Part shown: one piece after another, positions 1 to 64,000 of the stretch
How the letters are laid out: each line of letters opens with the position of its first letter
How positions within the stretch are numbered: position 1 is the first letter of the stretch
Notes under the pieces: generated by a model
What the model was told of the DNA's origin: nothing
Seen by the model: only the letters and a program-made list of their open reading frames with translations
Database searches by the model: none
Source: Roseovarius sp. SCSIO 43702
GTDB lineage: Bacteria; Pseudomonadota; Alphaproteobacteria; Rhodobacterales; Rhodobacteraceae
Length of the DNA: 64,000 bases
Reading direction: 5' to 3'
Assembly (NCBI RefSeq): GCF_019599045.1
Contig: NZ_CP080623.1
Location: 2,440,501-2,504,500 of the forward strand
Translations under genes and position numbers: made by a program

Positions 1-500
1 TGCCCTGGGCCGTCATCAGCCAGACGGTTCCCATCGTGGCGCTCGCACCCATGATCGTGGTGCTGTCGAACACCGTGGGCATCGAAGACCGCCTCGTGCC
101 CAAGGCAATCATCTCGGCCTACCTGTCCTTCTTCCCGGTGCTGGTCAGCATGGTGAGCGGCCTGCGCTCGCCGTCCGACATGCAGCTCGACCTGCTCAAG
201 ACCTATGGCGCCAGCCGCAGCCAAGTCTTCTGGAAGCTTCGCCTTCCGGCCTCGCTCCCTTATTTCTTCGCCTCGCTCAAGGTGGCCATCGCCGCCAGCC
301 TCATCGGTGCCATCGTGGGTGAATTGCCCACCGGCGCGATCAACGGCCTCGGCGCGCGGATGCTGATCGGAAGCCAGTTCGGCCAACCGCTCATCATGTG
401 GGCCGCGCTCATGGCCGCGGCACTACTGGCGGGCATGCTCATCCTCGTCGTGGGCGCGGTCCAGCGGCTCGCCGATCGCCGGATGGGGGTCTCCCCATGA
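1..500 (+). CDS. ABC transporter permease (NitT/TauT-like), 5' partial
   Basis: The open frame enters from the left edge (first full codon at base 3), so the start is missing; 165 residues are visible. It is an inner-membrane permease of the binding-protein-dependent superfamily: hydrophobic helices surround the cytoplasmic EAA loop, seen as LLKTYGASRSQVFWKLRLPA, which contacts the ATPase. The stop overlaps the start of the second permease (ATGA at 497-500), so the two are translationally coupled, and a binding-protein gene follows. The SsuC/TauC/ThiX-type family carries sulfonates, nitrate, thiamine or pyrimidine precursors; the substrate here cannot be read from sequence. The ATPase gene is presumably upstream of the window. 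Confidence 0.85.
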   Translation, partial: PWAVISQTVPIVALAPMIVVLSNTVGIEDRLVPKAIISAYLSFFPVLVSMVSGLRSPSDMQLDLLKTYGASRSQVFWKLRLPASLPYFFASLKVAIAASLIGAIVGELPTGAINGLGARMLIGSQFGQPLIMWAALMAAALLAGMLILVVGAVQRLADRRMGVSP

Positions 501-1333
501 CGCATGTCCTCGCCGCGATCGCCGTCTGGCTCCTCGCCTGGTGGCTCAACACCCGCCTCGCCCGGCGCGAGGGGCGGGTCGCACGCTGGCTCGTGCCGCT
601 CATCTTCGGCGCGACGATCCTCGTGATGTGGGAACTGGTGGTGCGCGGGCTCGAGGTAAGCCCCGTCATCCTTCCTGCCCCGACCGCCATCGCCGAGCGT
701 TTCATGGCAAGCCTCGACACGCTCTGGATCGACTTTCGCCAGACGGTCGTGAAGGGCGCGCTCTCGGGCTACGTGATGGGGTGCGGCGCGGCGCTCGTCG
801 TGGCCGTCCTGATCGACCGCTCGCCCTTCCTCACGCGCGGTCTGCTGCCGGTGGGCAATTTCGTGGCCGCCCTGCCCATCATCGGCATCGCGCCCATCAT
901 GGTGATGTGGTTCGGCTTCGACTGGCAATCGAAGGCGGCCGTGGTAGTGGTCATGGTCTTCTTCCCGATGCTCGTGAACACGGTCGCCGGCCTCAACGCC
1001 ACCGATCCGATGCAGCGCGACCTCATGCGCACCTACGGCGCCAGCTACTGGCAGACCCTCGTGAAGCTCCGCCTGCCCGCGGCGATGCCCTTCATCTTCA
1101 ACGGCCTCAAGATCTCGACCACCCTCGCGCTCATCGGCGCCATCGTGGCCGAGTTTTTCGGCTCGCCCATCCGTGGCATGGGCTTTCGCATCTCGACCAG
1201 CGTGGGACAGCTCGCCATGGATCTCGTCTGGGCCGAGATCGTTGTGGCCGCGCTAGCGGGCTCGTTCTTCTACGGCATCATGGTCCTGCTGGAAAAGCGC
1301 GTGACCTTCTGGCACCCTTCGCAACGAGGGTAG
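497..1333 (+). CDS. ABC transporter permease (NitT/TauT-like)
   Basis: Full-length 278-residue permease with about six membrane helices. Its EAA loop, LMRTYGASYWQTLVKLRLPA, closely matches that of the upstream permease, so the two probably form a heterodimeric channel from an old duplication. The start is the ATG at 497, overlapping the previous stop by four bases. The 39-base gap before the binding-protein gene fits one operon. The two-permease plus NMT1/THI5-type binding protein arrangement is known for thiamine-precursor, riboflavin and pyrimidine-type importers. The family call is secure; the substrate is not determined. Confidence 0.88.
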   Translation: MTHVLAAIAVWLLAWWLNTRLARREGRVARWLVPLIFGATILVMWELVVRGLEVSPVILPAPTAIAERFMASLDTLWIDFRQTVVKGALSGYVMGCGAALVVAVLIDRSPFLTRGLLPVGNFVAALPIIGIAPIMVMWFGFDWQSKAAVVVVMVFFPMLVNTVAGLNATDPMQRDLMRTYGASYWQTLVKLRLPAAMPFIFNGLKISTTLALIGAIVAEFFGSPIRGMGFRISTSVGQLAMDLVWAEIVVAALAGSFFYGIMVLLEKRVTFWHPSQRG

Positions 1334-1372
1334 CCACAGATCAATAAGACCAACCAACAGGGAGACGACAAG

Positions 1373-2365
1373 ATGAAACTACTCAGAACAGCCATCGCCG
1401 CAGGCGTGCTCGCGGCGCTTGCGCCCGTGGCGCAGGCCGCGGACGATCTGACCTTGCAGCTCAAATGGGTCACGCAAGGCCAGTTCGCAGGCTATTACGT
1501 CGCCAAGGACAAGGGCTTCTACGAGGAAGAGGGACTCGACGTCACGATCAAGCCCGGCGGCCCCGACATCGCCCCCACGCAGGTGATCGCGGGCGGCGGC
1601 GCGGATGTCACCGTGGAATGGATGCCGGCCGCCCTCTCGGCGCGCGAAAAGGGCCTGCCGCTCGTCAATATCGCGCAACCCTTCAAGAAATCGGGCATGA
1701 TGCTGACCTGCCTCAAGAGCACCGGCGTCGAGTCGCCCGAGGATTTCCCCGGCCGCACGCTGGGCGTCTGGTTCTTCGGCAACGAATTTCCCTTTCTCAG
1801 CTGGATGAGTCAGCTCGGCATCCCCACGGATGGCGGCGAGAACGGGGTGAACGTGCTCAAGCAGGGCTTCAACGTCGATCCGCTTCTGCAAAACCAGGCC
1901 GATTGCATCTCGACGATGACCTACAATGAATACTGGCAGGTGATCGACGCCGGGATCGCGCCGGAGGAACTCGTCACGTTCAAGTACGAGGATCAGGGCG
2001 TCGCCACGCTCGAGGACGGCCTCTACGTGCTCGAGGACCGGCTGGAAGATCCCGAGTTCGTCGACAAGCTCGCCCGTTTCGTGCGCGCCTCGATGAAAGG
2101 CTGGGAATATGCCGCCGAGAACCCCGACGAGGCCGCGATGATCGTGCTCGAGAACGACGCGACGGGTGCGCAGACCGAGAAGCACCAGAAACGCATGGTC
2201 CGCGAGATCAGCAAGCTGACCGAAGGCAGCGACGGCACGCTCGACCCCGCCGATTTCGAGCGCACGGTCGAGTCGCTCCTCTCGGGCGGCTCGGACCCGG
2301 TGATCACCAAGCATCCCGGCGACGAAGCCTGGACGCATGAGGTGACCGACAAGGCGCTCGACTGA
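1373..2365 (+). CDS. NMT1/THI5-like ABC transporter substrate-binding protein
   Basis: Periplasmic binding protein of 330 residues. It has a clear signal peptide (basic start, hydrophobic core, cleavage near AQA at residues 21-23). The mature N-terminus LQLKWVTQGQFAGYYVAKDK is typical of the NMT1/THI5 family, which binds pyrimidine-like rings, thiamine precursors or flavins. A good ribosome site (AGGGAG) precedes the ATG. It is the last gene of the importer operon and is followed by a strong hairpin terminator at 2392. In related bacteria such importers often sit beside hydantoinase or pyrimidine-degradation genes, but none is visible here, so the ligand stays open. Confidence 0.88.
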   Translation: MKLLRTAIAAGVLAALAPVAQAADDLTLQLKWVTQGQFAGYYVAKDKGFYEEEGLDVTIKPGGPDIAPTQVIAGGGADVTVEWMPAALSAREKGLPLVNIAQPFKKSGMMLTCLKSTGVESPEDFPGRTLGVWFFGNEFPFLSWMSQLGIPTDGGENGVNVLKQGFNVDPLLQNQADCISTMTYNEYWQVIDAGIAPEELVTFKYEDQGVATLEDGLYVLEDRLEDPEFVDKLARFVRASMKGWEYAAENPDEAAMIVLENDATGAQTEKHQKRMVREISKLTEGSDGTLDPADFERTVESLLSGGSDPVITKHPGDEAWTHEVTDKALD

Positions 2366-2391
2366 GAAGGCACGACCTCGACCGAAACAAG

Positions 2392-2419
2392 AATGCGCGC
2401 CCCGCGGGGCGCGCATTTT
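2392..2419. terminator. Bidirectional rho-independent terminator
   Basis: A perfect 12-base inverted repeat (AATGCGCGCCCC and its complement, 2392-2403 and 2406-2417) runs into TTTT on the plus strand. It lies between two convergent genes, the ABC binding protein (+) and the RidA-family gene (-), and probably serves mainly the plus-strand operon. The minus side has only a weak T-rich stretch. Confidence 0.8.
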
Positions 2420-2467
2420 CGTTCGAGACTGTTGGGGGCGGCCTTATCTCGCCCCCACTTGGGCAGC

Positions 2468-2818
2468 CTACTTCTTCGCAGCGGTGATCATGAACTCGAC
2501 CTTCAGCTCGGGATGGGCGAGCTTGGCCTCGCCGCAGGCCCGCGCGGGGGCGTGACCTTCGGGCACCCAGGCGTCCCAGACGGCGTTCATCTCGGCGAAA
2601 TCCGCCATGTCGGCCAGCCAGATGGTCGCCTGCAGGATGCGCGTGCTGTCCGATCCCGCCTTCTCGAGAAGCGCCTCGATGCTCTCGAGACAGGTCTTGG
2701 TCTGGTCGGCGACGCTGTCGCCCGCGTTGCCCACCTGGCCCGCGAGATAGATCGTATCGCCATGGACCACGATCTGGCTCATCCGTCGCTTGGTATCCAT
2801 TCGGGTGATGTCGCTCAT
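2468..2818 (-). CDS. RidA family protein
   Basis: Small cytoplasmic protein of 116 residues in the RidA/YjgF/UK114 family. Members are trimers; true RidA hydrolyses reactive enamine/imine intermediates made by PLP enzymes. The motif [12 protein letters not shown] keeps the arginine that in true RidA binds the substrate carboxylate, though the C-terminal strand differs from the archetype. This may therefore be one of the Rid subfamilies rather than RidA itself. It is the last gene of the long minus-strand run, 25 bases after the acyltransferase gene, and ends before a shared terminator. Confidence 0.85.
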
Positions 2819-2843
2819 GAGAAGCTCCTAAGTTGTCGAGATG

Positions 2844-3764
2844 TCATTCCGTTTCAGTCGCGGGCCGATTCTCTGCGCCGAGTGACAGCGTATGCGCCCG
2901 CAGCCAGGTCATGAAGCCCCGCGGGTCGTTTTGCAGAAGATCCATCTTCTCATCGGGAACAGGCGGCCCGACGACCGGCCTCTGGGGCCGGTTGCAGCTC
3001 CGCACCACCTCGTGCAGCAGAAGGCTCTGGCGCATGGTCGCGGAAATGCGGTTGGCCATCTGGTACCAGCGCGAATTCTGTCCCGAGAAATAGATCGGCA
3101 CCACCTTCGCGCCGGATCTGCGGATCATCTGGGCGGTGAAGACGTTCCACTCCGCCTCGCGCACGGGCCCGAAAAGCGTGTCCGATGACGCCACGACACC
3201 CGAGGGAAACACGCTGATCACCCCGCCCTCCCTGAGATGCGCCATCGCCTTGGCCCGCATGGCAACCGATTTCGCCTGGGCGTCGGGCTCGTGCGGGAAC
3301 GGCACCGAGATCATGTAGGACGCGGCCACCTCGTCGATGCCGGTCAGAAGCGCACGCGTCAGGATCTTGTAGTCGGTGCGCCGCCGGCCGATCAGATCGG
3401 CAAGGATCATCCCGTCGACAAGACCGTGCGGATGATTGGCCACGACGACCACGGGCCCCTCGGAGGGAATGTTGTCGATCTCTTCCTGCGGCGTCAGCAG
3501 CTCGATCCCCATCGTGTCGAGCGCGGCGCGCCAGAACGCCTGTCCGCTGGGCGCCCCGCGTTTCTCGAAAGCCCGGATCATGCGGATGATGCTGATCTTG
3601 CCGGTCATCCATTCGACCGACCGGATGACCCTCGCGGTCATGGGAGAATCGAAGGTGTTGGCATAGGTCAGGCTGCGGCGGTCGTACTTGGTGAAGGTGA
3701 CGACCTCGGACGTGGCATCACGCGCCTCATGCGACATCTTGTCGGTCAAGAGTTCCCGTCCCAT
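2844..3764 (-). CDS. Lysophospholipid acyltransferase family protein
   Basis: About 306 residues if started at MGRELLTDKM; a frame extension to 3824 would run into the HPr gene. The acyltransferase core is visible: the histidine motif as ANHPHGLVDG and the second block as VISVFPSGVV (usual FPEG). NHPxG-type members transfer acyl chains to lysophospholipids or ornithine lipids; the exact acceptor is unknown. It lies 38 bases after HPr and 25 bases before ridA on the same strand, which suggests co-transcription with the regulatory PTS genes and a possible link to the ChvG/ChvI envelope-stress pathway (inference). Confidence 0.8.
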   Translation of the reverse strand: MGRELLTDKMSHEARDATSEVVTFTKYDRRSLTYANTFDSPMTARVIRSVEWMTGKISIIRMIRAFEKRGAPSGQAFWRAALDTMGIELLTPQEEIDNIPSEGPVVVVANHPHGLVDGMILADLIGRRRTDYKILTRALLTGIDEVAASYMISVPFPHEPDAQAKSVAMRAKAMAHLREGGVISVFPSGVVASSDTLFGPVREAEWNVFTAQMIRRSGAKVVPIYFSGQNSRWYQMANRISATMRQSLLLHEVVRSCNRPQRPVVGPPVPDEKMDLLQNDPRGFMTWLRAHTLSLGAENRPATETE

Positions 3765-3802
3765 CTGCGCCTCCGTGCCCGGATCGCGGCACGCACATTC
3801 TC

Positions 3803-4081
3803 TCACATGTCCTCGCCGAAACAATCCGCCACGAGCGTTTCAATGGCATCGGCGAGCGCCTCGGCATCGGGCCCGCGCGTCTGAACGTCAATAGTTGTTC
3901 CGCGCGAAGCTGCCAACATCAAAAGCCCCATGATGCTGTCGCCGCTTGCCGAATGGCCGTCACGCGACACCTCGGCGGTCGCGTCGAATCCCTCGACCAC
4001 CTCGACGAGCCGGGCCGATGCACGGGCATGCAGGCCCTTCTCGTTCACGATCTGCATCGTGCGGCTCACCGTCTTGGTCAT
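3803..4081 (-). CDS. HPr phosphocarrier protein (regulatory PTS)
   Basis: 92-residue HPr of the phosphotransferase system. The phospho-accepting histidine is His18 in EKGLHARAS. The regulatory serine site is Ser49 in GDSIMGLLML, the target of HPr kinase, whose gene is three genes upstream. The start ATG at 4081 overlaps the EIIA stop by four bases. With a mannose-type EIIA and HprK but no sugar permease nearby, it probably acts in phosphorylation-based regulation of carbon and nitrogen status rather than sugar uptake, as in other alphaproteobacteria. Confidence 0.95.
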   Translation of the reverse strand: MTKTVSRTMQIVNEKGLHARASARLVEVVEGFDATAEVSRDGHSASGDSIMGLLMLAASRGTTIDVQTRGPDAEALADAIETLVADCFGEDM

Positions 4082-4482
4082 GTTCGTTCCTGTTCTGCCG
4101 AGATGTTCTGGCTGTCGATATACTTTCGCCCCGCGTCGAGCGCATGGGCCACCGCGTCGGGCACGCTCTTGTGGCGGCTTTTCGCAAGCTTGATGAGCAT
4201 CGGCAGGTTCGCGCCGTAGAGGATGCGCCGGTTGTCGGGCCGGCATGCCATGAGCGAGAGGTTCGAGGGCGAGCCGCCGAACATGTCGGTGACGACCACG
4301 ACGCCGGCGCCCGTATCGACGGCATCGGCGGCGTCGCAGATTTCGGCCTGCTTGGCGGCGCGGTCATGGTCGCGCTCGATGGTGATCGCGCGGATGCCCG
4401 GCTGATCGCCCATCACGTGCTCGATCGCGGCAAGGTATTCCCGCGCCAGTCCGCCATGCGCCACGATCACGATCCCGATCAT
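4078..4482 (-). CDS. PTS mannose-family EIIA component (regulatory)
   Basis: 134-residue EIIA of the mannose/fructose/sorbose family, a cytoplasmic phosphoryl carrier receiving phosphate from HPr. The active histidine is His9 in VIVAHGGLA, and the motif DMFGGSPSNLSL is typical of the fold. It overlaps rapZ upstream and HPr downstream by four bases each. Alphaproteobacteria commonly keep this soluble EIIA without cognate membrane EIIBC, and no such genes are near, so a regulatory role is likely. Confidence 0.93.
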   Translation of the reverse strand: MIGIVIVAHGGLAREYLAAIEHVMGDQPGIRAITIERDHDRAAKQAEICDAADAVDTGAGVVVVTDMFGGSPSNLSLMACRPDNRRILYGANLPMLIKLAKSRHKSVPDAVAHALDAGRKYIDSQNISAEQERT

Positions 4483-5441
4483 TGCGTCCCGTCCCCGTCA
4501 TTGCGGCTGCCCGCAGGCATCGCGGCCGTGGCGTCTCGCCCGGCCAGCCGCTCCAGTTCCCGGTGCCTAATTGACACCGGCAAGCCCTCCTCTGCAAGGG
4601 TCCGGGCGACGGATTCCGCCATCGCGACGGAACGATGCCATCCCCCCGTGCAGCCGAAGGCGATGGTGAGGTAGGATTTGCCTTCGCTGCCATAGGCGGG
4701 CACGAGGAAACGCAGGAAGGAAAGGCAGCGCTCGCGGAACTCGGCGGCGCGCGGATCGCCCTCGATGAAGCGCGCGACCGGGGGATCGCGACCGTCGAGA
4801 TGTCGCAACTCGGGCTCCCAATGGGGATTGCGCAGGAAGCGGCAGTCGAAGACGAGGTCGGCACTGCGCGGCAAGCCACGCTTGTACGAGAAGGACTGAA
4901 CCGACAGGACAAGGCCCTGCCCCTCCGTCACGGCGAACCAGTGCCGCATTTCCGCACGCAGGTCATTCGGGCTCAGACCCGAGGTATCGACGAGCACATC
5001 GGCCAGCGCACGAACGGGGGCGAGAAGCTCGATCTCGCGCGCGATGCCCATCGCGGGGCCCGCTTCGGGGGCAAGCGGATGACGCCGCCGCGTCTCGGAA
5101 TACCGGCGCAGCAACGTATCGGGATCGGCATCCAGATAGAGCAGTTGAACCGGCGCCCCGGTAAGACGCCGCACATCGTCCATCGCAGCCACGAGACCAT
5201 CGGGCGAGAAGTCGCGGGTCCGCACGTCGACACCGAGCGCCAGAGGGCGTTCCGCGCGCGTTCCCTCGAGCAGGCGCGACAGGAAGCTGAGCGGAAGGTT
5301 GTCGATGGTCTCGTAGCCCAGATCCTCGAGCGCGTGAAGCGCGGTCGTGCGGCCCGCACCCGACGGCCCGGTCACGAGCACCAGCGACGCGAGGTCCGTG
5401 AGAGTATCGCCACGCGCCGTCATGTCATTCAGTTCGCCCAT
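4479..5441 (-). CDS. rapZ: RNase adapter protein RapZ
   Basis: 320-residue P-loop protein of the RapZ (YvcJ/YhbJ) family. The Walker A motif is GPSGAGRTT (residues 25-33), followed by the family hallmark YETIDNLPL. Near the C-terminus is the signature GCTGGWHRSV. In E. coli the protein binds a small RNA and guides RNase E to control glmS; in alphaproteobacteria its RNA partners are largely unknown. The start ATG lies inside the end of hprK (17-base overlap), and the gene overlaps the EIIA start, so the whole PTS block is translationally coupled. A start six codons later is possible. Confidence 0.93.
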   Translation of the reverse strand: MGELNDMTARGDTLTDLASLVLVTGPSGAGRTTALHALEDLGYETIDNLPLSFLSRLLEGTRAERPLALGVDVRTRDFSPDGLVAAMDDVRRLTGAPVQLLYLDADPDTLLRRYSETRRRHPLAPEAGPAMGIAREIELLAPVRALADVLVDTSGLSPNDLRAEMRHWFAVTEGQGLVLSVQSFSYKRGLPRSADLVFDCRFLRNPHWEPELRHLDGRDPPVARFIEGDPRAAEFRERCLSFLRFLVPAYGSEGKSYLTIAFGCTGGWHRSVAMAESVARTLAEEGLPVSIRHRELERLAGRDATAAMPAGSRNDGDGTQ

Positions 5442-5862
5442 GCCCGAGATATAGGATCAGCGCGGCGGGAAAACAGGTCATCGGGCTCGCGCGGAGGATC
5501 GGGAGCGTGATCCCGAGAAGCTCGGTCTCCCTTGCCGGGGGCAGACGTTCGGTCTCGGGTGTGTCCAGATCGACCACCGCGATCAGGATCGCACCGTCCG
5601 TGGCGACCGGCGCGTTCAGAAGACCCAGGCCGCGAGCCTCGATCCGGCCCCGGATCGGTGCGGGTGCCGCGACGCGCAGGCCCTCTCCGGTGCGGGTGAT
5701 CTCGGTGCGGTCATCCGAGACGAGCGATGCGCCGCGCGATAGCAGGTCGAGCGCGAGGCTACTCTTGCCCGCGCCCGCCTTGCCTCGGATCAGCAGGGCA
5801 CGAGAGCCCAGCGCGACGCAGGACGCATGCACCACCGCGCGGGACGATGGATCGCCCGTCAT
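5425..5862 (-). CDS. hprK: HPr kinase/phosphorylase, short kinase-domain form
   Basis: 145-residue protein corresponding only to the C-terminal kinase domain of Firmicute HprK, the usual alphaproteobacterial form. The P-loop GKAGAGKSS is at residues 27-35, then SDDRTEI and the family signature IEARGLGLLN. It phosphorylates HPr on the regulatory serine (Ser49 of the HPr encoded nearby). It sits six bases after chvG and overlaps rapZ, linking a two-component system to the PTS in one transcript. Confidence 0.93.
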   Translation of the reverse strand: MTGDPSSRAVVHASCVALGSRALLIRGKAGAGKSSLALDLLSRGASLVSDDRTEITRTGEGLRVAAPAPIRGRIEARGLGLLNAPVATDGAILIAVVDLDTPETERLPPARETELLGITLPILRASPMTCFPAALILYLGHGRTE

Positions 5863-5868
5863 CGCGCC

Positions 5869-7578
5869 CTAGACGGGAAGGCCGACGACAAACCGCGCGC
5901 CCAGGGGATCGGAAGTGACGTCGGCATCGGTCGGGCGGATATTCTCGGCCCATATGACACCTCCATGGGCCTCCACGATCTGCTTCGAGATGGCAAGGCC
6001 GAGGCCGGAATTGTTGCCGAAATCCTTCTCGTCGCGCTGCGAATAGAACCTCTGGAAAATCTTGGTGAGCGCCTGGTCGGGGATGCCGGGGCCGGTATCC
6101 TCGACCACGACAAGTACGCGATTCTCGCGCATGCGCGCCCAGATGCGGATCGCGTCGCCGTCCTCGCAGAAGCTGATCGCGTTGGTGATGAGATTGACGA
6201 AGACCTGCGCGAGCCGCGCCTCGAGCCCGTTGATGATGATGGGCTCCTTGGGAAAATCGGTGATGAAATCGATGCCCTGCGCCTTGGCGTCCTCGCCCAG
6301 GTATTGGCCGAGATTGCCCAGCATCGTGAGAAGATCGAAAGGCTCCTCCTCTTCCTTGACGAGTTCGCTGTCGAGCCGCGAGGCATTGGAAATGTCGCTT
6401 ACCAGCCGGTCGAGGCGGCGCACGTCGTGGTCGATCACGTCAAGCAGTTTCTCGCGCTGGTCGTCGCGCTTGGCCACGCGCAGCGTGCCGACGGCAGAGC
6501 GCAGCGAGGCGAGCGGATTCTTGATTTCATGCGCCACGTCCGCCGCGAACTGCTCGTTCCCGTCGATACGGTTGTAGAGGGCGCCCACCATCCCCCGAAG
6601 CGCGCCGGAGAGGCGGCCGATCTCGTCGGGCCGCGAGGTCAGATCGGGGATGCGGATGCGGGCCGAACCGGACTTGCCGCGATTGCGCGCGCCGCCGACC
6701 TCGGCCGCCGCGGCCAGGTCGGCAAGCGGGTGCGCGATGGTCGAGGCGAGAATGAGGCTGAGGCCGATCGAGACCAGGGTGGCGATGATGAACATCTGGA
6801 GCACGCGCTCCCGCTCGGACATCACGAGATTGTCGATCTCCCCCGCGGCGCTGGTGATCGCGACGACGCCCACGGCCGTGCCGTTCCGTTCGATCGGGGC
6901 CACGGCGGCAAAGATCGTGCCCTCGGCGGTCTGGCCCGTCTTGACCTGCGTGCCGTTCTCGAGCGCCGGCGCGACCATGTCGCGCAGCAGATCCTCGGTT
7001 GTGGGAAGACGCTCGTCTCCGTCTCCGCGAAACGGTGTGGAAATCGCGGTCCAGACCGCGTTGAGCGCGTCGATGATGACCGTGGGCCGGGCGGTTCCGC
7101 CAACGCCTCCGTCCTCTCGCGCGCCGACGACCTCTCCGACCGCCACGCCCTCGGAATCGAAGACCACCACCTCCGCGCCACCGCGCAGATCGAGCCCGTC
7201 GAGCGTCTCGCCCACGTCCACGCCGTCGCCGGTCACGAGGTTGACGGGCGCGCCACTAGGCAACTGTGCCTCGAAGACATCCGCCACAAGCTCCGCCTCG
7301 CTCACGAGCCCCTCGATCCGCTGCACCGCCAGCCCGTCGCGCGAGGAATTGAGATAGAGGATACCCGCCACCAGCACGTTCAGGGCGATGAGGTTGAATG
7401 TGATGATCTTCCGCGTCAGCGGCGATGAGCGCAGCGAGGCGAGGCCACGCCGGTTGCGGCGCTGGCGCACTTCCTGCTCTACGACGCTGTCGGGCGCGAC
7501 GAAGTCGTCGCCCAGAACGACGTCACCCCTTCGTCCGCGTGCCGCGTCGCGCACATGCGCCCCCTCGACCAGTGCCAT
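5869..7578 (-). CDS. chvG: Sensor histidine kinase ChvG
   Basis: 569-residue inner-membrane histidine kinase. Order: cytoplasmic N-terminus, first membrane helix (IITFNLIALNVLVAGILYL), a periplasmic sensor region, second helix (MFIIATLVSIGLSLILA), HAMP linker, HisKA domain with the phospho-histidine in DVAHEIKNPLASLRS, then the ATPase domain with DTGPGIPD and SGLGLAIS. The ChvG/ExoS/BvrS family responds to acid and envelope stress in alphaproteobacteria and controls exopolysaccharide and envelope genes. chvI lies two bases upstream, hprK six bases downstream. Confidence 0.93.
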   Translation of the reverse strand: MALVEGAHVRDAARGRRGDVVLGDDFVAPDSVVEQEVRQRRNRRGLASLRSSPLTRKIITFNLIALNVLVAGILYLNSSRDGLAVQRIEGLVSEAELVADVFEAQLPSGAPVNLVTGDGVDVGETLDGLDLRGGAEVVVFDSEGVAVGEVVGAREDGGVGGTARPTVIIDALNAVWTAISTPFRGDGDERLPTTEDLLRDMVAPALENGTQVKTGQTAEGTIFAAVAPIERNGTAVGVVAITSAAGEIDNLVMSERERVLQMFIIATLVSIGLSLILASTIAHPLADLAAAAEVGGARNRGKSGSARIRIPDLTSRPDEIGRLSGALRGMVGALYNRIDGNEQFAADVAHEIKNPLASLRSAVGTLRVAKRDDQREKLLDVIDHDVRRLDRLVSDISNASRLDSELVKEEEEPFDLLTMLGNLGQYLGEDAKAQGIDFITDFPKEPIIINGLEARLAQVFVNLITNAISFCEDGDAIRIWARMRENRVLVVVEDTGPGIPDQALTKIFQRFYSQRDEKDFGNNSGLGLAISKQIVEAHGGVIWAENIRPTDADVTSDPLGARFVVGLPV

Positions 7579-7580
7579 GA

Positions 7581-8285
7581 TTACTCTTCGTTATATCTGT
7601 AGCCGATACCGTAAAGCGTCTCAATCGCCGAGAAATCCGGGTCCACGCTCCGCAGCTTCTTGCGCAGACGCTTGATATGGCTGTCGATGGTCCGGTCGTC
7701 GACATAGACCTGGTCGTCATAGGCCACGTCCATCAACTGATCGCGGCTCTTGACGAAACCGGGTCGCTGCGCGAGCGCCTGGAGAAGAAGGAACTCGGTC
7801 ACGGTGAGCGATACGTCCCGCCCCTTCCACGAAACCGAGTGGCGAAGCGGATCCATGCGCAGATCGCCACGCTCGATCACCTTGCCGTCCTCGGCATCGC
7901 TGGCCGAGATCGTGCCGTCCATCGCGTCCTGCCGGCGCAGAAACGCGCGGATGCGCTCGACCAGAAGCCGTTGCGAGAACGGTTTCTTCACGTAGTCGTC
8001 CGCCCCCATGCGAAGACCCAGGACCTCGTCGATCTCGTCATCCTTCGACGTCAGGAAGATCACCGGCATCGAGGATTTCTGACGCAGGCGCTGCAACAGG
8101 TCCATGCCGTCCATCCGCGGCATCTTGATGTCCAGAACCGCCATGTCCGGCAGCTTCTTGTTGAAGGCGTCGAACGCCTGCTGTCCATCATTGTAGGTTT
8201 CGACCTCGAACCCTTCCGCTTCGAGAGTCATGGAAACCGATGTCAGGATATTCCTGTCATCGTCCACAAGGGCGATTTTCGACAT
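7581..8285 (-). CDS. chvI: Response regulator ChvI (OmpR family)
   Basis: 234-residue response regulator. The receiver domain carries acidic residues VDDD near the start and the phospho-acceptor Asp52 in [11 protein letters not shown]. The C-terminal winged helix has the OmpR-type end [12 protein letters not shown]. The start is set at the ATG at 8285 because [10 protein letters not shown] is the normal ChvI beginning; a 15-codon upstream extension looks spurious. It heads the minus-strand run and is divergent from pckA. ChvI-type regulators are known to affect pckA in some rhizobia, so the shared 361-base intergenic region may hold sites for both genes. Confidence 0.94.
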
Positions 8286-8646
8286 TTCTGATTTCCTTGT
8301 ACTGCTCAATTGCCTGATTTTTTTCAACACTATGCGCGCAACCCGTGATCGCGATCAATCCAATTCTGCGAATCAACACGGACCTGCGACCGATTTGACG
8401 CAGAAAGTCCTTACGAATGGCTAATTTGCCCCGGTCCCGCCGGATCCTGCGCGGGGGGTTGCCGTCTGGCAGGGCTGATTGCGCTAACTTCATGGTGGTT
8501 GCGCTAACTGCTCGGAACCGCCCTGTTCTTTCTTCAAATCACCGTGTTATGAGGCCGGCAACGGGCCGGGAAGGCATCGCTTCCGAACCGCGGGCCCGCT
8601 GGACCTGGCCGCGTCTGCCGGCCCTACCAAGTGGAGAATGAAGGCT
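8286..8646. promoter_or_regulatory. Divergent chvI/pckA intergenic region
   Basis: This 361-base gap is the longest gene-free stretch in the window and must hold promoters for both the chvI operon and pckA. The main visible structure is an 11-base direct repeat at 8479-8509. The chvI-proximal part is comparatively AT-rich (for example around 8310-8420). I see no convincing small gene or RNA here. Confidence 0.6.
8479..8509 (+). promoter_or_regulatory. Tandem operator-like repeat upstream of pckA
   Basis: TTGCGCTAACT occurs perfectly at 8479-8489 and 8499-8509, a 20-base period that puts both copies on the same face of the helix. Each copy is a near-palindrome around a central CG (matching 8 of 10 positions of TTAGCGCTAA), the form typical of LacI/GalR-family operators. 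From memory, the Rhodobacter regulator CceR, which controls central carbon genes, uses operators of this type; the assignment is inference. Confidence 0.55.
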
Positions 8647-10245
8647 ATGACAGTCGGACGGGTGAATCCGCAATTCCGTGTCGAGGACCAGGGCATCACC
8701 GGGCTGGGCGAAGTCCACTACAACCTGATCGAGCCGGCACTCGTCGAGGCCGCGCTCAAGAACGGCGAAGGCGCCCTCGGGCGGGGCGGCGCGTTTCTCG
8801 TCTCGACCGGCAAGTTCACGGGCCGCTCACCCAAGGACAAGCACGTGGTCCGCACCGACAGCGTGGCCGACAACATCTGGTGGGAGAACAACGCCGAGAT
8901 GTCGCCCGAGGGCTTCGACGCGCTGCATGCCGACATGGTGAAGCACATGGAAGGCGGGCGCTACTACGTTCAGGACCTGACCGGCGGCGCCGATCCGGCG
9001 CATTCCATCAAGGTCCGGATGATCACCGAGCTTGCCTGGCACGGGCTCTTCATCCGCCATCTGCTGCGGCGCCCCGACCGCGAGGCGCTCGATCATTTCA
9101 CCGCCGATTTCACCATCATCAACTGCCCCAGTTTCAAGGCCGATCCCAAGAAGCACGACTGCCGCTCGGAAACCGTCATCGCGATGAATTTCGACCGCAA
9201 GATGATCCTTATCGGCGGGACCGAATACGCGGGCGAGAACAAGAAATCCGTTTTCACCCTGCTGAACTACCTTCTGCCCGAGAAGGGCATCATGCCGATG
9301 CACTGCTCGGCCAACCACGCGCGCGGAAACCCGGTCGACACGGCCATCTTCTTCGGGCTTTCGGGCACGGGCAAGACCACGCTCTCGGCCGACCCCGACC
9401 GCGTGCTCATCGGCGATGACGAGCACGGCTGGTCGGATCGCGGCACTTTCAACTTCGAGGGCGGGTGCTATGCCAAGACCATCAACCTCAACCCCGAAGC
9501 CGAACCCGAGATCTACGCGACGACCTCCAAATTCGCGACCGTGATCGAGAACATGGTCTACGACGAGGAGACGCGCGAGCTCGATTTCGACGACGATTCG
9601 CTCACCGCGAACATGCGCTGCGCCTACCCGCTCGATTACATCTCGAACGCCTCGGCCACCTCGGTCGGGGGGCATCCGAAGAACATCATCATGCTCACCT
9701 GCGATGCGTTCGGCGTCCTTCCGCCCATCGCGCGGCTTACCCCGGCGCAGGCCATGTATCACTTCCTGTCGGGCTTCACCTCCAAGGTCGCCGGCACCGA
9801 GCGCGGCGTGACCGAGCCCGAGCCCACCTTCTCCACCTGTTTCGGCGCGCCCTTCATGCCGCGTCGTCCGGAAGTCTACGGCAACCTCCTGCGCGACAAG
9901 ATCGCGAAGCATGGCGCGACCTGCTGGCTCGTCAACACGGGCTGGACCGGCGGCGCCTATGGCACCGGCTCGCGGATGCCGATCCGCGCCACACGCGCGC
10001 TTCTGACGGCGGCCCTCGACGGATCGCTGTCGAAGGTGAAGTTCCGCAAGGATCCGAACTTCGGCTTCGACGTGCCGGTGGATGCACCCGGCGTTCCCGA
10101 GGTCCTGCTCGACCCGCGCCGGACTTGGGACAATCCCGAAAGCTATGACCGCCAGGCTGCGAAACTGGTCGAGATGTTCGCCAAGAACTTCGAGCAGTAC
10201 CTGCCTTACATCGACGAGGACGTGAAGGCCGCCGCCATCGGCTGA
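8647..10245 (+). CDS. pckA: Phosphoenolpyruvate carboxykinase (ATP)
   Basis: 532-residue cytoplasmic enzyme converting oxaloacetate and ATP to phosphoenolpyruvate, the first committed step of gluconeogenesis. The kinase P-loop [16 protein letters not shown], the acidic metal motif DDEHGWSD and the substrate-site stretch [12 protein letters not shown] are all present. The second ATG (8647) is preferred over 8638 because GGAG lies ten bases before it, while it almost touches the first ATG, and [10 protein letters not shown] matches the usual beginning. A hairpin terminator follows at 10260. Control by the repeat at 8479-8509 is suspected. Confidence 0.96.
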
Positions 10246-10259
10246 CCTTCCCCACGCGC

Positions 10260-10295
10260 AAGGGCCGGCCTCCGCGAGGTCGGTCCTTCTTCCTC
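10260..10295. terminator. Hairpin terminator between pckA and azlD
   Basis: A 13-pair stem (10260-10272 with 10276-10288, two G-U pairs, three-base loop) is followed by CTTCTTCC on the plus strand. It lies between two convergent genes. The T-run is broken, so termination is likely but may be partial. Confidence 0.65.
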
Positions 10296-10308
10296 GCGCG
10301 ACAGCCTC

Positions 10309-10635
10309 CTATCCGGCCAGGTAGAATCCCAGGTAGAGCACTGCGCCACCCGTCACGATCGTCGCGATCACGTTGCGCGTCCAGAGGCCGACGGCGACCG
10401 CCGCGAAGGCCGCGACGAGCCGCGCGGGATCGACCTCTCCGCCGGTCGCGGGAGGCCAGAGCACCAGCGGCGCGATAAGCGCGGGCAGCACCGAGACCGC
10501 CGTGTAGCGCAGGTGCCGCAGGACCCACCCCGGAAGCGAGCGGTTCCCGATCAGCCCGAGGAAGACGAAGCGAAAGAAATAGCTGCCCCCGCCAAGCGCC
10601 AGGATCACGATCCAGAGCTGCACGTGATCGATCAT
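10309..10635 (-). CDS. azlD: AzlD family branched-chain amino acid exporter, small subunit
   Basis: 108-residue hydrophobic protein with three to four membrane helices. It begins MIDHVQLWIVILALGGGSYF and contains RYTAVSVLPALIAP, typical of AzlD. It partners with the larger AzlC to export branched-chain amino acids or related compounds. The start ATG (10635) overlaps the azlC stop by four bases, so the pair is coupled. Confidence 0.88.
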   Translation of the reverse strand: MIDHVQLWIVILALGGGSYFFRFVFLGLIGNRSLPGWVLRHLRYTAVSVLPALIAPLVLWPPATGGEVDPARLVAAFAAVAVGLWTRNVIATIVTGGAVLYLGFYLAG

Positions 10636-11333
10636 GCCCAGCCCTCCGTGCGGCGCTCGACCTCGGCTCCCACGACCATGCCGACCGCACCGGCGGCGAT
10701 GATACCGAGGCTGTAGGGCATCCATGTCAGCATCAGCGAGGCGGCAATCGCGCTGATCGCCGCCACGCGGTGGGCGCCGGTGCGCAACATCGGCGCGACA
10801 AGCGCGATGAAGGTGATCGGGATCGCGAAATCGAGCGCGAGCGCCTCGGGAATGCGCTCTCCCACCAGCGCGCCCACCACGGTGAACACGATCCAGTTCG
10901 GGATGAGAGGCGAGGACATGCCGAAATAGAAGGCAAGGCGCTGGCGCAGGGTCCAGTGCGGATGCGCTTCGAAGACCGCCGCGCCGCCGGCGGCGTTCTG
11001 GTCCACCAGGCAATAGGCCACGAGCGCGCGCATCGGCAGCGAGGCCTGGCCCAGATGCGGCACCAGCGACGCCGAATACATCGCGAGGCGCAGGTTCACC
11101 GTCAGCGCCGCCGCGATCACGATCAGCGTCGGCACCCCGTCCTGCAAGAGCTGGATGGCGGTGAATTGCGACGCTCCCGCGATGGTCAGCGCCGACATGG
11201 TGACCGCCTCGAAAAGGTTCAGTCCGGCCTCGGTCGCCACGACGCCGAACAGCACCCCGAAGGGCGCGAGAATGACGATGAAGGGCAGCCCGGCGCGCAC
11301 GCCTTGCCAGTAGGGCGATTTGGTGTTTTCCAT
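10632..11333 (-). CDS. azlC: AzlC family branched-chain amino acid exporter, large subunit
   Basis: 233-residue inner-membrane protein with several helices. Family features include GLPFIVILAPFGVLFGVVA near the N-terminus, TIAGASQFTAIQLL and VNLRLAMYSASL. With AzlD it forms a two-component exporter of branched-chain amino acids. The start MENTKSPYWQ at 11333 faces fdhD, leaving only 60 bases for two divergent promoters. No Lrp- or LysR-type regulator is adjacent. Confidence 0.88.
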   Translation of the reverse strand: MENTKSPYWQGVRAGLPFIVILAPFGVLFGVVATEAGLNLFEAVTMSALTIAGASQFTAIQLLQDGVPTLIVIAAALTVNLRLAMYSASLVPHLGQASLPMRALVAYCLVDQNAAGGAAVFEAHPHWTLRQRLAFYFGMSSPLIPNWIVFTVVGALVGERIPEALALDFAIPITFIALVAPMLRTGAHRVAAISAIAASLMLTWMPYSLGIIAAGAVGMVVGAEVERRTEGWA

Positions 11334-11393
11334 TGTGTGCCTGCCAAAGTGCGCTCTCGCCATTGGCCTAGCCCGAAGTCCGAGGAGACGCAA

Positions 11394-12278
11394 TTGCCCC
11401 CGCCCCTGCCCCCCCGCGACTACGTCATCGCCCCCGATCCCGCGCGCGACGATCTCACGCGGCGCATCGACGGCGTGGACCACGAGGGGCAGGCCATCCG
11501 CATCTCCGTGGTCGAGGAATGCCCCCTCACGATATTCCTCAACGGTCAGGAAATCGTCACCGCCATGACGATCGGGGATTACCCCGAGTATCTCGCGCTC
11601 GGCTTCCTGCGCAACCAGGGCATGCTGCAACCCGGCGAGACCGTGCAGGGCGTGGAGTTCGACGCCGATCTCGAAACCGTGGTCGTGCGCACCGACGGGC
11701 GCACCACCTACGAGGAGAAGCTCGCCCGGAAGACGCGCACCTCGGGCTGCGCCGTGGGCACCGTCTTCGGTGACATGATGGAGGGGCTCGAAGATCTGCG
11801 CCTTCCCGATTGCGAACTGCGCGCCTCGGATCTCTACGCCCTCGCCCATCGCATCAACACCACCCCCTCGCTCTATCTCGAGGCGGGGGCCATCCACGGC
11901 ACCGTGCTCTGCCAGGGCGATCGCCCGCTCGTCTACATGGAGGACGTGGGACGGCACAACGCGGTGGACAAGATCGCGGGCTGGATGTTCTCCGAAGGGA
12001 TCGAGCCCGGCGACAAGCTTCTCTACACCACCGGGCGGCTGACCTCCGAGATGGTGATCAAGACCGCCCTCATGGGCATCCCGGTCCTCGCCTCGCGCTC
12101 GGGCTTTACCGCTTGGGGCGTCGAGATCGCGCAGCAGGTCGGACTTACATTGATCGGCCGGATGCGCGGCAAGCGGTTCGTCTGCCTCTCGGGCGACGAG
12201 CGTCTCATCCGCGATATCGACACCGCGAGCCTGCCCGAGGAAGACCGCAAGCACCGCCGCAAGGGAGCGACAGAATGA
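11394..12278 (+). CDS. fdhD: Formate dehydrogenase accessory sulfurtransferase FdhD
   Basis: 294-residue cytoplasmic protein that passes sulfur to the molybdenum cofactor so that formate dehydrogenase becomes active. The start appears to be TTG at 11394: GAGGAG ends six bases upstream and no ATG fits. The active-site region RTSGCAVGT keeps Cys119, but the second cysteine of the E. coli CxxC motif is absent. The cofactor-binding part includes EDVGRHNAVDKIAGW. It leads a molybdenum-cofactor cluster, overlapping the GNAT gene by four bases. No formate dehydrogenase genes lie in the window. Confidence 0.9.
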   Translation: MPPPLPPRDYVIAPDPARDDLTRRIDGVDHEGQAIRISVVEECPLTIFLNGQEIVTAMTIGDYPEYLALGFLRNQGMLQPGETVQGVEFDADLETVVVRTDGRTTYEEKLARKTRTSGCAVGTVFGDMMEGLEDLRLPDCELRASDLYALAHRINTTPSLYLEAGAIHGTVLCQGDRPLVYMEDVGRHNAVDKIAGWMFSEGIEPGDKLLYTTGRLTSEMVIKTALMGIPVLASRSGFTAWGVEIAQQVGLTLIGRMRGKRFVCLSGDERLIRDIDTASLPEEDRKHRRKGATE

Positions 12279-12730
12279 CCAGCTTCGATCCGATGGAAGA
12301 GGCCGATATCGACGCGCTCATCGCGCTCTGGGACGCCTGCGACATGACCCGGCCCTGGAACCCCCCCGAGGTCGACATCGCGCAGTTCCGCGCAAGCCCG
12401 CACGCGGCCATCTTCGTCCATCGTCACGAGGGGCGCCTCGTCGCCGCCTTCGCGGTGGGTGAGGACGGGCATCGCGGATGGGTCTACTACCTCTGCACCG
12501 ACCCCGCGCACCGCCGGCACGGTCTCGCCCGCGCCGCCATGGCCCAGGCCGAGGACTGGGCACGCGCCCGCGGCATCGCCAAGCTGCACCTCATGGTGCG
12601 TCTTTCCAACGCCCCCGTCCTCGCCTTCTACGAAGGGCTCGGCTACGAGGACAGCGGCGTGGTCGTCATGCAGAAATGGCTCGACCCCGAGCGGGCGCGC
12701 CTCCAGGCGGAGCATGCCGATGCCCTCTGA
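12275..12730 (+). CDS. GNAT family N-acetyltransferase
   Basis: 151-residue single-domain acetyltransferase. The acetyl-CoA loop is visible as DPAHRRHGLARAAM, and the C-terminal NAPVLAFYEGLGYEDSG is a common GNAT ending, resembling the YpeA-type group. The acceptor is unknown. It overlaps fdhD (ATGA) and is 60 bases before mobA, so it is probably carried in the cofactor operon without an obvious role there. Confidence 0.85.
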   Translation: MTSFDPMEEADIDALIALWDACDMTRPWNPPEVDIAQFRASPHAAIFVHRHEGRLVAAFAVGEDGHRGWVYYLCTDPAHRRHGLARAAMAQAEDWARARGIAKLHLMVRLSNAPVLAFYEGLGYEDSGVVVMQKWLDPERARLQAEHADAL

Positions 12731-12790
12731 CATCCGCAGGCTCCCCCGGCCCCCGCGGCGCGGCACCATCCACGGGAGGCCCGAGGCCAC

Positions 12791-13435
12791 ATGAAACAAC
12801 CGCTCGGCATCATTCTCGCGGGCGGGCTTGCCACGCGCATGGGCGGCGGGGACAAGACGCTCCTGCGCTTGGGCGACCGCCCCATCCTCGCGCATGTGAT
12901 CGACCGTCTCGCGCCGCAGGTGGCGGGGCTCGCGCTCAACGCCAACGGCGATCCCGCACGGTTCGACGAGTTCGGCCTGCCTTTCCTGCCCGACACCGTC
13001 GCCGATCATCCCGGCCCGCTCGCCGGGGTTCTGGCCGGTCTCGACTGGGCCGCGCACGAGGGCGCGGAGACGGTGGTCAGCGTCGCGGGCGACACGCCGT
13101 TCTTCCCTTGCGACCTCGTCGCCCGGCTGCAATGGGCGGCCGAGGGCATGGCGCACCCGCTCGTCCTCGCCGCGACGCCCCGCGATCCCGGCACCGACAC
13201 GAAATCCGAGACGCGCTCGGGCCTCATCCGTCATCCCACCTTCGGCCTCTGGCCCGTCGCGTTGCGTCACGACCTGCGCTCCGCGCTCGAAGACGGCCTC
13301 AGAAAGGTGGTTCTCTGGACCGAGCGTCATGGCGGGCGCGAGGCGCTATTCGACGGCCCCGGCGACCCCTTCTTCAACGTCAACACGCCGCAAGACCTCG
13401 AACACGCGCGCACCACGCTGGAGCGCGGCGCATGA
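12791..13435 (+). CDS. mobA: Molybdenum cofactor guanylyltransferase MobA
   Basis: 214-residue nucleotidyltransferase that attaches GMP from GTP to molybdopterin, giving the bis-MGD cofactor of DMSO-reductase-family enzymes. The N-terminus has the GTP-binding signature ILAGGLATRMGGGDKTLL, and the magnesium-site aspartate is in VAGDTPFFPCD. The stop overlaps the mobB start by four bases. Its presence with fdhD suggests that bis-MGD enzymes are encoded elsewhere in the genome. Confidence 0.93.
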   Translation: MKQPLGIILAGGLATRMGGGDKTLLRLGDRPILAHVIDRLAPQVAGLALNANGDPARFDEFGLPFLPDTVADHPGPLAGVLAGLDWAAHEGAETVVSVAGDTPFFPCDLVARLQWAAEGMAHPLVLAATPRDPGTDTKSETRSGLIRHPTFGLWPVALRHDLRSALEDGLRKVVLWTERHGGREALFDGPGDPFFNVNTPQDLEHARTTLERGA

Positions 13436-13923
13436 GGCTCTACGGCATCACCGGCTGGAAGAACGCGGGCAAGACGGGCCTGGTCGAACGTCTCGTGACC
13501 GAGATCACCGGGCGGGGCCTCACCGTTTCCACCGTGAAACACGCCCATCACAGTTTCGACGTGGACCAGCCCGGTCGCGACAGCCATCGTCATCGCACCG
13601 CCGGTGCGACCGAGGTCCTGCTGGCCTCCGGCGCCCGCTGGGCGCTCATGCACGAACTTCGCGGCGCCGAAGAGCCGGCGCTCGACGACCTGCTCACGCG
13701 GCTCTCACCCGTCGACCTCGTGCTGATCGAGGGCTACAAGCACGCGCGCCATCCCAAGATCGAGGCATGGCGCGCGGAAACCGGCCATCCGCTCATTGCG
13801 CCGGGTGACTCCTCGATCCGCGCCGTGGCCGCCGATGCGCCGCTCGATCTCGACCGGCCGGTTTTCGAGCTCGACGACACGTCGGCCATTGCCGATTTCA
13901 TCCTGCGCGAGGTGGGGCTATGA
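13432..13923 (+). CDS. mobB: Molybdopterin-guanine dinucleotide biosynthesis protein MobB
   Basis: 163-residue P-loop GTP-binding protein. Walker A is GWKNAGKTGLVERL near the N-terminus, followed by KHAHHSFDVDQPGRDSHRHR and LIEGYKHARHPKIE, both typical of MobB. It supports MobA in making the guanine dinucleotide form of the cofactor but is not strictly needed in E. coli. It begins inside the mobA stop and is followed after only four bases by the uncharacterised gene at 13928. Confidence 0.92.
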   Translation: MRLYGITGWKNAGKTGLVERLVTEITGRGLTVSTVKHAHHSFDVDQPGRDSHRHRTAGATEVLLASGARWALMHELRGAEEPALDDLLTRLSPVDLVLIEGYKHARHPKIEAWRAETGHPLIAPGDSSIRAVAADAPLDLDRPVFELDDTSAIADFILREVGL

Positions 13924-13927
13924 CACC

Positions 13928-14848
13928 ATGACCGGGTTCGACACCGTCGCCATGGTCGATTGGTCCGCCGCGTCCCGGCCCTCGCCCGCGCGTCCATCAA
14001 AGGATGCGATCTGGCTGGGCATGGCCCGACGGGGCGCACCCTTCGCGCCCTCCTACTTCCGAACGCGCCGCGCCGCCGAAGCCGCGCTTGCCGGTCTGAT
14101 TACCGCGGAACGTGCCGCCGGTCGCCGTCTCCTTCTCGGCTTCGACTTCCCCTTCGGATATCCCGCCGGGTTGGCGCGGGCGCTCACCGGATCGGATGAT
14201 CCCTTCGCGGTCTGGAACTGGCTCGCGGCGCGTATCACCGACAACCTCCGGAACCGCAACAACCGCTTCGACGTGGCCTCTGCCATGAACCGCGTGCTGC
14301 CGGGTGCCGGGCCGTTCTGGGGCAAGACACATGCCGACCGTTGGCCCGACATCCCCTATCGCAAGGCGGGCATCACCTATGACGCGATCCCCGAGAAACG
14401 CAGCTGCGACCGCGTGGCGCGCACCTCCTCGAGCTGTTTTCAGCTTTGCTACAATCCCACGGTCGGCTCGCAGGTCCTGATGGGACTGCCGATGCTGAAC
14501 CGCTTGCGCCGCCTGCCCGGTGTCGCGATCTGGCCCTTCGAGGACTGTGCCACCGCGCCTGTCGTCCTCGCCGAGATCTGGCCCGGCCTCATCGAGAACG
14601 CCGTGCGCACCGCCACCCGCGCCGATCCCGAGGCGATCCGCGATGCGGTGCAGGTCACGCGGCTCGCCACCGTTCTCTCGCGCCTGCCTCCAAGTGAATT
14701 GGCCGCGATGATGCGGGATCTTCCCGACGCGGCGCGCGAGGAGGCCTGGATCCTCGGCGCCACGGCACGCGACCGTCTGACGGCACTGGCGCAGGATTGC
14801 GGCGCGTCCTATCTGGAGACCGAGCGGCAGATGAGGACAATCGCATGA
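13928..14848 (+). CDS. Conserved hypothetical protein in molybdenum-cofactor operon
   Basis: 306-residue soluble protein that I do not recognise with certainty. It begins with an acidic beta-strand motif (VAMVDWSAAS) and has a second one in LLLGFDFPFGYPAG. That pattern recalls RNase-H/actin-like folds such as DUF429, but this is only a resemblance. Later motifs include YDAIPEKRSCDRVART, YNPTVGSQVLMG and IWPFEDC. It sits between mobB (four-base gap) and moeA (four-base overlap), so it is very probably co-translated with cofactor genes and may act in the same pathway. No signal peptide or membrane segment is seen. Confidence 0.75.
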   Translation: MTGFDTVAMVDWSAASRPSPARPSKDAIWLGMARRGAPFAPSYFRTRRAAEAALAGLITAERAAGRRLLLGFDFPFGYPAGLARALTGSDDPFAVWNWLAARITDNLRNRNNRFDVASAMNRVLPGAGPFWGKTHADRWPDIPYRKAGITYDAIPEKRSCDRVARTSSSCFQLCYNPTVGSQVLMGLPMLNRLRRLPGVAIWPFEDCATAPVVLAEIWPGLIENAVRTATRADPEAIRDAVQVTRLATVLSRLPPSELAAMMRDLPDAAREEAWILGATARDRLTALAQDCGASYLETERQMRTIA

Positions 14849-16125
14849 CCGGAGAGCCCGACCCCGAGGCGCGGCTTATGCCCCCGCCCCTGCGCGACGA
14901 TTGCTTCGCCATGCCCGCGGGTGTGGAATGGACGCCCGTGGAGGACGCGCTGGCGCTCCTGCGCACGAACCTCGCCCCCGTGACCCCGGCCTCCGCCCTG
15001 CCCGCCACCGAGACATTGGGCCGCGTGCTGGCCCGCCCCGTCACCGCCCGGCGCGCCAATCCGCCCACGGCAAACTCGGCGGTAGACGGCTACGGCTTCG
15101 CCCATGCGAGCCTGCCTTCTGGCGATCCGGTCCTGCCGCTCGTTGCCGGGCGCGCGGCAGCGGGCGTCCCGTTCGACGGCACGGTTCCGCCCGGCCACGC
15201 CATACGCATCCTGACCGGCGCCGCCCTTCCCGACGGGGTGGATACCGTCATTCTCGAAGAGGAGGTGCGCACCGACGGCAGCGCCATCGCCTTCCGTGCC
15301 GGGATCAAGCCGCGGGCCAATGCGCGTCGCGCGGGCGAGGACGTGGAGGCGGGACAGACCATCCTGCCCGCGGGCCGACTCGTCACGGCGCCCGACCTGG
15401 CGCTCATGGCGGCGACGGGCGTGGGCGAGGTCATGGTGCGCGACCGGTTGCGCGTCGCGGTGCTCTCCACCGGGGATGAGCTGGCCGAGGCTGGCGAGCC
15501 CGCCGCTGAAGGGCAGATCTGGGATGCGAACCGACCGATGCTCTTGGGCCTGCTCGAACAGTTCGGCTATGCGCCCCTCGACCTCGGGCGCTGTCCCGAC
15601 GACCGGGGCGCGCTTGCCGCCGCCCTCGACCGCGCCGCGGAGGGCGCGGACGCGATCCTAACCTCGGGCGGCGCGTCGGCGGGTGACGAGGACCATGTCT
15701 CGGCTCTGCTGCGCGAAGCCGGGGCCATGACGGAGTGGCGGATCGCGCTCAAGCCGGGGCGGCCGCTGGCGCTTGGCCTCTGGCACGGCACGCCGGTTTT
15801 CGGACTGCCGGGCAACCCGGTGGCGGCCCTCGTCTGCACGCTCATCTTCGCGCGTCCCGCGCTCCGGGTGCTGGCCGGTGAGGAATGGCGGATGCCGCAG
15901 GGCTTCGATCTGCCCGCCGCCTTCTCCAAGTCCAAGAAGCCCGGCCGCCGCGAATACCTGCGCGCCCGCATCCGAAAGGGTCGCGCCGAAGTCTTCGCTT
16001 CGGAGGGATCAGGCCGGATCAGCGGACTGAGCTGGGCCGAGGGGCTCGTCGAGCTTGCCGACGGCGCGCGGGAGATCGCGCCCGGAGACCCCGTGCGCTA
16101 CATCCCCTACTCGAGTTTCTTCTGA
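14845..16125 (+). CDS. moeA: Molybdopterin molybdenumtransferase MoeA
   Basis: 426-residue enzyme inserting molybdate into adenylylated molybdopterin. Family features are ANPPTANSAVDGYGF near residues 70-85, the core motif LSTGDELAEAG, ILTSGGASAGDEDHV, and the late KPGRPLALG and GLPGNPVAA motifs. The start overlaps the preceding gene by four bases. It closes the plus-strand cofactor cluster. The N-terminal 15 residues before the conserved part are less certain. Confidence 0.93.
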   Translation: MTGEPDPEARLMPPPLRDDCFAMPAGVEWTPVEDALALLRTNLAPVTPASALPATETLGRVLARPVTARRANPPTANSAVDGYGFAHASLPSGDPVLPLVAGRAAAGVPFDGTVPPGHAIRILTGAALPDGVDTVILEEEVRTDGSAIAFRAGIKPRANARRAGEDVEAGQTILPAGRLVTAPDLALMAATGVGEVMVRDRLRVAVLSTGDELAEAGEPAAEGQIWDANRPMLLGLLEQFGYAPLDLGRCPDDRGALAAALDRAAEGADAILTSGGASAGDEDHVSALLREAGAMTEWRIALKPGRPLALGLWHGTPVFGLPGNPVAALVCTLIFARPALRVLAGEEWRMPQGFDLPAAFSKSKKPGRREYLRARIRKGRAEVFASEGSGRISGLSWAEGLVELADGAREIAPGDPVRYIPYSSFF

Positions 16126-16162
16126 AATCGTGAATGCCCGGGCGCGCCCGTCAGGAGCAATC

Positions 16163-17173
16163 TCAGTCGAAGATACCCGAGGCACGCCCCAGGAGCATGA
16201 AAGCCCGCGCGGTGCGGGTATTCGACAACTCCGTGATCTCGCCGTCATCCGCCGTTTCGGCAAAACGCGCCATGGTGCGATCGAAAAGCCGCAGAAAATG
16301 ATGCGCGGCATCGCGAAAGATCGTGTCGCTCTTCATCCGCGCCGCCGTCAGCGCCAGCGAGGACCGGTCGCGGATCCCCCCCAGCGCGGCCAGTTCACGC
16401 CCCCGCTCGCCCGCGGCAAAGCGGCGCCACAGCTCCGGGCGCGCCAGGTCTGGGCGCAAATCGTCCATGTAGATGCCGTCCTGGCTCATCAACGTCAGCA
16501 CGTCCTGCGCGGCCTGGACAAGCTGGGCGGTGGGCCGGTCCTTCAGCGCGCGGCGCAGCGCGTCGAAGCCGGCCTTGTCCTGGGCGTTCTCGGGGAAATT
16601 GAGCGCGCGGATGAAATCCTCGGTCGAAAGCGGCGGCGTCATATCCTCGGCGGTGGTTCCAAGCGGCAGCGCCGCCTGTTCGGCGGCCGGCGCGGGCGCT
16701 GCCACCTGCGCGCCCACGCGCCGCACCGGGACCGGCGCCTGCCGGACGGTCGAGAAGGTGGCAAGCGCGGTTTCCGTCTTGCGCTGTGCCGCGGCGATCT
16801 CGTCGAGCTTCTTGGTGACGCTCTCGTCGCTCACGCGTTGATCGTTCTGTTTCGCCTGCGCCACATAGGCCTTGCGGATGGCGTCGATCGCGGCCTGGAG
16901 CCGCCGGCTCTCCTCGCGCATCACCCGCGTCGTGCGCGCCGACATCACCGCGATCCAGATCATCGCCACCGGCATGAAGATCGCGAGCATCGTCATCACG
17001 AAACGGAAGGCGCCGCCCTCCTCGCCGGTGCCGCTTCCCCAAATCAGGAAGAAGCCCGCCGACACCACCAGCCAGATCAGCGAACACGCCACGGCCAGCA
17101 GCTCGATGCCGGTCATCGGCTCCTTGCCCTGGGGATCGGGGCGCCCGCCTCCGGGCGCATGGCGGTCGGACAT
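16163..17173 (-). CDS. Conserved hypothetical membrane protein
   Basis: 336 residues, function not recognised. Two membrane helices lie near residues 21-45 and 57-80. A coiled-coil-like stretch (MREESRRLQAAIDAIRKAY and on to about residue 140) follows, then a Pro/Ala-rich linker and a helical C-terminal domain of roughly 160 residues. The layout suggests a membrane-anchored cytoplasmic helical domain. It follows greA on the same strand after 14 bases, so the two may share a transcript, and it converges with moeA. Confidence 0.75.
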   Translation of the reverse strand: MSDRHAPGGGRPDPQGKEPMTGIELLAVACSLIWLVVSAGFFLIWGSGTGEEGGAFRFVMTMLAIFMPVAMIWIAVMSARTTRVMREESRRLQAAIDAIRKAYVAQAKQNDQRVSDESVTKKLDEIAAAQRKTETALATFSTVRQAPVPVRRVGAQVAAPAPAAEQAALPLGTTAEDMTPPLSTEDFIRALNFPENAQDKAGFDALRRALKDRPTAQLVQAAQDVLTLMSQDGIYMDDLRPDLARPELWRRFAAGERGRELAALGGIRDRSSLALTAARMKSDTIFRDAAHHFLRLFDRTMARFAETADDGEITELSNTRTARAFMLLGRASGIFD

Positions 17174-17187
17174 CTGCGCGATCTCCG

Positions 17188-17658
17188 TCAGATATACTCG
17201 ATCTTCAGAACTTCGTAGGACCGCTCGCCGCCGGGCGTGCGCACCTCGACGCTGTCACCCTCGTCCTTGCCGATGAGCGCGCGCGCGATGGGCGACTTGA
17301 TGTTGAGAAGCCCGTTCTCGATATCCGCCTCATGCTCGCCGACGATCTGCCAGGTCCTTTCCTCGTCGGTGTCCTCGTCGACCACCGTGACGGTCGCGCC
17401 GAACTTGATCGACCCCGAATGCTTGGCCGGGTCGATCACCTCGGCAAGGCCGATCACGCCCTCGAGTTCCTTGATGCGTCCTTCGATGAAGCTCTGCTTT
17501 TCCTTGGCCGAGTGATACTCGGCGTTCTCGGACAGGTCACCATGCTCGCGCGCCTCGGCGATCGCGCGGATGATGGCCGGGCGTTCCTCGCTCTTGAGCT
17601 GCTTCAGTTCCGCCTCTAGAGCCGCGTGGCCCCGGCGGGTCATAGGTATCTTTTCCAT
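17188..17658 (-). CDS. greA: Transcription elongation factor GreA
   Basis: 156-residue factor that rescues backtracked RNA polymerase by stimulating transcript cleavage. The N-terminal coiled coil carries the acidic tip in [15 protein letters not shown], and the C-terminal domain includes [18 protein letters not shown]. The start [10 protein letters not shown] at 17658 fits the family; upstream codons in frame are not conserved in character. Its promoter should lie in the 273-base region shared with the ETF-QO gene. Confidence 0.96.
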
Positions 17659-17733
17659 TCGTCCGGTATCCGTCGTCTCGGGTCTTTTCCGCGCGGCCGG
17701 GGCAGACATGCCGGGTGCCGCGCGATTTTCATG

Positions 17734-17828
17734 GCAAACTGCCCCGAAGGCCGGGGGGTTTGCAATGCCGAACTGCGACTGGGCGCGCTTTCCCGCCCCC
17801 TGAAGCGGGAAAATTGCCGCATTCCCGC
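17734..17828. repeat. Stem-loops and alternating TTCCCGC repeats, greA / ETF-QO intergenic
   Basis: An imperfect hairpin pairs GCAAAC with GTTTGC and CCCCG with CGGGG (17734-17763). TTTCCCGC (17789-17796) can pair with GCGGGAAA (17805-17812), and the same central arm can also pair with TTCCCGC at 17822-17828. The region lies between divergent genes; it may be an operator or the leader of one of them. Confidence 0.5.
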
Positions 17829-17931
17829 CCCCATGACGTCGTGTTTGAATTGACCTCGACGCACCCCGCGCGATAACCACGTGCGAAACCTTGTGACCCA
17901 GACAGCCACGCCTCGGGAAAGGACGGAACGC

Positions 17932-19581
17932 ATGTCCGAGATTGAACGCGAAGCCATGGAATACGATGTCGTGATCGTCGGAGCGGGGCCCGCGGGCCTA
18001 TCGGCGGCGATCCGGCTCAAGCAGCTTGATGCCGACCTGAATGTCGTCGTGCTCGAGAAAGGCTCCGAGGTGGGCGCGCATATCCTCTCGGGCGCCGTGC
18101 TCGACCCCATCGGCATCGACCGGCTCATTCCCGACTGGAAGAAGAAGGGCGCGCCGATTACCGTCCCGGTGAAAGAGGACAATTTCTACATGCTGGGCGA
18201 AGCGGGCAAGATCCGCGTGCCGAATTTCCCGATGCCGCCCCTGATGAACAATCACGGCAATTACATCGTCTCGATGGGCAATGTCTGCCGCTGGATGGCC
18301 GAACAGGCCGAGGAACTGGGCGTCGAGATATTCCCCGGCATGGCCTGCTCCGAGCTCGTCTACGGCGAGAACGGTGAGGTAAAGGGCGTCGTCGCCGGCG
18401 AGTTCGGCATCGAGCCCGACGGCACCAAGGGCGCCAATTACGAGCCCGGCATGGAACTGCATGGCAAGTACGTTTTCCTCGGGGAAGGCGTGCGCGGCTC
18501 GCTGTCGAAACAGGTGATCGCCAAATACGACCTCGCCCAGGGCAAGGAGCCGCAGAAATACGGCCTCGGGATGAAGGAAATCTGGGAAATCGACCCCGAC
18601 AAGCACCGCGAGGGCACCGTCACGCACACGATGGGCTGGCCGTTGGGCAAGAACGCGGGCGGCGGATCGTTCATCTATCATCTCGACAACAACCAGGTCT
18701 ACGTGGGCTTCGTCGTCCACCTGGGCTACAAGAACCCCCACGTCTTCCCCTACATGGAATTCCAGCGGTTCAAGCATCACCCGATGGTGGCCGAGCTTCT
18801 CGAGGGCGGCAAGCGGGTGGCCTATGGCGCGCGCGCCATCTCCGAAGGCGGCTGGCAGTCGATGCCGAAGATGGTCGCGCCCGGCGTGGCGCTGCTGGGC
18901 TGTTCGGTCGGCATGGTCAACGTCCCGCGCATCAAGGGCAATCACAACGCGATGCTCTCGGGGATGGCCGCCGCCGAAGCCGCGCACGAGGCGATCAAGG
19001 CCGACCGCGCGGGCGACGAGCTTGCGGATTACGAGAAGGCCGTGCGCGAAGGCGATATCGGCCGCGATCTCAAGAAGGTTCGCAACGTCAAACCGCTCTG
19101 GTCGAAATACGGGCTCACGGCTTCGCTCGGGCTGGGCGGGTTCGACATGTGGACGAATACGCTCGGTTTCTCGCTTCTCGGAACGCTGGGGCACGGCAAA
19201 TCCGATGCCGAGGCGACCGAGAAGGCCGAGGCCCACAAGGAAATCCCCTACCCCAAGCCCGACGGCAAGCTGAGCTTCGATCGGCTCACCAACGTCGCGT
19301 TTTCCTTCACAAACCACGACGAGAACCAGCCCGCGCATCTCAAGCTCAAGGACCCGTCGATCCCGGTCAAGGTGAACCTGCCCGAATATGCCGGCCCCTC
19401 GGCGCGCTACTGTCCGGCAGGCGTCTACGAATTCGTCCACGAAGAGGGCAAGGAGCCTCGCTTCGTCATCAACTTCCAGAACTGTGTCCACTGCAAGACC
19501 TGCGACATCAAGGATCCGTTGCAGAACATCGTCTGGACGACGCCGCAGGGCGGGGACGGGCCGAATTACCCCAACATGTGA
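17932..19581 (+). CDS. Electron transfer flavoprotein-ubiquinone oxidoreductase
   Basis: 549-residue membrane-associated flavo-iron-sulfur enzyme that passes electrons from electron-transfer flavoprotein to ubiquinone, linking fatty-acid, amino-acid and betaine oxidation to respiration. The FAD fold starts with [16 protein letters not shown]. The C-terminal 4Fe-4S site is seen in [10 protein letters not shown] and [13 protein letters not shown]. The ATG at 17932 is chosen because AAAGGA stands at a suitable distance and the 17 upstream codons lack family character. It is monocistronic or starts a unit; ETF subunits are not in the window. Confidence 0.95.
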
Positions 19582-19586
19582 CGTGA

Positions 19587-19670
19587 GTTCTCGTTGCCGG
19601 TGCCTTGCCGGGCGGTCTCGTGCCGCCCTGCATTGCGTTGGGCGGGCGCGCGGATTAGGTTCTCGTTACC
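19587..19670 (+). repeat. Direct repeat GTTCTCGTT(G/A)CC
   Basis: Two near-identical 12-base copies (19587-19598 and 19659-19670, one mismatch) flank a small GC hairpin (19610-19628) in the 119-base gap between the ETF-QO and TPR genes. They could be binding sites for the TPR-ispE promoter or chance; the hairpin may be a weak terminator for ETF-QO. Confidence 0.35.
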
Positions 19671-19700
19671 AATGGGCGATCCGAGGCACCGAGCATCCGC

Positions 19701-21416
19701 ATGAGTAATCGTTTTCTAGTTACCGTCGTCACCGCGCTATCCCTTGTCCCGCTTTCCGGGACCGCCAGCGCCGAGGTGGCACCGGGCGCATATCTGGCCG
19801 CACGGCAGGCGCGCTACAACAGCGATTACGCCGCGGCCGCCGAGTACCTGACACAGGCGCTCCTGCGCGATCCCGAGAACGCGGAACTGCTCGATCACGC
19901 CACGGCCGCCTTCGTTTCGCTTGGCCGCATCCGCGCCGCGATCCCCATCGCCCGGCGCATCGAAGAGCTGGAGCTTCAGAGCCAGATCGCCAACATGACG
20001 CTCGTCGCCGACCTGATCAAGGAAGAGGACTACGACAGTGTCATCGCGCGCGTCGAGGAGGATCGCGCCATCAGCCCGCTTGCCGATGGCCTGCTGGCCG
20101 CCTGGGCGCATCTTGGCAAGGGCGACATGTCCACCGCGCTCGGACTTTTCGACGCGGTGATGAAAGAGCCGGGCATGAGCGATTTCGCCGCCTATCACAA
20201 GGCGCTCGCGCTCGGCACGGTGGGCGATTTCGAAGGCACGGTGGCGATCTTCTCGGGCGATGCCGTGGGCGAGGTGCAGACAACCCGCCGCGGCGCCATC
20301 GCATGGGCCGAGGCGCTGAGCCAGCTCGAGCGCAACGAGGATGCGATCAAGGTGATCGACGACACGTTCGGCAAAGGGCTCGACCCCGAGCTTGCCGATC
20401 TGCGCGCGCGCCTAGAAGCCGAAGAGCGCGTGCCCTTCAGCCGCGTGTCCGGCGCCACCGACGGTGTGGCCGAGGTGCTTTATTCGCTGGGCCGCGCCTT
20501 GTTGCAGGAGACAAGTTCCGAATACGTCCTCGTCTATTCCCGCCTCGCCGAGTATCTCAGCCCCGATCATATCGACGCACAGATCATGAGCGCGGAACTG
20601 CTCGAGGATCTGGGCCGCTACGAGCTCGCGACCGAGGCGTATGCGCGTGTGCCCCGCGATCACCCCTCCTTCCACGTGGCCGAAATCGGCCGCGCCGAGA
20701 CGCTGCGTCGCTCGGGGCGTCTCGAAGCGGCAGCCGAGGTGCTCAATCAGCTCACCAAGAGCCATCCGAACCAGCCGGTCGTGCATGTCTCGGCGGGCGA
20801 TCTCTTCCGTCAGCTCGAGGAGTTCGACAAGGCCGTCGACGCCTATGACCGCGCCGTCGAGATCTACGAAGAGCAGGACGAGCCGCAATGGTTCGTCCAT
20901 TACACGCGCGCCATTTCCTACGAACGCCAGGGCAAATGGCCCGAGGCAGAGGCCGATTTCCGCCGCGCGCTCGAGCTCAATCCCGAGCAACCGGAGGTTT
21001 TGAACTACCTGGGCTATTCGCTCGTGGAAAAGCGCCAGAAACTCGACGAGGCGCTCGACATGATCGAGCGCGCGGTCGAGCAGCGCCCCGAAAGCGGCGC
21101 CATCCAGGACAGCTACGGCTGGGCGCTCTACCGGCTCGGCCGCTATGACGAGGCGGTGGGCCCGATGGAAACCGCCGCATCGCTGTCGGCGGTCGATCCC
21201 GTGATCAACGACCACCTCGGCGATGTGCTCTGGGCCGTCGGACGCAGGACCGAGGCCGAGTTCCAGTGGAAGCGCGCGCTGAGCTTCATCACCGAAGACA
21301 CGCCCGAGCAGGATATCGACCCCGAGCGCATCCGCCGCAAGCTCGAGGTCGGCCTCGACGAGGTTCTGGCGGAGGAAGGCGCCGCGCCCATCGCCGTGGC
21401 GGATGACGATGGTTGA
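19701..21416 (+). CDS. Secreted tetratricopeptide repeat protein
   Basis: 571 residues with an N-terminal signal peptide (hydrophobic core TVVTALSLVPLSGTASA, cleavage near residue 24). The rest is a string of helix-turn-helix TPR units, clearest at residues 350-520 (for example PEVLNYLGYSLVEKRQKLDE and SGAIQDSYGWALYRLGRYDE). It is probably a periplasmic or outer-membrane-associated scaffold. The gene overlaps the ispE start by 14 bases, a linkage I believe is common in this family of bacteria. No enzymatic domain is seen. Confidence 0.88.
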   Translation: MSNRFLVTVVTALSLVPLSGTASAEVAPGAYLAARQARYNSDYAAAAEYLTQALLRDPENAELLDHATAAFVSLGRIRAAIPIARRIEELELQSQIANMTLVADLIKEEDYDSVIARVEEDRAISPLADGLLAAWAHLGKGDMSTALGLFDAVMKEPGMSDFAAYHKALALGTVGDFEGTVAIFSGDAVGEVQTTRRGAIAWAEALSQLERNEDAIKVIDDTFGKGLDPELADLRARLEAEERVPFSRVSGATDGVAEVLYSLGRALLQETSSEYVLVYSRLAEYLSPDHIDAQIMSAELLEDLGRYELATEAYARVPRDHPSFHVAEIGRAETLRRSGRLEAAAEVLNQLTKSHPNQPVVHVSAGDLFRQLEEFDKAVDAYDRAVEIYEEQDEPQWFVHYTRAISYERQGKWPEAEADFRRALELNPEQPEVLNYLGYSLVEKRQKLDEALDMIERAVEQRPESGAIQDSYGWALYRLGRYDEAVGPMETAASLSAVDPVINDHLGDVLWAVGRRTEAEFQWKRALSFITEDTPEQDIDPERIRRKLEVGLDEVLAEEGAAPIAVADDDG

Positions 21417-22248
21417 AGTCTTCGCGCCGGCCAAGGTGAACCTTACGCTGCATGTGACGGGGCGGCGTGAAGACGGCTATCACCTGCTCGACAGTCTCGT
21501 GATGTTCGCCGATATCGGCGACCGGATCGTCGCGCGCCCGGCCACCGAAACCACGCTCGAGGTCAACGGGCCGCTGGCCGGTGGCGTGCCGGTGGACGAC
21601 GACAACCTCGTCATGCGCGCGGCCGCCATGATGGGCGCGACCGGCGCGCTCACCCTCGACAAGTGCCTTCCGCATGCCGCCGGTCTCGGCGGCGGTTCGT
21701 CGGATGCCGCCGCCACGTTTCGCGCACTCTCGATGCTGACGGATCGGCCCATCCCCGACACGTCCGACGCGCTGCGGCTGGGTGCCGACGTGCCCGTCTG
21801 CCTCGCGGGCGTCACCGCCCGGATGCGCGGGGTGGGCGAGGACGTGACCCCCCTGCCGGACATGCCGCAGCTTCACGGCGTGCTGGTCAACCCCAGGATC
21901 CCGGTCCTGACCAACACCGTCTTCGCCAATCTCGAACGCGCCGACAACGCACCCATGCCCGACGAGATACCGCTGGGTCTCGACGCATCCGCGATGATCG
22001 ACTGGCTCTCGACCATGCGCAACGATCTTCAGGACGCCGCGATCGCCGCCGAGCCCGTCGTCCAGGAGGTCTTCTCGGCGCTCGAGGTCACGCCCGGCTG
22101 CCTGCTGACCCGCATGTCCGGCTCGGGCGGGACGTGTTTCGGCCTCTACGCCGACCGCGAAACGGCCCAATCCGCCGCCGGCCGCCTGACCGAGACGCAC
22201 CCCACCTGGTGGTCGCACGCGGTGGTGTTGGGAAATGCGACGGGCTGA
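21403..22248 (+). CDS. ispE: 4-diphosphocytidyl-2-C-methyl-D-erythritol kinase IspE
   Basis: 281-residue GHMP-family kinase of the non-mevalonate isoprenoid pathway, phosphorylating CDP-methylerythritol. Motif 1 is FAPAKVNLTLHVTGRREDGYH, the ATP loop is PHAAGLGGGSSDAA, and the C-terminal motif is MSGSGGTCFGLY. The start lies inside the TPR gene; ATG at 21403 or 21409 would both work. It is convergent with thyX, nine bases apart, with no hairpin between. Confidence 0.95.
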   Translation: MTMVEVFAPAKVNLTLHVTGRREDGYHLLDSLVMFADIGDRIVARPATETTLEVNGPLAGGVPVDDDNLVMRAAAMMGATGALTLDKCLPHAAGLGGGSSDAAATFRALSMLTDRPIPDTSDALRLGADVPVCLAGVTARMRGVGEDVTPLPDMPQLHGVLVNPRIPVLTNTVFANLERADNAPMPDEIPLGLDASAMIDWLSTMRNDLQDAAIAAEPVVQEVFSALEVTPGCLLTRMSGSGGTCFGLYADRETAQSAAGRLTETHPTWWSHAVVLGNATG

Positions 22249-22257
22249 AAGCCCCGG

Positions 22258-23169
22258 TCACTCCTCGTCGAGAACCCCCCGAAACTCCCGCCATTCCCCC
22301 TTGCTCATGCCCGAGTTTTCCTGCGTGACCTCCTCGCCCCTGAGCATCCGGCGCACGCAATCGAGCGCGCGGGCCGAAAGCGTCGCCCCGCCCATGCGGT
22401 AATCCTCGAACGCGGCATAGGCCGCCGGCACCCAGTCGGCCACGATCTTGCAGATCTCCTCGGCATAGACCCGGATCTCGTATTGGGCATGGGCATCGGC
22501 GCGCAGGCGCAGGAAATGCAGCAGGTTGTGCAGGTCGACCTTCCAGTACCACTGCGTGTAGATATTCGCGGGAAGGTTCATCCGGGCAAGCTCCCTTGCG
22601 AGGCCCTGCTGTCCCTCGTCGCTGATCATCTCCTCGTAATGATCGTAACACCGCATCGCGTCATCGCGCAGATAGCGCAGGACACGCTCGGCCTCCTCGC
22701 CCTCGAGCGCCGCTCCCCGGCCCTGGTTGTTCACCACCGACTGCGCCGCAAGGTGCTCGGGCGCGGGGATATAGAATTCCCGGTCGAGGATCGAATAGCG
22801 GGCGGAGTATTCGTTCACGTTGGCCGTGCGGTGCCGGATCCACTGCCGCGCGACGAAAACCGGCAGTTTCACGTGCAGCTTCACTTCGCACATCTCGAAG
22901 GGCGTCGAATGCCAGTGCCGCATCAGGTAGCGGATCAGACCCTCGTCGTTCTGCACGCTCTTGGTGCCCCGGCCATAGCTCACCCGCGCCGCCTGGCAGA
23001 TGGCCGCGTCGTCGCCCATGTAGTCGATCACCCGCACGAACCCGTGATCGAGGACCGGGTAGGCCGTGTAGAGATGGCGCTCCATCCCTTCGGCCACGGC
23101 GCGCGCGGTCGGGCGCGTTTCGGCACGCTGCGCGTCGATTTCGGCCTGCTGTTCTGGGCTGAGCGGCAT
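22258..23169 (-). CDS. thyX: FAD-dependent thymidylate synthase ThyX
   Basis: 303-residue flavoenzyme making dTMP from dUMP with methylene-tetrahydrofolate and NADPH. The ThyX motif appears exactly as [14 protein letters not shown]. Other conserved parts are [18 protein letters not shown] and the N-terminal [17 protein letters not shown]. The start at [11 protein letters not shown] (23169) is favoured since upstream codons run through the promoter region. A TATAGT-like -10 sequence lies about 45 bases upstream. No thyA is seen here. Confidence 0.96.
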
Positions 23170-23324
23170 GGGGCTTCCTTTCACGTCTGTGTGACCCGAG
23201 TCGTTTGCCACTATATCTGGTAGAACCGCGCCTGAGAACGGCGATATCGGCGCGATTTCGCCCCTCGACAGATCGCGGTGCCCCTCTATCCTTTGACTGG
23301 GCACAGATCACGAGGAGGCACTGC

Positions 23325-23753
23325 ATGGCACTGAAATACCTACACACCATGGTCCGGGTGAAGGATCTCGACAAGACGATGGATTTCTTCCGCCTTCTCG
23401 GGCTCGAGGAAACCCGCCGCTGGGACAACGAAGAAGGGCGTTTCACCCTTGTTTTCATGGCGCCGCCGGGGCAAGAGGAATGCCCGGTCGAACTCACCTA
23501 CAACTGGGACGGCGACGATGGGCTGCCCTCCGACAGCCGGCATTTCGGCCACCTCGCCTACCAGGTCGACGACATCTACGCCACCTGCCAGCACCTCATG
23601 GATAGCGGCGTGACCATCAACCGGCCCCCGCGCGACGGCCACATGGCCTTCGTCCGCTCGCCCGACAACATCTCGATCGAGTTGCTTCAGGCCGGCGACG
23701 CGATCGAGAAGAAGGAGCCGTGGGCCAGCATGGAAAACACCGGCCATTGGTAA
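23325..23753 (+). CDS. gloA: Lactoylglutathione lyase (glyoxalase I)
   Basis: 142-residue vicinal-oxygen-chelate enzyme converting the methylglyoxal-glutathione adduct to S-lactoylglutathione. Likely metal ligands are His7, Glu56 (in PVELTYNW), His76 (in HFGHLAYQ) and Glu119 (in SIELLQ), spaced as in E. coli GloA. GAGGAGG sits eight bases before the ATG. The 155-base gap to thyX carries the divergent promoters. The end overlaps the possible start of the DUF1194 gene that follows. Confidence 0.94.
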   Translation: MALKYLHTMVRVKDLDKTMDFFRLLGLEETRRWDNEEGRFTLVFMAPPGQEECPVELTYNWDGDDGLPSDSRHFGHLAYQVDDIYATCQHLMDSGVTINRPPRDGHMAFVRSPDNISIELLQAGDAIEKKEPWASMENTGHW

Positions 23754-24460
23754 GGCTCGCCGCCTGCCTCGCGCTGATCCTGGTCGCGGGATCGGCGTGG
23801 TCCCAAGCCGCGCCCTGCCGGTTGGCGCTTGCGCTCGGGCTCGACGTATCGTCGTCGGTGGACGCGCGCGAGTATGACCTGCAACGCCTCGGCCTCGCTG
23901 CGGCACTCGACGCGCCAGAAGTGCGTCATGCGATCCTTTCGGGATCGCCCGGCGACGTGGCACTCGCGGTCTACGAATGGAGCGGTTTCAACCAGCAGAA
24001 GCTCCATCTCGACTGGACGCTCCTGCGCAGCAATGCCGATATCAACCGGGCCATCGCCGCCCTCGCCGCGATGGAGCGCAGCCACGACGATTTCCCGACG
24101 GCCATCGGACAGGGGCTCGGCTTCGGGGCGAATACCTTGGCCCGCGCGCCCGATTGCGCGCGCAAGGTGCTCGACATCTCCGGGGACGGGATCAACAACG
24201 CGGGCTTCGGCCCCGCGGCGGCCTATCGCCATTTCCCGTTCGAAGACGTTACCGTCAACGGGCTCGTCATCAGCCGGGACATCGAGAAGACCATCTCCTA
24301 CTATCGCGACAACGTGCTCTACGGGCCGGGCGCCTTCATGATCGTGACGGCCGATTTCGAAGGGTTCGCAGAGGCGATGGCCCGCAAGCTTCATCGCGAG
24401 ATCAACGACCTGGTATTCGGCGCGGCCCCCCGGGACCGCGCGCGACAGGCGCCGGGATGA
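23720..24460 (+). CDS. DUF1194 domain-containing secreted protein (copy 1)
   Basis: About 246 residues with a signal peptide (hydrophobic LAACLALILVAGSAWS). It has a von Willebrand A-type domain: the metal site DVSSSVDAREYDLQ matches DxSxS, and LDISGDGINNAG follows later. DUF1194 proteins are poorly characterised and presumably periplasmic. The start is unsure: GTG at 23720 lies inside gloA, while TTG at 23747 would shorten the N-terminus by nine residues. The stop overlaps the second DUF1194 gene by four bases. The two are tandem paralogues. Confidence 0.8.
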   Translation: MGQHGKHRPLVRLAACLALILVAGSAWSQAAPCRLALALGLDVSSSVDAREYDLQRLGLAAALDAPEVRHAILSGSPGDVALAVYEWSGFNQQKLHLDWTLLRSNADINRAIAALAAMERSHDDFPTAIGQGLGFGANTLARAPDCARKVLDISGDGINNAGFGPAAAYRHFPFEDVTVNGLVISRDIEKTISYYRDNVLYGPGAFMIVTADFEGFAEAMARKLHREINDLVFGAAPRDRARQAPG

Positions 24461-25344
24461 CCGGCCCGGGCAGAGCGAGACGGCCATGTCCAACGAGGGA
24501 GGATCAGGGCCCACCAGGCCGCCCGCACGTCACCGACCGGGGGCACGCACCGCAGGCGAGGCGCAGGCGCGGCCGCGTCGGCTGGGCTTGCGCCGCGCTC
24601 CTCGTCCTTGTCCAGCTCTCACTCCCCGCCCCGCTTCACGCGCAGGCCGAAAAACCCTGCCGGCTCGCCCTTGTCCTCGCGCTCGACGTGTCCGGCTCGG
24701 TCGATGCGCGCGAGTATCGCCAGCAACTCGACGGCACCGCGCGCGCGCTTCTCGACCCAGAGGTGCAGGCCGCGTTCTTCGCCCTCCCGGGCGCGTATGT
24801 CGAACTCGCCGCGTTCCAGTGGGCCGCGCGCGATCAGCAGCACCTGCTTCTCGACTGGACACCGGTGACATCCTCGGCCGTGCTGCGGGACATGGCGGCC
24901 CGGCTCGCCGAGGCCGCCGCACCGTTCGACGACCCGCAAACGGCCATCGGTGCGGCGATGCTCTTCGGGGAGGCGAAGCTGCGGGAGCGGGCCGGATGCT
25001 GGGCGCAGACCATGGATATCTCCGGAGATGGCCCCTCCAACCACGGCCCCTTCCCCGACGAGGTGCTGCGGGACCTGCCGCCGAACGTGACCGTCAACGC
25101 CCTCGTCATCGGGCCGGGGTCGCGCGACAACATCACCAAGAACCTCGCCAACGCCGGTACGCTTCTCGACTATTACGAGGCGCGGGTGCTGCGCGGCGCG
25201 GGTGCCTTCGCCGTCACGGCGCGCACCTTCGATGACTACGCCGACGCGCTCAAGGCAAAGCTCCTGCGCGAACTGCGCCCGCTGGCCGTGGCTTCGGCGC
25301 CTCCGGGCGGGCGGGCGCCTACCGGCCGGCTCGAACCTCAGTAG
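24457..25344 (+). CDS. DUF1194 domain-containing secreted protein (copy 2)
   Basis: 295 residues from the ATG overlapping the first copy's stop. An unusually long, Arg/Pro-rich N-terminus of about 40 residues precedes a signal-type hydrophobic segment (GWACAALLVLVQLSLPAPLHA). The metal site reads LDVSGSVDAREYRQQ, and MDISGDGPSNHGPF aligns with copy 1. Both copies begin their mature part with a cysteine in PCRLAL. The last seven bases overlap the end of the convergent MarR-family gene. Confidence 0.8.
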   Translation: MTGPGRARRPCPTREDQGPPGRPHVTDRGHAPQARRRRGRVGWACAALLVLVQLSLPAPLHAQAEKPCRLALVLALDVSGSVDAREYRQQLDGTARALLDPEVQAAFFALPGAYVELAAFQWAARDQQHLLLDWTPVTSSAVLRDMAARLAEAAAPFDDPQTAIGAAMLFGEAKLRERAGCWAQTMDISGDGPSNHGPFPDEVLRDLPPNVTVNALVIGPGSRDNITKNLANAGTLLDYYEARVLRGAGAFAVTARTFDDYADALKAKLLRELRPLAVASAPPGGRAPTGRLEPQ

Positions 25345-25838
25345 ATATACCTGATCTGGTCGGTCCAGTAGCGCTCCACCCGCCGGAGCGAGGCCGCGAT
25401 CACGTCGATCCCGTCCGCGCCCAGAACGCCCTTGCCGCGCAGACCCTCCGCATGGCGCGCGAAAAGCCTCTTCACCACGTCGCGGATCTCGCGCCCCTTC
25501 TCGGTGAGGCGGACACGCACCGAGCGGCGGTCGATCTCGCATCTCTGGTGATGCATGTAGCCCATTTCCACCAGTTTCTTGAGGTTGTAGCTCACGTTGC
25601 TGCCCTGGTAATAGCCGCGCGTCTTCAATTCGCCCGCCGTCACCTCGTTGTCACCGATGTTGAACAGGAGCAGCGCCTGCACCGCGTTGATCTCGATCAC
25701 GCCGACGCGCTCGAACTCGTCCTTGATCACGTCCAGCAGAAGGCGATGGAGCCGCTCCACCAGCGACAGCGCGTCGAGATAGCCGGTCATGAACCCGTGA
25801 TCGTTCATCGGCGGGTCGAGGGGTTTGTGCATACTCAT
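25338..25838 (-). CDS. MarR family regulator (LdtR-like)
   Basis: 166-residue winged-helix regulator. The central block EINAVQALLLFNIGDNEVTAGELKTRGYYQGSNVSYNLKKL is very close to what I remember of LdtR, a Liberibacter/Rhizobium regulator of an L,D-transpeptidase and stress tolerance; the wing is DRRSVRVRLTEKG. The start could also be an internal Met. A small palindrome CGGTT-A-AACCG (25895-25905) upstream may be its own operator. It is convergent with the secreted DUF1194 genes, a possible envelope theme. Confidence 0.85.
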   Translation of the reverse strand: MSMHKPLDPPMNDHGFMTGYLDALSLVERLHRLLLDVIKDEFERVGVIEINAVQALLLFNIGDNEVTAGELKTRGYYQGSNVSYNLKKLVEMGYMHHQRCEIDRRSVRVRLTEKGREIRDVVKRLFARHAEGLRGKGVLGADGIDVIAASLRRVERYWTDQIRYIY

Positions 25839-25929
25839 GAAACTCTCCGTGCGATACTGCTCGGAGCGAGGTTTGCGCGAAATCCCCCAAAATTCGGTTA
25901 AACCGCATGGGTGACGTGTAAAATCCGAT

Positions 25930-26193
25930 CTACTTTCCGCGGTGCGCCAGCGCGGTGATATCCGCCATCAGCGGCTCGTAACAGGCAGGTGCCGCGTCAC
26001 GGCCGGTCACCCACGCATAGAGATCTTGGTCGCTTTCTTCCAGGAGCCGGTCATAGAGATCGAGCAGCGGCGCGCTCAGCGAGGCGAGACGCGCGTCGGC
26101 GAAACGCATCAGGATGATGTCCATTTCCTTCGTGCCGCGCCGCATCGACCGCATCCGCAGGCGGTTGAGCCGGTCCTCTCGCCGCTCAGCCAC
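25930..26193 (-). CDS. sdhE: Succinate dehydrogenase assembly factor SdhE
   Basis: 87-residue helical protein helping covalent FAD attachment to SdhA. The family hallmark is MRRGTKEMDIIL, with the RGxxE-type motif, and DLYAWVTG is typical of the C-terminal part. The start is GTG at 26193, which lies within the end of the upstream XRE regulator (eight-base overlap). Translation is thus coupled to that regulator. Succinate dehydrogenase genes are elsewhere. Confidence 0.9.
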   Translation of the reverse strand: MAERREDRLNRLRMRSMRRGTKEMDIILMRFADARLASLSAPLLDLYDRLLEESDQDLYAWVTGRDAAPACYEPLMADITALAHRGK

Positions 26194-26581
26194 GCTCGAG
26201 CGTCGCCTCGAGCCGCGTCTCGAGCCGCGTCATCCGCTCGGCGGCGGCATCCATGAGTCCGCGCAACGCGCTCACTTCGCGCAGAAGATCGTGGATCGTG
26301 ACCTCGGGATCGGCTTCCTCGCGAGGGGCGTTCGGCCCCGCCCCCTCGCCCGAGAGAAGCCACGGGATCGACACGTTGAGAAGGCCGGCGAGCATCGAAA
26401 GGTGATTGGCTCGCGGAAAGGTGTGGTCGTTCTCCCATCGCTCGAGCGACTTGAGCTTGACGCCAAGCCGTCGCGCCAGTTGATCCTGCGTCATGCCCGC
26501 ATCCTCGCGCGCGCCTGCAAGGCGGTCGCCGAAAGTGGTGCTGGTCGGGTCGAACCATTCATCCGTGGATTTGGCGGGCAT
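26186..26581 (-). CDS. XRE family transcriptional regulator
   Basis: 131-residue protein with an N-terminal Cro/C1 helix-turn-helix (about residues 17-72, FGDRLAGAREDAGMTQDQLA then LKSLERWENDHTFPRANHL). A C-terminal amphipathic helix with heptad-like leucines (LREVSALRGLMDAAAERMTR) is probably for dimerisation. The ATG at 26581 is used because MPAKSTDEW is preceded by a spaced purine run. It is divergent from the aminotransferase gene and overlaps sdhE downstream. Its target genes are unknown; self- or sdhE-control is a natural guess. Confidence 0.85.
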   Translation of the reverse strand: MPAKSTDEWFDPTSTTFGDRLAGAREDAGMTQDQLARRLGVKLKSLERWENDHTFPRANHLSMLAGLLNVSIPWLLSGEGAGPNAPREEADPEVTIHDLLREVSALRGLMDAAAERMTRLETRLEATLERG

Positions 26582-26607
26582 GGGTGTCCTCTCTGTTACC
26601 GGCTTGA

Positions 26608-27867
<1,260 letters not shown>

Positions 27868-27942
27868 CAGGGGGTCGGATCGCCCTTCACCAGACCGACC
27901 GCGGCGGCCACCGCGACGCGCTCCGGCGTGGCCCCGTCCTGT

Positions 27943-28002
27943 CCTTCTTCTTGCCGGAAATATCCCCGCCGGACGCATGAGAAAATTCGCACGAATTTTC
28001 TC
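27943..28002 (+). repeat. Intergenic repeat element with hairpin (copy 1)
   Basis: CTTCTTGCCGGAAATATCC (27946-27964) is followed 14 bases later by a perfect 11-pair inverted repeat (GAGAAAATTCG, 27979-27989, with its complement at 27992-28002). A second CTTCTTGCC(N)GAAATATCC lies at 51499-51517 in front of other hairpins. I recall such elements being scattered between genes in Rhodobacteraceae; they may act as terminators or mRNA-stability elements. Confidence 0.6.
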
Positions 28003-28069
28003 CCCCCGCTTTGACAGACGCGCCGCGGGGCGACTACTCTGCGCCAGCCCAAACCGCGAAGGACCGGAC

Positions 28070-28486
28070 GTGAGCGATCTGCCCGAGTATTATTTCCGCG
28101 TGCGTGAGAACGGGGCGTTCGTGTTCCGCGTCGACACCGAGAACCGCCAGCGGCGCATCGACATGGACCAGATCGCGGTCGTCAACATCCGCAACGGGCA
28201 GGTGAAACCCCATGGCGACCGGGAGCTCTCCGACGCGGACATGCAGGCCATCGAGGACTGGATGCACGACCGCGCCGAACTCCTCGCCTGGCGCGATATC
28301 GACGACATCCATCGCGCCGTGGACTACCTCAACACCACCGCCCACTGGGCCCAATCGAAGGCCAGCGACGAACAGCTCGAGGCGGTGACCGACGCGCTGC
28401 TTCTGGCGATGCACGACCTGCGCACGGTGCTCGTCCGCAAGAAGGCCGACCGGATGCTGGCCCACACCAGGACCGACGCCGACTGA
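28070..28486 (+). CDS. Conserved hypothetical protein
   Basis: 138 residues, function not recognised. The GTG at 28070 is chosen: AAGGA ends about seven bases upstream and the sequence from VSDLPEYYFRVREN on is regular, while the earlier in-frame codons lie in the repeat hairpin. The first half looks like a small beta-rich module (YYFRVRENGAFVFRVDTEN, VNIRNGQVKPHG); the second half is helical. No signal or membrane segment. It is convergent with the MATE gene, seven bases apart. Confidence 0.7.
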   Translation: MSDLPEYYFRVRENGAFVFRVDTENRQRRIDMDQIAVVNIRNGQVKPHGDRELSDADMQAIEDWMHDRAELLAWRDIDDIHRAVDYLNTTAHWAQSKASDEQLEAVTDALLLAMHDLRTVLVRKKADRMLAHTRTDAD

Positions 28487-28493
28487 CCCCGCC

Positions 28494-29876
28494 TCAGGCC
28501 GTGGCTTCCGCGTCCGGCTGGCAGGCGCGGGCATACCGCCCGGACCAGCGCAGGAAACGCAGCATGAGAAGTGTCGCCGCCCCGGCCAACCCGATGGCCA
28601 GGCCCAGCCAGATGCCGATCCCGCCATAGCCCAGCGTGAAGCCGAGCACGTAGCTCGCCGAGATGCCGAGCCCCCAGTAGCACAGAACCGCGATGAGAAG
28701 CGGAACCACCGTGTCCTGCACCCCGCGCAACAGGCCGAGCGCCATGATCTGCGCCCCGTCCATCACCTGGAAAAGCCCCGCCCCGATCATCAGCAGCGCC
28801 CCGATCTCGATCACCGCGGCGCGGTCCGGCACCTTCTCCCCGATGAAGAGTCCGACCAGCTCGTGCGGGAAGGCAAGAAAGGCCGCCACTGCCGCGAGGG
28901 CCACGCATCCCGACAAGGCCACCGCCGTCAGCGCGCCCCGCCGCAGGTTCGCGGCGTCGCGGCGGCCGATGGCCTGGCCCGCGTGGATCGTCGCGGCGTT
29001 GGAAATCCCCAGATGGATCATGAAGGTGATCGAGGAAAGCTCCATCACCACCCCGTGTGCGGCCAGCGGCACGGTCCCGAGCCAGCCCATCATCACCGTC
29101 GAAGCCGCGAACAGCCCCGATTCCGCGAGGTTGGTCAGCCCGATGGGCGCGCCCACGCGGATCAGCCCGAGAAGGGCCTGGCCGTCCAGCCGCCACAGCC
29201 GCGCGAACAGGTCGTGGCCCTTCCGCATCCATGCCGCGTAGACGGCCAGCGCCCCCGAGGCCGCCACGTTGACCGCGAGCGAGGCGATGGCCGCCCCCCT
29301 CACCCCCAGTTCGGGAAACCCCAACCGGCCGAAGATCAGAAGCCAGTTGACCCCGATATTGAGCAGCACCGCCGCCACCGTCACCCAAAGCACGATCTGC
29401 GTCCGCTCGAGCGCCGAAAGGTAGGACTTCAGCACCATCACCAGAAGCGCGGGCACCAGCGCCCAGCCCGCGATGCGCAGATATGCGCCCGCCGTGGTCG
29501 CGGCCGCCTCGGTCTGGCCCATGGCGCGGAACAGCGGCTCCGACCACCACAGGGGCGCCACCATGACAAGGCCGTAGACGACCGAGATCCACAGGCCCAT
29601 CCGCGTCACCCGGCGCACCTCGCGCGCATCCTGCGCGGCCTCGGCACGCGCGACCATGGGCATCACGGCCAGCGCGAAACCCGAGCCGACGATGAAGATG
29701 ACAAAGAAGAACGTCGCTCCCAGCACCTGTCCCGCGAGCGCCTCGACGCTGTAGCGGCCCAGCATCACCGTGTCGGTGAGGTGAATGGCGATCTGCGCCA
29801 GATGGCTCCCCACCAGCGGCAGGCCAAGCCGCAACACCTTCGAGGCATGCGCGCGATGTGTGAGAAGCTCGATCAT
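28494..29876 (-). CDS. MATE family efflux transporter
   Basis: 460-residue inner-membrane protein with about twelve helices in two homologous halves, the NorM/DinF-type exporter fold driven by H+ or Na+. Family stretches include GLPLVGSHLAQIAIHLTDTVMLG at the N-terminus and GAPIGLTNLAESGLFAASTV in the second half. The ATG at 29876 is taken; a TTG two codons earlier is also possible. Such exporters remove cationic drugs and metabolites; the native substrate is unknown. Confidence 0.9.
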   Translation of the reverse strand: MIELLTHRAHASKVLRLGLPLVGSHLAQIAIHLTDTVMLGRYSVEALAGQVLGATFFFVIFIVGSGFALAVMPMVARAEAAQDAREVRRVTRMGLWISVVYGLVMVAPLWWSEPLFRAMGQTEAAATTAGAYLRIAGWALVPALLVMVLKSYLSALERTQIVLWVTVAAVLLNIGVNWLLIFGRLGFPELGVRGAAIASLAVNVAASGALAVYAAWMRKGHDLFARLWRLDGQALLGLIRVGAPIGLTNLAESGLFAASTVMMGWLGTVPLAAHGVVMELSSITFMIHLGISNAATIHAGQAIGRRDAANLRRGALTAVALSGCVALAAVAAFLAFPHELVGLFIGEKVPDRAAVIEIGALLMIGAGLFQVMDGAQIMALGLLRGVQDTVVPLLIAVLCYWGLGISASYVLGFTLGYGGIGIWLGLAIGLAGAATLLMLRFLRWSGRYARACQPDAEATA

Positions 29877-30068
29877 CCCCAAGCTCTACGCCCGGGACCG
29901 GGCCCCGGCAAGGCCGAGAAACGGCGCCGCGATCCGACGCCAGATCGGCACAATTTGCGAACATTATCCAATAAATTCAACGAACCCCTTGATTCGGACG
30001 GGGCCAGGCACCGGGTCCGCATGAGATACGCTGGTGCCGACCATCAACCAAACTGAGGGGAAAATCTG

Positions 30069-30779
30069 ATGTCCAAGAGCAAGATCGCACTCACGATCCC
30101 GTTCGTTCTCGCAGCGATAACCACCGCCGCAGCCGCCGGATCGCTGAACGACGGCTCCGCCACACCGGCAACCGTGGCGCCGGACCCCGGCCTTGACTGG
30201 TCCGGCCACTATGTAGGGGGCTTCGCCGGATATGGCGGCGGGGACTACACGCAAGGCGTGTCGCAGGCCGGAGAAGTCGGTGTCGAGGTCACCGTCGACG
30301 GCACCTTCGCGGGTCTGCGCTACGGGCGAAACTGGCAGAGATCCAACCTGGTCTTCGGCTTCGACGTCTCGATCAGCAGTGGAATCGACGGAATCACGCC
30401 CCAGGGCACGAGCGGTCCCTTCTGGGTCTGCGGCACCGGCGACTGCAACATCTCGATCCATGCGCTGGCCATGGGCCGCGGGCGCCTTGGCCGGCTCGTC
30501 ACCCCGAGAACGCTGGTCTATGGCGCCGCCGGCCTGGCCGTCGGAGATATCGGAGGCGGCATCTACAACAGCGTTCAACAGGGCAGTTCCACTGCCGTCG
30601 GATACACGCTCGGGCTCGGGATGGAGTACAGGATCAACGAGAAGATCAGCCTCTATGGCGAAGCGAACTACGTGGACTTGGGCGAGATCGATTTCGGCGA
30701 GGGAAGTACGCCTGCGGAAACCTTCGATGCGAAGGGTGATTTCTCGACCGTTCTCGTCGGTGTGAATTATCACTTCTGA
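30069..30779 (+). CDS. Outer membrane beta-barrel protein
   Basis: 236 residues with a signal peptide (IALTIPFVLAAITTAAAAG). The mature part alternates hydrophobic and polar residues in strands, with LDWSGHYVGGFAGYGGG near the start and a C-terminal strand ending in phenylalanine (VLVGVNYHF), as in the Omp25/Omp31 porin-like family. It forms an eight-strand type barrel by analogy. GAGGGGA lies upstream of the ATG. Two cysteines (WVCGTGDC) may form a loop disulfide. Base use is a little less GC-rich than in its neighbours. A large hairpin follows. Confidence 0.85.
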   Translation: MSKSKIALTIPFVLAAITTAAAAGSLNDGSATPATVAPDPGLDWSGHYVGGFAGYGGGDYTQGVSQAGEVGVEVTVDGTFAGLRYGRNWQRSNLVFGFDVSISSGIDGITPQGTSGPFWVCGTGDCNISIHALAMGRGRLGRLVTPRTLVYGAAGLAVGDIGGGIYNSVQQGSSTAVGYTLGLGMEYRINEKISLYGEANYVDLGEIDFGEGSTPAETFDAKGDFSTVLVGVNYHF

Positions 30780-30807
30780 CCGGCGGCGCATCTCGCATTA
30801 GCGGACA

Positions 30808-30850
30808 GGGGCGGCCATCCGATCGCGGCACGCGCACGGATGGCCGCCCC
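30808..30850. terminator. Large hairpin after the outer membrane protein gene
   Basis: A perfect 14-pair stem (GGGGCGGCCATCCG, 30808-30821, with 30837-30850) and a 15-base loop lies 28 bases after the stop. No T-run follows, so it may protect the 3' end or terminate with Rho help. Confidence 0.6.
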
Positions 30851-30984
30851 CACCTTCGTTGCCGGCGAAGCAAGGCCGCACAGATACGGCGCAGCATCCC
30901 CCGCCAATGAGGTGGCGCTATCAGGCAGCCACGATAATGCCTCACGAAAGGTCCGTGAGAGACTTTTCCGGATCTAGGACAGGC

Positions 30985-31296
30985 TTAGTGTGTCCAGGTC
31001 CCGCGCCGGTTGGTGGCGAAATTCTCGCCATAGCCGCCGGGGCGGATATTCGGCTTCCGGCGCGTGGGCTCCAGCACGACCGCGTCGATCCCCTGTTCCT
31101 CGGCATAGGCGAGCGCGGCCTTCTTGGTGGGAAACCTCAGCCGCACCTGCGCCTGCGTGTCCGACGAGGATGTCCACCCCATCAGCGGATCGACCTCGCG
31201 CGGCGTCTGGGGCACGAATTCCAGAACCCATTTCTTCGTCTTGGCCGTGCCCGACGACATGGCCGTGCGGGCGGGTTGATAGATACGTGCCGGCAT
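30985..31296 (-). CDS. ETC complex I subunit (NDUFS4-like)
   Basis: 103-residue accessory subunit of NADH:ubiquinone oxidoreductase, homologous to the mitochondrial 18-kDa NDUFS4, a feature of alphaproteobacteria. Typical stretches are [21 protein letters not shown] and [17 protein letters not shown]. The start MPARIYQ at 31296 is preferred over upstream in-frame codons. The main nuo operon is not nearby. It is divergent from the LysR gene. Confidence 0.92.
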
Positions 31297-31445
31297 CACT
31301 CTCTCCTCTGGGACCGCCGTGGTTATCCCAAATTCCCCCCCTGCGGGCAAGATGCGAAATCGCCGGCCCCGCCCCGCTATCGTGCGCCATGGAAATGATC
31401 GCGGCACTCCGCTACTAGGGTGCGCATCCACCGGGAGGATCGACC

Positions 31446-32339
31446 CTGGCGATCAAGATCGAAATGCTGCGCGTCTTCTGCGCCGTGGCCGACCACGGAA
31501 GCCTCGCCGACGCGGCCGAGGCCCTGGGGCGCACGCCCTCGGCCGTCTCGATGATGCTGCGCCGGTTCGAGGATCACATCGGCGCGCCGCTCTTCGAATC
31601 CGCGCGCAAGTCGCATCTCACCCCGCTCGGGCGCCTCATCCGGGACGAGGCCGCGCGCGAGCTCGAGCATTTCGAACGCACCGTGGCCCGCATCGAGGGG
31701 CTGGCACAGGCACGGCAGGGGCGCGTGCGCATCGCGGTCACGCCCTCCGTGGCCCAGGTCGTCATGCCGCCGATCCTGCGCCGTTTCATGGCCGACCATC
31801 CCGGTGTGCGCATCGAGATGAGCGACACCGACAGCGCCACGATCGAGCGCGAGCTCGAGGCGGGCCGTGCCGATATCGGACTCGCCACCATCGGCCCCAT
31901 GGCCGGGTTCGAGCGCGAATTGCTCTTCTCCGATCCCTATGGCGTCGTCTGTCCCGTCGATCACCGGCTGGCGCGGAACTGGTCGCGGCTCACCTGGGCC
32001 GACATGGCCGACACCACGCTCATCGCCAACGGGCTCTGCCGCCAGATCACCGACGAAGGCTTCCGGCCCATCCTCGAGGGCGCGACTCTCATGGTGCGCA
32101 ACACCGCCTCGCTCCTGAGCCTCGTGCGCTCGGGCGTGGGCGTGACGATCCTGCCGGAACTGGCGGTGCTGCCCGAGTTTCTCGACCTCGAGTTTCTCCC
32201 CCTGGTCGAGTGCTCGACCCGGCGCGAGGTCTGGATGTTCACCCGGCCCGACATCTTCATGACGCCCGCCACGCGCGCCTTCGTCGCCACGATCCGCGCA
32301 AGCAACGTCTCGGGGCGCGCAGAACTTCAGGATAACTGA
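31446..32339 (+). CDS. LysR family transcriptional regulator (apparent CTG start)
   Basis: 297 residues counted from a CTG at 31446. GGGAGG (31433-31438) stands seven bases before it, an in-frame stop lies at 31416-31418, and the first ATG (31464) is 25 bases from that site. The resulting [20 protein letters not shown] is a normal LysR N-terminus. The helix-turn-helix ([20 protein letters not shown]) is followed by a type-2 periplasmic-binding-like effector domain. It lies just upstream of the aldehyde dehydrogenase-dipeptidase-BCCT genes on the same strand and probably regulates them. Confidence 0.88.
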
Positions 32340-32357
32340 AATCTGTTTCAGTTTTTT
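32334..32357 (+). promoter_or_regulatory. AT-rich palindrome with T-run at end of lysR
   Basis: AACTGAAA-TCTG-TTTCAGTT (32334-32353) runs into TTTT. It overlaps the lysR stop codon. It can be read as a small rho-independent terminator for lysR or as a binding site in front of the aldehyde dehydrogenase gene 72 bases downstream. Its AT-richness stands out locally. Confidence 0.55.
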
Positions 32358-32428
32358 CCGTTTGCCTTAAACCCTCGAACCTGACCTGATACGGCGGCGC
32401 GTTTTTCAAGCCGAGCAGGAGCGAGTCC

Positions 32429-33880
32429 ATGACCGACATCAAACGGAATTTCATCGCGGGTGAATGGGTCGCGGGACCGTCCGAGATCGAGAATCGCAAT
32501 CCTTCGGACCTCTCCGACCTCGTGGGCACCTTCACGCAAGCCAGCGCCGCGCAGCTCGATGATGCGCTCGAGGCCGCCGCCCGTGCGCAGGCGGAATGGG
32601 CGGGCTACGCGCTGGAACGCAAGCAGGCCGTGCTCCTGGCCATCGGCAACGAGATGATGGAACGTGCCGAGGAACTGGGAACGCTCCTGTCGCGCGAGGA
32701 GGGCAAACCGCTGGCCGAGGGCAAGGGCGAAGTGTTCCGTGCGGGGCAGTTCTTCACCTACTACGCGCATGAAGTGCTGCGCCAACTGGGCGAGAACGCC
32801 GATTCCGTCCGCGCGGGCGTCGAGATCGACGTGCGGCGCGAGCCGGTCGGTGTCGTGGCCATCATCAGCCCGTGGAACTTCCCCACCGCGACCGCAAGCT
32901 GGAAGATCGCGCCCGCTCTCGCCTACGGCAACGCGGTGCTCTGGAAGCCGGCGAACGTGACCCCCGCCTCGGCCGTGGCGCTGACCGAGATCATCGCGAA
33001 ACAGGACATCCCGGCGGGCCTCTTCAACCTCGTGATGGGCGCAGGCAGCGAGGTAGGCCAGCGCCTGGTCGAATCGCCGAAACTCGACGCCATTTCCTTC
33101 ACCGGCTCGGTGCCCGTGGGGCGCGGCATCGCGCAGGCCGCGGTCGGCAACTTCACCCGCGTGCAGATGGAGATGGGCTCGAAGAACGCGCTCGCCGTGA
33201 TGGACGACGCCGATCTCGATCTGGCCGTGACGATCGCGCTTGGCGGCGCCTTCGGCGGCACGGGCCAGAAATGCACCGCCTCCTCTCGCCTCATCGTGCA
33301 CGAGGCCGTCCATGACGCCTTCGTCGAGAAACTCGTCGCCGGTGCGAAGGCGATGAAGGTGGGCCACGCGCTCGAACCCGGCACCCAGATGGGCCCCGTG
33401 GTCAGCGAGGGCCAGCTGACCGAGAACCTCTCCTGGGTCGAGAAGGGCCGCGCCGAGGGCGCCGAACTGGCCTGCGGCGGCGAACGACTCTCGCTCGATC
33501 ATGACGGCTACTACATGTCGCCCGGCGTTTTCCTCGGGACCACCAACGACATGGAGATCAACCGCGAGGAAATGTTCGCGCCCCTGACCTCCGTGATCAA
33601 GGTGGGTAGCTACGACGAAGCGCTTTCGGTCGTCAACGACACCCGCTTCGGCCTCGTCTCGGGCATCGCCACCACCTCGCTCGCCCGCGCCACGCATTTC
33701 CGGCGCAACGCCAGGACCGGCGTCGTGACGGTGAACCTGCCCACCGCCGGGACCGACTACCACGTCCCCTTCGGCGGCCGCGGCGAAAGCTCCTACGGCC
33801 CGCGCGAACAGGGCATCCACGCGCGCGACTTCTATACCGTGGTCAAGACCGCCTACATCTCGGCCGGGACGCCCGACTGA
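32429..33880 (+). CDS. Aldehyde dehydrogenase, ketoglutarate-semialdehyde type
   Basis: 483-residue NAD(P)-dependent aldehyde dehydrogenase. The Rossmann motif IISPWNFPTATASWK, the cofactor loop FTGSVPVGRGI, and the catalytic cysteine Cys282 in GQKCTASSR are visible. The late motif TAGTDYHVPFGGRGESSYGP is what I associate with 2-oxoglutarate-semialdehyde dehydrogenases, which end hydroxyproline, glucarate or arabinose breakdown. None of those upstream enzymes is here; instead an M19-like protein and a BCCT transporter follow. The true aldehyde substrate is therefore open. Confidence 0.88.
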   Translation: MTDIKRNFIAGEWVAGPSEIENRNPSDLSDLVGTFTQASAAQLDDALEAAARAQAEWAGYALERKQAVLLAIGNEMMERAEELGTLLSREEGKPLAEGKGEVFRAGQFFTYYAHEVLRQLGENADSVRAGVEIDVRREPVGVVAIISPWNFPTATASWKIAPALAYGNAVLWKPANVTPASAVALTEIIAKQDIPAGLFNLVMGAGSEVGQRLVESPKLDAISFTGSVPVGRGIAQAAVGNFTRVQMEMGSKNALAVMDDADLDLAVTIALGGAFGGTGQKCTASSRLIVHEAVHDAFVEKLVAGAKAMKVGHALEPGTQMGPVVSEGQLTENLSWVEKGRAEGAELACGGERLSLDHDGYYMSPGVFLGTTNDMEINREEMFAPLTSVIKVGSYDEALSVVNDTRFGLVSGIATTSLARATHFRRNARTGVVTVNLPTAGTDYHVPFGGRGESSYGPREQGIHARDFYTVVKTAYISAGTPD

Positions 33881-33920
33881 TGATCGCCCGCGCGTTCCCC
33901 CCGTCCGCCGGAGCCGCCGC

Positions 33921-34916
33921 ATGACCTATCGCATCGACTGCCTCCAATATGCCAACTGGTCGGAGAAGATCTTCCGCCAGATGCGCGAGGGCGGCGTCGA
34001 TGCCGTCCACGTCACGATCAGCTACCACGAGAATTTCCGCGAAACCGTCCTCAACATCGAGAAATGGAACCGCTGGTTCGAGCGGTTCCCCGACCTCATC
34101 TTCCACGGCCAATGGGCCAGCGATGTCGAACATGCGCGCGACACGAACCGCACCGCGATCTTCTTCGGCTTCCAGAACCCCGCGCCCATCGAGGACGACA
34201 TCGGCCTGGTCGAGATCGTCCACAAGCTCGGTGCGCGGTTCATGCAACTGACCTACAACAACCAGTCGCTGCTCGCGACGGGATGCTACGAGGACGAGGA
34301 CACCGGCCTCACGCGAATGGGCAAGCAGGTCGTGCGCGAGATGAACCGCGTGGGGCTCGTCATCGACATGAGCCATTCCGCCGACCGCTCCACCATCGAG
34401 GCCGCCGACCACTCGACTCGGCCCATCGCCATCACCCACGCCAACCTGCATTCCTGGGCTCCCGCCCTGCGCAACAAGCGCGACGACGTGATCCGCGCGG
34501 TGACGTCAAACGGCGGGATGATGGGCTTCTCGATGTATCCCCACCACCTGAAGGACAGGTCCGACTGCACGCTCCGGTCCTTCTGCGAGATGGTGGCCAC
34601 CGCTGCCGAAACCTTCGGGGTGGACCATTTCGGCATCGGCTCGGACCTCTGCCAGGATCAGCCCGACAGCGTCGTCGAATGGATGCGCACGGGCCGCTGG
34701 TCGAAGGAGATCGACTACGGAGAAGGCTCCGCCGCCGCACCGGGCTTCCCCGAGCAACCCGACTGGTTCCGCGACAACCGCGATTTCGACAAGATCGAGG
34801 CGGGCCTGCGTGACGTGGGCTTCTCCGAGGCCGAGGTCGCAGGTCTCATGGGCGGCAACTGGCACCGATTTTTCGCCGAGAGTTTCGGCCCCGAAGGCAC
34901 CGCGTCGGGGGGCTGA
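33921..34916 (+). CDS. Peptidase M19-like protein with altered metal site
   Basis: 331 residues of the membrane-dipeptidase (M19) amidohydrolase fold but without signal peptide. The N-terminal HxD zinc motif of active dipeptidases is replaced: DGHND corresponds to DCLQY (residues 6-10). The bridging glutamate position reads FGFQNP (Gln85). His152 (DMSH), His173 (ITHAN) and Asp242 (GIGSD) remain. From memory it resembles the dipeptidase-annotated gene beside the dimethylglycine-demethylase genes of Pseudomonas. It lies 40 bases after the aldehyde dehydrogenase and 43 before the BCCT gene. It may be a hydrolase of a non-peptide substrate. Confidence 0.82.
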   Translation: MTYRIDCLQYANWSEKIFRQMREGGVDAVHVTISYHENFRETVLNIEKWNRWFERFPDLIFHGQWASDVEHARDTNRTAIFFGFQNPAPIEDDIGLVEIVHKLGARFMQLTYNNQSLLATGCYEDEDTGLTRMGKQVVREMNRVGLVIDMSHSADRSTIEAADHSTRPIAITHANLHSWAPALRNKRDDVIRAVTSNGGMMGFSMYPHHLKDRSDCTLRSFCEMVATAAETFGVDHFGIGSDLCQDQPDSVVEWMRTGRWSKEIDYGEGSAAAPGFPEQPDWFRDNRDFDKIEAGLRDVGFSEAEVAGLMGGNWHRFFAESFGPEGTASGG

Positions 34917-34959
34917 ACCCCCGGCGTAAACCGCACTCCGGCCACGAAAGGGAGAGACC

Positions 34960-36516
34960 GTGACCGACACCACAGAGAAATCCAGCAGCGGAGGCGCGGA
35001 TATCGCGCATATCAACACGCCGCTCTTCATCATCACCGGCGGCTTCATCGCGCTATTCTGCGTCGTGGCCCTCATCGACATCGAGTTCCTCTCGGCCATC
35101 GTCGATGCGAGCTTCGCGTTCTGCGCGAAGTATTTCGGTCTCTATTGGCAGGTTCTCCTGCTCGCCACCTTCCTGATCGGGCTGCTTCTGATCGTCCTGC
35201 CCGGCGGGCGCGCGATCATGGGGCTTGCCACCACGCCCGAATTCACCGTCTTCCAATGGGGCGCGATGATCATGTGCACGCTCCTGGCGGGGGGCGGCGT
35301 CTTCTGGGCAGCGGGAGAGCCCATGGCGCATTTCCTCTCGCCCCCGCCCTATTTCGGCGGCGAAGGCGGAACGGCCGAGGCGGTAGTTCCCGCCCTCGCG
35401 CAGAGCTTCATGCACTGGGGGTTTCTCGCCTGGGCGATCCTCGGCTCGCTCTCGGCCGTGATGCTGATGCACTACCACTACGAGAAGGGGCTGCCCATGG
35501 CGCCCCGGACGCTTCTCTACCCGGTCTTCGGCGACCGCGCGATCAACGGGCCGATCGGCTGGATCGCGGATGCCTCCTGCATCATCGCCGTGGTGGCGGG
35601 CACCGTGGGCCCGGTGGGCTTTCTCGGGCTCCAGGTCAGCTACGGGCTCAACGCCCTTTTCGGCATCCCCGACAGCTTCGTGACACAGACCTGCGTCATC
35701 GCGGCGCTGGTGGCCATCTACACGATCTCGGCCATCACCGGACTTTCGAGGGGCATTCAGTTCCTCAGCCGCGTCAACGTGATCCTCGCCGGCATCCTGT
35801 TGATCTTCATGCTGATCGCGGGTCCGACCGCCTTCATCTTCAAGAGCTACGTGGCAGGCTTCTCGACCTACATCACCGATTTCTTCGGCATGGCGCTCTA
35901 TCGCGGCGATGCGGCCGCCTTCGGCGATCCCGGCTGGCTCGGGTGGTGGACGGTTTTCTTCTGGGGATGGTTCATGGGCTACGGCCCGCTCATGGCGATG
36001 TTCATCGCGCGCATCTCGCGCGGGCGGTCGATCCGGGCGATCGTGATCATGCTCTCGATCGTCGCGCCCGTGGTCACGACCTTCTGGTTCACCATCGTGG
36101 GCGGGTCGGGCATCGCCTTCGAACTGGCCAATCCCGGCTCGGTCTCGACGGCGTTCGAAGGCTTCAACCTGCCCGCCGCGCTCCTCGCGATCACGCAGCA
36201 GATGCCATGGGGCTTCCTCGTTTCGGTGCTGTTCCTGATCCTCACCACGATCTTCGTGGCCACGACGGGCGATTCGATGACCTACGTGATCTCTGTCGCC
36301 ATGTCCGACGAGGACCGCAGCGCGACCCCGGTGCGCGTCTTCTGGGGCGTGGCGATGGGGGTGATGGCGCTCATCCTGATCGGAACCGGCGGCGGCGGCA
36401 TCGGCAAGCTGCAGAGCTTCATCGTCGTCACCGCCGTTCCCGTCTCGCTCATCCTGCTGCCGTCGCTCTGGGACGCGCTGCGGATCACGCTGGCCAAGGG
36501 CCGCGAGGGGGCGTGA
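34960..36516 (+). CDS. BCCT family transporter
   Basis: 518-residue inner-membrane carrier with about twelve helices, of the betaine/carnitine/choline family. The start is GTG at 34960 after AAAGGGAGAG. The signature region reads WWTVFFWGWFMGYGPLMAMF then IARISRGRSIR (from residue 329). Typical members have WAWWxxWxPF here, so two aromatic positions of the usual trimethylammonium box are changed (FMGYGPL). It is coupled by position to the M19-like and aldehyde dehydrogenase genes. It probably imports a betaine-like or other zwitterionic compound; not necessarily glycine betaine. Confidence 0.88.
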   Translation: MTDTTEKSSSGGADIAHINTPLFIITGGFIALFCVVALIDIEFLSAIVDASFAFCAKYFGLYWQVLLLATFLIGLLLIVLPGGRAIMGLATTPEFTVFQWGAMIMCTLLAGGGVFWAAGEPMAHFLSPPPYFGGEGGTAEAVVPALAQSFMHWGFLAWAILGSLSAVMLMHYHYEKGLPMAPRTLLYPVFGDRAINGPIGWIADASCIIAVVAGTVGPVGFLGLQVSYGLNALFGIPDSFVTQTCVIAALVAIYTISAITGLSRGIQFLSRVNVILAGILLIFMLIAGPTAFIFKSYVAGFSTYITDFFGMALYRGDAAAFGDPGWLGWWTVFFWGWFMGYGPLMAMFIARISRGRSIRAIVIMLSIVAPVVTTFWFTIVGGSGIAFELANPGSVSTAFEGFNLPAALLAITQQMPWGFLVSVLFLILTTIFVATTGDSMTYVISVAMSDEDRSATPVRVFWGVAMGVMALILIGTGGGGIGKLQSFIVVTAVPVSLILLPSLWDALRITLAKGREGA

Positions 36517-36529
36517 CACGAAACCATCT

Positions 36530-36551
36530 GGGCGGCCCTCCGGGGCCGCCC
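36530..36551 (+). terminator. Hairpin after the BCCT gene
   Basis: GGGCGGCCC (36530-36538) pairs perfectly with GGGCCGCCC (36543-36551) around a four-base loop, 14 bases after the BCCT stop. There is no T-run, so it may only attenuate transcription into the two downstream unknown genes. Confidence 0.55.
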
Positions 36552-36606
36552 TACCTTGTCGCAATGGATTGACCCACGATCAGACGCCATCCGCCGGAGA
36601 CCGCCG

Positions 36607-38295
36607 ATGACCTCGATGACCCCGATCCCGCCACGCGATCCGCGCACCGTCATGCGCCTGGCGCGCATGGGCTCGCTTCATCAATGCCGGCTCAGCTTCA
36701 TGCGCACCCTCCTGCGCCGCCTGAAATCCGACGCGTGGCGCTTCGAGACGACCGCCTTCGAGATCGACGCGAAGGGTGTCGGCCACGCGGTCTACACCGC
36801 CCATGGTCCCCGCCACAGCTATTCGCTCGTGGCCTTCGCCCATGACCTGCCCGCAGACCAACGCTCGGACCGGGTGATCGCGACCGCCTGGGACGCGACC
36901 TTCGCCCTTTTCGACGGCATCCCCTCCGACGCGGACATCGCGCGCCTCCGCCAGAACGTGCCCAGGCAGGAGGCCGGGCGCCTTTCGGACCGCGAATTGT
37001 CGCTCAGCCGCGCCAACCGCTCGGTGCGCCTCTGGGACCACGTGGTCGACGCGCTGGCGCAGGGCCACCAACCCGACGCCGCGCGCATCCGCGAGGTGGG
37101 CTACCTGATGCGCACCACCGCCGTCTACGGCTCGGGCAAGTTCGGCGCGGCGGACCGCGAACAATCCGGCCGGCGCGAGGAATGCCGCGGCCCCTTCCAG
37201 GTCGAGATGCTCTCGGTCTATCTCACCCGCGCCTTCGTGATGGACCTTGTCGAGCACATGGCCCGGATGCGCGCACCCGAAACCGCGGTGCCGCTTGCGC
37301 CCGCGCTGCGCCGCACCTTCGGGATCGGCAATTCCACCGGCCTCGGCATGGCGCCGTTCCTCATGAACCACCCCGTCCTCATCAATCACTGGATGGCCGC
37401 CCGCGAAGAGGCCATCGCCCGCGTGCGCTCGCTCCCCACCGCGACCGAGGACGAGGCCCGCGCCTTCCGCGACTACGCCGCCCGCGCACGTCTTCACGCC
37501 GAGGACTGGACGTCGGATCACCCCGTCCAGGTCTCGCGCATCGCCGATCTGCGCGCCGACATGGCCCATCTCGCCGCCCATCTCCAGACCGCCGATCTCA
37601 CCACCGATCGCCCCTGGCAACGGCTCTGGCAATGGGCCGAGGATCGCTGCTCGCTCGAGGGGCAGGAACAGGTGGCGTCGCTCCTGATGGAGCCCTACGG
37701 CCATCTCGTCGACGGCCTCACGTCCTGCATGGATGCCGACGAGCAGGAGGTCATGCGCATCGACGGCGCCATGCGCACGCCCGCGCTTCTGGCACTCACC
37801 CGCGATATCTACGACTGGGCGCTCGCGCTCGACTGGTCGAACCCCAACACGCAGGCCCGCCTCTGGTATGTCTCCGAGGCCAAGCTCGAGCCGCGCCTGG
37901 CCGAGCGTGCCGAAGAGCCGCTCGAGCCTTACGAACAACCTCTCTGCCCGGGCCGCGACGCGGCGCGCATGTATGACGACCTGAAGGATGTCCCGGATAC
38001 GACCGTGGCCGAATTCCTGCTGCGCCACCCCGAGCATCGCCATATCGTCCGCCGCGCGCAGATCGCCGGGCGCTACCCCTATGCCGAGATCCGCGACAAC
38101 ACGATCGACGCGGGGCTCATGCCCATCGACCTGCTGCGCGCCAAGCTCAGCTTCTTCGGCGCCTGCCATTTCGATCCGCGCTCCGACCGCTGGCTGCGGA
38201 TCACCATGTTCCAGCACGCCCCCTTCCCCGACGAGCTGGCGACCGGCAATGCCGACGACTGGACCTATCCCTACCTTCCCGAGGCCGCCCAATGA
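36607..38295 (+). CDS. Conserved hypothetical protein
   Basis: 562-residue soluble protein of unknown function; I recognise no enzyme motif. It is Arg-, Asp- and Trp-rich, has no signal or membrane segment, and contains conserved-looking stretches such as GHAVYTAHGPRHSYSLVAFAHD, EVGYLMRTTAVYGSGKFG and FGIGNSTGLGMAPFLMNHP, the last two hinting at a ligand site. The ATG at 36607 is used; an upstream TTG would run into the hairpin region. It overlaps the DUF3726-like gene by four bases and follows the BCCT gene by 90 bases, so a role with the imported compound is possible. Confidence 0.78.
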   Translation: MTSMTPIPPRDPRTVMRLARMGSLHQCRLSFMRTLLRRLKSDAWRFETTAFEIDAKGVGHAVYTAHGPRHSYSLVAFAHDLPADQRSDRVIATAWDATFALFDGIPSDADIARLRQNVPRQEAGRLSDRELSLSRANRSVRLWDHVVDALAQGHQPDAARIREVGYLMRTTAVYGSGKFGAADREQSGRREECRGPFQVEMLSVYLTRAFVMDLVEHMARMRAPETAVPLAPALRRTFGIGNSTGLGMAPFLMNHPVLINHWMAAREEAIARVRSLPTATEDEARAFRDYAARARLHAEDWTSDHPVQVSRIADLRADMAHLAAHLQTADLTTDRPWQRLWQWAEDRCSLEGQEQVASLLMEPYGHLVDGLTSCMDADEQEVMRIDGAMRTPALLALTRDIYDWALALDWSNPNTQARLWYVSEAKLEPRLAERAEEPLEPYEQPLCPGRDAARMYDDLKDVPDTTVAEFLLRHPEHRHIVRRAQIAGRYPYAEIRDNTIDAGLMPIDLLRAKLSFFGACHFDPRSDRWLRITMFQHAPFPDELATGNADDWTYPYLPEAAQ

Positions 38296-38939
38296 GCTGG
38301 TCGCTGAACGAGGTCGAGGGGCTTTCGCGCCGGGCCACGCGCGGCGCGGGGCTGAGCTGGGGCCTGGCCGAGGACGCGGGCCGTGCGATCCGCTGGATCT
38401 GCGCCATGGGACTGCCGGGGGCCGACGCGCTGGCGCGGGTTCTGACCGAGATCGACGGCGCGGAATACGAACGGATTGCGCCGCGCGACCTCGGGCCCGA
38501 ATGGCGCGCGCCGGGCGAACGGCTCTGCCCGCTCGTCGCCGGCGCGGCGCTGTGCGACATGGCGGGCACACTGGCCGAGGGCGCCGGGATCTCGCTCTTC
38601 GACGTGCCGCAACCGCTGCTGCTCTATCCCTACCTGGCCGCCGCTTCGGACATGACCGGCTGTGCCCTCCGGCTCTCGTGGGAGGATACGGTCCTCACCC
38701 GCCACGCGCGCGTGACCTACCTGCAAAGCGATGCGCCCGACGCCGCCTTCGCGGCGCGCGTCGATGTTGCACGCGCGCCCGGAGAGCCCCTGGGCCGGCC
38801 CGCGCGGCGCGCCTGGCGCGGCGACATCTCGACCGATACCGCCCGGATCCTCGGCGATTTCGCCCGCCGCACCTACGCGCCCGAAACCGACGCGCGCCGC
38901 ATGGCCGGCGCCGGCGCCGGGCTTACCGACAACGACTGA
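38292..38939 (+). CDS. DUF3726-like protein
   Basis: 215-residue soluble protein. The N-terminus MSWSLNEVEGLSRRATRGAG, followed by WGLAEDAGRAIRWICAMGLPG, matches what I remember of DUF3726, a family without known function. The C-terminus is Ala/Arg-rich. Its start lies within the stop of the 562-residue gene (ATGA), so the two proteins are made together and may form a complex. Confidence 0.75.
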   Translation: MSWSLNEVEGLSRRATRGAGLSWGLAEDAGRAIRWICAMGLPGADALARVLTEIDGAEYERIAPRDLGPEWRAPGERLCPLVAGAALCDMAGTLAEGAGISLFDVPQPLLLYPYLAAASDMTGCALRLSWEDTVLTRHARVTYLQSDAPDAAFAARVDVARAPGEPLGRPARRAWRGDISTDTARILGDFARRTYAPETDARRMAGAGAGLTDND

Positions 38940-39039
38940 CCGAGGCCGATTTCACCTAATGGAACGCGAATTGCCCTAAAACGGCCCGGTTTCGACGCGA
39001 TCCCGTCGGAACAAGAACCGAGGAAAAAGGGCAGACAGC

Positions 39040-40107
39040 ATGACCATGCAGGCCGAGCCGCTCTCGCGGGCCGCGCTCTCGACCGAACCGCTTCTCGACG
39101 CCCTCCGGGTGAACCGCGTGCTCCTGGTGATCGTGGGCCTGCATGTCGCGGCGGCCCTCGTCGTGTCGCACCTGACCGCCACGCCGTTCCAGTCCACGAC
39201 GAACGGCATTCTGGTCACCGCGCTCCAGGTGCTCATCCCCGCGTTCCTCGTGGCGCTCTTTCTCATGCGTTTCGTCTGGATGGCGGTCGCGGTGCGCCCG
39301 CGCAACCCGACCCGCTGGTTTCTCGCCGATATCCGCGCGATCGTTCTCGATGCCGACCGGCTTCTGACCGGCATCGTCGCCTTCGCGGCCGTCTCGGTCA
39401 TGTGCGGCACCTTCGCCTATCTCAAGGACATGATCCCCCACCTCCTGCCGTTTGCATGGGACGAAACCTTTGCCGCGTGGGACCGTGCGCTGCATGGCGG
39501 GGTCGATCCGTGGCGACTTCTCGTGCCTTTCTTCGGCACCCCCGGCACCACGGCAGGCATCAACCTGGCCTATAACCTGTGGTTCCTGCTGGTCTATTTC
39601 TCGGCCTTCTACGCCTGTTTCGACACCCGCAACCGGGCGCGGTCGATGACCTTCCTCATCGCCTTCGTGCTCTGCTGGATCCTGGGCGGGAACCTTCTGG
39701 CCACGCTGCTGTCGTCGGTCGGGCCCGCATTCTACGCAGATTTCGGCTATGGCGACCTCTTCGCGCCGCAGATCGCGATGCTGAACGATTTCGCGCAGAC
39801 CCACGCTGTCTGGGCGCCCGAAACCCAGCGGATGCTGCTCGACGGCTTCCACGGCGGGAGCGAGATCAAGGGCATTTCCGCCATGCCCTCGATGCACGTC
39901 ACCATCGCGGTCCTCGTCGCGATCTACGGGTTCGCGATCCGGCGCTGGCTCGGGCTCGTCCTCGCGCTCTACGCGGCGGTGATCATGGTGGGTTCCGTGC
40001 ACCTCGCCTGGCATTACGCGCTCGACGGCTATCTCGGCGCGGTCATCGCCTTCGCCTGCTGGTGGATGGGCGCACGGCTACAGCGTCGGTTCTGCCCCGA
40101 AGGCTAG
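39040..40107 (+). CDS. PAP2 superfamily membrane phosphatase/transferase
   Basis: 355 residues with about six to seven membrane helices. The acid-phosphatase-like motifs are seen late: AMPSMHVTIAVLV and SVHLAWHYALDGYLGAV, with the catalytic histidines. The spacing resembles the Aur1/inositol-phosphotransferase branch of PAP2 rather than simple phosphatidate phosphatases. It therefore may transfer a phospho-headgroup between lipids or trim a lipid phosphate. It is the last plus-strand gene before ribE and lies 100 bases after the DUF3726-like gene. Confidence 0.85.
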   Translation: MTMQAEPLSRAALSTEPLLDALRVNRVLLVIVGLHVAAALVVSHLTATPFQSTTNGILVTALQVLIPAFLVALFLMRFVWMAVAVRPRNPTRWFLADIRAIVLDADRLLTGIVAFAAVSVMCGTFAYLKDMIPHLLPFAWDETFAAWDRALHGGVDPWRLLVPFFGTPGTTAGINLAYNLWFLLVYFSAFYACFDTRNRARSMTFLIAFVLCWILGGNLLATLLSSVGPAFYADFGYGDLFAPQIAMLNDFAQTHAVWAPETQRMLLDGFHGGSEIKGISAMPSMHVTIAVLVAIYGFAIRRWLGLVLALYAAVIMVGSVHLAWHYALDGYLGAVIAFACWWMGARLQRRFCPEG

Positions 40108-40115
40108 CCCGGGCC

Positions 40116-40703
40116 TCACCCCCACTCGCGCAACCGCGCGACGTAGCGCGCCAGCGTGTCGATCTCGAGATTGACCCGATCCCCGACCGCGACGCGGCCC
40201 CAGGTCGTGACCTCCTTGGTGTGCGGAATGAAGTTGATGCCGAAATCGCACCCATTCACCTCGTTCACCGTCAGCGACGTGCCGTTCAGCGCCACCGACC
40301 CCTTGGGCGCCACGAACCGCGCCAGCGCCTCGGGCGCACGCAGGGTGACGCGGGTGCTGTCGCCCTCGTCCTCCACGGCGATCACCTCGGCCACGCCATC
40401 GACATGACCCGACACGATGTGCCCGCCCAGCTCGTCCCCGACCTTCAGCGCCCGCTCGAGATTGACCGTCCGGCCCGGCGCCCAGGTGTCGAGATTGGTC
40501 TTCGAGACGGTCTCGGCGCTCACATCCACCTCGAACCAGTCCGGCCCGATCTCGACCACGGTGAGACACACGCCATCGCAGGCGATCGACGCGCCCAGTT
40601 CGACCGTGCTCATGTCGTAGCCGCACTTGATCCGAACGCGCAGGTCGCCGCGCGTCTCGACGGCCTCGATACGGCCTTGGTCGGTTATGATGCCGGTGAA
40701 CAT
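40116..40703 (-). CDS. ribE: Riboflavin synthase alpha chain
   Basis: 195-residue enzyme that joins two lumazine molecules to give riboflavin. It has the two repeated lumazine-binding halves: the first begins MFTGIITDQGRI, the second GGHIVSGHVDGVAEV, with SLTVNEVNG in the C-terminal half. The start at 40703 is the family-standard MFTGI. In many relatives this gene directly follows ribD; here three capsule genes on the other strand separate them. No FMN riboswitch is visible upstream. Confidence 0.95.
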   Translation of the reverse strand: MFTGIITDQGRIEAVETRGDLRVRIKCGYDMSTVELGASIACDGVCLTVVEIGPDWFEVDVSAETVSKTNLDTWAPGRTVNLERALKVGDELGGHIVSGHVDGVAEVIAVEDEGDSTRVTLRAPEALARFVAPKGSVALNGTSLTVNEVNGCDFGINFIPHTKEVTTWGRVAVGDRVNLEIDTLARYVARLREWG

Positions 40704-40807
40704 TCGCCTCTCCCCTTTACCACTTCTTTGGACTATCCGGCCCATGCTCGCAAGGCGGCGTATATCATGTCTTAATTTCGCCCGAATTTCGCGGTAATTT
40801 CAACCGA

Positions 40808-42121
40808 ATGGCTCGGAAGTCCAGGGTGATGTCAGAGGCCGCAGGCAAAACACGGGTGTTCCTGTTTCTCCAGGGACCGCACGGGCCGTTCTTCGGACGG
40901 CTCGCGCGGATGTTGCGTCGTGCAGGGGCCGAGGTCTGGCGCGTGGGCTTCAACATGGGCGACCGCGTCTTCTGGCCCGACGGGGCCAGCTACATCGCCT
41001 TTCGCGATGCTCCCGACACTTGGCCGGAAACCTTCGCGCGCATCGCCGCGGAAAAAGGCGTGACCGACATCGTCCTCTACGGCGACACCCGCCCCATCCA
41101 CACCGCCGCCGTCGCCGAGGCGCGCAAGCGCGGGCTGACCGTGCATGTCTTCGAGGAAGGCTATCTTCGCCCCTACTGGGTCACTTACGAACGCGGCGGC
41201 TCGAACGGCAATTCGCGTCTGATGGAAATGACGGTCGAGGACATGCGCCGCGATCTCGAGATGTCGGACATGGACACGGCACTGCCCCCGGCCAGCTGGG
41301 GCGACATGCGCCAGCATATCTTCTACGGCGCGCTCTATCACTGGTTCGTGCTCTTCCTGAACCGGGGGTATCGCGGGTTCCGACCCCATCGCGCGATTTC
41401 CGTCGCCGCCGAGTTCCGGCTGTATCTCAAGCGGCTCGCCTTCATGCCGTTCCAGGCGTTCGAGCGGCGCATCGCCACATGGCGGATCCGGCATGGCGGC
41501 TTCCCCTATCACCTCGCGCTCCTGCAGCTCGAGCATGACAGCTCGTTCCAGACCCACTCGCCCTTCTCGACGATGACCGAGTTTCTCGAGATGATCGTCG
41601 CCGGCTTCGCGCATGGCGCGCCGACGCATCATCACCTGGTGGTCAAGGCGCACCCGCTCGAGGACGGGCGCGTGCCGGTCCGCCGCACGCTGCGCCGCCT
41701 CGCCGAGGCGCACGGGGTGGCCGACCGGGTGCACTACGTGCGCGGCGGCAAGCTCGCGAAGCTTCTCGACGAGGCCCGCAGCGCCGTCACCGTGAACTCC
41801 ACCGCCGGTCAGCAGGTGCTCTGGCGCGGAATTCCGCTCAAGACATTCGGGGCGGCGGTCTATGCCAAACCCGAATTCGTCTCGACCAAGCCCCTGCGCG
41901 ACTTCTTCGCCGGGGCCGAACGCCCCGACCGTCGCGCCTATGCGGATTATCGGCGATATCTGCTGGAAACCAGCCAGATCGCGGGCGGTTTCTACTCCGC
42001 GCGCGGGCGCCGGCAATTGCTGCGGCAGGCGGTCGACATGATGCTGAGCGGCGATGATCCCTATGACGCGCTCCGCCGCGGCACCGCGGCGCCTCGGCAA
42101 CAGTTGCGCGCGGTGACATGA
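40808..42121 (+). CDS. kpsS: Capsule polysaccharide beta-Kdo transferase KpsS family
   Basis: 437-residue cytoplasmic glycosyltransferase. Features include VFLFLQGPHGPFFGRLARML at the start, VFEEGYLRPYWVTYE, LQLEHDSSFQTHSPF and the donor-site region VKAHPLEDGR with NSTAGQQVLWRG. With KpsC it builds the poly-Kdo linker joining capsule polysaccharide to phosphatidylglycerol. The 104-base gap to ribE contains divergent promoters. The ATP-driven exporter KpsMT and KpsE are not in the window. Confidence 0.9.
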   Translation: MARKSRVMSEAAGKTRVFLFLQGPHGPFFGRLARMLRRAGAEVWRVGFNMGDRVFWPDGASYIAFRDAPDTWPETFARIAAEKGVTDIVLYGDTRPIHTAAVAEARKRGLTVHVFEEGYLRPYWVTYERGGSNGNSRLMEMTVEDMRRDLEMSDMDTALPPASWGDMRQHIFYGALYHWFVLFLNRGYRGFRPHRAISVAAEFRLYLKRLAFMPFQAFERRIATWRIRHGGFPYHLALLQLEHDSSFQTHSPFSTMTEFLEMIVAGFAHGAPTHHHLVVKAHPLEDGRVPVRRTLRRLAEAHGVADRVHYVRGGKLAKLLDEARSAVTVNSTAGQQVLWRGIPLKTFGAAVYAKPEFVSTKPLRDFFAGAERPDRRAYADYRRYLLETSQIAGGFYSARGRRQLLRQAVDMMLSGDDPYDALRRGTAAPRQQLRAVT

Positions 42122-42157
42122 CGGGCAACGGCCGTAGCGCTGGATTTAGCATATGGA

Positions 42158-42176
42158 TTCAGCTACGTTAGCTGAA
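42158..42176 (+). promoter_or_regulatory. 19-base inverted repeat upstream of the capsule exporter
   Basis: TTCAGCTA-CGT-TAGCTGAA is a perfect 8+8 inverted repeat in an unusually AT-rich 98-base gap. It lies about 43 bases before the exporter GTG, a suitable place for an operator. It could also be the weak hairpin of the kpsS 3' end, but no T-run follows. Confidence 0.5.
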
Positions 42177-42219
42177 AAACCTGAGGCAGAATAATAATAC
42201 AGGTCGAGGAGACCGGGCA

Positions 42220-43368
42220 GTGAAACTCAAGACAACTCGATGGGCGAGGTCCGTCGCGCTTCTGGCCATGGTGGGGATGGTATCCTCCTGTGGCCTGCCG
42301 CGTGTCGGTCCCAACAAGAAGGAAATCTACGCAGGCTCCGTGCAACGCTCGGGCGACGCCTTCGTGATTTCCGTCAACGATCGCGTGACGCGCGCGACGG
42401 CGGTTCAACCCGCGCTCGGCTTCTCCGAGGAATTCCGCAATGCGGGCCGCCTCGGCTCGGACACGATCCGCCCCGGCGACACGCTGGGCCTCACCATCTG
42501 GGAAAACGTGGATGACGGGCTTCTCGCGGGCGAGGGCACCAACCAGACCATCCTCGAAGAGGTGCAGGTCGACGGCGCGGGGTTCATCTTCGTGCCCTAT
42601 GCGGGCCGCATCCGCGCGGCGGGCAACACGCCCGAACGTATCCGGCAGATCATCACCGCCAAGCTCGACGAACAGACGCCCGACCCCCAGGTCCAGGTGC
42701 GCCGCCTCGCGGGCGACGGTGCGACCGTCTCGCTCATCGGGGCGATCAACGGGCAGGGCGTCTACCCGATCGAACGTCCGACGCGCACGCTCTCGGCGAT
42801 GATCTCGGCGGCGGGCGGCATCGGCATCCCGCCCGAGGTGGCCCAGATCACCGTGATCCGCGGCAACATGCGCTCTAAGGTCTGGTTCCAGGATCTCTAC
42901 AAGCACCCCGAGTTCGACATCGCGCTGCGCGGCGGCGACCGTATCCTCGTCGAACAGGACACCCGCGCCTTCACGGCGCTCGGCGCCACCACCGGCCAGG
43001 CCCGCGTCCCGTTCGAGACGCAGACGCTAAGCGCGGTCGAGGCGTTGGCCCAGGTGGGCGGGCTCAACTCCGGCATCGCCGACCCCACGGGCGTGTTCAT
43101 CCTGCGCAACGAACCCGCCGCCATCGCCAACCAGGTGCTGGGCCGCGACGATCTCGTCGGGGATCAGCGGATGGTCTACGTGCTCGACCTGACCAAGCCC
43201 AACGGCATGTTCATGGCGCGCGACTTCTCGGTGCGCGATCAGGACACGCTCTACGTGACCGAGGCGCCCTTCGCACAATGGAGCAAGGTGATCGGCGCGC
43301 TGACCGGCACGCTCGGCGTGGTAGGCTCGGTTTCGACCGCCTCGGACACGCTCTCCGGCGGTTCATGA
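42220..43368 (+). CDS. Polysaccharide export outer-membrane lipoprotein (Wza/KpsD-like)
   Basis: 382-residue secreted lipoprotein: a signal peptide ends at the lipobox VSSC (Cys24). The polysaccharide-export domain follows (RPGDTLGLTIWENVDDG, VDGAGFIFVPYAGRIRAAG), then SLBB-type repeats (VSLIGAINGQGVYPI and RVPFETQTLSAVEALAQVGG). A hydrophobic C-terminal segment could be the outer-membrane helix. It starts with GTG after GAGGAG. Its stop overlaps kpsC by four bases, making it the likely exit channel for the capsule. Confidence 0.9.
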   Translation: MKLKTTRWARSVALLAMVGMVSSCGLPRVGPNKKEIYAGSVQRSGDAFVISVNDRVTRATAVQPALGFSEEFRNAGRLGSDTIRPGDTLGLTIWENVDDGLLAGEGTNQTILEEVQVDGAGFIFVPYAGRIRAAGNTPERIRQIITAKLDEQTPDPQVQVRRLAGDGATVSLIGAINGQGVYPIERPTRTLSAMISAAGGIGIPPEVAQITVIRGNMRSKVWFQDLYKHPEFDIALRGGDRILVEQDTRAFTALGATTGQARVPFETQTLSAVEALAQVGGLNSGIADPTGVFILRNEPAAIANQVLGRDDLVGDQRMVYVLDLTKPNGMFMARDFSVRDQDTLYVTEAPFAQWSKVIGALTGTLGVVGSVSTASDTLSGGS

Positions 43369-45383
43369 CGCCACACGACCGCGACGACAGGCCCGCCGAC
43401 TCCCACCCGGATCGGCGGGTTCGTTATTTCAACGCCGGATTTCTGCGCCAGCGTCGCGTGCGCCGGATCATGGAACTCGCCGGCTATCCGCTCGCAATGG
43501 GACGTCCGCGCGCGGATGACTGGATCGCGGTCTGGGGCCACTCTCCCTATGCCGCGCGGGGCGAGGCGGTCGCGCAACGGACCGGGGCGCCGCTCGTCCG
43601 GGTCGAGGACGCCTTTCTGCGGTCGCTGCATCCCGGCCGTGGCGGCGAGCCGCCCCTCGGGCTGGTCATCGACCACACCGGCGCGCATTTCGCCGGCGCC
43701 GCGCCGTCTGACCTCGAAACGCTGCTCGCCACGCATCCGCTCGACGATACCGCGCTGCTCGACCGCGCCCGCGCCGCCATCGCCCGCCTGCAAGAGGCGC
43801 ATCTCACGAAATACACCGGCTTCGACCCCGACACGCCCTGTCCCGATCCGGGCTACGTGCTCGTCATCGACCAGACGCGCGACGATGCCTCCGTGATCCG
43901 GGGCGGCGCCGACGCCAACACCTTCCGCGAGGCGCTCTACTACGCGCAGGAGGAAAATCCCGGCGCGCGCATCCTCATCAAAACGCATCCCGAGACCGTC
44001 GCGGGCCACCGCGCGGGCTATTTTTCCCCCGCGGACATCTCGGGTCGCATCACGCTCTTCTCCGACGCGGTCAGCCCGTGGCACCTGCTCGAGGGCGCGG
44101 TCGCGGTCTATACCGTCTCCTCGCAACTGGGGTTCGAGGCCATCCTCGCCGGCCACCGCCCCCGCGTCTTCGGGCAACCTTTCTATGCCGGCTGGGGCCT
44201 GACCGACGACCGCCACCCGCTCGCCCTCTCTCGCCGGGGCCGCGCGCTGACCCGTGCGCAGCTCTTCGCGGCGGCGATGATCCTCTATCCCGTCTGGTAC
44301 GATCCCTATCGCGACCGCCTGTGCGACCTCGAGGACGCCATCGCGACGCTCGAGGCGCAGACGCGCGCCTGGCGCGAGGATCATCGCGGCTGGTCGGCCC
44401 ATGCCATGCGCCTCTGGAAACGCAAGCCGCTCCAGGGCTTCTTCGGCCGCCATCGCCGCATGGTCTTCGACCGCGCGGCCCCCGATCGGCGGCACATGGT
44501 CTGGGCCGCGCAGGCCGACCGCGCACCCCATGCCGATGTCCGGATCGAGGATGGCTTCCTCCGGTCCCGCGGTCTCGGCGCCGATCTCGTTCCGCCGCTG
44601 TCGCTCGTGGTCGACGATCTGGGCATCTACTACGATCCCACCGCCCCCTCGCGGCTCGAGGACTGGATCGCCCGCCGCGCCACCCTGCGCCCCGACCAGG
44701 CGCTGCGCGCCGAACGACTCGTCAAGGCGATCACCGATCGGGGGTTGTCGAAATACAATCTCGGGCAGGCAAAGCCCGAACTCCCGGCGGGCCGCCGCAT
44801 CCTCGTGCCGGGGCAGGTCGAGGACGACGCCTCGATCCGTCTCGGCGCCGGCGAGGTCAGGACCAACCGCGCCCTGCTCGAGGCCGCGCGCGCCGCGAAT
44901 CCGGACGCGATCGTCCTCTACAAGCCCCACCCCGATGTCGAGGCGGGCCTGCGCGCGGGTGCGGTCCCGGCCGATGTCGTCGCCACGCTGGCCGATGCCG
45001 TCCTGTCCCGCACCGACCCCGCGCAGCTCCTGCACGAGGTCGACGAGGTCTGGACCATCACCTCCCTCATGGGGTTCGAAGCGCTCCTGCGCGGGGTCGA
45101 GGTCACGACGCTCGGTGCCCCCTTCTACGCGGGCTGGGGTCTCACGACCGATCTCGGCGCGGTCCCCGCCCGCCGCACGGCGCGGCCGACGCTCGACGGT
45201 CTGGTGCATGCCACGCTCATCGACTACCCGCGCTACCGCGATCCGGTGACGGGCATGCCCTGCCCGGTCGAGGTGATCGTCGACCGGCTCGCCTCTGGCA
45301 CGATCCCGCGCCCCGGCCCCGCCAATCGCCTTCTCTCCAAGCTCCAGGGCATCTTCGCGACCCACGCCGCGCTCTGGCGTTAG
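43365..45383 (+). CDS. kpsC: Capsule polysaccharide beta-Kdo transferase KpsC
   Basis: 672-residue cytoplasmic enzyme with two glycosyltransferase modules that alternately add beta-Kdo residues to the lipid linker. The duplication is visible: VRVEDAFLRSLHPG against VRIEDGFLRSRGLG, KTHPETVAGHRAG against KPHPDVEAGLRAG, and GQPFYAGWGLTDD against GAPFYAGWGLTTD. The ATG at 43365 lies inside the exporter stop. Its last four bases overlap the end of convergent ribD. Confidence 0.94.
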   Translation: MTPHDRDDRPADSHPDRRVRYFNAGFLRQRRVRRIMELAGYPLAMGRPRADDWIAVWGHSPYAARGEAVAQRTGAPLVRVEDAFLRSLHPGRGGEPPLGLVIDHTGAHFAGAAPSDLETLLATHPLDDTALLDRARAAIARLQEAHLTKYTGFDPDTPCPDPGYVLVIDQTRDDASVIRGGADANTFREALYYAQEENPGARILIKTHPETVAGHRAGYFSPADISGRITLFSDAVSPWHLLEGAVAVYTVSSQLGFEAILAGHRPRVFGQPFYAGWGLTDDRHPLALSRRGRALTRAQLFAAAMILYPVWYDPYRDRLCDLEDAIATLEAQTRAWREDHRGWSAHAMRLWKRKPLQGFFGRHRRMVFDRAAPDRRHMVWAAQADRAPHADVRIEDGFLRSRGLGADLVPPLSLVVDDLGIYYDPTAPSRLEDWIARRATLRPDQALRAERLVKAITDRGLSKYNLGQAKPELPAGRRILVPGQVEDDASIRLGAGEVRTNRALLEAARAANPDAIVLYKPHPDVEAGLRAGAVPADVVATLADAVLSRTDPAQLLHEVDEVWTITSLMGFEALLRGVEVTTLGAPFYAGWGLTTDLGAVPARRTARPTLDGLVHATLIDYPRYRDPVTGMPCPVEVIVDRLASGTIPRPGPANRLLSKLQGIFATHAALWR

Positions 45384-46480
45384 ACCCGGACGCGCTCCCA
45401 GCGGTGCATGATGTCCCCGCCGACCGCTTCCGCACTGACAAGCTGGAACCGCGGCGCCGCGCCCAGCCGCTCGAGACCCAGCGCGCCGATGGCGGGCGTG
45501 CCTTCCGCGCCGATCACCATGCCCGCGGTGAAGCAGACAAGCTCGTCCACGAGCCCCGCCTGCAAGAGCGACGCGGCCAGCGCGCCACCGCCCTCGCACA
45601 GAACCCGCGTCAACCCCTGATCCCCGAGGCTGCGCAAAACGGATGCCATATCCATGTGCTGCCCCCGAAGCCGCGCGGGCAGCAGCGTGGCCCCCAGGCC
45701 CTCCCAAGCCTGGCACAGCGCGGCGTCGGCACCGGGGTCGTGACACATCCAGACGGGTACCTCCCGCGCCGTGCGCGCCAGTTGCGACATGAGCGGCACG
45801 TCGAGCCTGCGCGACACCACCACGCGCACCGGCTGCCGCGGCACCTCGCGGTCGCGCACGGTAAGCTGCGGATCGTCCGCACGCGCCGTGCCGGCCCCCA
45901 CCATCACCGCGTCGTGACAGGCGCGCATCCCCTGGACCCGCGCCCGCGCCTCGGGCCCGGTGATCCACCGGCTTTCCCCGGTCGCGGTCGCGATGCGCCC
46001 GTCAAGCGACGTGGCAAGCTTCAAGGTGAGCAGCGGCCGCCCCTCCGTCAGCCGCAGGAAGAACCCGGCGTGATCGCGCGCCGCCTCCTCGGAAAGCACG
46101 CCCTCGACCACCTCGACACCCGCCGCCCGCAGCATGGCAAGCCCCTTGCCCGAGACACGCGGATCGCTGTCGGGAATGGGCACGACGACACGCGCCACGC
46201 CCGCGCGGATCAGCGCCTCGGCACAGGGCGGGGTCTCACCGTGATGCGAACAGGGTTCGAGCGTGACATAGGCCGTCGCGCCTTCCGCCGCGCCCCCGGC
46301 CTCGGCCAGCGCCACGGCTTCCGCGTGCGGGCGCCCGCCGGGCCGCGTCCAGCCACGCCCCACCACCCGGTCGCCCTGCACGATGACACAGCCCACCGCG
46401 GGGTTGGGCCAGGCGTTGCCCATCGCGCGCCGGCCCAGTTCCAGCGCCTCGCGCATGTATCTGGTATCGGCGTCGCTCAC
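45380..46480 (-). CDS. ribD: Bifunctional riboflavin deaminase/reductase RibD
   Basis: 366-residue enzyme of riboflavin synthesis. The N-terminal deaminase has the zinc motif HAEAVAL and [14 protein letters not shown]; the C-terminal reductase begins near [18 protein letters not shown]. It acts on the pyrimidine intermediate made from GTP. Its start overlaps the nrdR stop by four bases. ribE lies 4.7 kb further on, beyond the capsule genes. Confidence 0.95.
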
Positions 46481-46959
46481 GCGCCGGTCTTGTCATCCGT
46501 GACCGCTTCGCCGGGACGAAGCTCGCTCACGAACTTGTCGAAATCATCGGCCGCCTGGAAATTCTTGTAGACGCTGGCAAAGCGCACATACGCGACCGTA
46601 TCTATCCGGGCGAGGCTTTCCATCACGATCTCGCCCACGGTTTTCGACGGAATATCCGTCTCGCCCATGCTTTCGAGCCGCCGCACGATGCCGGAAATCA
46701 TCTGCTCGACGCGGTCGGGCTCCACCGGGCGCTTCTGGAGCGCGATGCGGATCGAGCGTTCGAGCTTGTCGCGGTCGAAATCCTCGCGCCGCCCGTTCGA
46801 CTTCACCACCACGAGATCGCGCAACTGCACGCGCTCATAGGTGGTGAAACGTCCGCCACAGGCGGGGCACAGCCGCCGCCGCCGGATCGAGACATGCTCT
46901 TCCGCGGGCCGCGAATCCTTCACCTGCGTTTCGATATTTCCGCAAAACGGACAGCGCAT
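46477..46959 (-). CDS. nrdR: Transcriptional repressor NrdR
   Basis: 160-residue zinc-ribbon/ATP-cone repressor of ribonucleotide reductase genes. The zinc cysteines are in MRCPFCGN and LCPACGGRF; the ATP cone contains [20 protein letters not shown]. It is coupled to ribD by a four-base overlap, the usual arrangement. A TATAGT-like -10 sequence occurs upstream (minus strand, near 47024-47029). The gene sits far from nrd genes. Confidence 0.96.
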
Positions 46960-47106
46960 GGGCTTGCCCCCTTCTCTTCTCTGCCTCTCGGGTCGTGGGT
47001 CTTTCGCCCCCCGTGTCCACAGCCACTATAGGGCGTCCGCAAAGTTTTGGGTAGCCACGAAAGCCGCGCCCCAGATGATGCGGCCCGAAACCGTTGCAAC
47101 GCGGAC

Positions 47107-48657
47107 TCAACCCGGCAGATGCCAGTGCCGCCCGCGCACGGTCTCGACATATTCGGGCCATCCGAACCCCGTGGGCGGGTCATAATCGCACAGCGGCGCC
47201 ATCCATGTCTCGCCGCCCACACCGCCGCCGGTCCGCGCCTCGAACTCCGCGCGCGCGGCCTCCCGCGCGGCGTCGTCCTCAAGCAGCCGCAACGCCGCCC
47301 GTGCAAGCACCTTCGCGGCCACCTGCACCATCGGGTCGATCGTCGCCGGAATGCCGCCCAGCGCGTTCATCGCCCAGGGCGGATACGGCCCGCCCCTCAG
47401 CGCGGGCCGCGCCACGTAGAACCGGGCGAGCGGCGCGTGCCAGCTCATGTCGGTATAGTCGTCCGAGGTCGAATGCGCCTGCGCCGGCGGCAATGCACGG
47501 CGCAGTTCCGCCTCGGCGTCCCGCGGCGCCACGAGACGCGTGCAGGCGTCGATGAGCGGCTCCTCCATCGCCTCTTCTCCACAGGCCCGCTGCACCTTGC
47601 GCATGATGTCCCGGGCCGCCTCGTCCCAACGCGGTGCGCCCACCGCCTGCATCTCGCGCCAGACCAGCTCGGCCATCGCGTGATTGGTGAGGCCGGGGCG
47701 CGACTTGCTCACCCAGTGCCGCTCCCACGTGCAGCCGGTCAGCGCGGCCGCGGCCTCCGCGATCCGGTCAAGCTGCGCGGTCACCTGCTCGGCCTGCGCC
47801 ACCTCCGGCACGCGGATCATGTATTGCAGGTCGGCCTGAACCGCCGGCAGGTTGTCCGCCGTCGCCTGCCCCGCGTCCAGGATCGCCTCCGAGATCGACC
47901 AGCCCCCCGCATGGGGCAGCATCGCGTCGCGGTGCTGGCGGGCCATCTGGTACATGGTGACGAGCGCGTCATTGGCCCCCGGCGCGCGGATATCGGAATG
48001 CGATTGCGGGATCGGCGCCCCGTCCCGCGCCCCCCATGCCTGCGGCGCGTCACAGCGGAAGCGGTAGATCATCGCGTAGGCCGCCCCGCATTGCGTGTCC
48101 CAGCGCACCGTGTTGCAAAGTGGCAGCATGTAGAACGGATGGAACGAGAGCATCGCGGCCAGCCCGTCGTAATAGCCCTTCGCCGCGTGCAGGGGCTTCG
48201 AGCCGCGGACCTTCTCGGCGGGCTCGCCGGTAAAGCGCAACCCGCCCGCGATCCCGTGCCGCTCCATCGCGGCTTTCGCGGCCAGCACACCGCCGAGCCC
48301 GGCCATGCCGAGCGCCGAATGCGGATCCGTGTGCCCTGCCGCGAGAAACCCCAGGCCCTCGCGCGGCGCCCGCTCCGGTGCGGCGGCCTGGCAATTGCCC
48401 GGCACCGCGTCGTATTCGGCATACATGCCCACGACCGGCCCCTCACCCTGCCGCCATTCTGCGCAGAAGGCCGTGGGCATCCCGCCCGACCCCTCCTCGA
48501 CGGTGAACCCCTCAGCGCGCAGCCGCTCCACGTACCACGCCGCCGAGCGGTATTCCCGCCACGCGGGCTCGCCGAAGCCGAAGATCGTCGCGCATCCCTC
48601 CGACAACTCGCGCGCATGCGCTGCGACCCACGCCTCCGCCGTGACGACCGCGCTCAT
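47107..48657 (-). CDS. AbgB-like M20 family amidohydrolase
   Basis: 516-residue protein of the M20 peptidase fold, most like AbgB, one half of the p-aminobenzoyl-glutamate hydrolase. Metal-binding stretches include GMYAEYDAVPG, LAAGHTDPHSALG and TGEPAEKVRG, and a late HSTSDDYTDMSW. Related Roseobacter proteins are also annotated as general amidohydrolases, and no AbgA partner is present, so the substrate is open. The start (48657) overlaps the upstream YjbQ gene by four bases. Confidence 0.88.
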   Translation of the reverse strand: MSAVVTAEAWVAAHARELSEGCATIFGFGEPAWREYRSAAWYVERLRAEGFTVEEGSGGMPTAFCAEWRQGEGPVVGMYAEYDAVPGNCQAAAPERAPREGLGFLAAGHTDPHSALGMAGLGGVLAAKAAMERHGIAGGLRFTGEPAEKVRGSKPLHAAKGYYDGLAAMLSFHPFYMLPLCNTVRWDTQCGAAYAMIYRFRCDAPQAWGARDGAPIPQSHSDIRAPGANDALVTMYQMARQHRDAMLPHAGGWSISEAILDAGQATADNLPAVQADLQYMIRVPEVAQAEQVTAQLDRIAEAAAALTGCTWERHWVSKSRPGLTNHAMAELVWREMQAVGAPRWDEAARDIMRKVQRACGEEAMEEPLIDACTRLVAPRDAEAELRRALPPAQAHSTSDDYTDMSWHAPLARFYVARPALRGGPYPPWAMNALGGIPATIDPMVQVAAKVLARAALRLLEDDAAREAARAEFEARTGGGVGGETWMAPLCDYDPPTGFGWPEYVETVRGRHWHLPG

Positions 48658-49082
48658 GACCGCGCGCCTTGCAGATGTGCCACCACCTCGCGCCGGCGCG
48701 GCCGGTCGCGATGCTCGAACACGTAGATGCCCTGCCACGTCCCCAGCATCATCCGCCCCTCCGCCACCGGGACGGACAGCGACACGGGCATCATCGCCGC
48801 CTTGATATGGGCGGGCATGTCGTCCGGGCCCTCGTTCGTATGCCGCAGGTATGCCATCCGGGGGGTATCCGAAGGCGGCACCAACCGGCCGAAAAAGGCG
48901 TGCAGGTCATGCTGCACGTCGGGGTCGGCATTCTCCTGGATGAGAAGGCTTGCCGAGCTATGGCGGATGAAGAGCGTCAGAAGCCCCGTCTCCACCTTCG
49001 CGCGCGACAGCCACGCCGCCACGTCCCGCGTGATTTCGTAAAGGCCCTGGCCCTGCGTCTCGACGGTGATGATCTCCTGCAT
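48654..49082 (-). CDS. YjbQ family protein (UPF0047)
   Basis: 142-residue protein beginning MQEIITVETQGQG. It has the family hallmarks FIRHSSASLLIQENADPDVQ, LRHTNEGPDDMPAHIK and LGTWQGIYVFEHRDRPR. Members form trimers and a secondary thiamine-phosphate synthase activity has been described, but the main role is unclear. It is translationally coupled to the amidohydrolase downstream. Confidence 0.92.
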   Translation of the reverse strand: MQEIITVETQGQGLYEITRDVAAWLSRAKVETGLLTLFIRHSSASLLIQENADPDVQHDLHAFFGRLVPPSDTPRMAYLRHTNEGPDDMPAHIKAAMMPVSLSVPVAEGRMMLGTWQGIYVFEHRDRPRRREVVAHLQGARS

Positions 49083-49267
49083 GCTCCACTGATCCCGCAG
49101 GACCGCGCCGCCGTCAAGCGCACCGACGCGATACCGACGTGGATACCGACGTCCGAAATGCCCCCTGCCCGGCTTCCCGAAACCCGGCCGGCGGTTCGGC
49201 ATTTCGGGGCTTTCCAGCATCTTCCCGCCGTGCCAGTCTCCGCCCGTCGCCACCAAGAAGGGTCCGC

Positions 49268-51094
49268 ATGTTCCAGAGCTTTTCCGAATCTGCCCATCCC
49301 GAACAGGGTCCTCCCCGCCTTGCCGCGCTTCGCGAGGTCATGGCCGACGCGCGCCTCGACGGCTTCATCGTCCCGCGCGCCGACGCCTACCAGGGCGAAT
49401 ACGTGGCACCCTGCGACGAGCGGCTGGCCTGGCTCACGGGTTTCACCGGGTCGGCCGGGTTCTGCATCGCGCTTCGCGACAAGGCCGGCGTCTTCGTCGA
49501 TGGCCGCTACCGCACACAGGTGCGCAGCCAGGTGGACCTCGCGCATTTCACCCCCGTGAACTGGCCCGAAACGGCTCCCGCCGACTGGCTCGCGCAGGAA
49601 CTGCCCGAGGGCGGCCTCGTCGGGTACGATCCATGGCTCCACACCCCGCGCGAGATCGAAACCCTCACCAATGGCCTGCGCGACAGCGGCGTGACGCTCA
49701 AGGCGACCGACAATCTCGTCGATCGCATCTGGCCGGATCGTCCCGCGCCCCCCATGGGCCCGATCCGCGCCTACCCTGCCGAACTCGCCGGGCTTACCCA
49801 CGCGCAGAAACGCGCAACCCTCGCCGCCGAGCTGTCGGCAGGAGGCCACGACGCGGCGGTGCTGACGCTGCCCGATTCGATCGCATGGCTGCTCAACATC
49901 CGCGGCTCCGACATTCCCCGCAACCCGGTGCCCCACGCCTTCGCGATCCTACACGCCACGGCGAAGGTAACGCTCTTCGTCGAAGCGGAGAAGCTCGACG
50001 GCACGCTGCGCGCACATCTGGGCGATGACGTGATCGTCCGCCCGCCCTCCGCCTTCGGCCCGGCCCTGCACAGCCTCACCGGACCCGTGCGTCTCGACGC
50101 CAGAAGCGTTCCCGTCTGGGTCATGCGCGAGCTCGACCAGGCAGGCGTGCCTCGCGTCTGGGGCGATGATCCCTGCGTGCTGCCCAAGGCCTGCAAGACC
50201 GATGCCGAGATCGCGGCCACCCGCGAGGCACATCTGCGCGACGGCGCGGCGCTCTGCGAGTTTCTCGCCTGGTATGACGAACAGGCGCCCGGCTCGATCA
50301 GCGAGATCGACGTGGTCCGCCGGCTCGAGGAGTGCCGCCGCGCCACCGGCGCGCTGCTCGACATCAGTTTCGACACGATCGCGGGCTCGGGACCGAATGG
50401 CGCGCTCGCGCATTACCGCGTCTCGACGGCCTCCAACCGCATCCTGGCGCGCGGCGACCTGCTGGTGCTCGATGGCGGCGGACAATATCTCGACGGCACG
50501 ACCGACATTACCCGCACCCTGCCGGTCGGAGAGGCCGCCGACATCGGCGCCGATGAACGCGCGGCCTTCACCCGCGTGCTGCAAGGCATGATAGCGATGA
50601 GCCGCGTCCGCTGGCCCGCCGGCCTCGCGGGCCGCGATCTCGACGTGATCGCACGTTATCCGCTCTGGCTCGCCGATCAGGACTACGCGCATGGCACCGG
50701 CCATGGCGTCGGCGTCAATCTCTGCGTCCACGAAGGCCCGCAACGCCTGGCCCGCATCTCCGAGGTGCCGCTGCGCGCCGGCATGATCCTGTCGAACGAA
50801 CCGGGATACTACCGCGAAGTCGCCTTCGGTATCCGCATCGAGAACCTGCTCGTCGTGCAGGAGGCCGAGACGCTGCCCGGCGGCGACGCCACGGGCAAGC
50901 TCTGCTTCGAGACGCTGAGCTTCGTGCCGATCGACCGCCGCCTCATCGACGCATCGCGCCTCTCGGACGACGAGCGTGACTGGCTCGACGGCTACCACGC
51001 GCTCTGCCGCGACCTCGTCGGCCCGCGCGTGGCGCCCGCTGTCCGCGCCTGGCTCGACCAAGCCACCGCGCCCCTCGGGGACGCCGGAAAATAA
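49268..51094 (+). CDS. pepP: Xaa-Pro aminopeptidase (M24B family)
   Basis: 608-residue metallopeptidase removing an N-terminal residue before proline. Two creatinase-like N-terminal domains precede the catalytic pita-bread domain, whose metal ligands are in LVLDGGGQYLDGTTDITRT, HGTGHGVGVNLCVHEGP, LSNEPGYY and GIRIENLLVV. The C-terminal extension (about 65 residues) matches the long eukaryotic-like form. The ATG at 49268 gives MFQSFSESAH. It is divergent from yjbQ over 185 bases. Confidence 0.94.
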   Translation: MFQSFSESAHPEQGPPRLAALREVMADARLDGFIVPRADAYQGEYVAPCDERLAWLTGFTGSAGFCIALRDKAGVFVDGRYRTQVRSQVDLAHFTPVNWPETAPADWLAQELPEGGLVGYDPWLHTPREIETLTNGLRDSGVTLKATDNLVDRIWPDRPAPPMGPIRAYPAELAGLTHAQKRATLAAELSAGGHDAAVLTLPDSIAWLLNIRGSDIPRNPVPHAFAILHATAKVTLFVEAEKLDGTLRAHLGDDVIVRPPSAFGPALHSLTGPVRLDARSVPVWVMRELDQAGVPRVWGDDPCVLPKACKTDAEIAATREAHLRDGAALCEFLAWYDEQAPGSISEIDVVRRLEECRRATGALLDISFDTIAGSGPNGALAHYRVSTASNRILARGDLLVLDGGGQYLDGTTDITRTLPVGEAADIGADERAAFTRVLQGMIAMSRVRWPAGLAGRDLDVIARYPLWLADQDYAHGTGHGVGVNLCVHEGPQRLARISEVPLRAGMILSNEPGYYREVAFGIRIENLLVVQEAETLPGGDATGKLCFETLSFVPIDRRLIDASRLSDDERDWLDGYHALCRDLVGPRVAPAVRAWLDQATAPLGDAGK

Positions 51095-51138
51095 CACCGA
51101 TACGCCCGCCAACGGGCACCCAACAGGAGACTTCGCAT

Positions 51139-51480
51139 ATGACCAAGATCACCATCCGCAACGCCCCGGGCAAATGGGTCGTGCGCGCCGGCGGCGCCGT
51201 TCTGGGCGAGACCGACAACGCGCTCGAACTGACCGAGGGAGAGTATCCGCCCGTCATCTACTTCCCGCGCGGCGACATCGCCATGGCCTTCCTCGACGCG
51301 AACGCGCATGCCACGCAATGCCCGCACAAGGGAACGGCCAGCTACTACGACATCGTGACCAAGAGCCAGACGCTCGAGAACGCCGCCTGGAGCTACGAGG
51401 ACCCGCTCGAGAACGTGGCGCGGATCAAGGACCACCTCGCCTTCCACCCCGGCGACTACGTCACGGTCGAGCAGGTCTGA
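51139..51480 (+). CDS. DUF427 domain-containing protein
   Basis: 113-residue single-domain protein. It shows the family pattern VRAGGAVLGETDNALELTEG, PPVIYFPRGDI and CPHKGTASYYDI, with SYEDPLENVARIKDHLAFHP at the end. DUF427 proteins are small beta-rich proteins of uncertain, possibly nucleotide-related, role. It follows pepP by 44 bases with CAACAGGAGAC before its ATG. Confidence 0.92.
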   Translation: MTKITIRNAPGKWVVRAGGAVLGETDNALELTEGEYPPVIYFPRGDIAMAFLDANAHATQCPHKGTASYYDIVTKSQTLENAAWSYEDPLENVARIKDHLAFHPGDYVTVEQV

Positions 51481-51495
51481 AAAGCGCCCCGCGCC

Positions 51496-51568
51496 CTTCT
51501 TCTTGCCCGAAATATCCTGGGGTGAGCGCGGAAACCCCGCGTTTCCGCGCGAGGGGCAACGCCCCTCT
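51496..51568. repeat. Intergenic repeat element with two hairpins (copy 2)
   Basis: CTTCTTGCCCGAAATATCC (51499-51517) is followed by a perfect 10-pair hairpin (51527-51536 with 51542-51551) and a 7-pair hairpin (51552-51558 with 51562-51568). It lies between convergent DUF427 and ClC genes, so a terminator role in both directions is likely. The first half matches the element at 27946. Confidence 0.65.
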
Positions 51569-51575
51569 CCCGGTC

Positions 51576-53264
51576 TCAGCTGTGCTCTTCCTCCGAGACC
51601 GCTGCCAACGCGCGGTTATGCGCCTTGAGCGCATCCACGTGGAACAGCGCGCCCCGCAACTCCGGCGCCGCGCCTTCGCGGCCCAGCGACACCACCGGCA
51701 CGAATAGCACGCCCGCCCGGTCGAAGATCGGCATCGCGGTCTCGAGCGTGGCGCTCACATCCACGTAGACCCCGTCCTCGATCAGCGTCCAGCATTCCGC
51801 CTCCGACGCCGCGCGCGGGTTGTCGGGTGTGCGCATCAGGCTTTTCACCGACTGGATCGACAGCAGGTAGGCATGCGGCCCCGCCGCCAGGTGGACACCC
51901 CGCCGCGCCAGTTGCGTGAGGAAGAAGGACCGCTTCACCATCCGCGCCGACAGCGCCGTCGAGGTCGAGACCGCCACCATCACCGCAAGGCCCGTCTGCC
52001 AGTCGCCGGTCAGTTCGAACACGATGAGTGTGGTCGAGATGGGCGCGCCCAGCACCGCCGCCGCCACCGCGCCCATCCCCGCCAGTGCGTAGAGCGTGTG
52101 CGAGCCCGAGACGTCGGGAAAGATCGACGTGGCGATGAGCCCGAAGGCCAGCCCCGTCAACGCGCCCAGCATCAGCGAGGGCGAGAATACCCCGCCTCCC
52201 ATCCGCCCGCCCAGCGTGACGGCCACGGCCGCCGTCTTGAGCATCGCGAAGACGATCGCCTCGTGCAGCACCAGGCTGCCGGTCAGCGCGGCCGAGGTCG
52301 TCTCGTATCCCACGCCGATGATATGCGGAAAGCCCAGCGCCATGACGCCCAGCATCACACCCGCCAGCGCGGGCCTGAGCCAGCGCGGCAGATGCAGCAC
52401 CGACTGCACCCAGTCGCCCACATCCTCGGCGAAGAAGATCGACCGCATCAGGATCGTCGCGACGACCCCGCAGACAAGACCCAGGATCAGGAAGGCCGGC
52501 AGTTCCACGTAGAATTCGAAGACCGTGGACGAGGGCAGCACGAACTCCGTCACGTCGCCGAATTCCAGCCGGTTGATGACCGTTCCGGCAACGCTCGCGA
52601 TGACGATGGGCGCGAAGGCATGGAGCGCGAAATGACGCAGGATCACCTCGAGCGCGAACAGCGCGCCCGCGATGGGCGCGTTGAACGAGGCCGAGACCGC
52701 CGCCGCCACGGCGCAGCCCAGAAGATCGCGCCCGGTGATGCCGTCCGCGTTGATCCGCCGGCTCACCCAGCCCGAGATGAGCCCCGCGATATGCACGACC
52801 GGCCCCTCGCGCCCCGACGAGCCGCCGGTGCCGAGCGTGATCATCGCGGCCAGCGCCGAGGCGAGCCCGGCGCGCCGTTCGACACGGCCGTCGCGCAACG
52901 CCGCGCCCTCGATCACGTCCGCGACGGTGCGCGCCCGCCCGTCGGGCGTGAAGCGATGCAGCAGCAGCCCCACCGCCAGCCCGCCCAGTGTCGGCACGAA
53001 GACGATCCAGTACCACTCGAGCTCGACGATATGCGAATGCAGAAGCGACGGGTCGTCCGTGCCATAGGCGAGCCGCTCCAGCGCCTCGATACCCTTGCGG
53101 AAGAACAGCGCCGCGAACCCCGCCGCAATCCCGATCATCAGCGCGATGACCCAGAACTGGAACTTGCTCGGCCCCCGTGTCAGCAGGATGTGCCAGCCGC
53201 GCCTGACCTGCGCGCGCGCCCCGTCCCACGCGGCGCGCAGCGGGTGATCCGAGGTGTCAGGCAT
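51576..53264 (-). CDS. ClC family chloride channel/transporter
   Basis: 562-residue membrane protein with the ClC helix pattern. The ion-path motifs are GTGGSSGREGPVVHIAG (gating glutamate in GREGP) and GGRMGGGVFSPSLMLG. A C-terminal part of about 100 residues (from SIQSVKSLM) looks like a CBS-type regulatory region. It may be a proton-coupled exchanger or a channel; the second proton-path glutamate was not identified. It is divergent from the flavoenzyme gene at 53342. Confidence 0.92.
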   Translation of the reverse strand: MPDTSDHPLRAAWDGARAQVRRGWHILLTRGPSKFQFWVIALMIGIAAGFAALFFRKGIEALERLAYGTDDPSLLHSHIVELEWYWIVFVPTLGGLAVGLLLHRFTPDGRARTVADVIEGAALRDGRVERRAGLASALAAMITLGTGGSSGREGPVVHIAGLISGWVSRRINADGITGRDLLGCAVAAAVSASFNAPIAGALFALEVILRHFALHAFAPIVIASVAGTVINRLEFGDVTEFVLPSSTVFEFYVELPAFLILGLVCGVVATILMRSIFFAEDVGDWVQSVLHLPRWLRPALAGVMLGVMALGFPHIIGVGYETTSAALTGSLVLHEAIVFAMLKTAAVAVTLGGRMGGGVFSPSLMLGALTGLAFGLIATSIFPDVSGSHTLYALAGMGAVAAAVLGAPISTTLIVFELTGDWQTGLAVMVAVSTSTALSARMVKRSFFLTQLARRGVHLAAGPHAYLLSIQSVKSLMRTPDNPRAASEAECWTLIEDGVYVDVSATLETAMPIFDRAGVLFVPVVSLGREGAAPELRGALFHVDALKAHNRALAAVSEEEHS

Positions 53265-53341
53265 GTTTCCGCCCCATCCCCACCTTTCCCGTGAGCCGCG
53301 TTTGGCCTAGGTTTCGCGGGATCTGGCAAAGTGAGGGCGAC

Positions 53342-54718
53342 ATGGACACCGGCGCGGTTATCGAGGCATTGAGCTCATCTTTAGGACAACGGGTATCGCG
53401 GTCCAAGTCCGATCTCGACCTGCACGGCGCGAGCGAGACGCATTTCCCCCCGATGCCCCCCGATGCGGTGGTCTATCCCGAGACAACCGCCGAGGTGGCC
53501 GAAGTGGTGCGCATCTGCGCCGCGCATCGCTGCCCGGTGGTGGGCTGGGGCATCGGAACCTCGCTCGAGGGGCACGCGCTGGCGGCGCGCGGCGGGGTGA
53601 CGGTCGATTTCAGCCGCATGAACCGCGTGCTCGAGGTCCGTGCCGACGACATGGACGTCACGGTGCAACCGGGTGTCACGCGCGAGGCGCTCAACACCGA
53701 ACTGCGCGCGACCGGTCTTTTCTTTCCCGTCGATCCCGGCGCCAACGCCTCGCTCGGCGGCATGGCCTCGACCCGCGCGAGCGGAACGACCGCCGTGCGC
53801 TACGGCACCATGCGCGATCACGTGCTGGCGCTCGAGGTCGTCACCGCCACGGGCGAGGTCATCCGCACCGGCACCCGCGCGCGCAAATCGAGCGCGGGCT
53901 ACGACCTGACCGGGCTTTTCGTGGGCGCCGAGGGCACGCTCGGGCTCATCACCGAACTGACGCTCCGCCTGCACGGCCAGCCCGAGGCGATCGCCGCCGC
54001 CGTCTGCGCCTTCGACGACGTGGCGGGCGCCGTGGCGGCCACGATCGACGCGATCCAACTGGGGCTGCCCGTGGCACGGATCGAGCTTCTGGACCGCGCG
54101 AGCGTCGCGGCGGTCAACGCCTATGCCGGCTCCACGCTGCCCGAGAAACCCCATCTCCTGCTCGAATTCCACGGCTCCGAGGCAGGCGTGCGCGAAACCG
54201 CCGAGACCTTCGGCGAGGTGAGCGAAAGCCACGGCGCCAGCGGCTTCGACTGGGCCACGCGCCCCGAGGACCGCAGCGCGCTCTGGTCGATGCGCCACAA
54301 CGCCTTCTACGCGATCCTCGCCTCGCGGCCCGGCGCGCGGTCACTGGTGACGGATGCCTGCGTGCCGATCTCGCGCCTTTCCGAGGCGATCGAGGCGACC
54401 CAGGCCGATTTCGCGCAGCACGGCATCACCGGCCCAATCCTAGGCCATGTGGGCGATGGCAACTTCCACGCCATCGTGATGTTCGACGACACCGACGCCG
54501 AGGCCGTCACCCGCGCCCACGACGCCGCGCACCGGCTCGCGCTGCGCTCGCTCGACATGGGCGGCACCTGCACCGGCGAACATGGCATAGGCATGGGCAA
54601 GATGCGCTACATGGAACGCGAGCACGGCCCGGCCTGGCGCCTGATGGGAACGATCAAGCACGCCCTCGACCCCGACGGGATCATGAACCCCGGAAAGCTC
54701 GTGCCGCCCTGCAACTGA
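53342..54718 (+). CDS. FAD-linked D-lactate dehydrogenase/glycolate oxidase-like
   Basis: 458-residue flavoenzyme of the GlcD/D-LDH family. The PCMH FAD domain shows GWGIGTSLEGHALAARGGV, DPGANASLGGMASTRASGT and GAEGTLGLITELTLRL. The C-terminal substrate domain has LGHVGDGNFHAIV and GGTCTGEHGIGMGK. It oxidises a D-2-hydroxyacid, passing electrons to quinone or cytochrome c. No GlcE/F partners are adjacent, which favours a single-subunit D-lactate dehydrogenase. ATG at 53342 is used. Confidence 0.9.
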   Translation: MDTGAVIEALSSSLGQRVSRSKSDLDLHGASETHFPPMPPDAVVYPETTAEVAEVVRICAAHRCPVVGWGIGTSLEGHALAARGGVTVDFSRMNRVLEVRADDMDVTVQPGVTREALNTELRATGLFFPVDPGANASLGGMASTRASGTTAVRYGTMRDHVLALEVVTATGEVIRTGTRARKSSAGYDLTGLFVGAEGTLGLITELTLRLHGQPEAIAAAVCAFDDVAGAVAATIDAIQLGLPVARIELLDRASVAAVNAYAGSTLPEKPHLLLEFHGSEAGVRETAETFGEVSESHGASGFDWATRPEDRSALWSMRHNAFYAILASRPGARSLVTDACVPISRLSEAIEATQADFAQHGITGPILGHVGDGNFHAIVMFDDTDAEAVTRAHDAAHRLALRSLDMGGTCTGEHGIGMGKMRYMEREHGPAWRLMGTIKHALDPDGIMNPGKLVPPCN

Positions 54719-54732
54719 CACCCGGCGCCGGT

Positions 54733-55275
54733 TCAGCGCACCTCCTGCGGCCGGAACATCTGCGCGAACCATCCGGCTGGCCGCCGTGCCGCCGGGGCCG
54801 CCCTGTCCGCCGTCGCCTCCGGCGGGGGCGCGGGCGACGCGCCCGGCGGCGGCGCCACGATCGCCTCGTCCAGAACCCATCTGCCGGAACTGCCTTCGCG
54901 CCGGTCGATCTTCTGCACCGCAAGCCACTTGGCAAGCCGCGCACCGGCGCCCGGCAAGCGATCCTCGCGCGCCAGGTAGAAGCCGCAGTTGATCCGCAGG
55001 CAGATGTTGTCGAGCACGCGGCACGCGCCGGTGAACTCGGGGGGAACGTCGCGCTTGTGGAGATAGTTGAACCGCTCGGGCGCCCCTGCGAAGAACGTCG
55101 CCAGCGCGGTATCGAGATCGATGCTCTTCTGTGCCATCACCCAGCCCAGGACCGTCTCGGGGTACCGGCCCCAGTCGTAATCGCGCGCGACCTTCGCAAG
55201 CGCATCGCCGTCAAGCCCCCTCACACGGGCAAGGTGGGTTCGGGCGCAGCCCTGCGACCAGTCGTAATCTGCCAT
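54733..55275 (-). CDS. Hypothetical protein, DUF4274-like
   Basis: 180 residues, soluble. The stretch VARDYDWGRYPETVLGWVMA, followed by IDLDTALATFF, resembles DUF4274, as far as I can judge from memory. A Cys-containing part (CRVLDNICLRINCGFY) follows, then a Pro/Ala-rich tail of about 35 residues ending in WFAQMFRPQEVR, which could be an interaction tail. The start MADYDWSQGC at 55275 is preferred. It converges with the flavoenzyme gene. No known function. Confidence 0.7.
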   Translation of the reverse strand: MADYDWSQGCARTHLARVRGLDGDALAKVARDYDWGRYPETVLGWVMAQKSIDLDTALATFFAGAPERFNYLHKRDVPPEFTGACRVLDNICLRINCGFYLAREDRLPGAGARLAKWLAVQKIDRREGSSGRWVLDEAIVAPPPGASPAPPPEATADRAAPAARRPAGWFAQMFRPQEVR

Positions 55276-55420
55276 GTCATCTCCTTCGGCACTACTCGTT
55301 ACACTCCCCGTCATGGCGCAAACTGCTCCCCGATCTGGCGTTTTCTTTGGAACAAATGTGACCCTCTCGCGGCGTGCGAGACCTCTTGTGCCGGCAGGGC
55401 CGCCCGCCTAATGTCGGACC

Positions 55421-55864
55421 ATGCTTTCAAGACTTTTCTCCTTCATGGCCGACCCCGCCAAGGCCGAGCTTCCCGAACCCGACGAGAAGATCGCGCTCGG
55501 GGCGCTGATGGTGCGTGTCGCGAAATCCGATCACGATTACAAGTTCGAGGAAATCAGCGCCATCGACCGGATGCTGGCGCGGATATTCGGCCTGAACCCG
55601 GTCGAGGCCGCCAAGCTGCGCGCCACCTGCGAGAAGGTCGAGGCGCACGCCCCCTCGACCGAGGAATTCGCCGACATCGTGCGCCGCAACGTCGCCAACG
55701 ATCACCGCATCATCGCGCACGAGGCGCTGTGGCAGATCATGCTCGCCGACGGGGAGAGCCGGGACGAGGAAATGGAGATCGTGCTGCGCTCGCGCGAGAT
55801 GCTGGGACTTTCCGACGAGGAATGCGCGGCCGCCCGCGCCCGCGTGACAGGGGCGCCCGCATGA
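55421..55864 (+). CDS. TerB family protein (copy 1)
   Basis: 147-residue helical protein of the TerB tellurite-resistance-like family. It begins MLSRLFSFMAD, then ALGALMVRVAKSDHDYKFEE and LWQIMLADGESRDEEMEIV, whose acidic residues form the metal site in this family. Stand-alone TerB proteins are common and rarely confer tellurite resistance; no other ter genes are here. The stop overlaps the next TerB gene by four bases. Confidence 0.88.
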   Translation: MLSRLFSFMADPAKAELPEPDEKIALGALMVRVAKSDHDYKFEEISAIDRMLARIFGLNPVEAAKLRATCEKVEAHAPSTEEFADIVRRNVANDHRIIAHEALWQIMLADGESRDEEMEIVLRSREMLGLSDEECAAARARVTGAPA

Positions 55865-56307
55865 TGTTCGGCCGCCTGCTCGACGCCCTCGCGGCCCCCG
55901 ATCCCAAGCCGCTCTCGCACGACGATGCGCGGCTCGCCCTCGGCGCGCTGCTGGTCCGCGTCGCGCGCACCGATGGCAGCTACGACGCCGAGGAGAAGCG
56001 GCGAATCACCCGCATCCTCGCCACCCGCTACAACCTCGACGAGGCCGGGGCCGAGGCGCTCAAATCCGACGCCGAGGCGCTCGAGGCCGAGGCGCCCGAC
56101 ACCGTGCGCTTCACCCGCGCGATCAAGGATGCCGTGCCCTATGACGACCGCATCGCGGTGATCGAGGCCCTGTGGAAGGTCGTGCTGGCCGACGGCGTGC
56201 GCGACGACGAGGAAAACGCGCTGCTGCGCCTCGTGGCGAGCCTCCTCGGCGTCAACGACCGCGACAGCAACATCGCCCGCAAACGGGTCGAGGACGGCAG
56301 CGGGTGA
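55861..56307 (+). CDS. TerB family protein (copy 2)
   Basis: 148 residues, paralogous to the preceding gene: ALGALLVRVARTDGSYDAEE and LWKVVLADGVRDDEENALL align with copy 1. Both begin with a short hydrophobic/basic segment that could sit on a membrane surface. It overlaps copy 1 and the following PhnD-like gene by four bases each, so all three proteins should be made together. Confidence 0.87.
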   Translation: MMFGRLLDALAAPDPKPLSHDDARLALGALLVRVARTDGSYDAEEKRRITRILATRYNLDEAGAEALKSDAEALEAEAPDTVRFTRAIKDAVPYDDRIAVIEALWKVVLADGVRDDEENALLRLVASLLGVNDRDSNIARKRVEDGSG

Positions 56308-57053
56308 TCGCCAGCCTGCCGATGTATGACCGGCCCGAGACGGCCGCCGCCAACGATCGCCTCTGGAGCGAGATCGCCGCGCGTCTCGAGGAGGCGCCCG
56401 AGGCGCTCACCCGCGGCGGCGACCCGTGGGAGCACTGGCTTTCCCCCGATCTCGTCTTTTCCCAGACCTGCGGATTCCCCTATCGCGCGCGGCTTCACGA
56501 CAAGGTGACGCTGATCGGCACGCCAGATTACGACCTGCCGCACTGTCCGCCCGGCCATTACAACAGCGTCCTCGTGATACGCGCCGACGACCCGCGCGAG
56601 ACGCTGGCGGAGTTCTCCGACGCGCCCTTCGCCTATAACGACGCGATGTCCCAAAGCGGCTGGGCCGCGCCCGTGACCCACGCGGCGAACGAAGGCGTCA
56701 CGCTCTCGCCCGCGCTCGAGACCGGCGGTCACGCGGCCTCCGCCGCCGCCGTGGCCGAGGGGCGCGCGGACCTCGCCGCCATCGACGCCCTGTCGTGGCA
56801 CTACATGCTGGCCTACGGGGATTTCACCGGCAAGCTGCGTGAACTCGCCCGCACCGAACCCACCCCGGCCCTGCCCTATATCGCGGCGAAAGGCGCCGAT
56901 CGCGACGCGCTCTTCGCCGCTGTCTCGGACGCCATCGCGGCGCTGCCCCCCGACCTGCAACAGACCCTGCACCTTACCCGCCTGGTCGAGATCGCGCCCG
57001 ACGATTACCTCGCCGTGCCGACGCCCGACGCGCCTCCCGACAGGCGGGGTTGA
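56304..57053 (+). CDS. PhnD/SsuA-like substrate-binding-fold protein without signal peptide
   Basis: 249 residues starting at GTG within the second TerB stop. The fold is the type-2 periplasmic binding kind: VFSQTCGFPYRARLHDKVTL, FAYNDAMSQSGWAAP (a NDxxSxSG-like ligand motif) and AAAVAEGRADLAAIDALSWH are typical of PhnD-like proteins. Unusually there is no signal peptide, so it is presumably cytoplasmic, a sensor or enzyme-like use of the fold. The next genes form an ABC importer but begin 135 bases later with their own binding protein. Confidence 0.85.
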   Translation: MIASLPMYDRPETAAANDRLWSEIAARLEEAPEALTRGGDPWEHWLSPDLVFSQTCGFPYRARLHDKVTLIGTPDYDLPHCPPGHYNSVLVIRADDPRETLAEFSDAPFAYNDAMSQSGWAAPVTHAANEGVTLSPALETGGHAASAAAVAEGRADLAAIDALSWHYMLAYGDFTGKLRELARTEPTPALPYIAAKGADRDALFAAVSDAIAALPPDLQQTLHLTRLVEIAPDDYLAVPTPDAPPDRRG

Positions 57054-57188
57054 GCTTCCGTTCCGTCACGAAATCGCGCCGTATCGGAACCTACCCGACG
57101 GAAACCCGCGTTTTGGAAGTTGCATTGTGACAGAATTTGCGCCCTATTGAGTGTCGGACCGCTGCCTGCCTACCCGACTGGACACCCA

Positions 57189-57965
57189 TTGACCGACACG
57201 CCCCCCGTCATCGAAATCCGCGACCTGCACAAGGCTTACGGCGCGCTCGAGGTCATCAAGGGCGTCGACATCAAGGCCCGGAAGGGCGACGTGGTCTCGC
57301 TGATCGGATCGTCTGGCTCGGGCAAATCCACCATCCTGCGTTGCGCGAACCTCCTCGAGGACAGCCAGCAGGGCGAGATCATCTTCAAGGGCGAGCCGGT
57401 CAAGTGGCGTGGCGAAGGTCTGAACCGGCACCCCGCCGATCCCAAGCAGGTGCTCCGCATCCGCACCAATCTCAGCATGGTGTTTCAGCAATTCAACCTC
57501 TGGGCGCATCTCACGATTCTCCAGAACGTGATGGAGGCACCCGTCACCGTGCTGGGGCGCGACCGCGCCGAGGCCGAGGAGGCCGCGCGCGGCTATCTCG
57601 ACAAGGTGGGCATCGGCGACAAGTGCGATGTCTACCCCGCGCAGCTTTCGGGCGGCCAGCAACAGCGCGCCGCCATCGCGCGCGCGCTCTGCATGGAGCC
57701 CGAGGCGCTCCTGTTCGACGAGCCCACATCTGCGCTCGACCCCGAGCTCGAGCAGGAGGTCGTCAAGGTCATCAGGGATCTGGCCGGCGAAGGTCGCACC
57801 ATGATGATCGTGACGCACGACATGAAGATGGCCCGCGACGTGAGCAACCACGTCATTTTCCTGCACCAGGGCCTCATCGAGGAAGAAGGCGATCCCGATA
57901 CCGTATTCGGCGCCCCGAAATCCGAACGCCTGCAACAGTTTCTCAGCTCGACCATGGCTGACTGA
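57189..57965 (+). CDS. Polar amino acid ABC transporter ATP-binding protein
   Basis: 258-residue HisP/GlnQ-type ATPase. Walker A is GSSGSGKST, the signature LSGGQQQRAAIARAL, Walker B ALLFDEPTSALD, and the switch histidine is in IVTHDMKMARD. The WAHLTILQNVMEAP stretch is typical of basic amino-acid transporters. The start is uncertain: TTG at 57189 gives a normal N-terminus but has a poor ribosome site; an upstream TTG at 57120 is the alternative. It is followed by the binding protein and two permeases. Confidence 0.9.
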   Translation: MTDTPPVIEIRDLHKAYGALEVIKGVDIKARKGDVVSLIGSSGSGKSTILRCANLLEDSQQGEIIFKGEPVKWRGEGLNRHPADPKQVLRIRTNLSMVFQQFNLWAHLTILQNVMEAPVTVLGRDRAEAEEAARGYLDKVGIGDKCDVYPAQLSGGQQQRAAIARALCMEPEALLFDEPTSALDPELEQEVVKVIRDLAGEGRTMMIVTHDMKMARDVSNHVIFLHQGLIEEEGDPDTVFGAPKSERLQQFLSSTMAD

Positions 57966-58009
57966 CGCGGGCCGACGGCCAAACCACCAGAACCAAGGGA
58001 GATACCAAC

Positions 58010-58723
58010 ATGAAGAAAATCCTTCTCACCACCGCCGCGCTCGCGCTCACCGCCGGCATCGCCGCGGCCGAGACGATCCGCATGGGCACCGAGGGCGCCT
58101 ACCCTCCGTACAACTTCATCAACGATTCCGGTGAGGTGGACGGGTTCGAGCGCGAGCTGGGCGACGAGCTCTGCAAGCGCGCCGAACTGACCTGCGAATG
58201 GGTGACGAACGAATGGGATTCGATCATCCCGAACCTCGTGTCGGGCAACTACGACACGATCATCGCGGGCATGTCGATCACCGACGAGCGTGACGAGGTC
58301 ATCGACTTCACCCAGAACTACACGCAGCCCGATCCCTCGGCCTATCTCGTCGCGTCCGAAGACGTGGATCTCGAGAACGGCATCATCGCGGCACAGACCG
58401 GCACGATCCAGGCGGCCTTCATCGCCGATTCCGGCGCCACGCTCGTCGAATTCGCGACGCCCGAGGAAACCATCGCGGCCGTCCGCAACGGCGAGGCCGA
58501 CGCGGTCCTGGCCGACAAGGCCTATCTCGCGCCCGTCGCGGCCGAGGATGACGGCCTGATGCTGCTCGAGCAGGAAGAGATGATCGGCGGCGGCATCGGC
58601 ATGGGCGTGCGCGAAAGCGATACCGAGCTCAAGGAGAAGTTCGACGCCGCGATCCAGTCCATGAAGGACGACGGCTCGCTCAACGCGCTGCTCGAGAAAT
58701 GGGAAATCGGTCCGGGCTTCTGA
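58010..58723 (+). CDS. Amino acid/amine ABC transporter substrate-binding protein
   Basis: 237 residues with a signal peptide (ILLTTAALALTAGIAAA). The type-2 binding fold shows RMGTEGAYPPYNFINDSGEVDGFERELG and the middle SITDERDEVIDFTQNYTQPD, as in HisJ/ArtJ proteins. The usual loop arginine for the ligand carboxylate is not conspicuous in TDERDE..., so the ligand might be an amine or peptide rather than a simple amino acid (weak inference). GGGAGAT precedes the ATG; a terminator follows it within the operon. Confidence 0.92.
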   Translation: MKKILLTTAALALTAGIAAAETIRMGTEGAYPPYNFINDSGEVDGFERELGDELCKRAELTCEWVTNEWDSIIPNLVSGNYDTIIAGMSITDERDEVIDFTQNYTQPDPSAYLVASEDVDLENGIIAAQTGTIQAAFIADSGATLVEFATPEETIAAVRNGEADAVLADKAYLAPVAAEDDGLMLLEQEEMIGGGIGMGVRESDTELKEKFDAAIQSMKDDGSLNALLEKWEIGPGF

Positions 58724-58739
58724 TCCGGCCGTGACCACG

Positions 58740-58776
58740 GGGGCGGGTTCCATCCCGCCCCTTTTTTCAAGGGGCG
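58740..58776 (+). terminator. Intra-operon terminator/attenuator
   Basis: GGGGCGGG (58740-58747) pairs perfectly with CCCGCCCC (58754-58761) and runs into TTTTTT (58762-58767), a strong rho-independent terminator between binding-protein and permease genes. Its right arm CGCCCC can instead pair with GGGGCG at 58771-58776, part of the permease ribosome site. Both states would lower permease synthesis relative to the binding protein. Confidence 0.8.
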
Positions 58777-58779
58777 CAC

Positions 58780-59664
58780 ATGTTTTCCTACTGCACCGAT
58801 CCCAGCACGCTCGAAGGGCTCACCTGGCTCTCGTGCTACCTGACGACCGGCAAGCACATGTCGCTCTACTACTCGCTCGGGGTGGTGCTTCTGCTCCTGG
58901 CGATCACGGCGCCCACGGCGCTTCTTTTCGGGTTCTTCGGCGCCATGGCCGCGCGGTCGCGCTTCACGCCCCTGTCGTGGCTGGGCAAGCTCTACATCGC
59001 GATCGTGCGCGGCGTGCCCGACATCGCGTTCTTTCTCTTCTTCGTCATCGCGCTCGACCAGATGTTCGAATGGACACGCCATCAGGTCCTCTGCCCGGAC
59101 TGGAACCAGCCCATCCGCATCGGCAATGACTTCGTCGTCTGTCCAGAGGCCAAGCTGCCGCTCGGCACCGCGCCGCAATGGGTGCACGAGACCTACGGCT
59201 TCACGCTCGCGGTGCTGACCTTCGCCATCGTTTTCGGCGCCTTCGCGGCCAACGTGCTGTTCGGCGCGATGCGCGCCGTGCCGCGCGGACAGATCGAGAC
59301 GGCCGAGGCCTACGGCATGACCCGCGCGCAGGCGTTCCGCCGCATCCTCGTGCCCCAGATGTGGATCTATGCGCTACCGGGCCTCTCGAACCTCTGGATG
59401 GTGCTCATCAAGGCCACGCCGCTCCTATTTCTTCTGGGGGTCGAGGATATCGTCTACTGGGCGCGCGAACTGGGCGGCACCAAGACCGGACGCTTTACCG
59501 AGTATCCGCATGGCGACTGGCGCATGTGGTATTTCCTGGCGCTGCTGGTCTTCTACCTGATTTTCACCCGGATATCCGAGATTTATCTCGAGAAGCTGAC
59601 CCAGCGCCTCAACCACGGCCAAGCCACCACCGGCGGCGAAGCGCAGCGAAAGGCGGGTGCCTGA
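58780..59664 (+). CDS. Amino acid/amine ABC transporter permease
   Basis: 294-residue inner-membrane permease of the HisMQ class. The EAA region appears as EAYGMTRAQAFRRILVPQMW. N-terminal RGVPDIAFFLFFVIALDQMF is the typical RGTP-like element. A soluble insert of about 60 residues (after DQMFEWTRHQ) distinguishes it from E. coli HisQ. AAGGGG is six bases upstream. It is followed by the second permease with one base between. Confidence 0.92.
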   Translation: MFSYCTDPSTLEGLTWLSCYLTTGKHMSLYYSLGVVLLLLAITAPTALLFGFFGAMAARSRFTPLSWLGKLYIAIVRGVPDIAFFLFFVIALDQMFEWTRHQVLCPDWNQPIRIGNDFVVCPEAKLPLGTAPQWVHETYGFTLAVLTFAIVFGAFAANVLFGAMRAVPRGQIETAEAYGMTRAQAFRRILVPQMWIYALPGLSNLWMVLIKATPLLFLLGVEDIVYWARELGGTKTGRFTEYPHGDWRMWYFLALLVFYLIFTRISEIYLEKLTQRLNHGQATTGGEAQRKAGA

Positions 59665-59665
59665 C

Positions 59666-60472
59666 ATGTCCTGCCTCCAGACCATCCAGGACTACGGCCT
59701 GCGCGCCATCGGCATCGGCGAGCGACTCCTGCCGCGCGAGAATTTCACCCTCTGCGAGCAATTCACCCTCATCGGCTCGGGGATGATCTGGAACATCTAT
59801 TTCGGCGTCTGCGCGCTCGTGGCGGGGTTCTTCTTCGCCAACGCCCTCGCCGTGGCCAAGGGATCGCGCCACGCGGTGCTGCGCAAGCCGGCCGAATGGT
59901 TCATCTTCGTCTTCCGCGGCTCGCCGCTCTTCATTCAGTTCTTCTTCGGCTATTTCTTCTTCCTCACGCTCAAGCAATCCTACCCGGTTTTCGAACCCTT
60001 CACTGCCGCGTGGCTGGGGGCACTGGTCGTGTTGTTTTTGAACACGGCCGCCTACTCGGGCGAAATTTTCTATGGCGCGCTGCGCTCGATCCCCAAGGGC
60101 GACGTGGAAGCTGCGGACGCCTATGGCTTCTCGGGCTGGCCGCGCTTTCGCCGGATCGTCTGGCCCACGATGCTACGGCTCGCCTGGCCCGCCTACACGA
60201 ACGAGGCGATCTTTCTCTTCCACTCCACCGCTCTGGTGTTCTTCGCAGGTTTTCCCACGTGGCAACAACGCGGCGATGCCCTCTACTATGCGAACTATTT
60301 CGCGGACAAGACATTCAACCCGTTCGTGCCCTACCCGATCCTCGCGATGTATTTCATCCTGCTCACGCTCGCCGTCATCGCGATCTTCGGCTTCATCAAC
60401 CGCCGCCTGAACCGGCACCTCCCGCAGGAAGCGCGGCGCAAGATGAAGCTCGGCGTGAACCTGTTTCGCTGA
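59666..60472 (+). CDS. Amino acid/amine ABC transporter permease
   Basis: 268-residue partner permease with the EAA loop DAYGFSGWPRFRRIVWPTML and the RGSPLFIQFFFGYFF element of this class. The ATG at 59666 is used; a GTG three codons earlier lies within the previous gene. It completes a four-gene importer (ATPase, binding protein, two permeases). A promoter region with a TTTGATCAAA palindrome follows. Confidence 0.92.
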   Translation: MSCLQTIQDYGLRAIGIGERLLPRENFTLCEQFTLIGSGMIWNIYFGVCALVAGFFFANALAVAKGSRHAVLRKPAEWFIFVFRGSPLFIQFFFGYFFFLTLKQSYPVFEPFTAAWLGALVVLFLNTAAYSGEIFYGALRSIPKGDVEAADAYGFSGWPRFRRIVWPTMLRLAWPAYTNEAIFLFHSTALVFFAGFPTWQQRGDALYYANYFADKTFNPFVPYPILAMYFILLTLAVIAIFGFINRRLNRHLPQEARRKMKLGVNLFR

Positions 60473-60493
60473 GCAGGACGTCGCCCCCGGTCT

Positions 60494-60503
60494 TTTGATC
60501 AAA
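60494..60503 (+). promoter_or_regulatory. TTTGATCAAA palindrome, first GS-like gene promoter
   Basis: Perfect ten-base palindrome in the 95-base gap before the first glutamine synthetase-like gene. It stands just upstream of a promoter-like pair, TTGCCT (60509-60514) and TAGGGT (60532-60537), spaced 17 bases. The same core recurs in front of the amidotransferase gene. Confidence 0.6.
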
Positions 60504-60567
60504 TCCAGTTGCCTTGGTCGCGATCCCCGCCTAGGGTCGCGCCAGATCAGCAACGAACGGGGCAGAG

Positions 60568-61881
60568 ATGTCCAGCCACCCCCAGACCATCCGGGTCGCC
60601 ATCAGCGACCTCAACGGTGTCATGCGCGGCAAGCGCCTGCCGGGCGACTATGCCCTGAAGCTCGCCAAGGGCGCAGTGCAACTGCCGCTGTCGGTCATCA
60701 ACGTGGACGTGACCGGCGCCGATATCGAGGACAGCCCGCTCGTCTTCGAAACCGGCGACGCGGACGGCATCCTCGTTCCCACCGGGCGAGGCCCGGTGCC
60801 GCTCCCCTGGCTCGACAGCGATCAGCCGCTCTATCCGATGGAGCTTCGCCGCAGCCGCGACACCCCATTCGAGGCCGACCCCCGCACCGCGCTGCGATGG
60901 GTTCTCGAGGGGTTCACCCGGCACGGCTGGACCGTCCAGGCCGCCACCGAGCTCGAATTCACCCTTGTGGATGACGCCGGTCATGCGCTCGGGCCGGTGC
61001 GCAACCCGCTCAACGACCGGCCCGTCGAGATGGCCGAGATCCTCGCGCTCGGGCACATGGACGCCTTCGACAGCTTCCTGACCGACCTCTATACCGGCGC
61101 GCAGGAGATGGGCATCCCCGCCCAGACCGTCACCTCCGAATCCGGCATCGGCCAGTTCGAGATCACGCTCCACCACCAGGAGGCGCTGCGCGCCGCCGAT
61201 GACACCTGGCTCTTCAAGGAACTGATCCGGGGCATGGCACGGCGGCACGGCATGGCCGCGACCTTCATGGCGAAACCCTTCGAGGACGATGCGGGCAACG
61301 GGATGCATGTGCATTTCTCGATCTGGGATGCCGACGGGCGCAACATGCTCGACGAGCGCACACCGGAGGGACAGGCGCGGCTCGACGGGGCCATCGCCGG
61401 CAGCCTCGCGGCGATGGAGGGGGCGACGCTCATCTACGCGCCCCACGCCAATTCCTACGCCCGGCTCGTCCCCGGCGCCCACGCGCCCACCTCGATCTGC
61501 TGGGGCCATGACAACCGGACAGCGGCGTTGCGCATCCCGCGCGGCGGTCCCGAGACGCGGCGCCTCGAACATCGCGTGGCCGGCGGCGACACCAACCCCT
61601 ATCTCGTGATGGCGGTGATCCTCGGCGCGGCGCTGCATGGCATCGACAAGGGCCTCACCCCGCCCGAGCCCATCACCGGCAACGCCTATGACCAGGACTG
61701 CCCGCAGCTCGCACCCGACTGGGCCACGGCGATCGAGAGATTCGAGACCTGTCCGATCATGGCCGAAATATTTCCGCCGCTCCTGCGCGACTGCCTCCTG
61801 CGCTGCAAGCGGCAGGAAATGGAGGTCATGGACGGCATCGACCCCGATGCCCATTGGAAGACCTATCTCGACACGGCGTGA
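60568..61881 (+). CDS. Glutamine synthetase family protein (PuuA-like, copy 1)
   Basis: 437-residue member of the glutamine synthetase superfamily, shorter at the N-terminus than GlnA. ATP/metal motifs include ATELEFTLVDD, ESGIGQFEITL, MAKPFEDDAGNGMHVHFS and WGHDNRTAALRIP. GS-like enzymes of this group ligate glutamate to amines (gamma-glutamyl-putrescine or similar). The context, an amine/amino-acid importer before and an amidotransferase after, supports that role. GGGGCAGAG precedes the ATG. Confidence 0.88.
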   Translation: MSSHPQTIRVAISDLNGVMRGKRLPGDYALKLAKGAVQLPLSVINVDVTGADIEDSPLVFETGDADGILVPTGRGPVPLPWLDSDQPLYPMELRRSRDTPFEADPRTALRWVLEGFTRHGWTVQAATELEFTLVDDAGHALGPVRNPLNDRPVEMAEILALGHMDAFDSFLTDLYTGAQEMGIPAQTVTSESGIGQFEITLHHQEALRAADDTWLFKELIRGMARRHGMAATFMAKPFEDDAGNGMHVHFSIWDADGRNMLDERTPEGQARLDGAIAGSLAAMEGATLIYAPHANSYARLVPGAHAPTSICWGHDNRTAALRIPRGGPETRRLEHRVAGGDTNPYLVMAVILGAALHGIDKGLTPPEPITGNAYDQDCPQLAPDWATAIERFETCPIMAEIFPPLLRDCLLRCKRQEMEVMDGIDPDAHWKTYLDTA

Positions 61882-61926
61882 CATGCCGCGCTAGGCTTGC
61901 GCGCGGGCGGCCGCATCGCTAGACTG

Positions 61927-61940
61927 AATTTGATCAAATT
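61927..61940 (+). promoter_or_regulatory. AATTTGATCAAATT palindrome, amidotransferase promoter
   Basis: Perfect 14-base palindrome sharing the TTTGATCAAA core with 60494-60503. It lies directly after a -10-like TAGACT (61920-61925), itself 17 bases from TTGCGC (61897-61902). That position would suit repression. The GTG start of the amidotransferase follows 12 bases later. Confidence 0.65.
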
Positions 61941-61951
61941 ATGGTGCATCA

Positions 61952-62629
61952 GTGAAAATCGGCATACTCCAGACAGGGCACGGCACGCCCGAGATGATCG
62001 CGGCCCAGGGCGACATGGACCAGCTGTTCATGAAACTGCTCGACGGGCACGGGTTCGAATTCAAGACCTACTCGGTGGTCGACGGCATCTTCCCCGACAG
62101 CATCGAGGCGGCGGATGGCTGGCTCATCACCGGCTCCAAGCACGGTGCCTACGAGGATCACCCCTGGATCCCCCCGCTCGAGCAGTTCATCCGCGATGTC
62201 CATGCCGACGGTCGCCCCATGATCGGCGTCTGTTTCGGACACCAGATCATCGCGCAGGCCATGGGCGGCAAGGTCGAGAAGTTCGGCGGCGGCTGGTCGG
62301 TGGGGCACCGGGACTACGAGATCGACGGCGAGACGTTCTATCTCAACGCCTGGCACCAGGACCAGGTGGTCGAGGTGCCCGAGGGCGCCGAGGTGATCGG
62401 GCACAACGATTTCTGTGCCCACGCGGCCATGCTCTACGATGACCGCATTCTCACGATCCAGCCCCACCCCGAGTTCAACAGCGAGGTGATCGACATCCTC
62501 ATCCGCACGCGCGGCGCCGGTGTCGTTCCCGAAGAGCTTCTGGAACGCGCGAAATCGCGGCTCGACAAACCCTCCGACAGCGCGCGCTTCGCCGATCGCA
62601 TGGCGGCCTTCTTCAAACGAGGTTCCTGA
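61952..62629 (+). CDS. Type 1 glutamine amidotransferase
   Basis: 225-residue class-I amidotransferase. The nucleophile is Cys94 in GVCFGHQ, and the catalytic His/Glu pair is in IQPHPEFNSE. No synthetase domain is attached. In the gamma-glutamyl polyamine pathway a hydrolase of this fold (PuuD) releases glutamate; PuuD is a different branch, but the context suggests cleavage of a gamma-glutamyl amide. The start is a GTG with no clear ribosome site, so a very short leader is possible. It overlaps the next gene by one base. Confidence 0.88.
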   Translation: MKIGILQTGHGTPEMIAAQGDMDQLFMKLLDGHGFEFKTYSVVDGIFPDSIEAADGWLITGSKHGAYEDHPWIPPLEQFIRDVHADGRPMIGVCFGHQIIAQAMGGKVEKFGGGWSVGHRDYEIDGETFYLNAWHQDQVVEVPEGAEVIGHNDFCAHAAMLYDDRILTIQPHPEFNSEVIDILIRTRGAGVVPEELLERAKSRLDKPSDSARFADRMAAFFKRGS

Positions 62630-63987
62630 TGTCCGACTGGACCGACCAACTCCCAGAGGCCGCCCGCGCCTATCTCGAGGGGCGCCGCCTCGACGAGGTC
62701 GAATGCATCATCTCGGACCTGCCCGGCATCGCGCGCGGCAAGGCCGTGCCCGCGTCGAAATTCGCGCGGCAGGATTATTTCCACCTGCCCGATTCGATCT
62801 TCTACCAGACCATCACCGGCGACTGGGGCGAGGCCGCGGGCGAGGACGGCTTCATCGAGAAGGACATGGTTCTGCGCCCCGACATGGCCACGGCGACGGC
62901 CGCGCCGTGGACCGGCGACTGGACCCTTCAGGTCATCCATGACGCCTTCGACAACAAGGGCGATCCGATCCCCTACAGCCCGCGCAACGTGCTCCACCGC
63001 GTCGTCGGTCTCTATCGCGAAATGGGGCTCGTGCCGGTCGTGGCCCCCGAGATGGAATTCTTCATCGTCGCGCGCAACACCGATCCCGCGAAGGAGATCG
63101 AGCCGATGATGGGCCGCTCGGGCCGTCCCGCCGCCGCGCGCCAGGCCTATTCCATGACCGCCGTGGACGAGTTCGGCCCCGTGATCGACGACATCTACGA
63201 TTTCGCCGAGGCGCAGGGCTTCGAGATCGACGGCATCACGCAGGAAGGCGGCGCGGGTCAGCTCGAGATCAACCTCAACCACGGCGATCCCGTGGCTCTC
63301 GCCGACGAGGTCTTCTACTTCAAGCGGCTCATCCGCGAGGCCGCCCTGCGTCACGGTGCCTTCGCCACCTTCATGGCCAAGCCCATCGCGGACGAGCCGG
63401 GAAGCGCCATGCACATCCACCATTCCGTTCTCGACGCCGAGACCGGAGAGAACATCTTTTCCGACAAGGACGGCGGAGAGACGGACGCCTTCCGCCACTT
63501 CATCGGCGGCATGCAGAAACACATGCCCTCGGCCATTGCCGTCATCGCGCCCTACGTCAACAGCTATCGCCGCTACGTCAAGGACCACGCCGCGCCCATC
63601 AACCTCGCCTGGGGGCGCGACAACCGCACCACCGGCATCCGCATCCCGATCTCGGGCCACAAGTCGCGCCGCGTCGAAAACCGTCTCGCAGGGATGGATT
63701 GCAACCCCTATCTCGGCATCGCGGCAAGCCTCGCCTGCGGCCTTCTGGGCCTCAAGAACAAGCTCGAGCCCGACGCCGAGTTCAAGGGCGACGCCTACGA
63801 GGGCGACGAGGACATCCCCCGCGAACAGGGCGAGGCGCTGAGCCTTTTCGACGAGGCGACCGAGCTGCACGAGATCCTGCACCCCGAATTCGCGCGCGTC
63901 TATTCCATCGTGAAATACGCCGAGTATGACGAATTCCTCCAGGTCATCTCGCCATGGGAGCGCGAGCATCTCCTGCTGAATGTCTAG
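62629..63987 (+). CDS. Glutamine synthetase family protein (PuuA-like, copy 2)
   Basis: 452-residue gamma-glutamyl-amine ligase-like enzyme. Motifs: VAPEMEFFIVARN, QEGGAGQLEINLNHG, MAKPIADEPGSAMHIHHS and WGRDNRTTGIRIPISG. It differs clearly from copy 1 at the N-terminus (ISDLPGIARGKAVPASKF), close to PuuA of enteric bacteria. TGATG couples it to the amidotransferase. The next enzymes (for example a PuuB-like oxidase) are probably past the window end. Confidence 0.9.
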   Translation: MSDWTDQLPEAARAYLEGRRLDEVECIISDLPGIARGKAVPASKFARQDYFHLPDSIFYQTITGDWGEAAGEDGFIEKDMVLRPDMATATAAPWTGDWTLQVIHDAFDNKGDPIPYSPRNVLHRVVGLYREMGLVPVVAPEMEFFIVARNTDPAKEIEPMMGRSGRPAAARQAYSMTAVDEFGPVIDDIYDFAEAQGFEIDGITQEGGAGQLEINLNHGDPVALADEVFYFKRLIREAALRHGAFATFMAKPIADEPGSAMHIHHSVLDAETGENIFSDKDGGETDAFRHFIGGMQKHMPSAIAVIAPYVNSYRRYVKDHAAPINLAWGRDNRTTGIRIPISGHKSRRVENRLAGMDCNPYLGIAASLACGLLGLKNKLEPDAEFKGDAYEGDEDIPREQGEALSLFDEATELHEILHPEFARVYSIVKYAEYDEFLQVISPWEREHLLLNV

Positions 63988-64000
63988 GCGCGCGACCATC

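Follow-up and report, generated by a model that had tools for sequence, protein, structure and literature searches.

An M19-family protein lacking the first metal site, encoded in a conserved gene cluster with a possible role in homarine breakdown

The window (the whole 64,000-nucleotide stretch of Roseovarius sp. SCSIO 43702 DNA analyzed here) encodes, at 33921..34916 on the forward strand, a 331-residue enzyme of the M19 fold that carries Leu8, Tyr10 and Gln85 at metal-ligand positions of the dipeptidases and keeps His152, His173, Arg184 and Asp242. It falls in a branch of the family, here termed the Gln85 branch, throughout which the first metal site (HxD) and the bridging glutamate are missing and both histidines of the other site, Arg184 and Asp242 are kept. 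The gene serves a catabolic operon whose order is conserved. We favor, at a probability of roughly 0.4, a reading of the sequences in which this operon would import a betaine and end in an N-methyl amino acid, with homarine as the best candidate substrate and the M19-like enzyme deacylating an intermediate or opening its ring. A fuller proposal is more tentative: one M19 branch may have given up the two-metal center for a His/His/Gln one-metal or metal-free site working with Tyr and Asp, and the sub-clade of the window protein may N-deacylate or open a ring in homarine breakdown, alongside a 570-residue enzyme common to roseobacters and SAR11.

An M19-fold protein with an altered metal site

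The protein belongs to Peptidase_M19 (PF01244; score 246 bits, cut-off 26), the match beginning only at profile position 33. In fold and clade, it is a cytoplasmic amidohydrolase-superfamily enzyme related to M19 dipeptidases. The N-terminus, MTYRIDCLQY, leaves no space for a signal peptide, in agreement with a preliminary description made from the letters of the sequence. A wrong start codon was ruled out by the length of database relatives (323-331 residues in the 120 among the matches listed) and by the position of any earlier start: the open frame extending further upstream (393 codons) would reach into the gene for the aldehyde dehydrogenase. Start strings shared among relatives are no independent proof of the start, as the start nearest the window's was the one picked. 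A decaying pseudogene was likewise rejected, given 25 invariant columns in 37 proteins with identity down to 32%.

The preliminary description had read DCLQY (residues 6 to 10) in place of the DGHND of active enzymes and FQNP (residues 84 to 87) in place of the EGG region, with His152, His173 and Asp242 remaining, and the translation bears out each of these readings. Its conclusion that the HxD and the bridging Glu are lost also stands. The first-strand HxD ligands of active (renal-type) M19 dipeptidases are represented by L8 and Y10, and profile alignment places the Glu of EGG in Sco3058 (3id7) on Gln85. The same alignment reveals a third changed catalytic position, absent from that description, where the His of LTHN in Sco3058 corresponds to Tyr112. 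The second-site His pair and the late-strand Asp of Sco3058 are retained as H152, H173 and D242.

A true two-metal M19 dipeptidase taking its ligands from other positions is very improbable. In its favor are the M19 fold, the surviving His pair and, as a candidate ligand, Glu37, invariant in the 37-row alignment; however, Glu37 was rejected as a replacement because Glu is also frequent at this position in HxD-bearing rows and shows no sign of having taken over as a ligand. Both HxD residues, the bridging Glu and the equivalent of DPEP1 His152 are all gone, and the cluster neighbors include no peptide genes. The names membrane dipeptidase, peptidase M19 and Zn-dependent dipeptidase, given to those of the listed relatives that are named, are probably wrong for both metal use and substrate. 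Most likely, a single metal would be held by His152 and His173, or no metal at all, with Asp242 as acid/base. The pattern of conservation is consistent with either a mononuclear His152/His173/Gln85 center or a metal-free one, in which Asp242 and Tyr112 would take part in catalysis.

The Gln85 branch of the M19 family

Seventy-seven M19 proteins were aligned, namely the 37 of alignment A2 and those of 40 further hand-picked loci taken from matches in a 398-genome sample of the phylum (rows L146 and L193 are the same gene). H8, D10 and E85 occur together in 16 of the 77 rows. Six rows have H8 and E85 without D10, five of them with HxC or HxG and on one branch; 54 have neither H8 nor D10 and carry Q85, and one further row lacks the N-terminus. 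No row among the 77 combines Q85 with HxD, and every one of them retains H152, H173, R184 and D242. In the maximum-likelihood tree, which has some long branches, a single branch (support 96/89, recovered in 95% of 200 bootstrap trees) separates the 55 Gln85 rows from the others. Residue classes and tree together indicate that the losses go together and mark one lineage. The combination of a missing HxD with Gln85 marks a whole clade, a point that the preliminary description lacked, and chance or annotation error was ruled out on this ground. Within the Gln85 side, a 12-row branch holds the proteins of the type encoded in dgc operons, and a 33-row branch holds the window protein, which is a member of a large, probably mis-named M19 branch and no oddity.

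The HxC/HxG branch is an intermediate state adjoining the Gln85 branch. Proteins of this type (L183, L186, L189, L194, L201) have HxC or HxG for HxD, keep the bridging Glu and carry Tyr at 112; another, in L226, adjoins genes resembling hydantoinase/oxoprolinase subunits by eye. HxD with Glu, HxC with Glu, and no HxD with Gln would supply a natural series in which to study how an amidohydrolase loses a metal. A corrected annotation would mend the naming of a large marine gene group, with at least 8000 scored candidates matching as a mixture unsorted by clade.

Seven Gln85-type proteins (L215 to L219, L222, L223) have signal-like N-termini and are, from these termini, probably secreted; some adjoin amidohydrolase-, beta-lactamase- or peptidase-like genes (by eye). 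Since Gln85 members occur in settings as different as the dgc operon and secreted forms, one reaction for all of them is unlikely. Amidohydrolase-fold enzymes include decarboxylases and metal-free lactonases, which lends some weight to a non-hydrolytic lyase or isomerase (a decarboxylase or imine hydratase) on the M19 scaffold, with or without metal, and Tyr112 and Gln85 would suit acid/base chemistry. Such an activity is nevertheless quite improbable, as the neighborhoods of the secreted members, with their other hydrolases, favor hydrolysis.

A conserved catabolic gene cluster

Genomic neighborhood analysis reveals a cluster, all on the forward strand: a LysR-family regulator (31464..32339), a recurrent neighbor that is divergent in many relatives; an aldehyde dehydrogenase (32429..33880); the M19-like gene; a BCCT transporter of the betaine/carnitine/choline family (34960..36516); the 570-residue protein (36556..38295), tightly paired with the M19-like gene; and a DUF3726 protein (38292..38939). 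The intergenic gaps from LysR to DUF3726 are 89, 40, 43, 39 and -4 bp. The best NCBIfam profiles for the aldehyde dehydrogenase are 2,5-dioxovalerate and alpha-ketoglutarate semialdehyde dehydrogenase, and the BCCT gene comes nearest to the glycine betaine uptake equivalog, all below cut-off.

The loci L088-L116 and L117-L146 span only about 1.5 kb on each side. Gene order was counted in the best 80 of 376 relatives: the aldehyde dehydrogenase adjoins the M19-like gene in 78 of 80 loci, the M19-like and 570-residue genes are direct neighbors in 53 and have the BCCT gene between them in 26, and the 570-residue gene adjoins DUF3726 in 72. An Ldh_2-type dehydrogenase is present in 42 of the 80; in the genome of the window none is adjacent, the nearest homolog (43% identical) lying about 32 kb beyond DUF3726. 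The full cluster occurs in roseobacters, including a strain of R. pomeroyi (L068). Two loci from the same phylum but other than this class (L151, L152) also carry, in this order, aldehyde dehydrogenase, M19-like, BCCT, 570-residue and DUF3726-type genes (the last by eye in L152); close to one end are a divergent LysR gene and one for RidA, the latter scanned only in L151. The conserved cluster probably breaks down a nitrogen-containing marine osmolyte. Elsewhere in the window, at 23720..25344, two adjoining frames encode similar VWA-like proteins (DUF1194-like by eye), perhaps a tandem pair.

The 570-residue protein has no Pfam or NCBIfam family, and a 48-sequence profile found no PDB match at E <0.25. 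Its start is uncertain, either TTG 36556 (579 residues) or ATG 36607 (562 residues), and the piece searched was 36571-38295 (574 residues). Across the 48 sequences, 35 columns are invariant, 11 of them Arg. The protein is a target in the search for a ring-attacking enzyme. Of 289 genomes sampled from the class, 39 encode it, and 38 of these 39 also encode an M19-like protein at E 1e-30 or better. The two genes lie within 2 kb of each other in 33 of the 39, the exceptions being G034, G057 (4.7 kb), G064, G088, G122 and G163. This close pairing, together with the three changed catalytic positions, would suit a catalytically dead protein acting as a scaffold or partner of the 570-residue protein. 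We consider this unlikely: throughout the 37-row alignment A2, the residues Q85, Q109, Y112, H152, H173, R184 and D242 never vary and point to a working pocket, and in the dgc-type loci L156 and L160 the 570-residue protein was not seen within 13 kb.

DUF3726 may be a reduced Ldh_2 relative, judging by a profile alignment with the N-terminal part of Ldh_2-type dehydrogenases (hhalign probability 36%, E 0.0004, 58 columns) that is too weak to support a claim of kinship. A corrected annotation of the M19-like enzyme would place both DUF3726 and the 570-residue protein in a testable marine-osmolyte pathway.

SAR11 and mixed osmolyte islands

One protein of this kind, encoded by genome G207 of the class sample, is identical over its full length to a protein of Candidatus Pelagibacter sp. 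RS39, so the pair of M19-like and 570-residue genes occurs in SAR11. In RS39 (L147), only the M19-like, 570-residue and DUF3726 genes stand together; aldehyde dehydrogenase, LysR and Ldh_2 genes were not recognized within the 14 kb read, and GcvT-like and Rieske-like genes lie a few kb from the trio (by eye). In L148 (G030), a DMSP demethylase scoring above its cut-off adjoins the trio, and the aldehyde dehydrogenase gene continues the operon of a glycine-betaine-type binding protein (OpuAC); gamma-butyrobetaine-hydroxylase-like and enolase-superfamily genes were noted there by eye. The neighbors in RS39 and the DMSP demethylase in L148 indicate that the small-genome setting is a mixed osmolyte island.

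Association with SoxA-like genes

In G161, the cluster adjoins SoxB-, SoxA- and SoxG-like genes (best profile matches, all below curated cut-offs). A SoxA-like protein (E 1e-150 or better) is encoded by 34 of the 39 genomes with the 570-residue protein and by 71 of 250 other genomes (Fisher p 2e-12), and two such proteins by 26 of 39 and 24 of 250, respectively (Fisher p 4e-14), both values being uncorrected for phylogeny and habitat. These counts include incomplete genomes and, as a rule, score two SoxA candidates per genome; the cluster genomes without a match are G036, G074, G084, G173 and G269. The association extends to gene position, at distances chosen after looking: at least 4 of 34 genomes have a SoxA-like gene within 8 kb of the M19-like or 570-residue gene against 0.47 expected, and at least 5 of 34 within 20 kb against 0.98 expected, both uncorrected for phylogeny. 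Among the matches listed, these are G057, G065, G161 and G207, joined at 20 kb by G258; in G065, the 8 kb is counted from the 570-residue gene, the M19-like gene lying 9.2 kb away.

Sarcosine oxidase and N-methylglutamate dehydrogenase (Mgd) cannot be distinguished by the SoxA-like matches. According to an excerpt of a 2026 trimethylamine paper, which cites Ferrer-Gonzalez et al., Mgd takes part in homarine catabolism.

Several individual loci bring these genes together. On one island of L228 (G065, 845-14507) are M19-like, 570-residue, Ldh_2-like and SoxB/SoxA genes, together with a SAM carboxyl methyltransferase and an FMO-like protein (Pfam) and a GlxA-like regulator (by eye). Divergent M19-like and 570-residue genes adjoin SoxBAG-like genes in L149, a 70%-identical M19-like gene adjoins SoxB/SoxA and TRAP-transporter-like genes (the latter by eye) in L232, and the pair in L162 adjoins a DMGDH-like gene (by eye). 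The genome of the window itself has two SoxA-type complexes elsewhere and, at L085 (G000:C1:1830686-1840841), gmaS-like, separate glutamate-synthase-like subunit and Tmm-like genes (by eye, profiles below cut-off). Methylated-amine metabolism is probably present in this genome, judging from these genes.

Homarine as the candidate substrate

The preliminary description had suggested a one-metal or non-peptidase enzyme, with a betaine-derived amide or lactone as its possible substrate. A non-peptidase role on a betaine derivative is plausible and now better supported. Such a substrate fits the BCCT and OpuAC-type transporters. In the pathway that we propose, a betaine would enter through BCCT or OpuA-type transporters, and an N-methyl amino acid would be oxidized by a SoxBDAG-type dehydrogenase, as linkage and co-occurrence suggest. 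Homarine (N-methylpicolinate) has an N-methylated ring with five ring carbons and a carboxyl group, and breaking its C5-C6 bond turns C6 into an N-formyl group on a glutamate-semialdehyde skeleton. The overall conversion would be from homarine to N-methylglutamate. Speculatively, C5-C6 ring cleavage would give an N-formyl-N-methyl-glutamate-semialdehyde-like intermediate, the aldehyde dehydrogenase would oxidize its aldehyde, and the M19-like enzyme would remove the N-acyl group or open a cyclic amide or enol-lactone; aldehyde oxidation and formyl removal would together yield N-methylglutamate and formate. With an N-formyl intermediate, the M19-like enzyme would be a deformylase or a ring-opening hydrolase.

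An enzyme of the same type could instead serve an operon that degrades another betaine or N-methylated compound, such as proline betaine, trigonelline, a carnitine-like compound or a glycine betaine derivative. We regard this as possible but doubtful. Many betaines are carried by BCCT and OpuA-type transporters, the closest BCCT equivalog concerns glycine betaine, the sister clade sits in a dimethylglycine operon, the aldehyde dehydrogenase profile is unspecific, and the GcvT- and Rieske-like genes near the RS39 trio and the DMSP demethylase near that of L148 point the same way. RS39, with only three of the genes together, lowers confidence in homarine and raises it in this alternative. On the other hand, inspection by eye of the cluster surroundings in the window and in R. 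pomeroyi gave no recognizable Rieske demethylase or DgcAB gene, and the aldehyde dehydrogenase profiles, while below cut-off, point to five-carbon dicarboxylic semialdehydes, which fit homarine better.

Excerpts of papers on homarine state that the compound, when diatom-derived, is taken up by R. pomeroyi and has a mean lifetime of at most 2 h (PMC12817926), count it with those for which no transporter had been confirmed in that species as of 2022 (PMC9723723), and give it only as a diatom metabolite (PMC9038784); the word is absent from PMC8027193 and PMC9870897. A search that reached a minority of subscription papers gave no match for DUF3726, for 2I5G together with dipeptidase, or for membrane dipeptidase with aldehyde dehydrogenase and Ruegeria pomeroyi, and a single match for homarine with peptidase, on cnidarian toxins by its title. 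Among the literature matches listed, none for the trigonelline pathway contains tgnC and none for PA5396 or dgcA names PA5396.

Comparison with known systems

The window protein is 22-27% identical to the M19 dipeptidases Sco3058 (3id7), human DPEP1 (1itq) and GliJ (5lwz). Unlike these, it lacks the HxD, the bridging Glu and the equivalent of DPEP1 His152. Single-metal amidohydrolases of the NagA type use a Glu/His/His ligand set. The window protein resembles them in retaining the His pair of a single site together with the late-strand Asp, but Gln85 stands in place of the Glu, and the ligand set therefore differs.

One related setting is the dgc operon. The structure 2i5g, an 'amidohydrolase' from Pseudomonas aeruginosa that we take to be PA5396 of that operon, shares with the window protein Gln85, Tyr112 and the absence of HxD. 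Excerpts of PMC8079746 and PMC12093977 place a dipeptidase gene within the Pseudomonas dgc operon and, paired with a hypothetical gene, ahead of dgcAB in Vibrio natriegens and P. aeruginosa. In L160, a 33%-identical relative is followed by DUF5943 and Oxidored_FMN (DgcA-like) genes. The statement in the preliminary description of a similar protein beside dimethylglycine-demethylase genes in Pseudomonas thus holds for the dgc sub-clade but does not extend to the window protein, whose sister clade has an operon of its own. The neighbors of dgc-type relatives are DUF5943 and DgcA, and those of the window protein are aldehyde dehydrogenase, BCCT, the 570-residue protein and DUF3726.

Ferrer-Gonzalez et al. 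reportedly described, in Nat Microbiol in 2026, a homABCDER operon in Rhodobacterales, SAR11 and SAR116 with N-methylglutamate as its product. By this description, the hom operon would have five enzyme genes and a regulator, and the window cluster in roseobacters has five recurrent enzyme genes and LysR; the reported range includes SAR11, where the three cluster genes together in RS39 are a partial fit. The cluster is likely, and we state it no more firmly than that, the hom operon.
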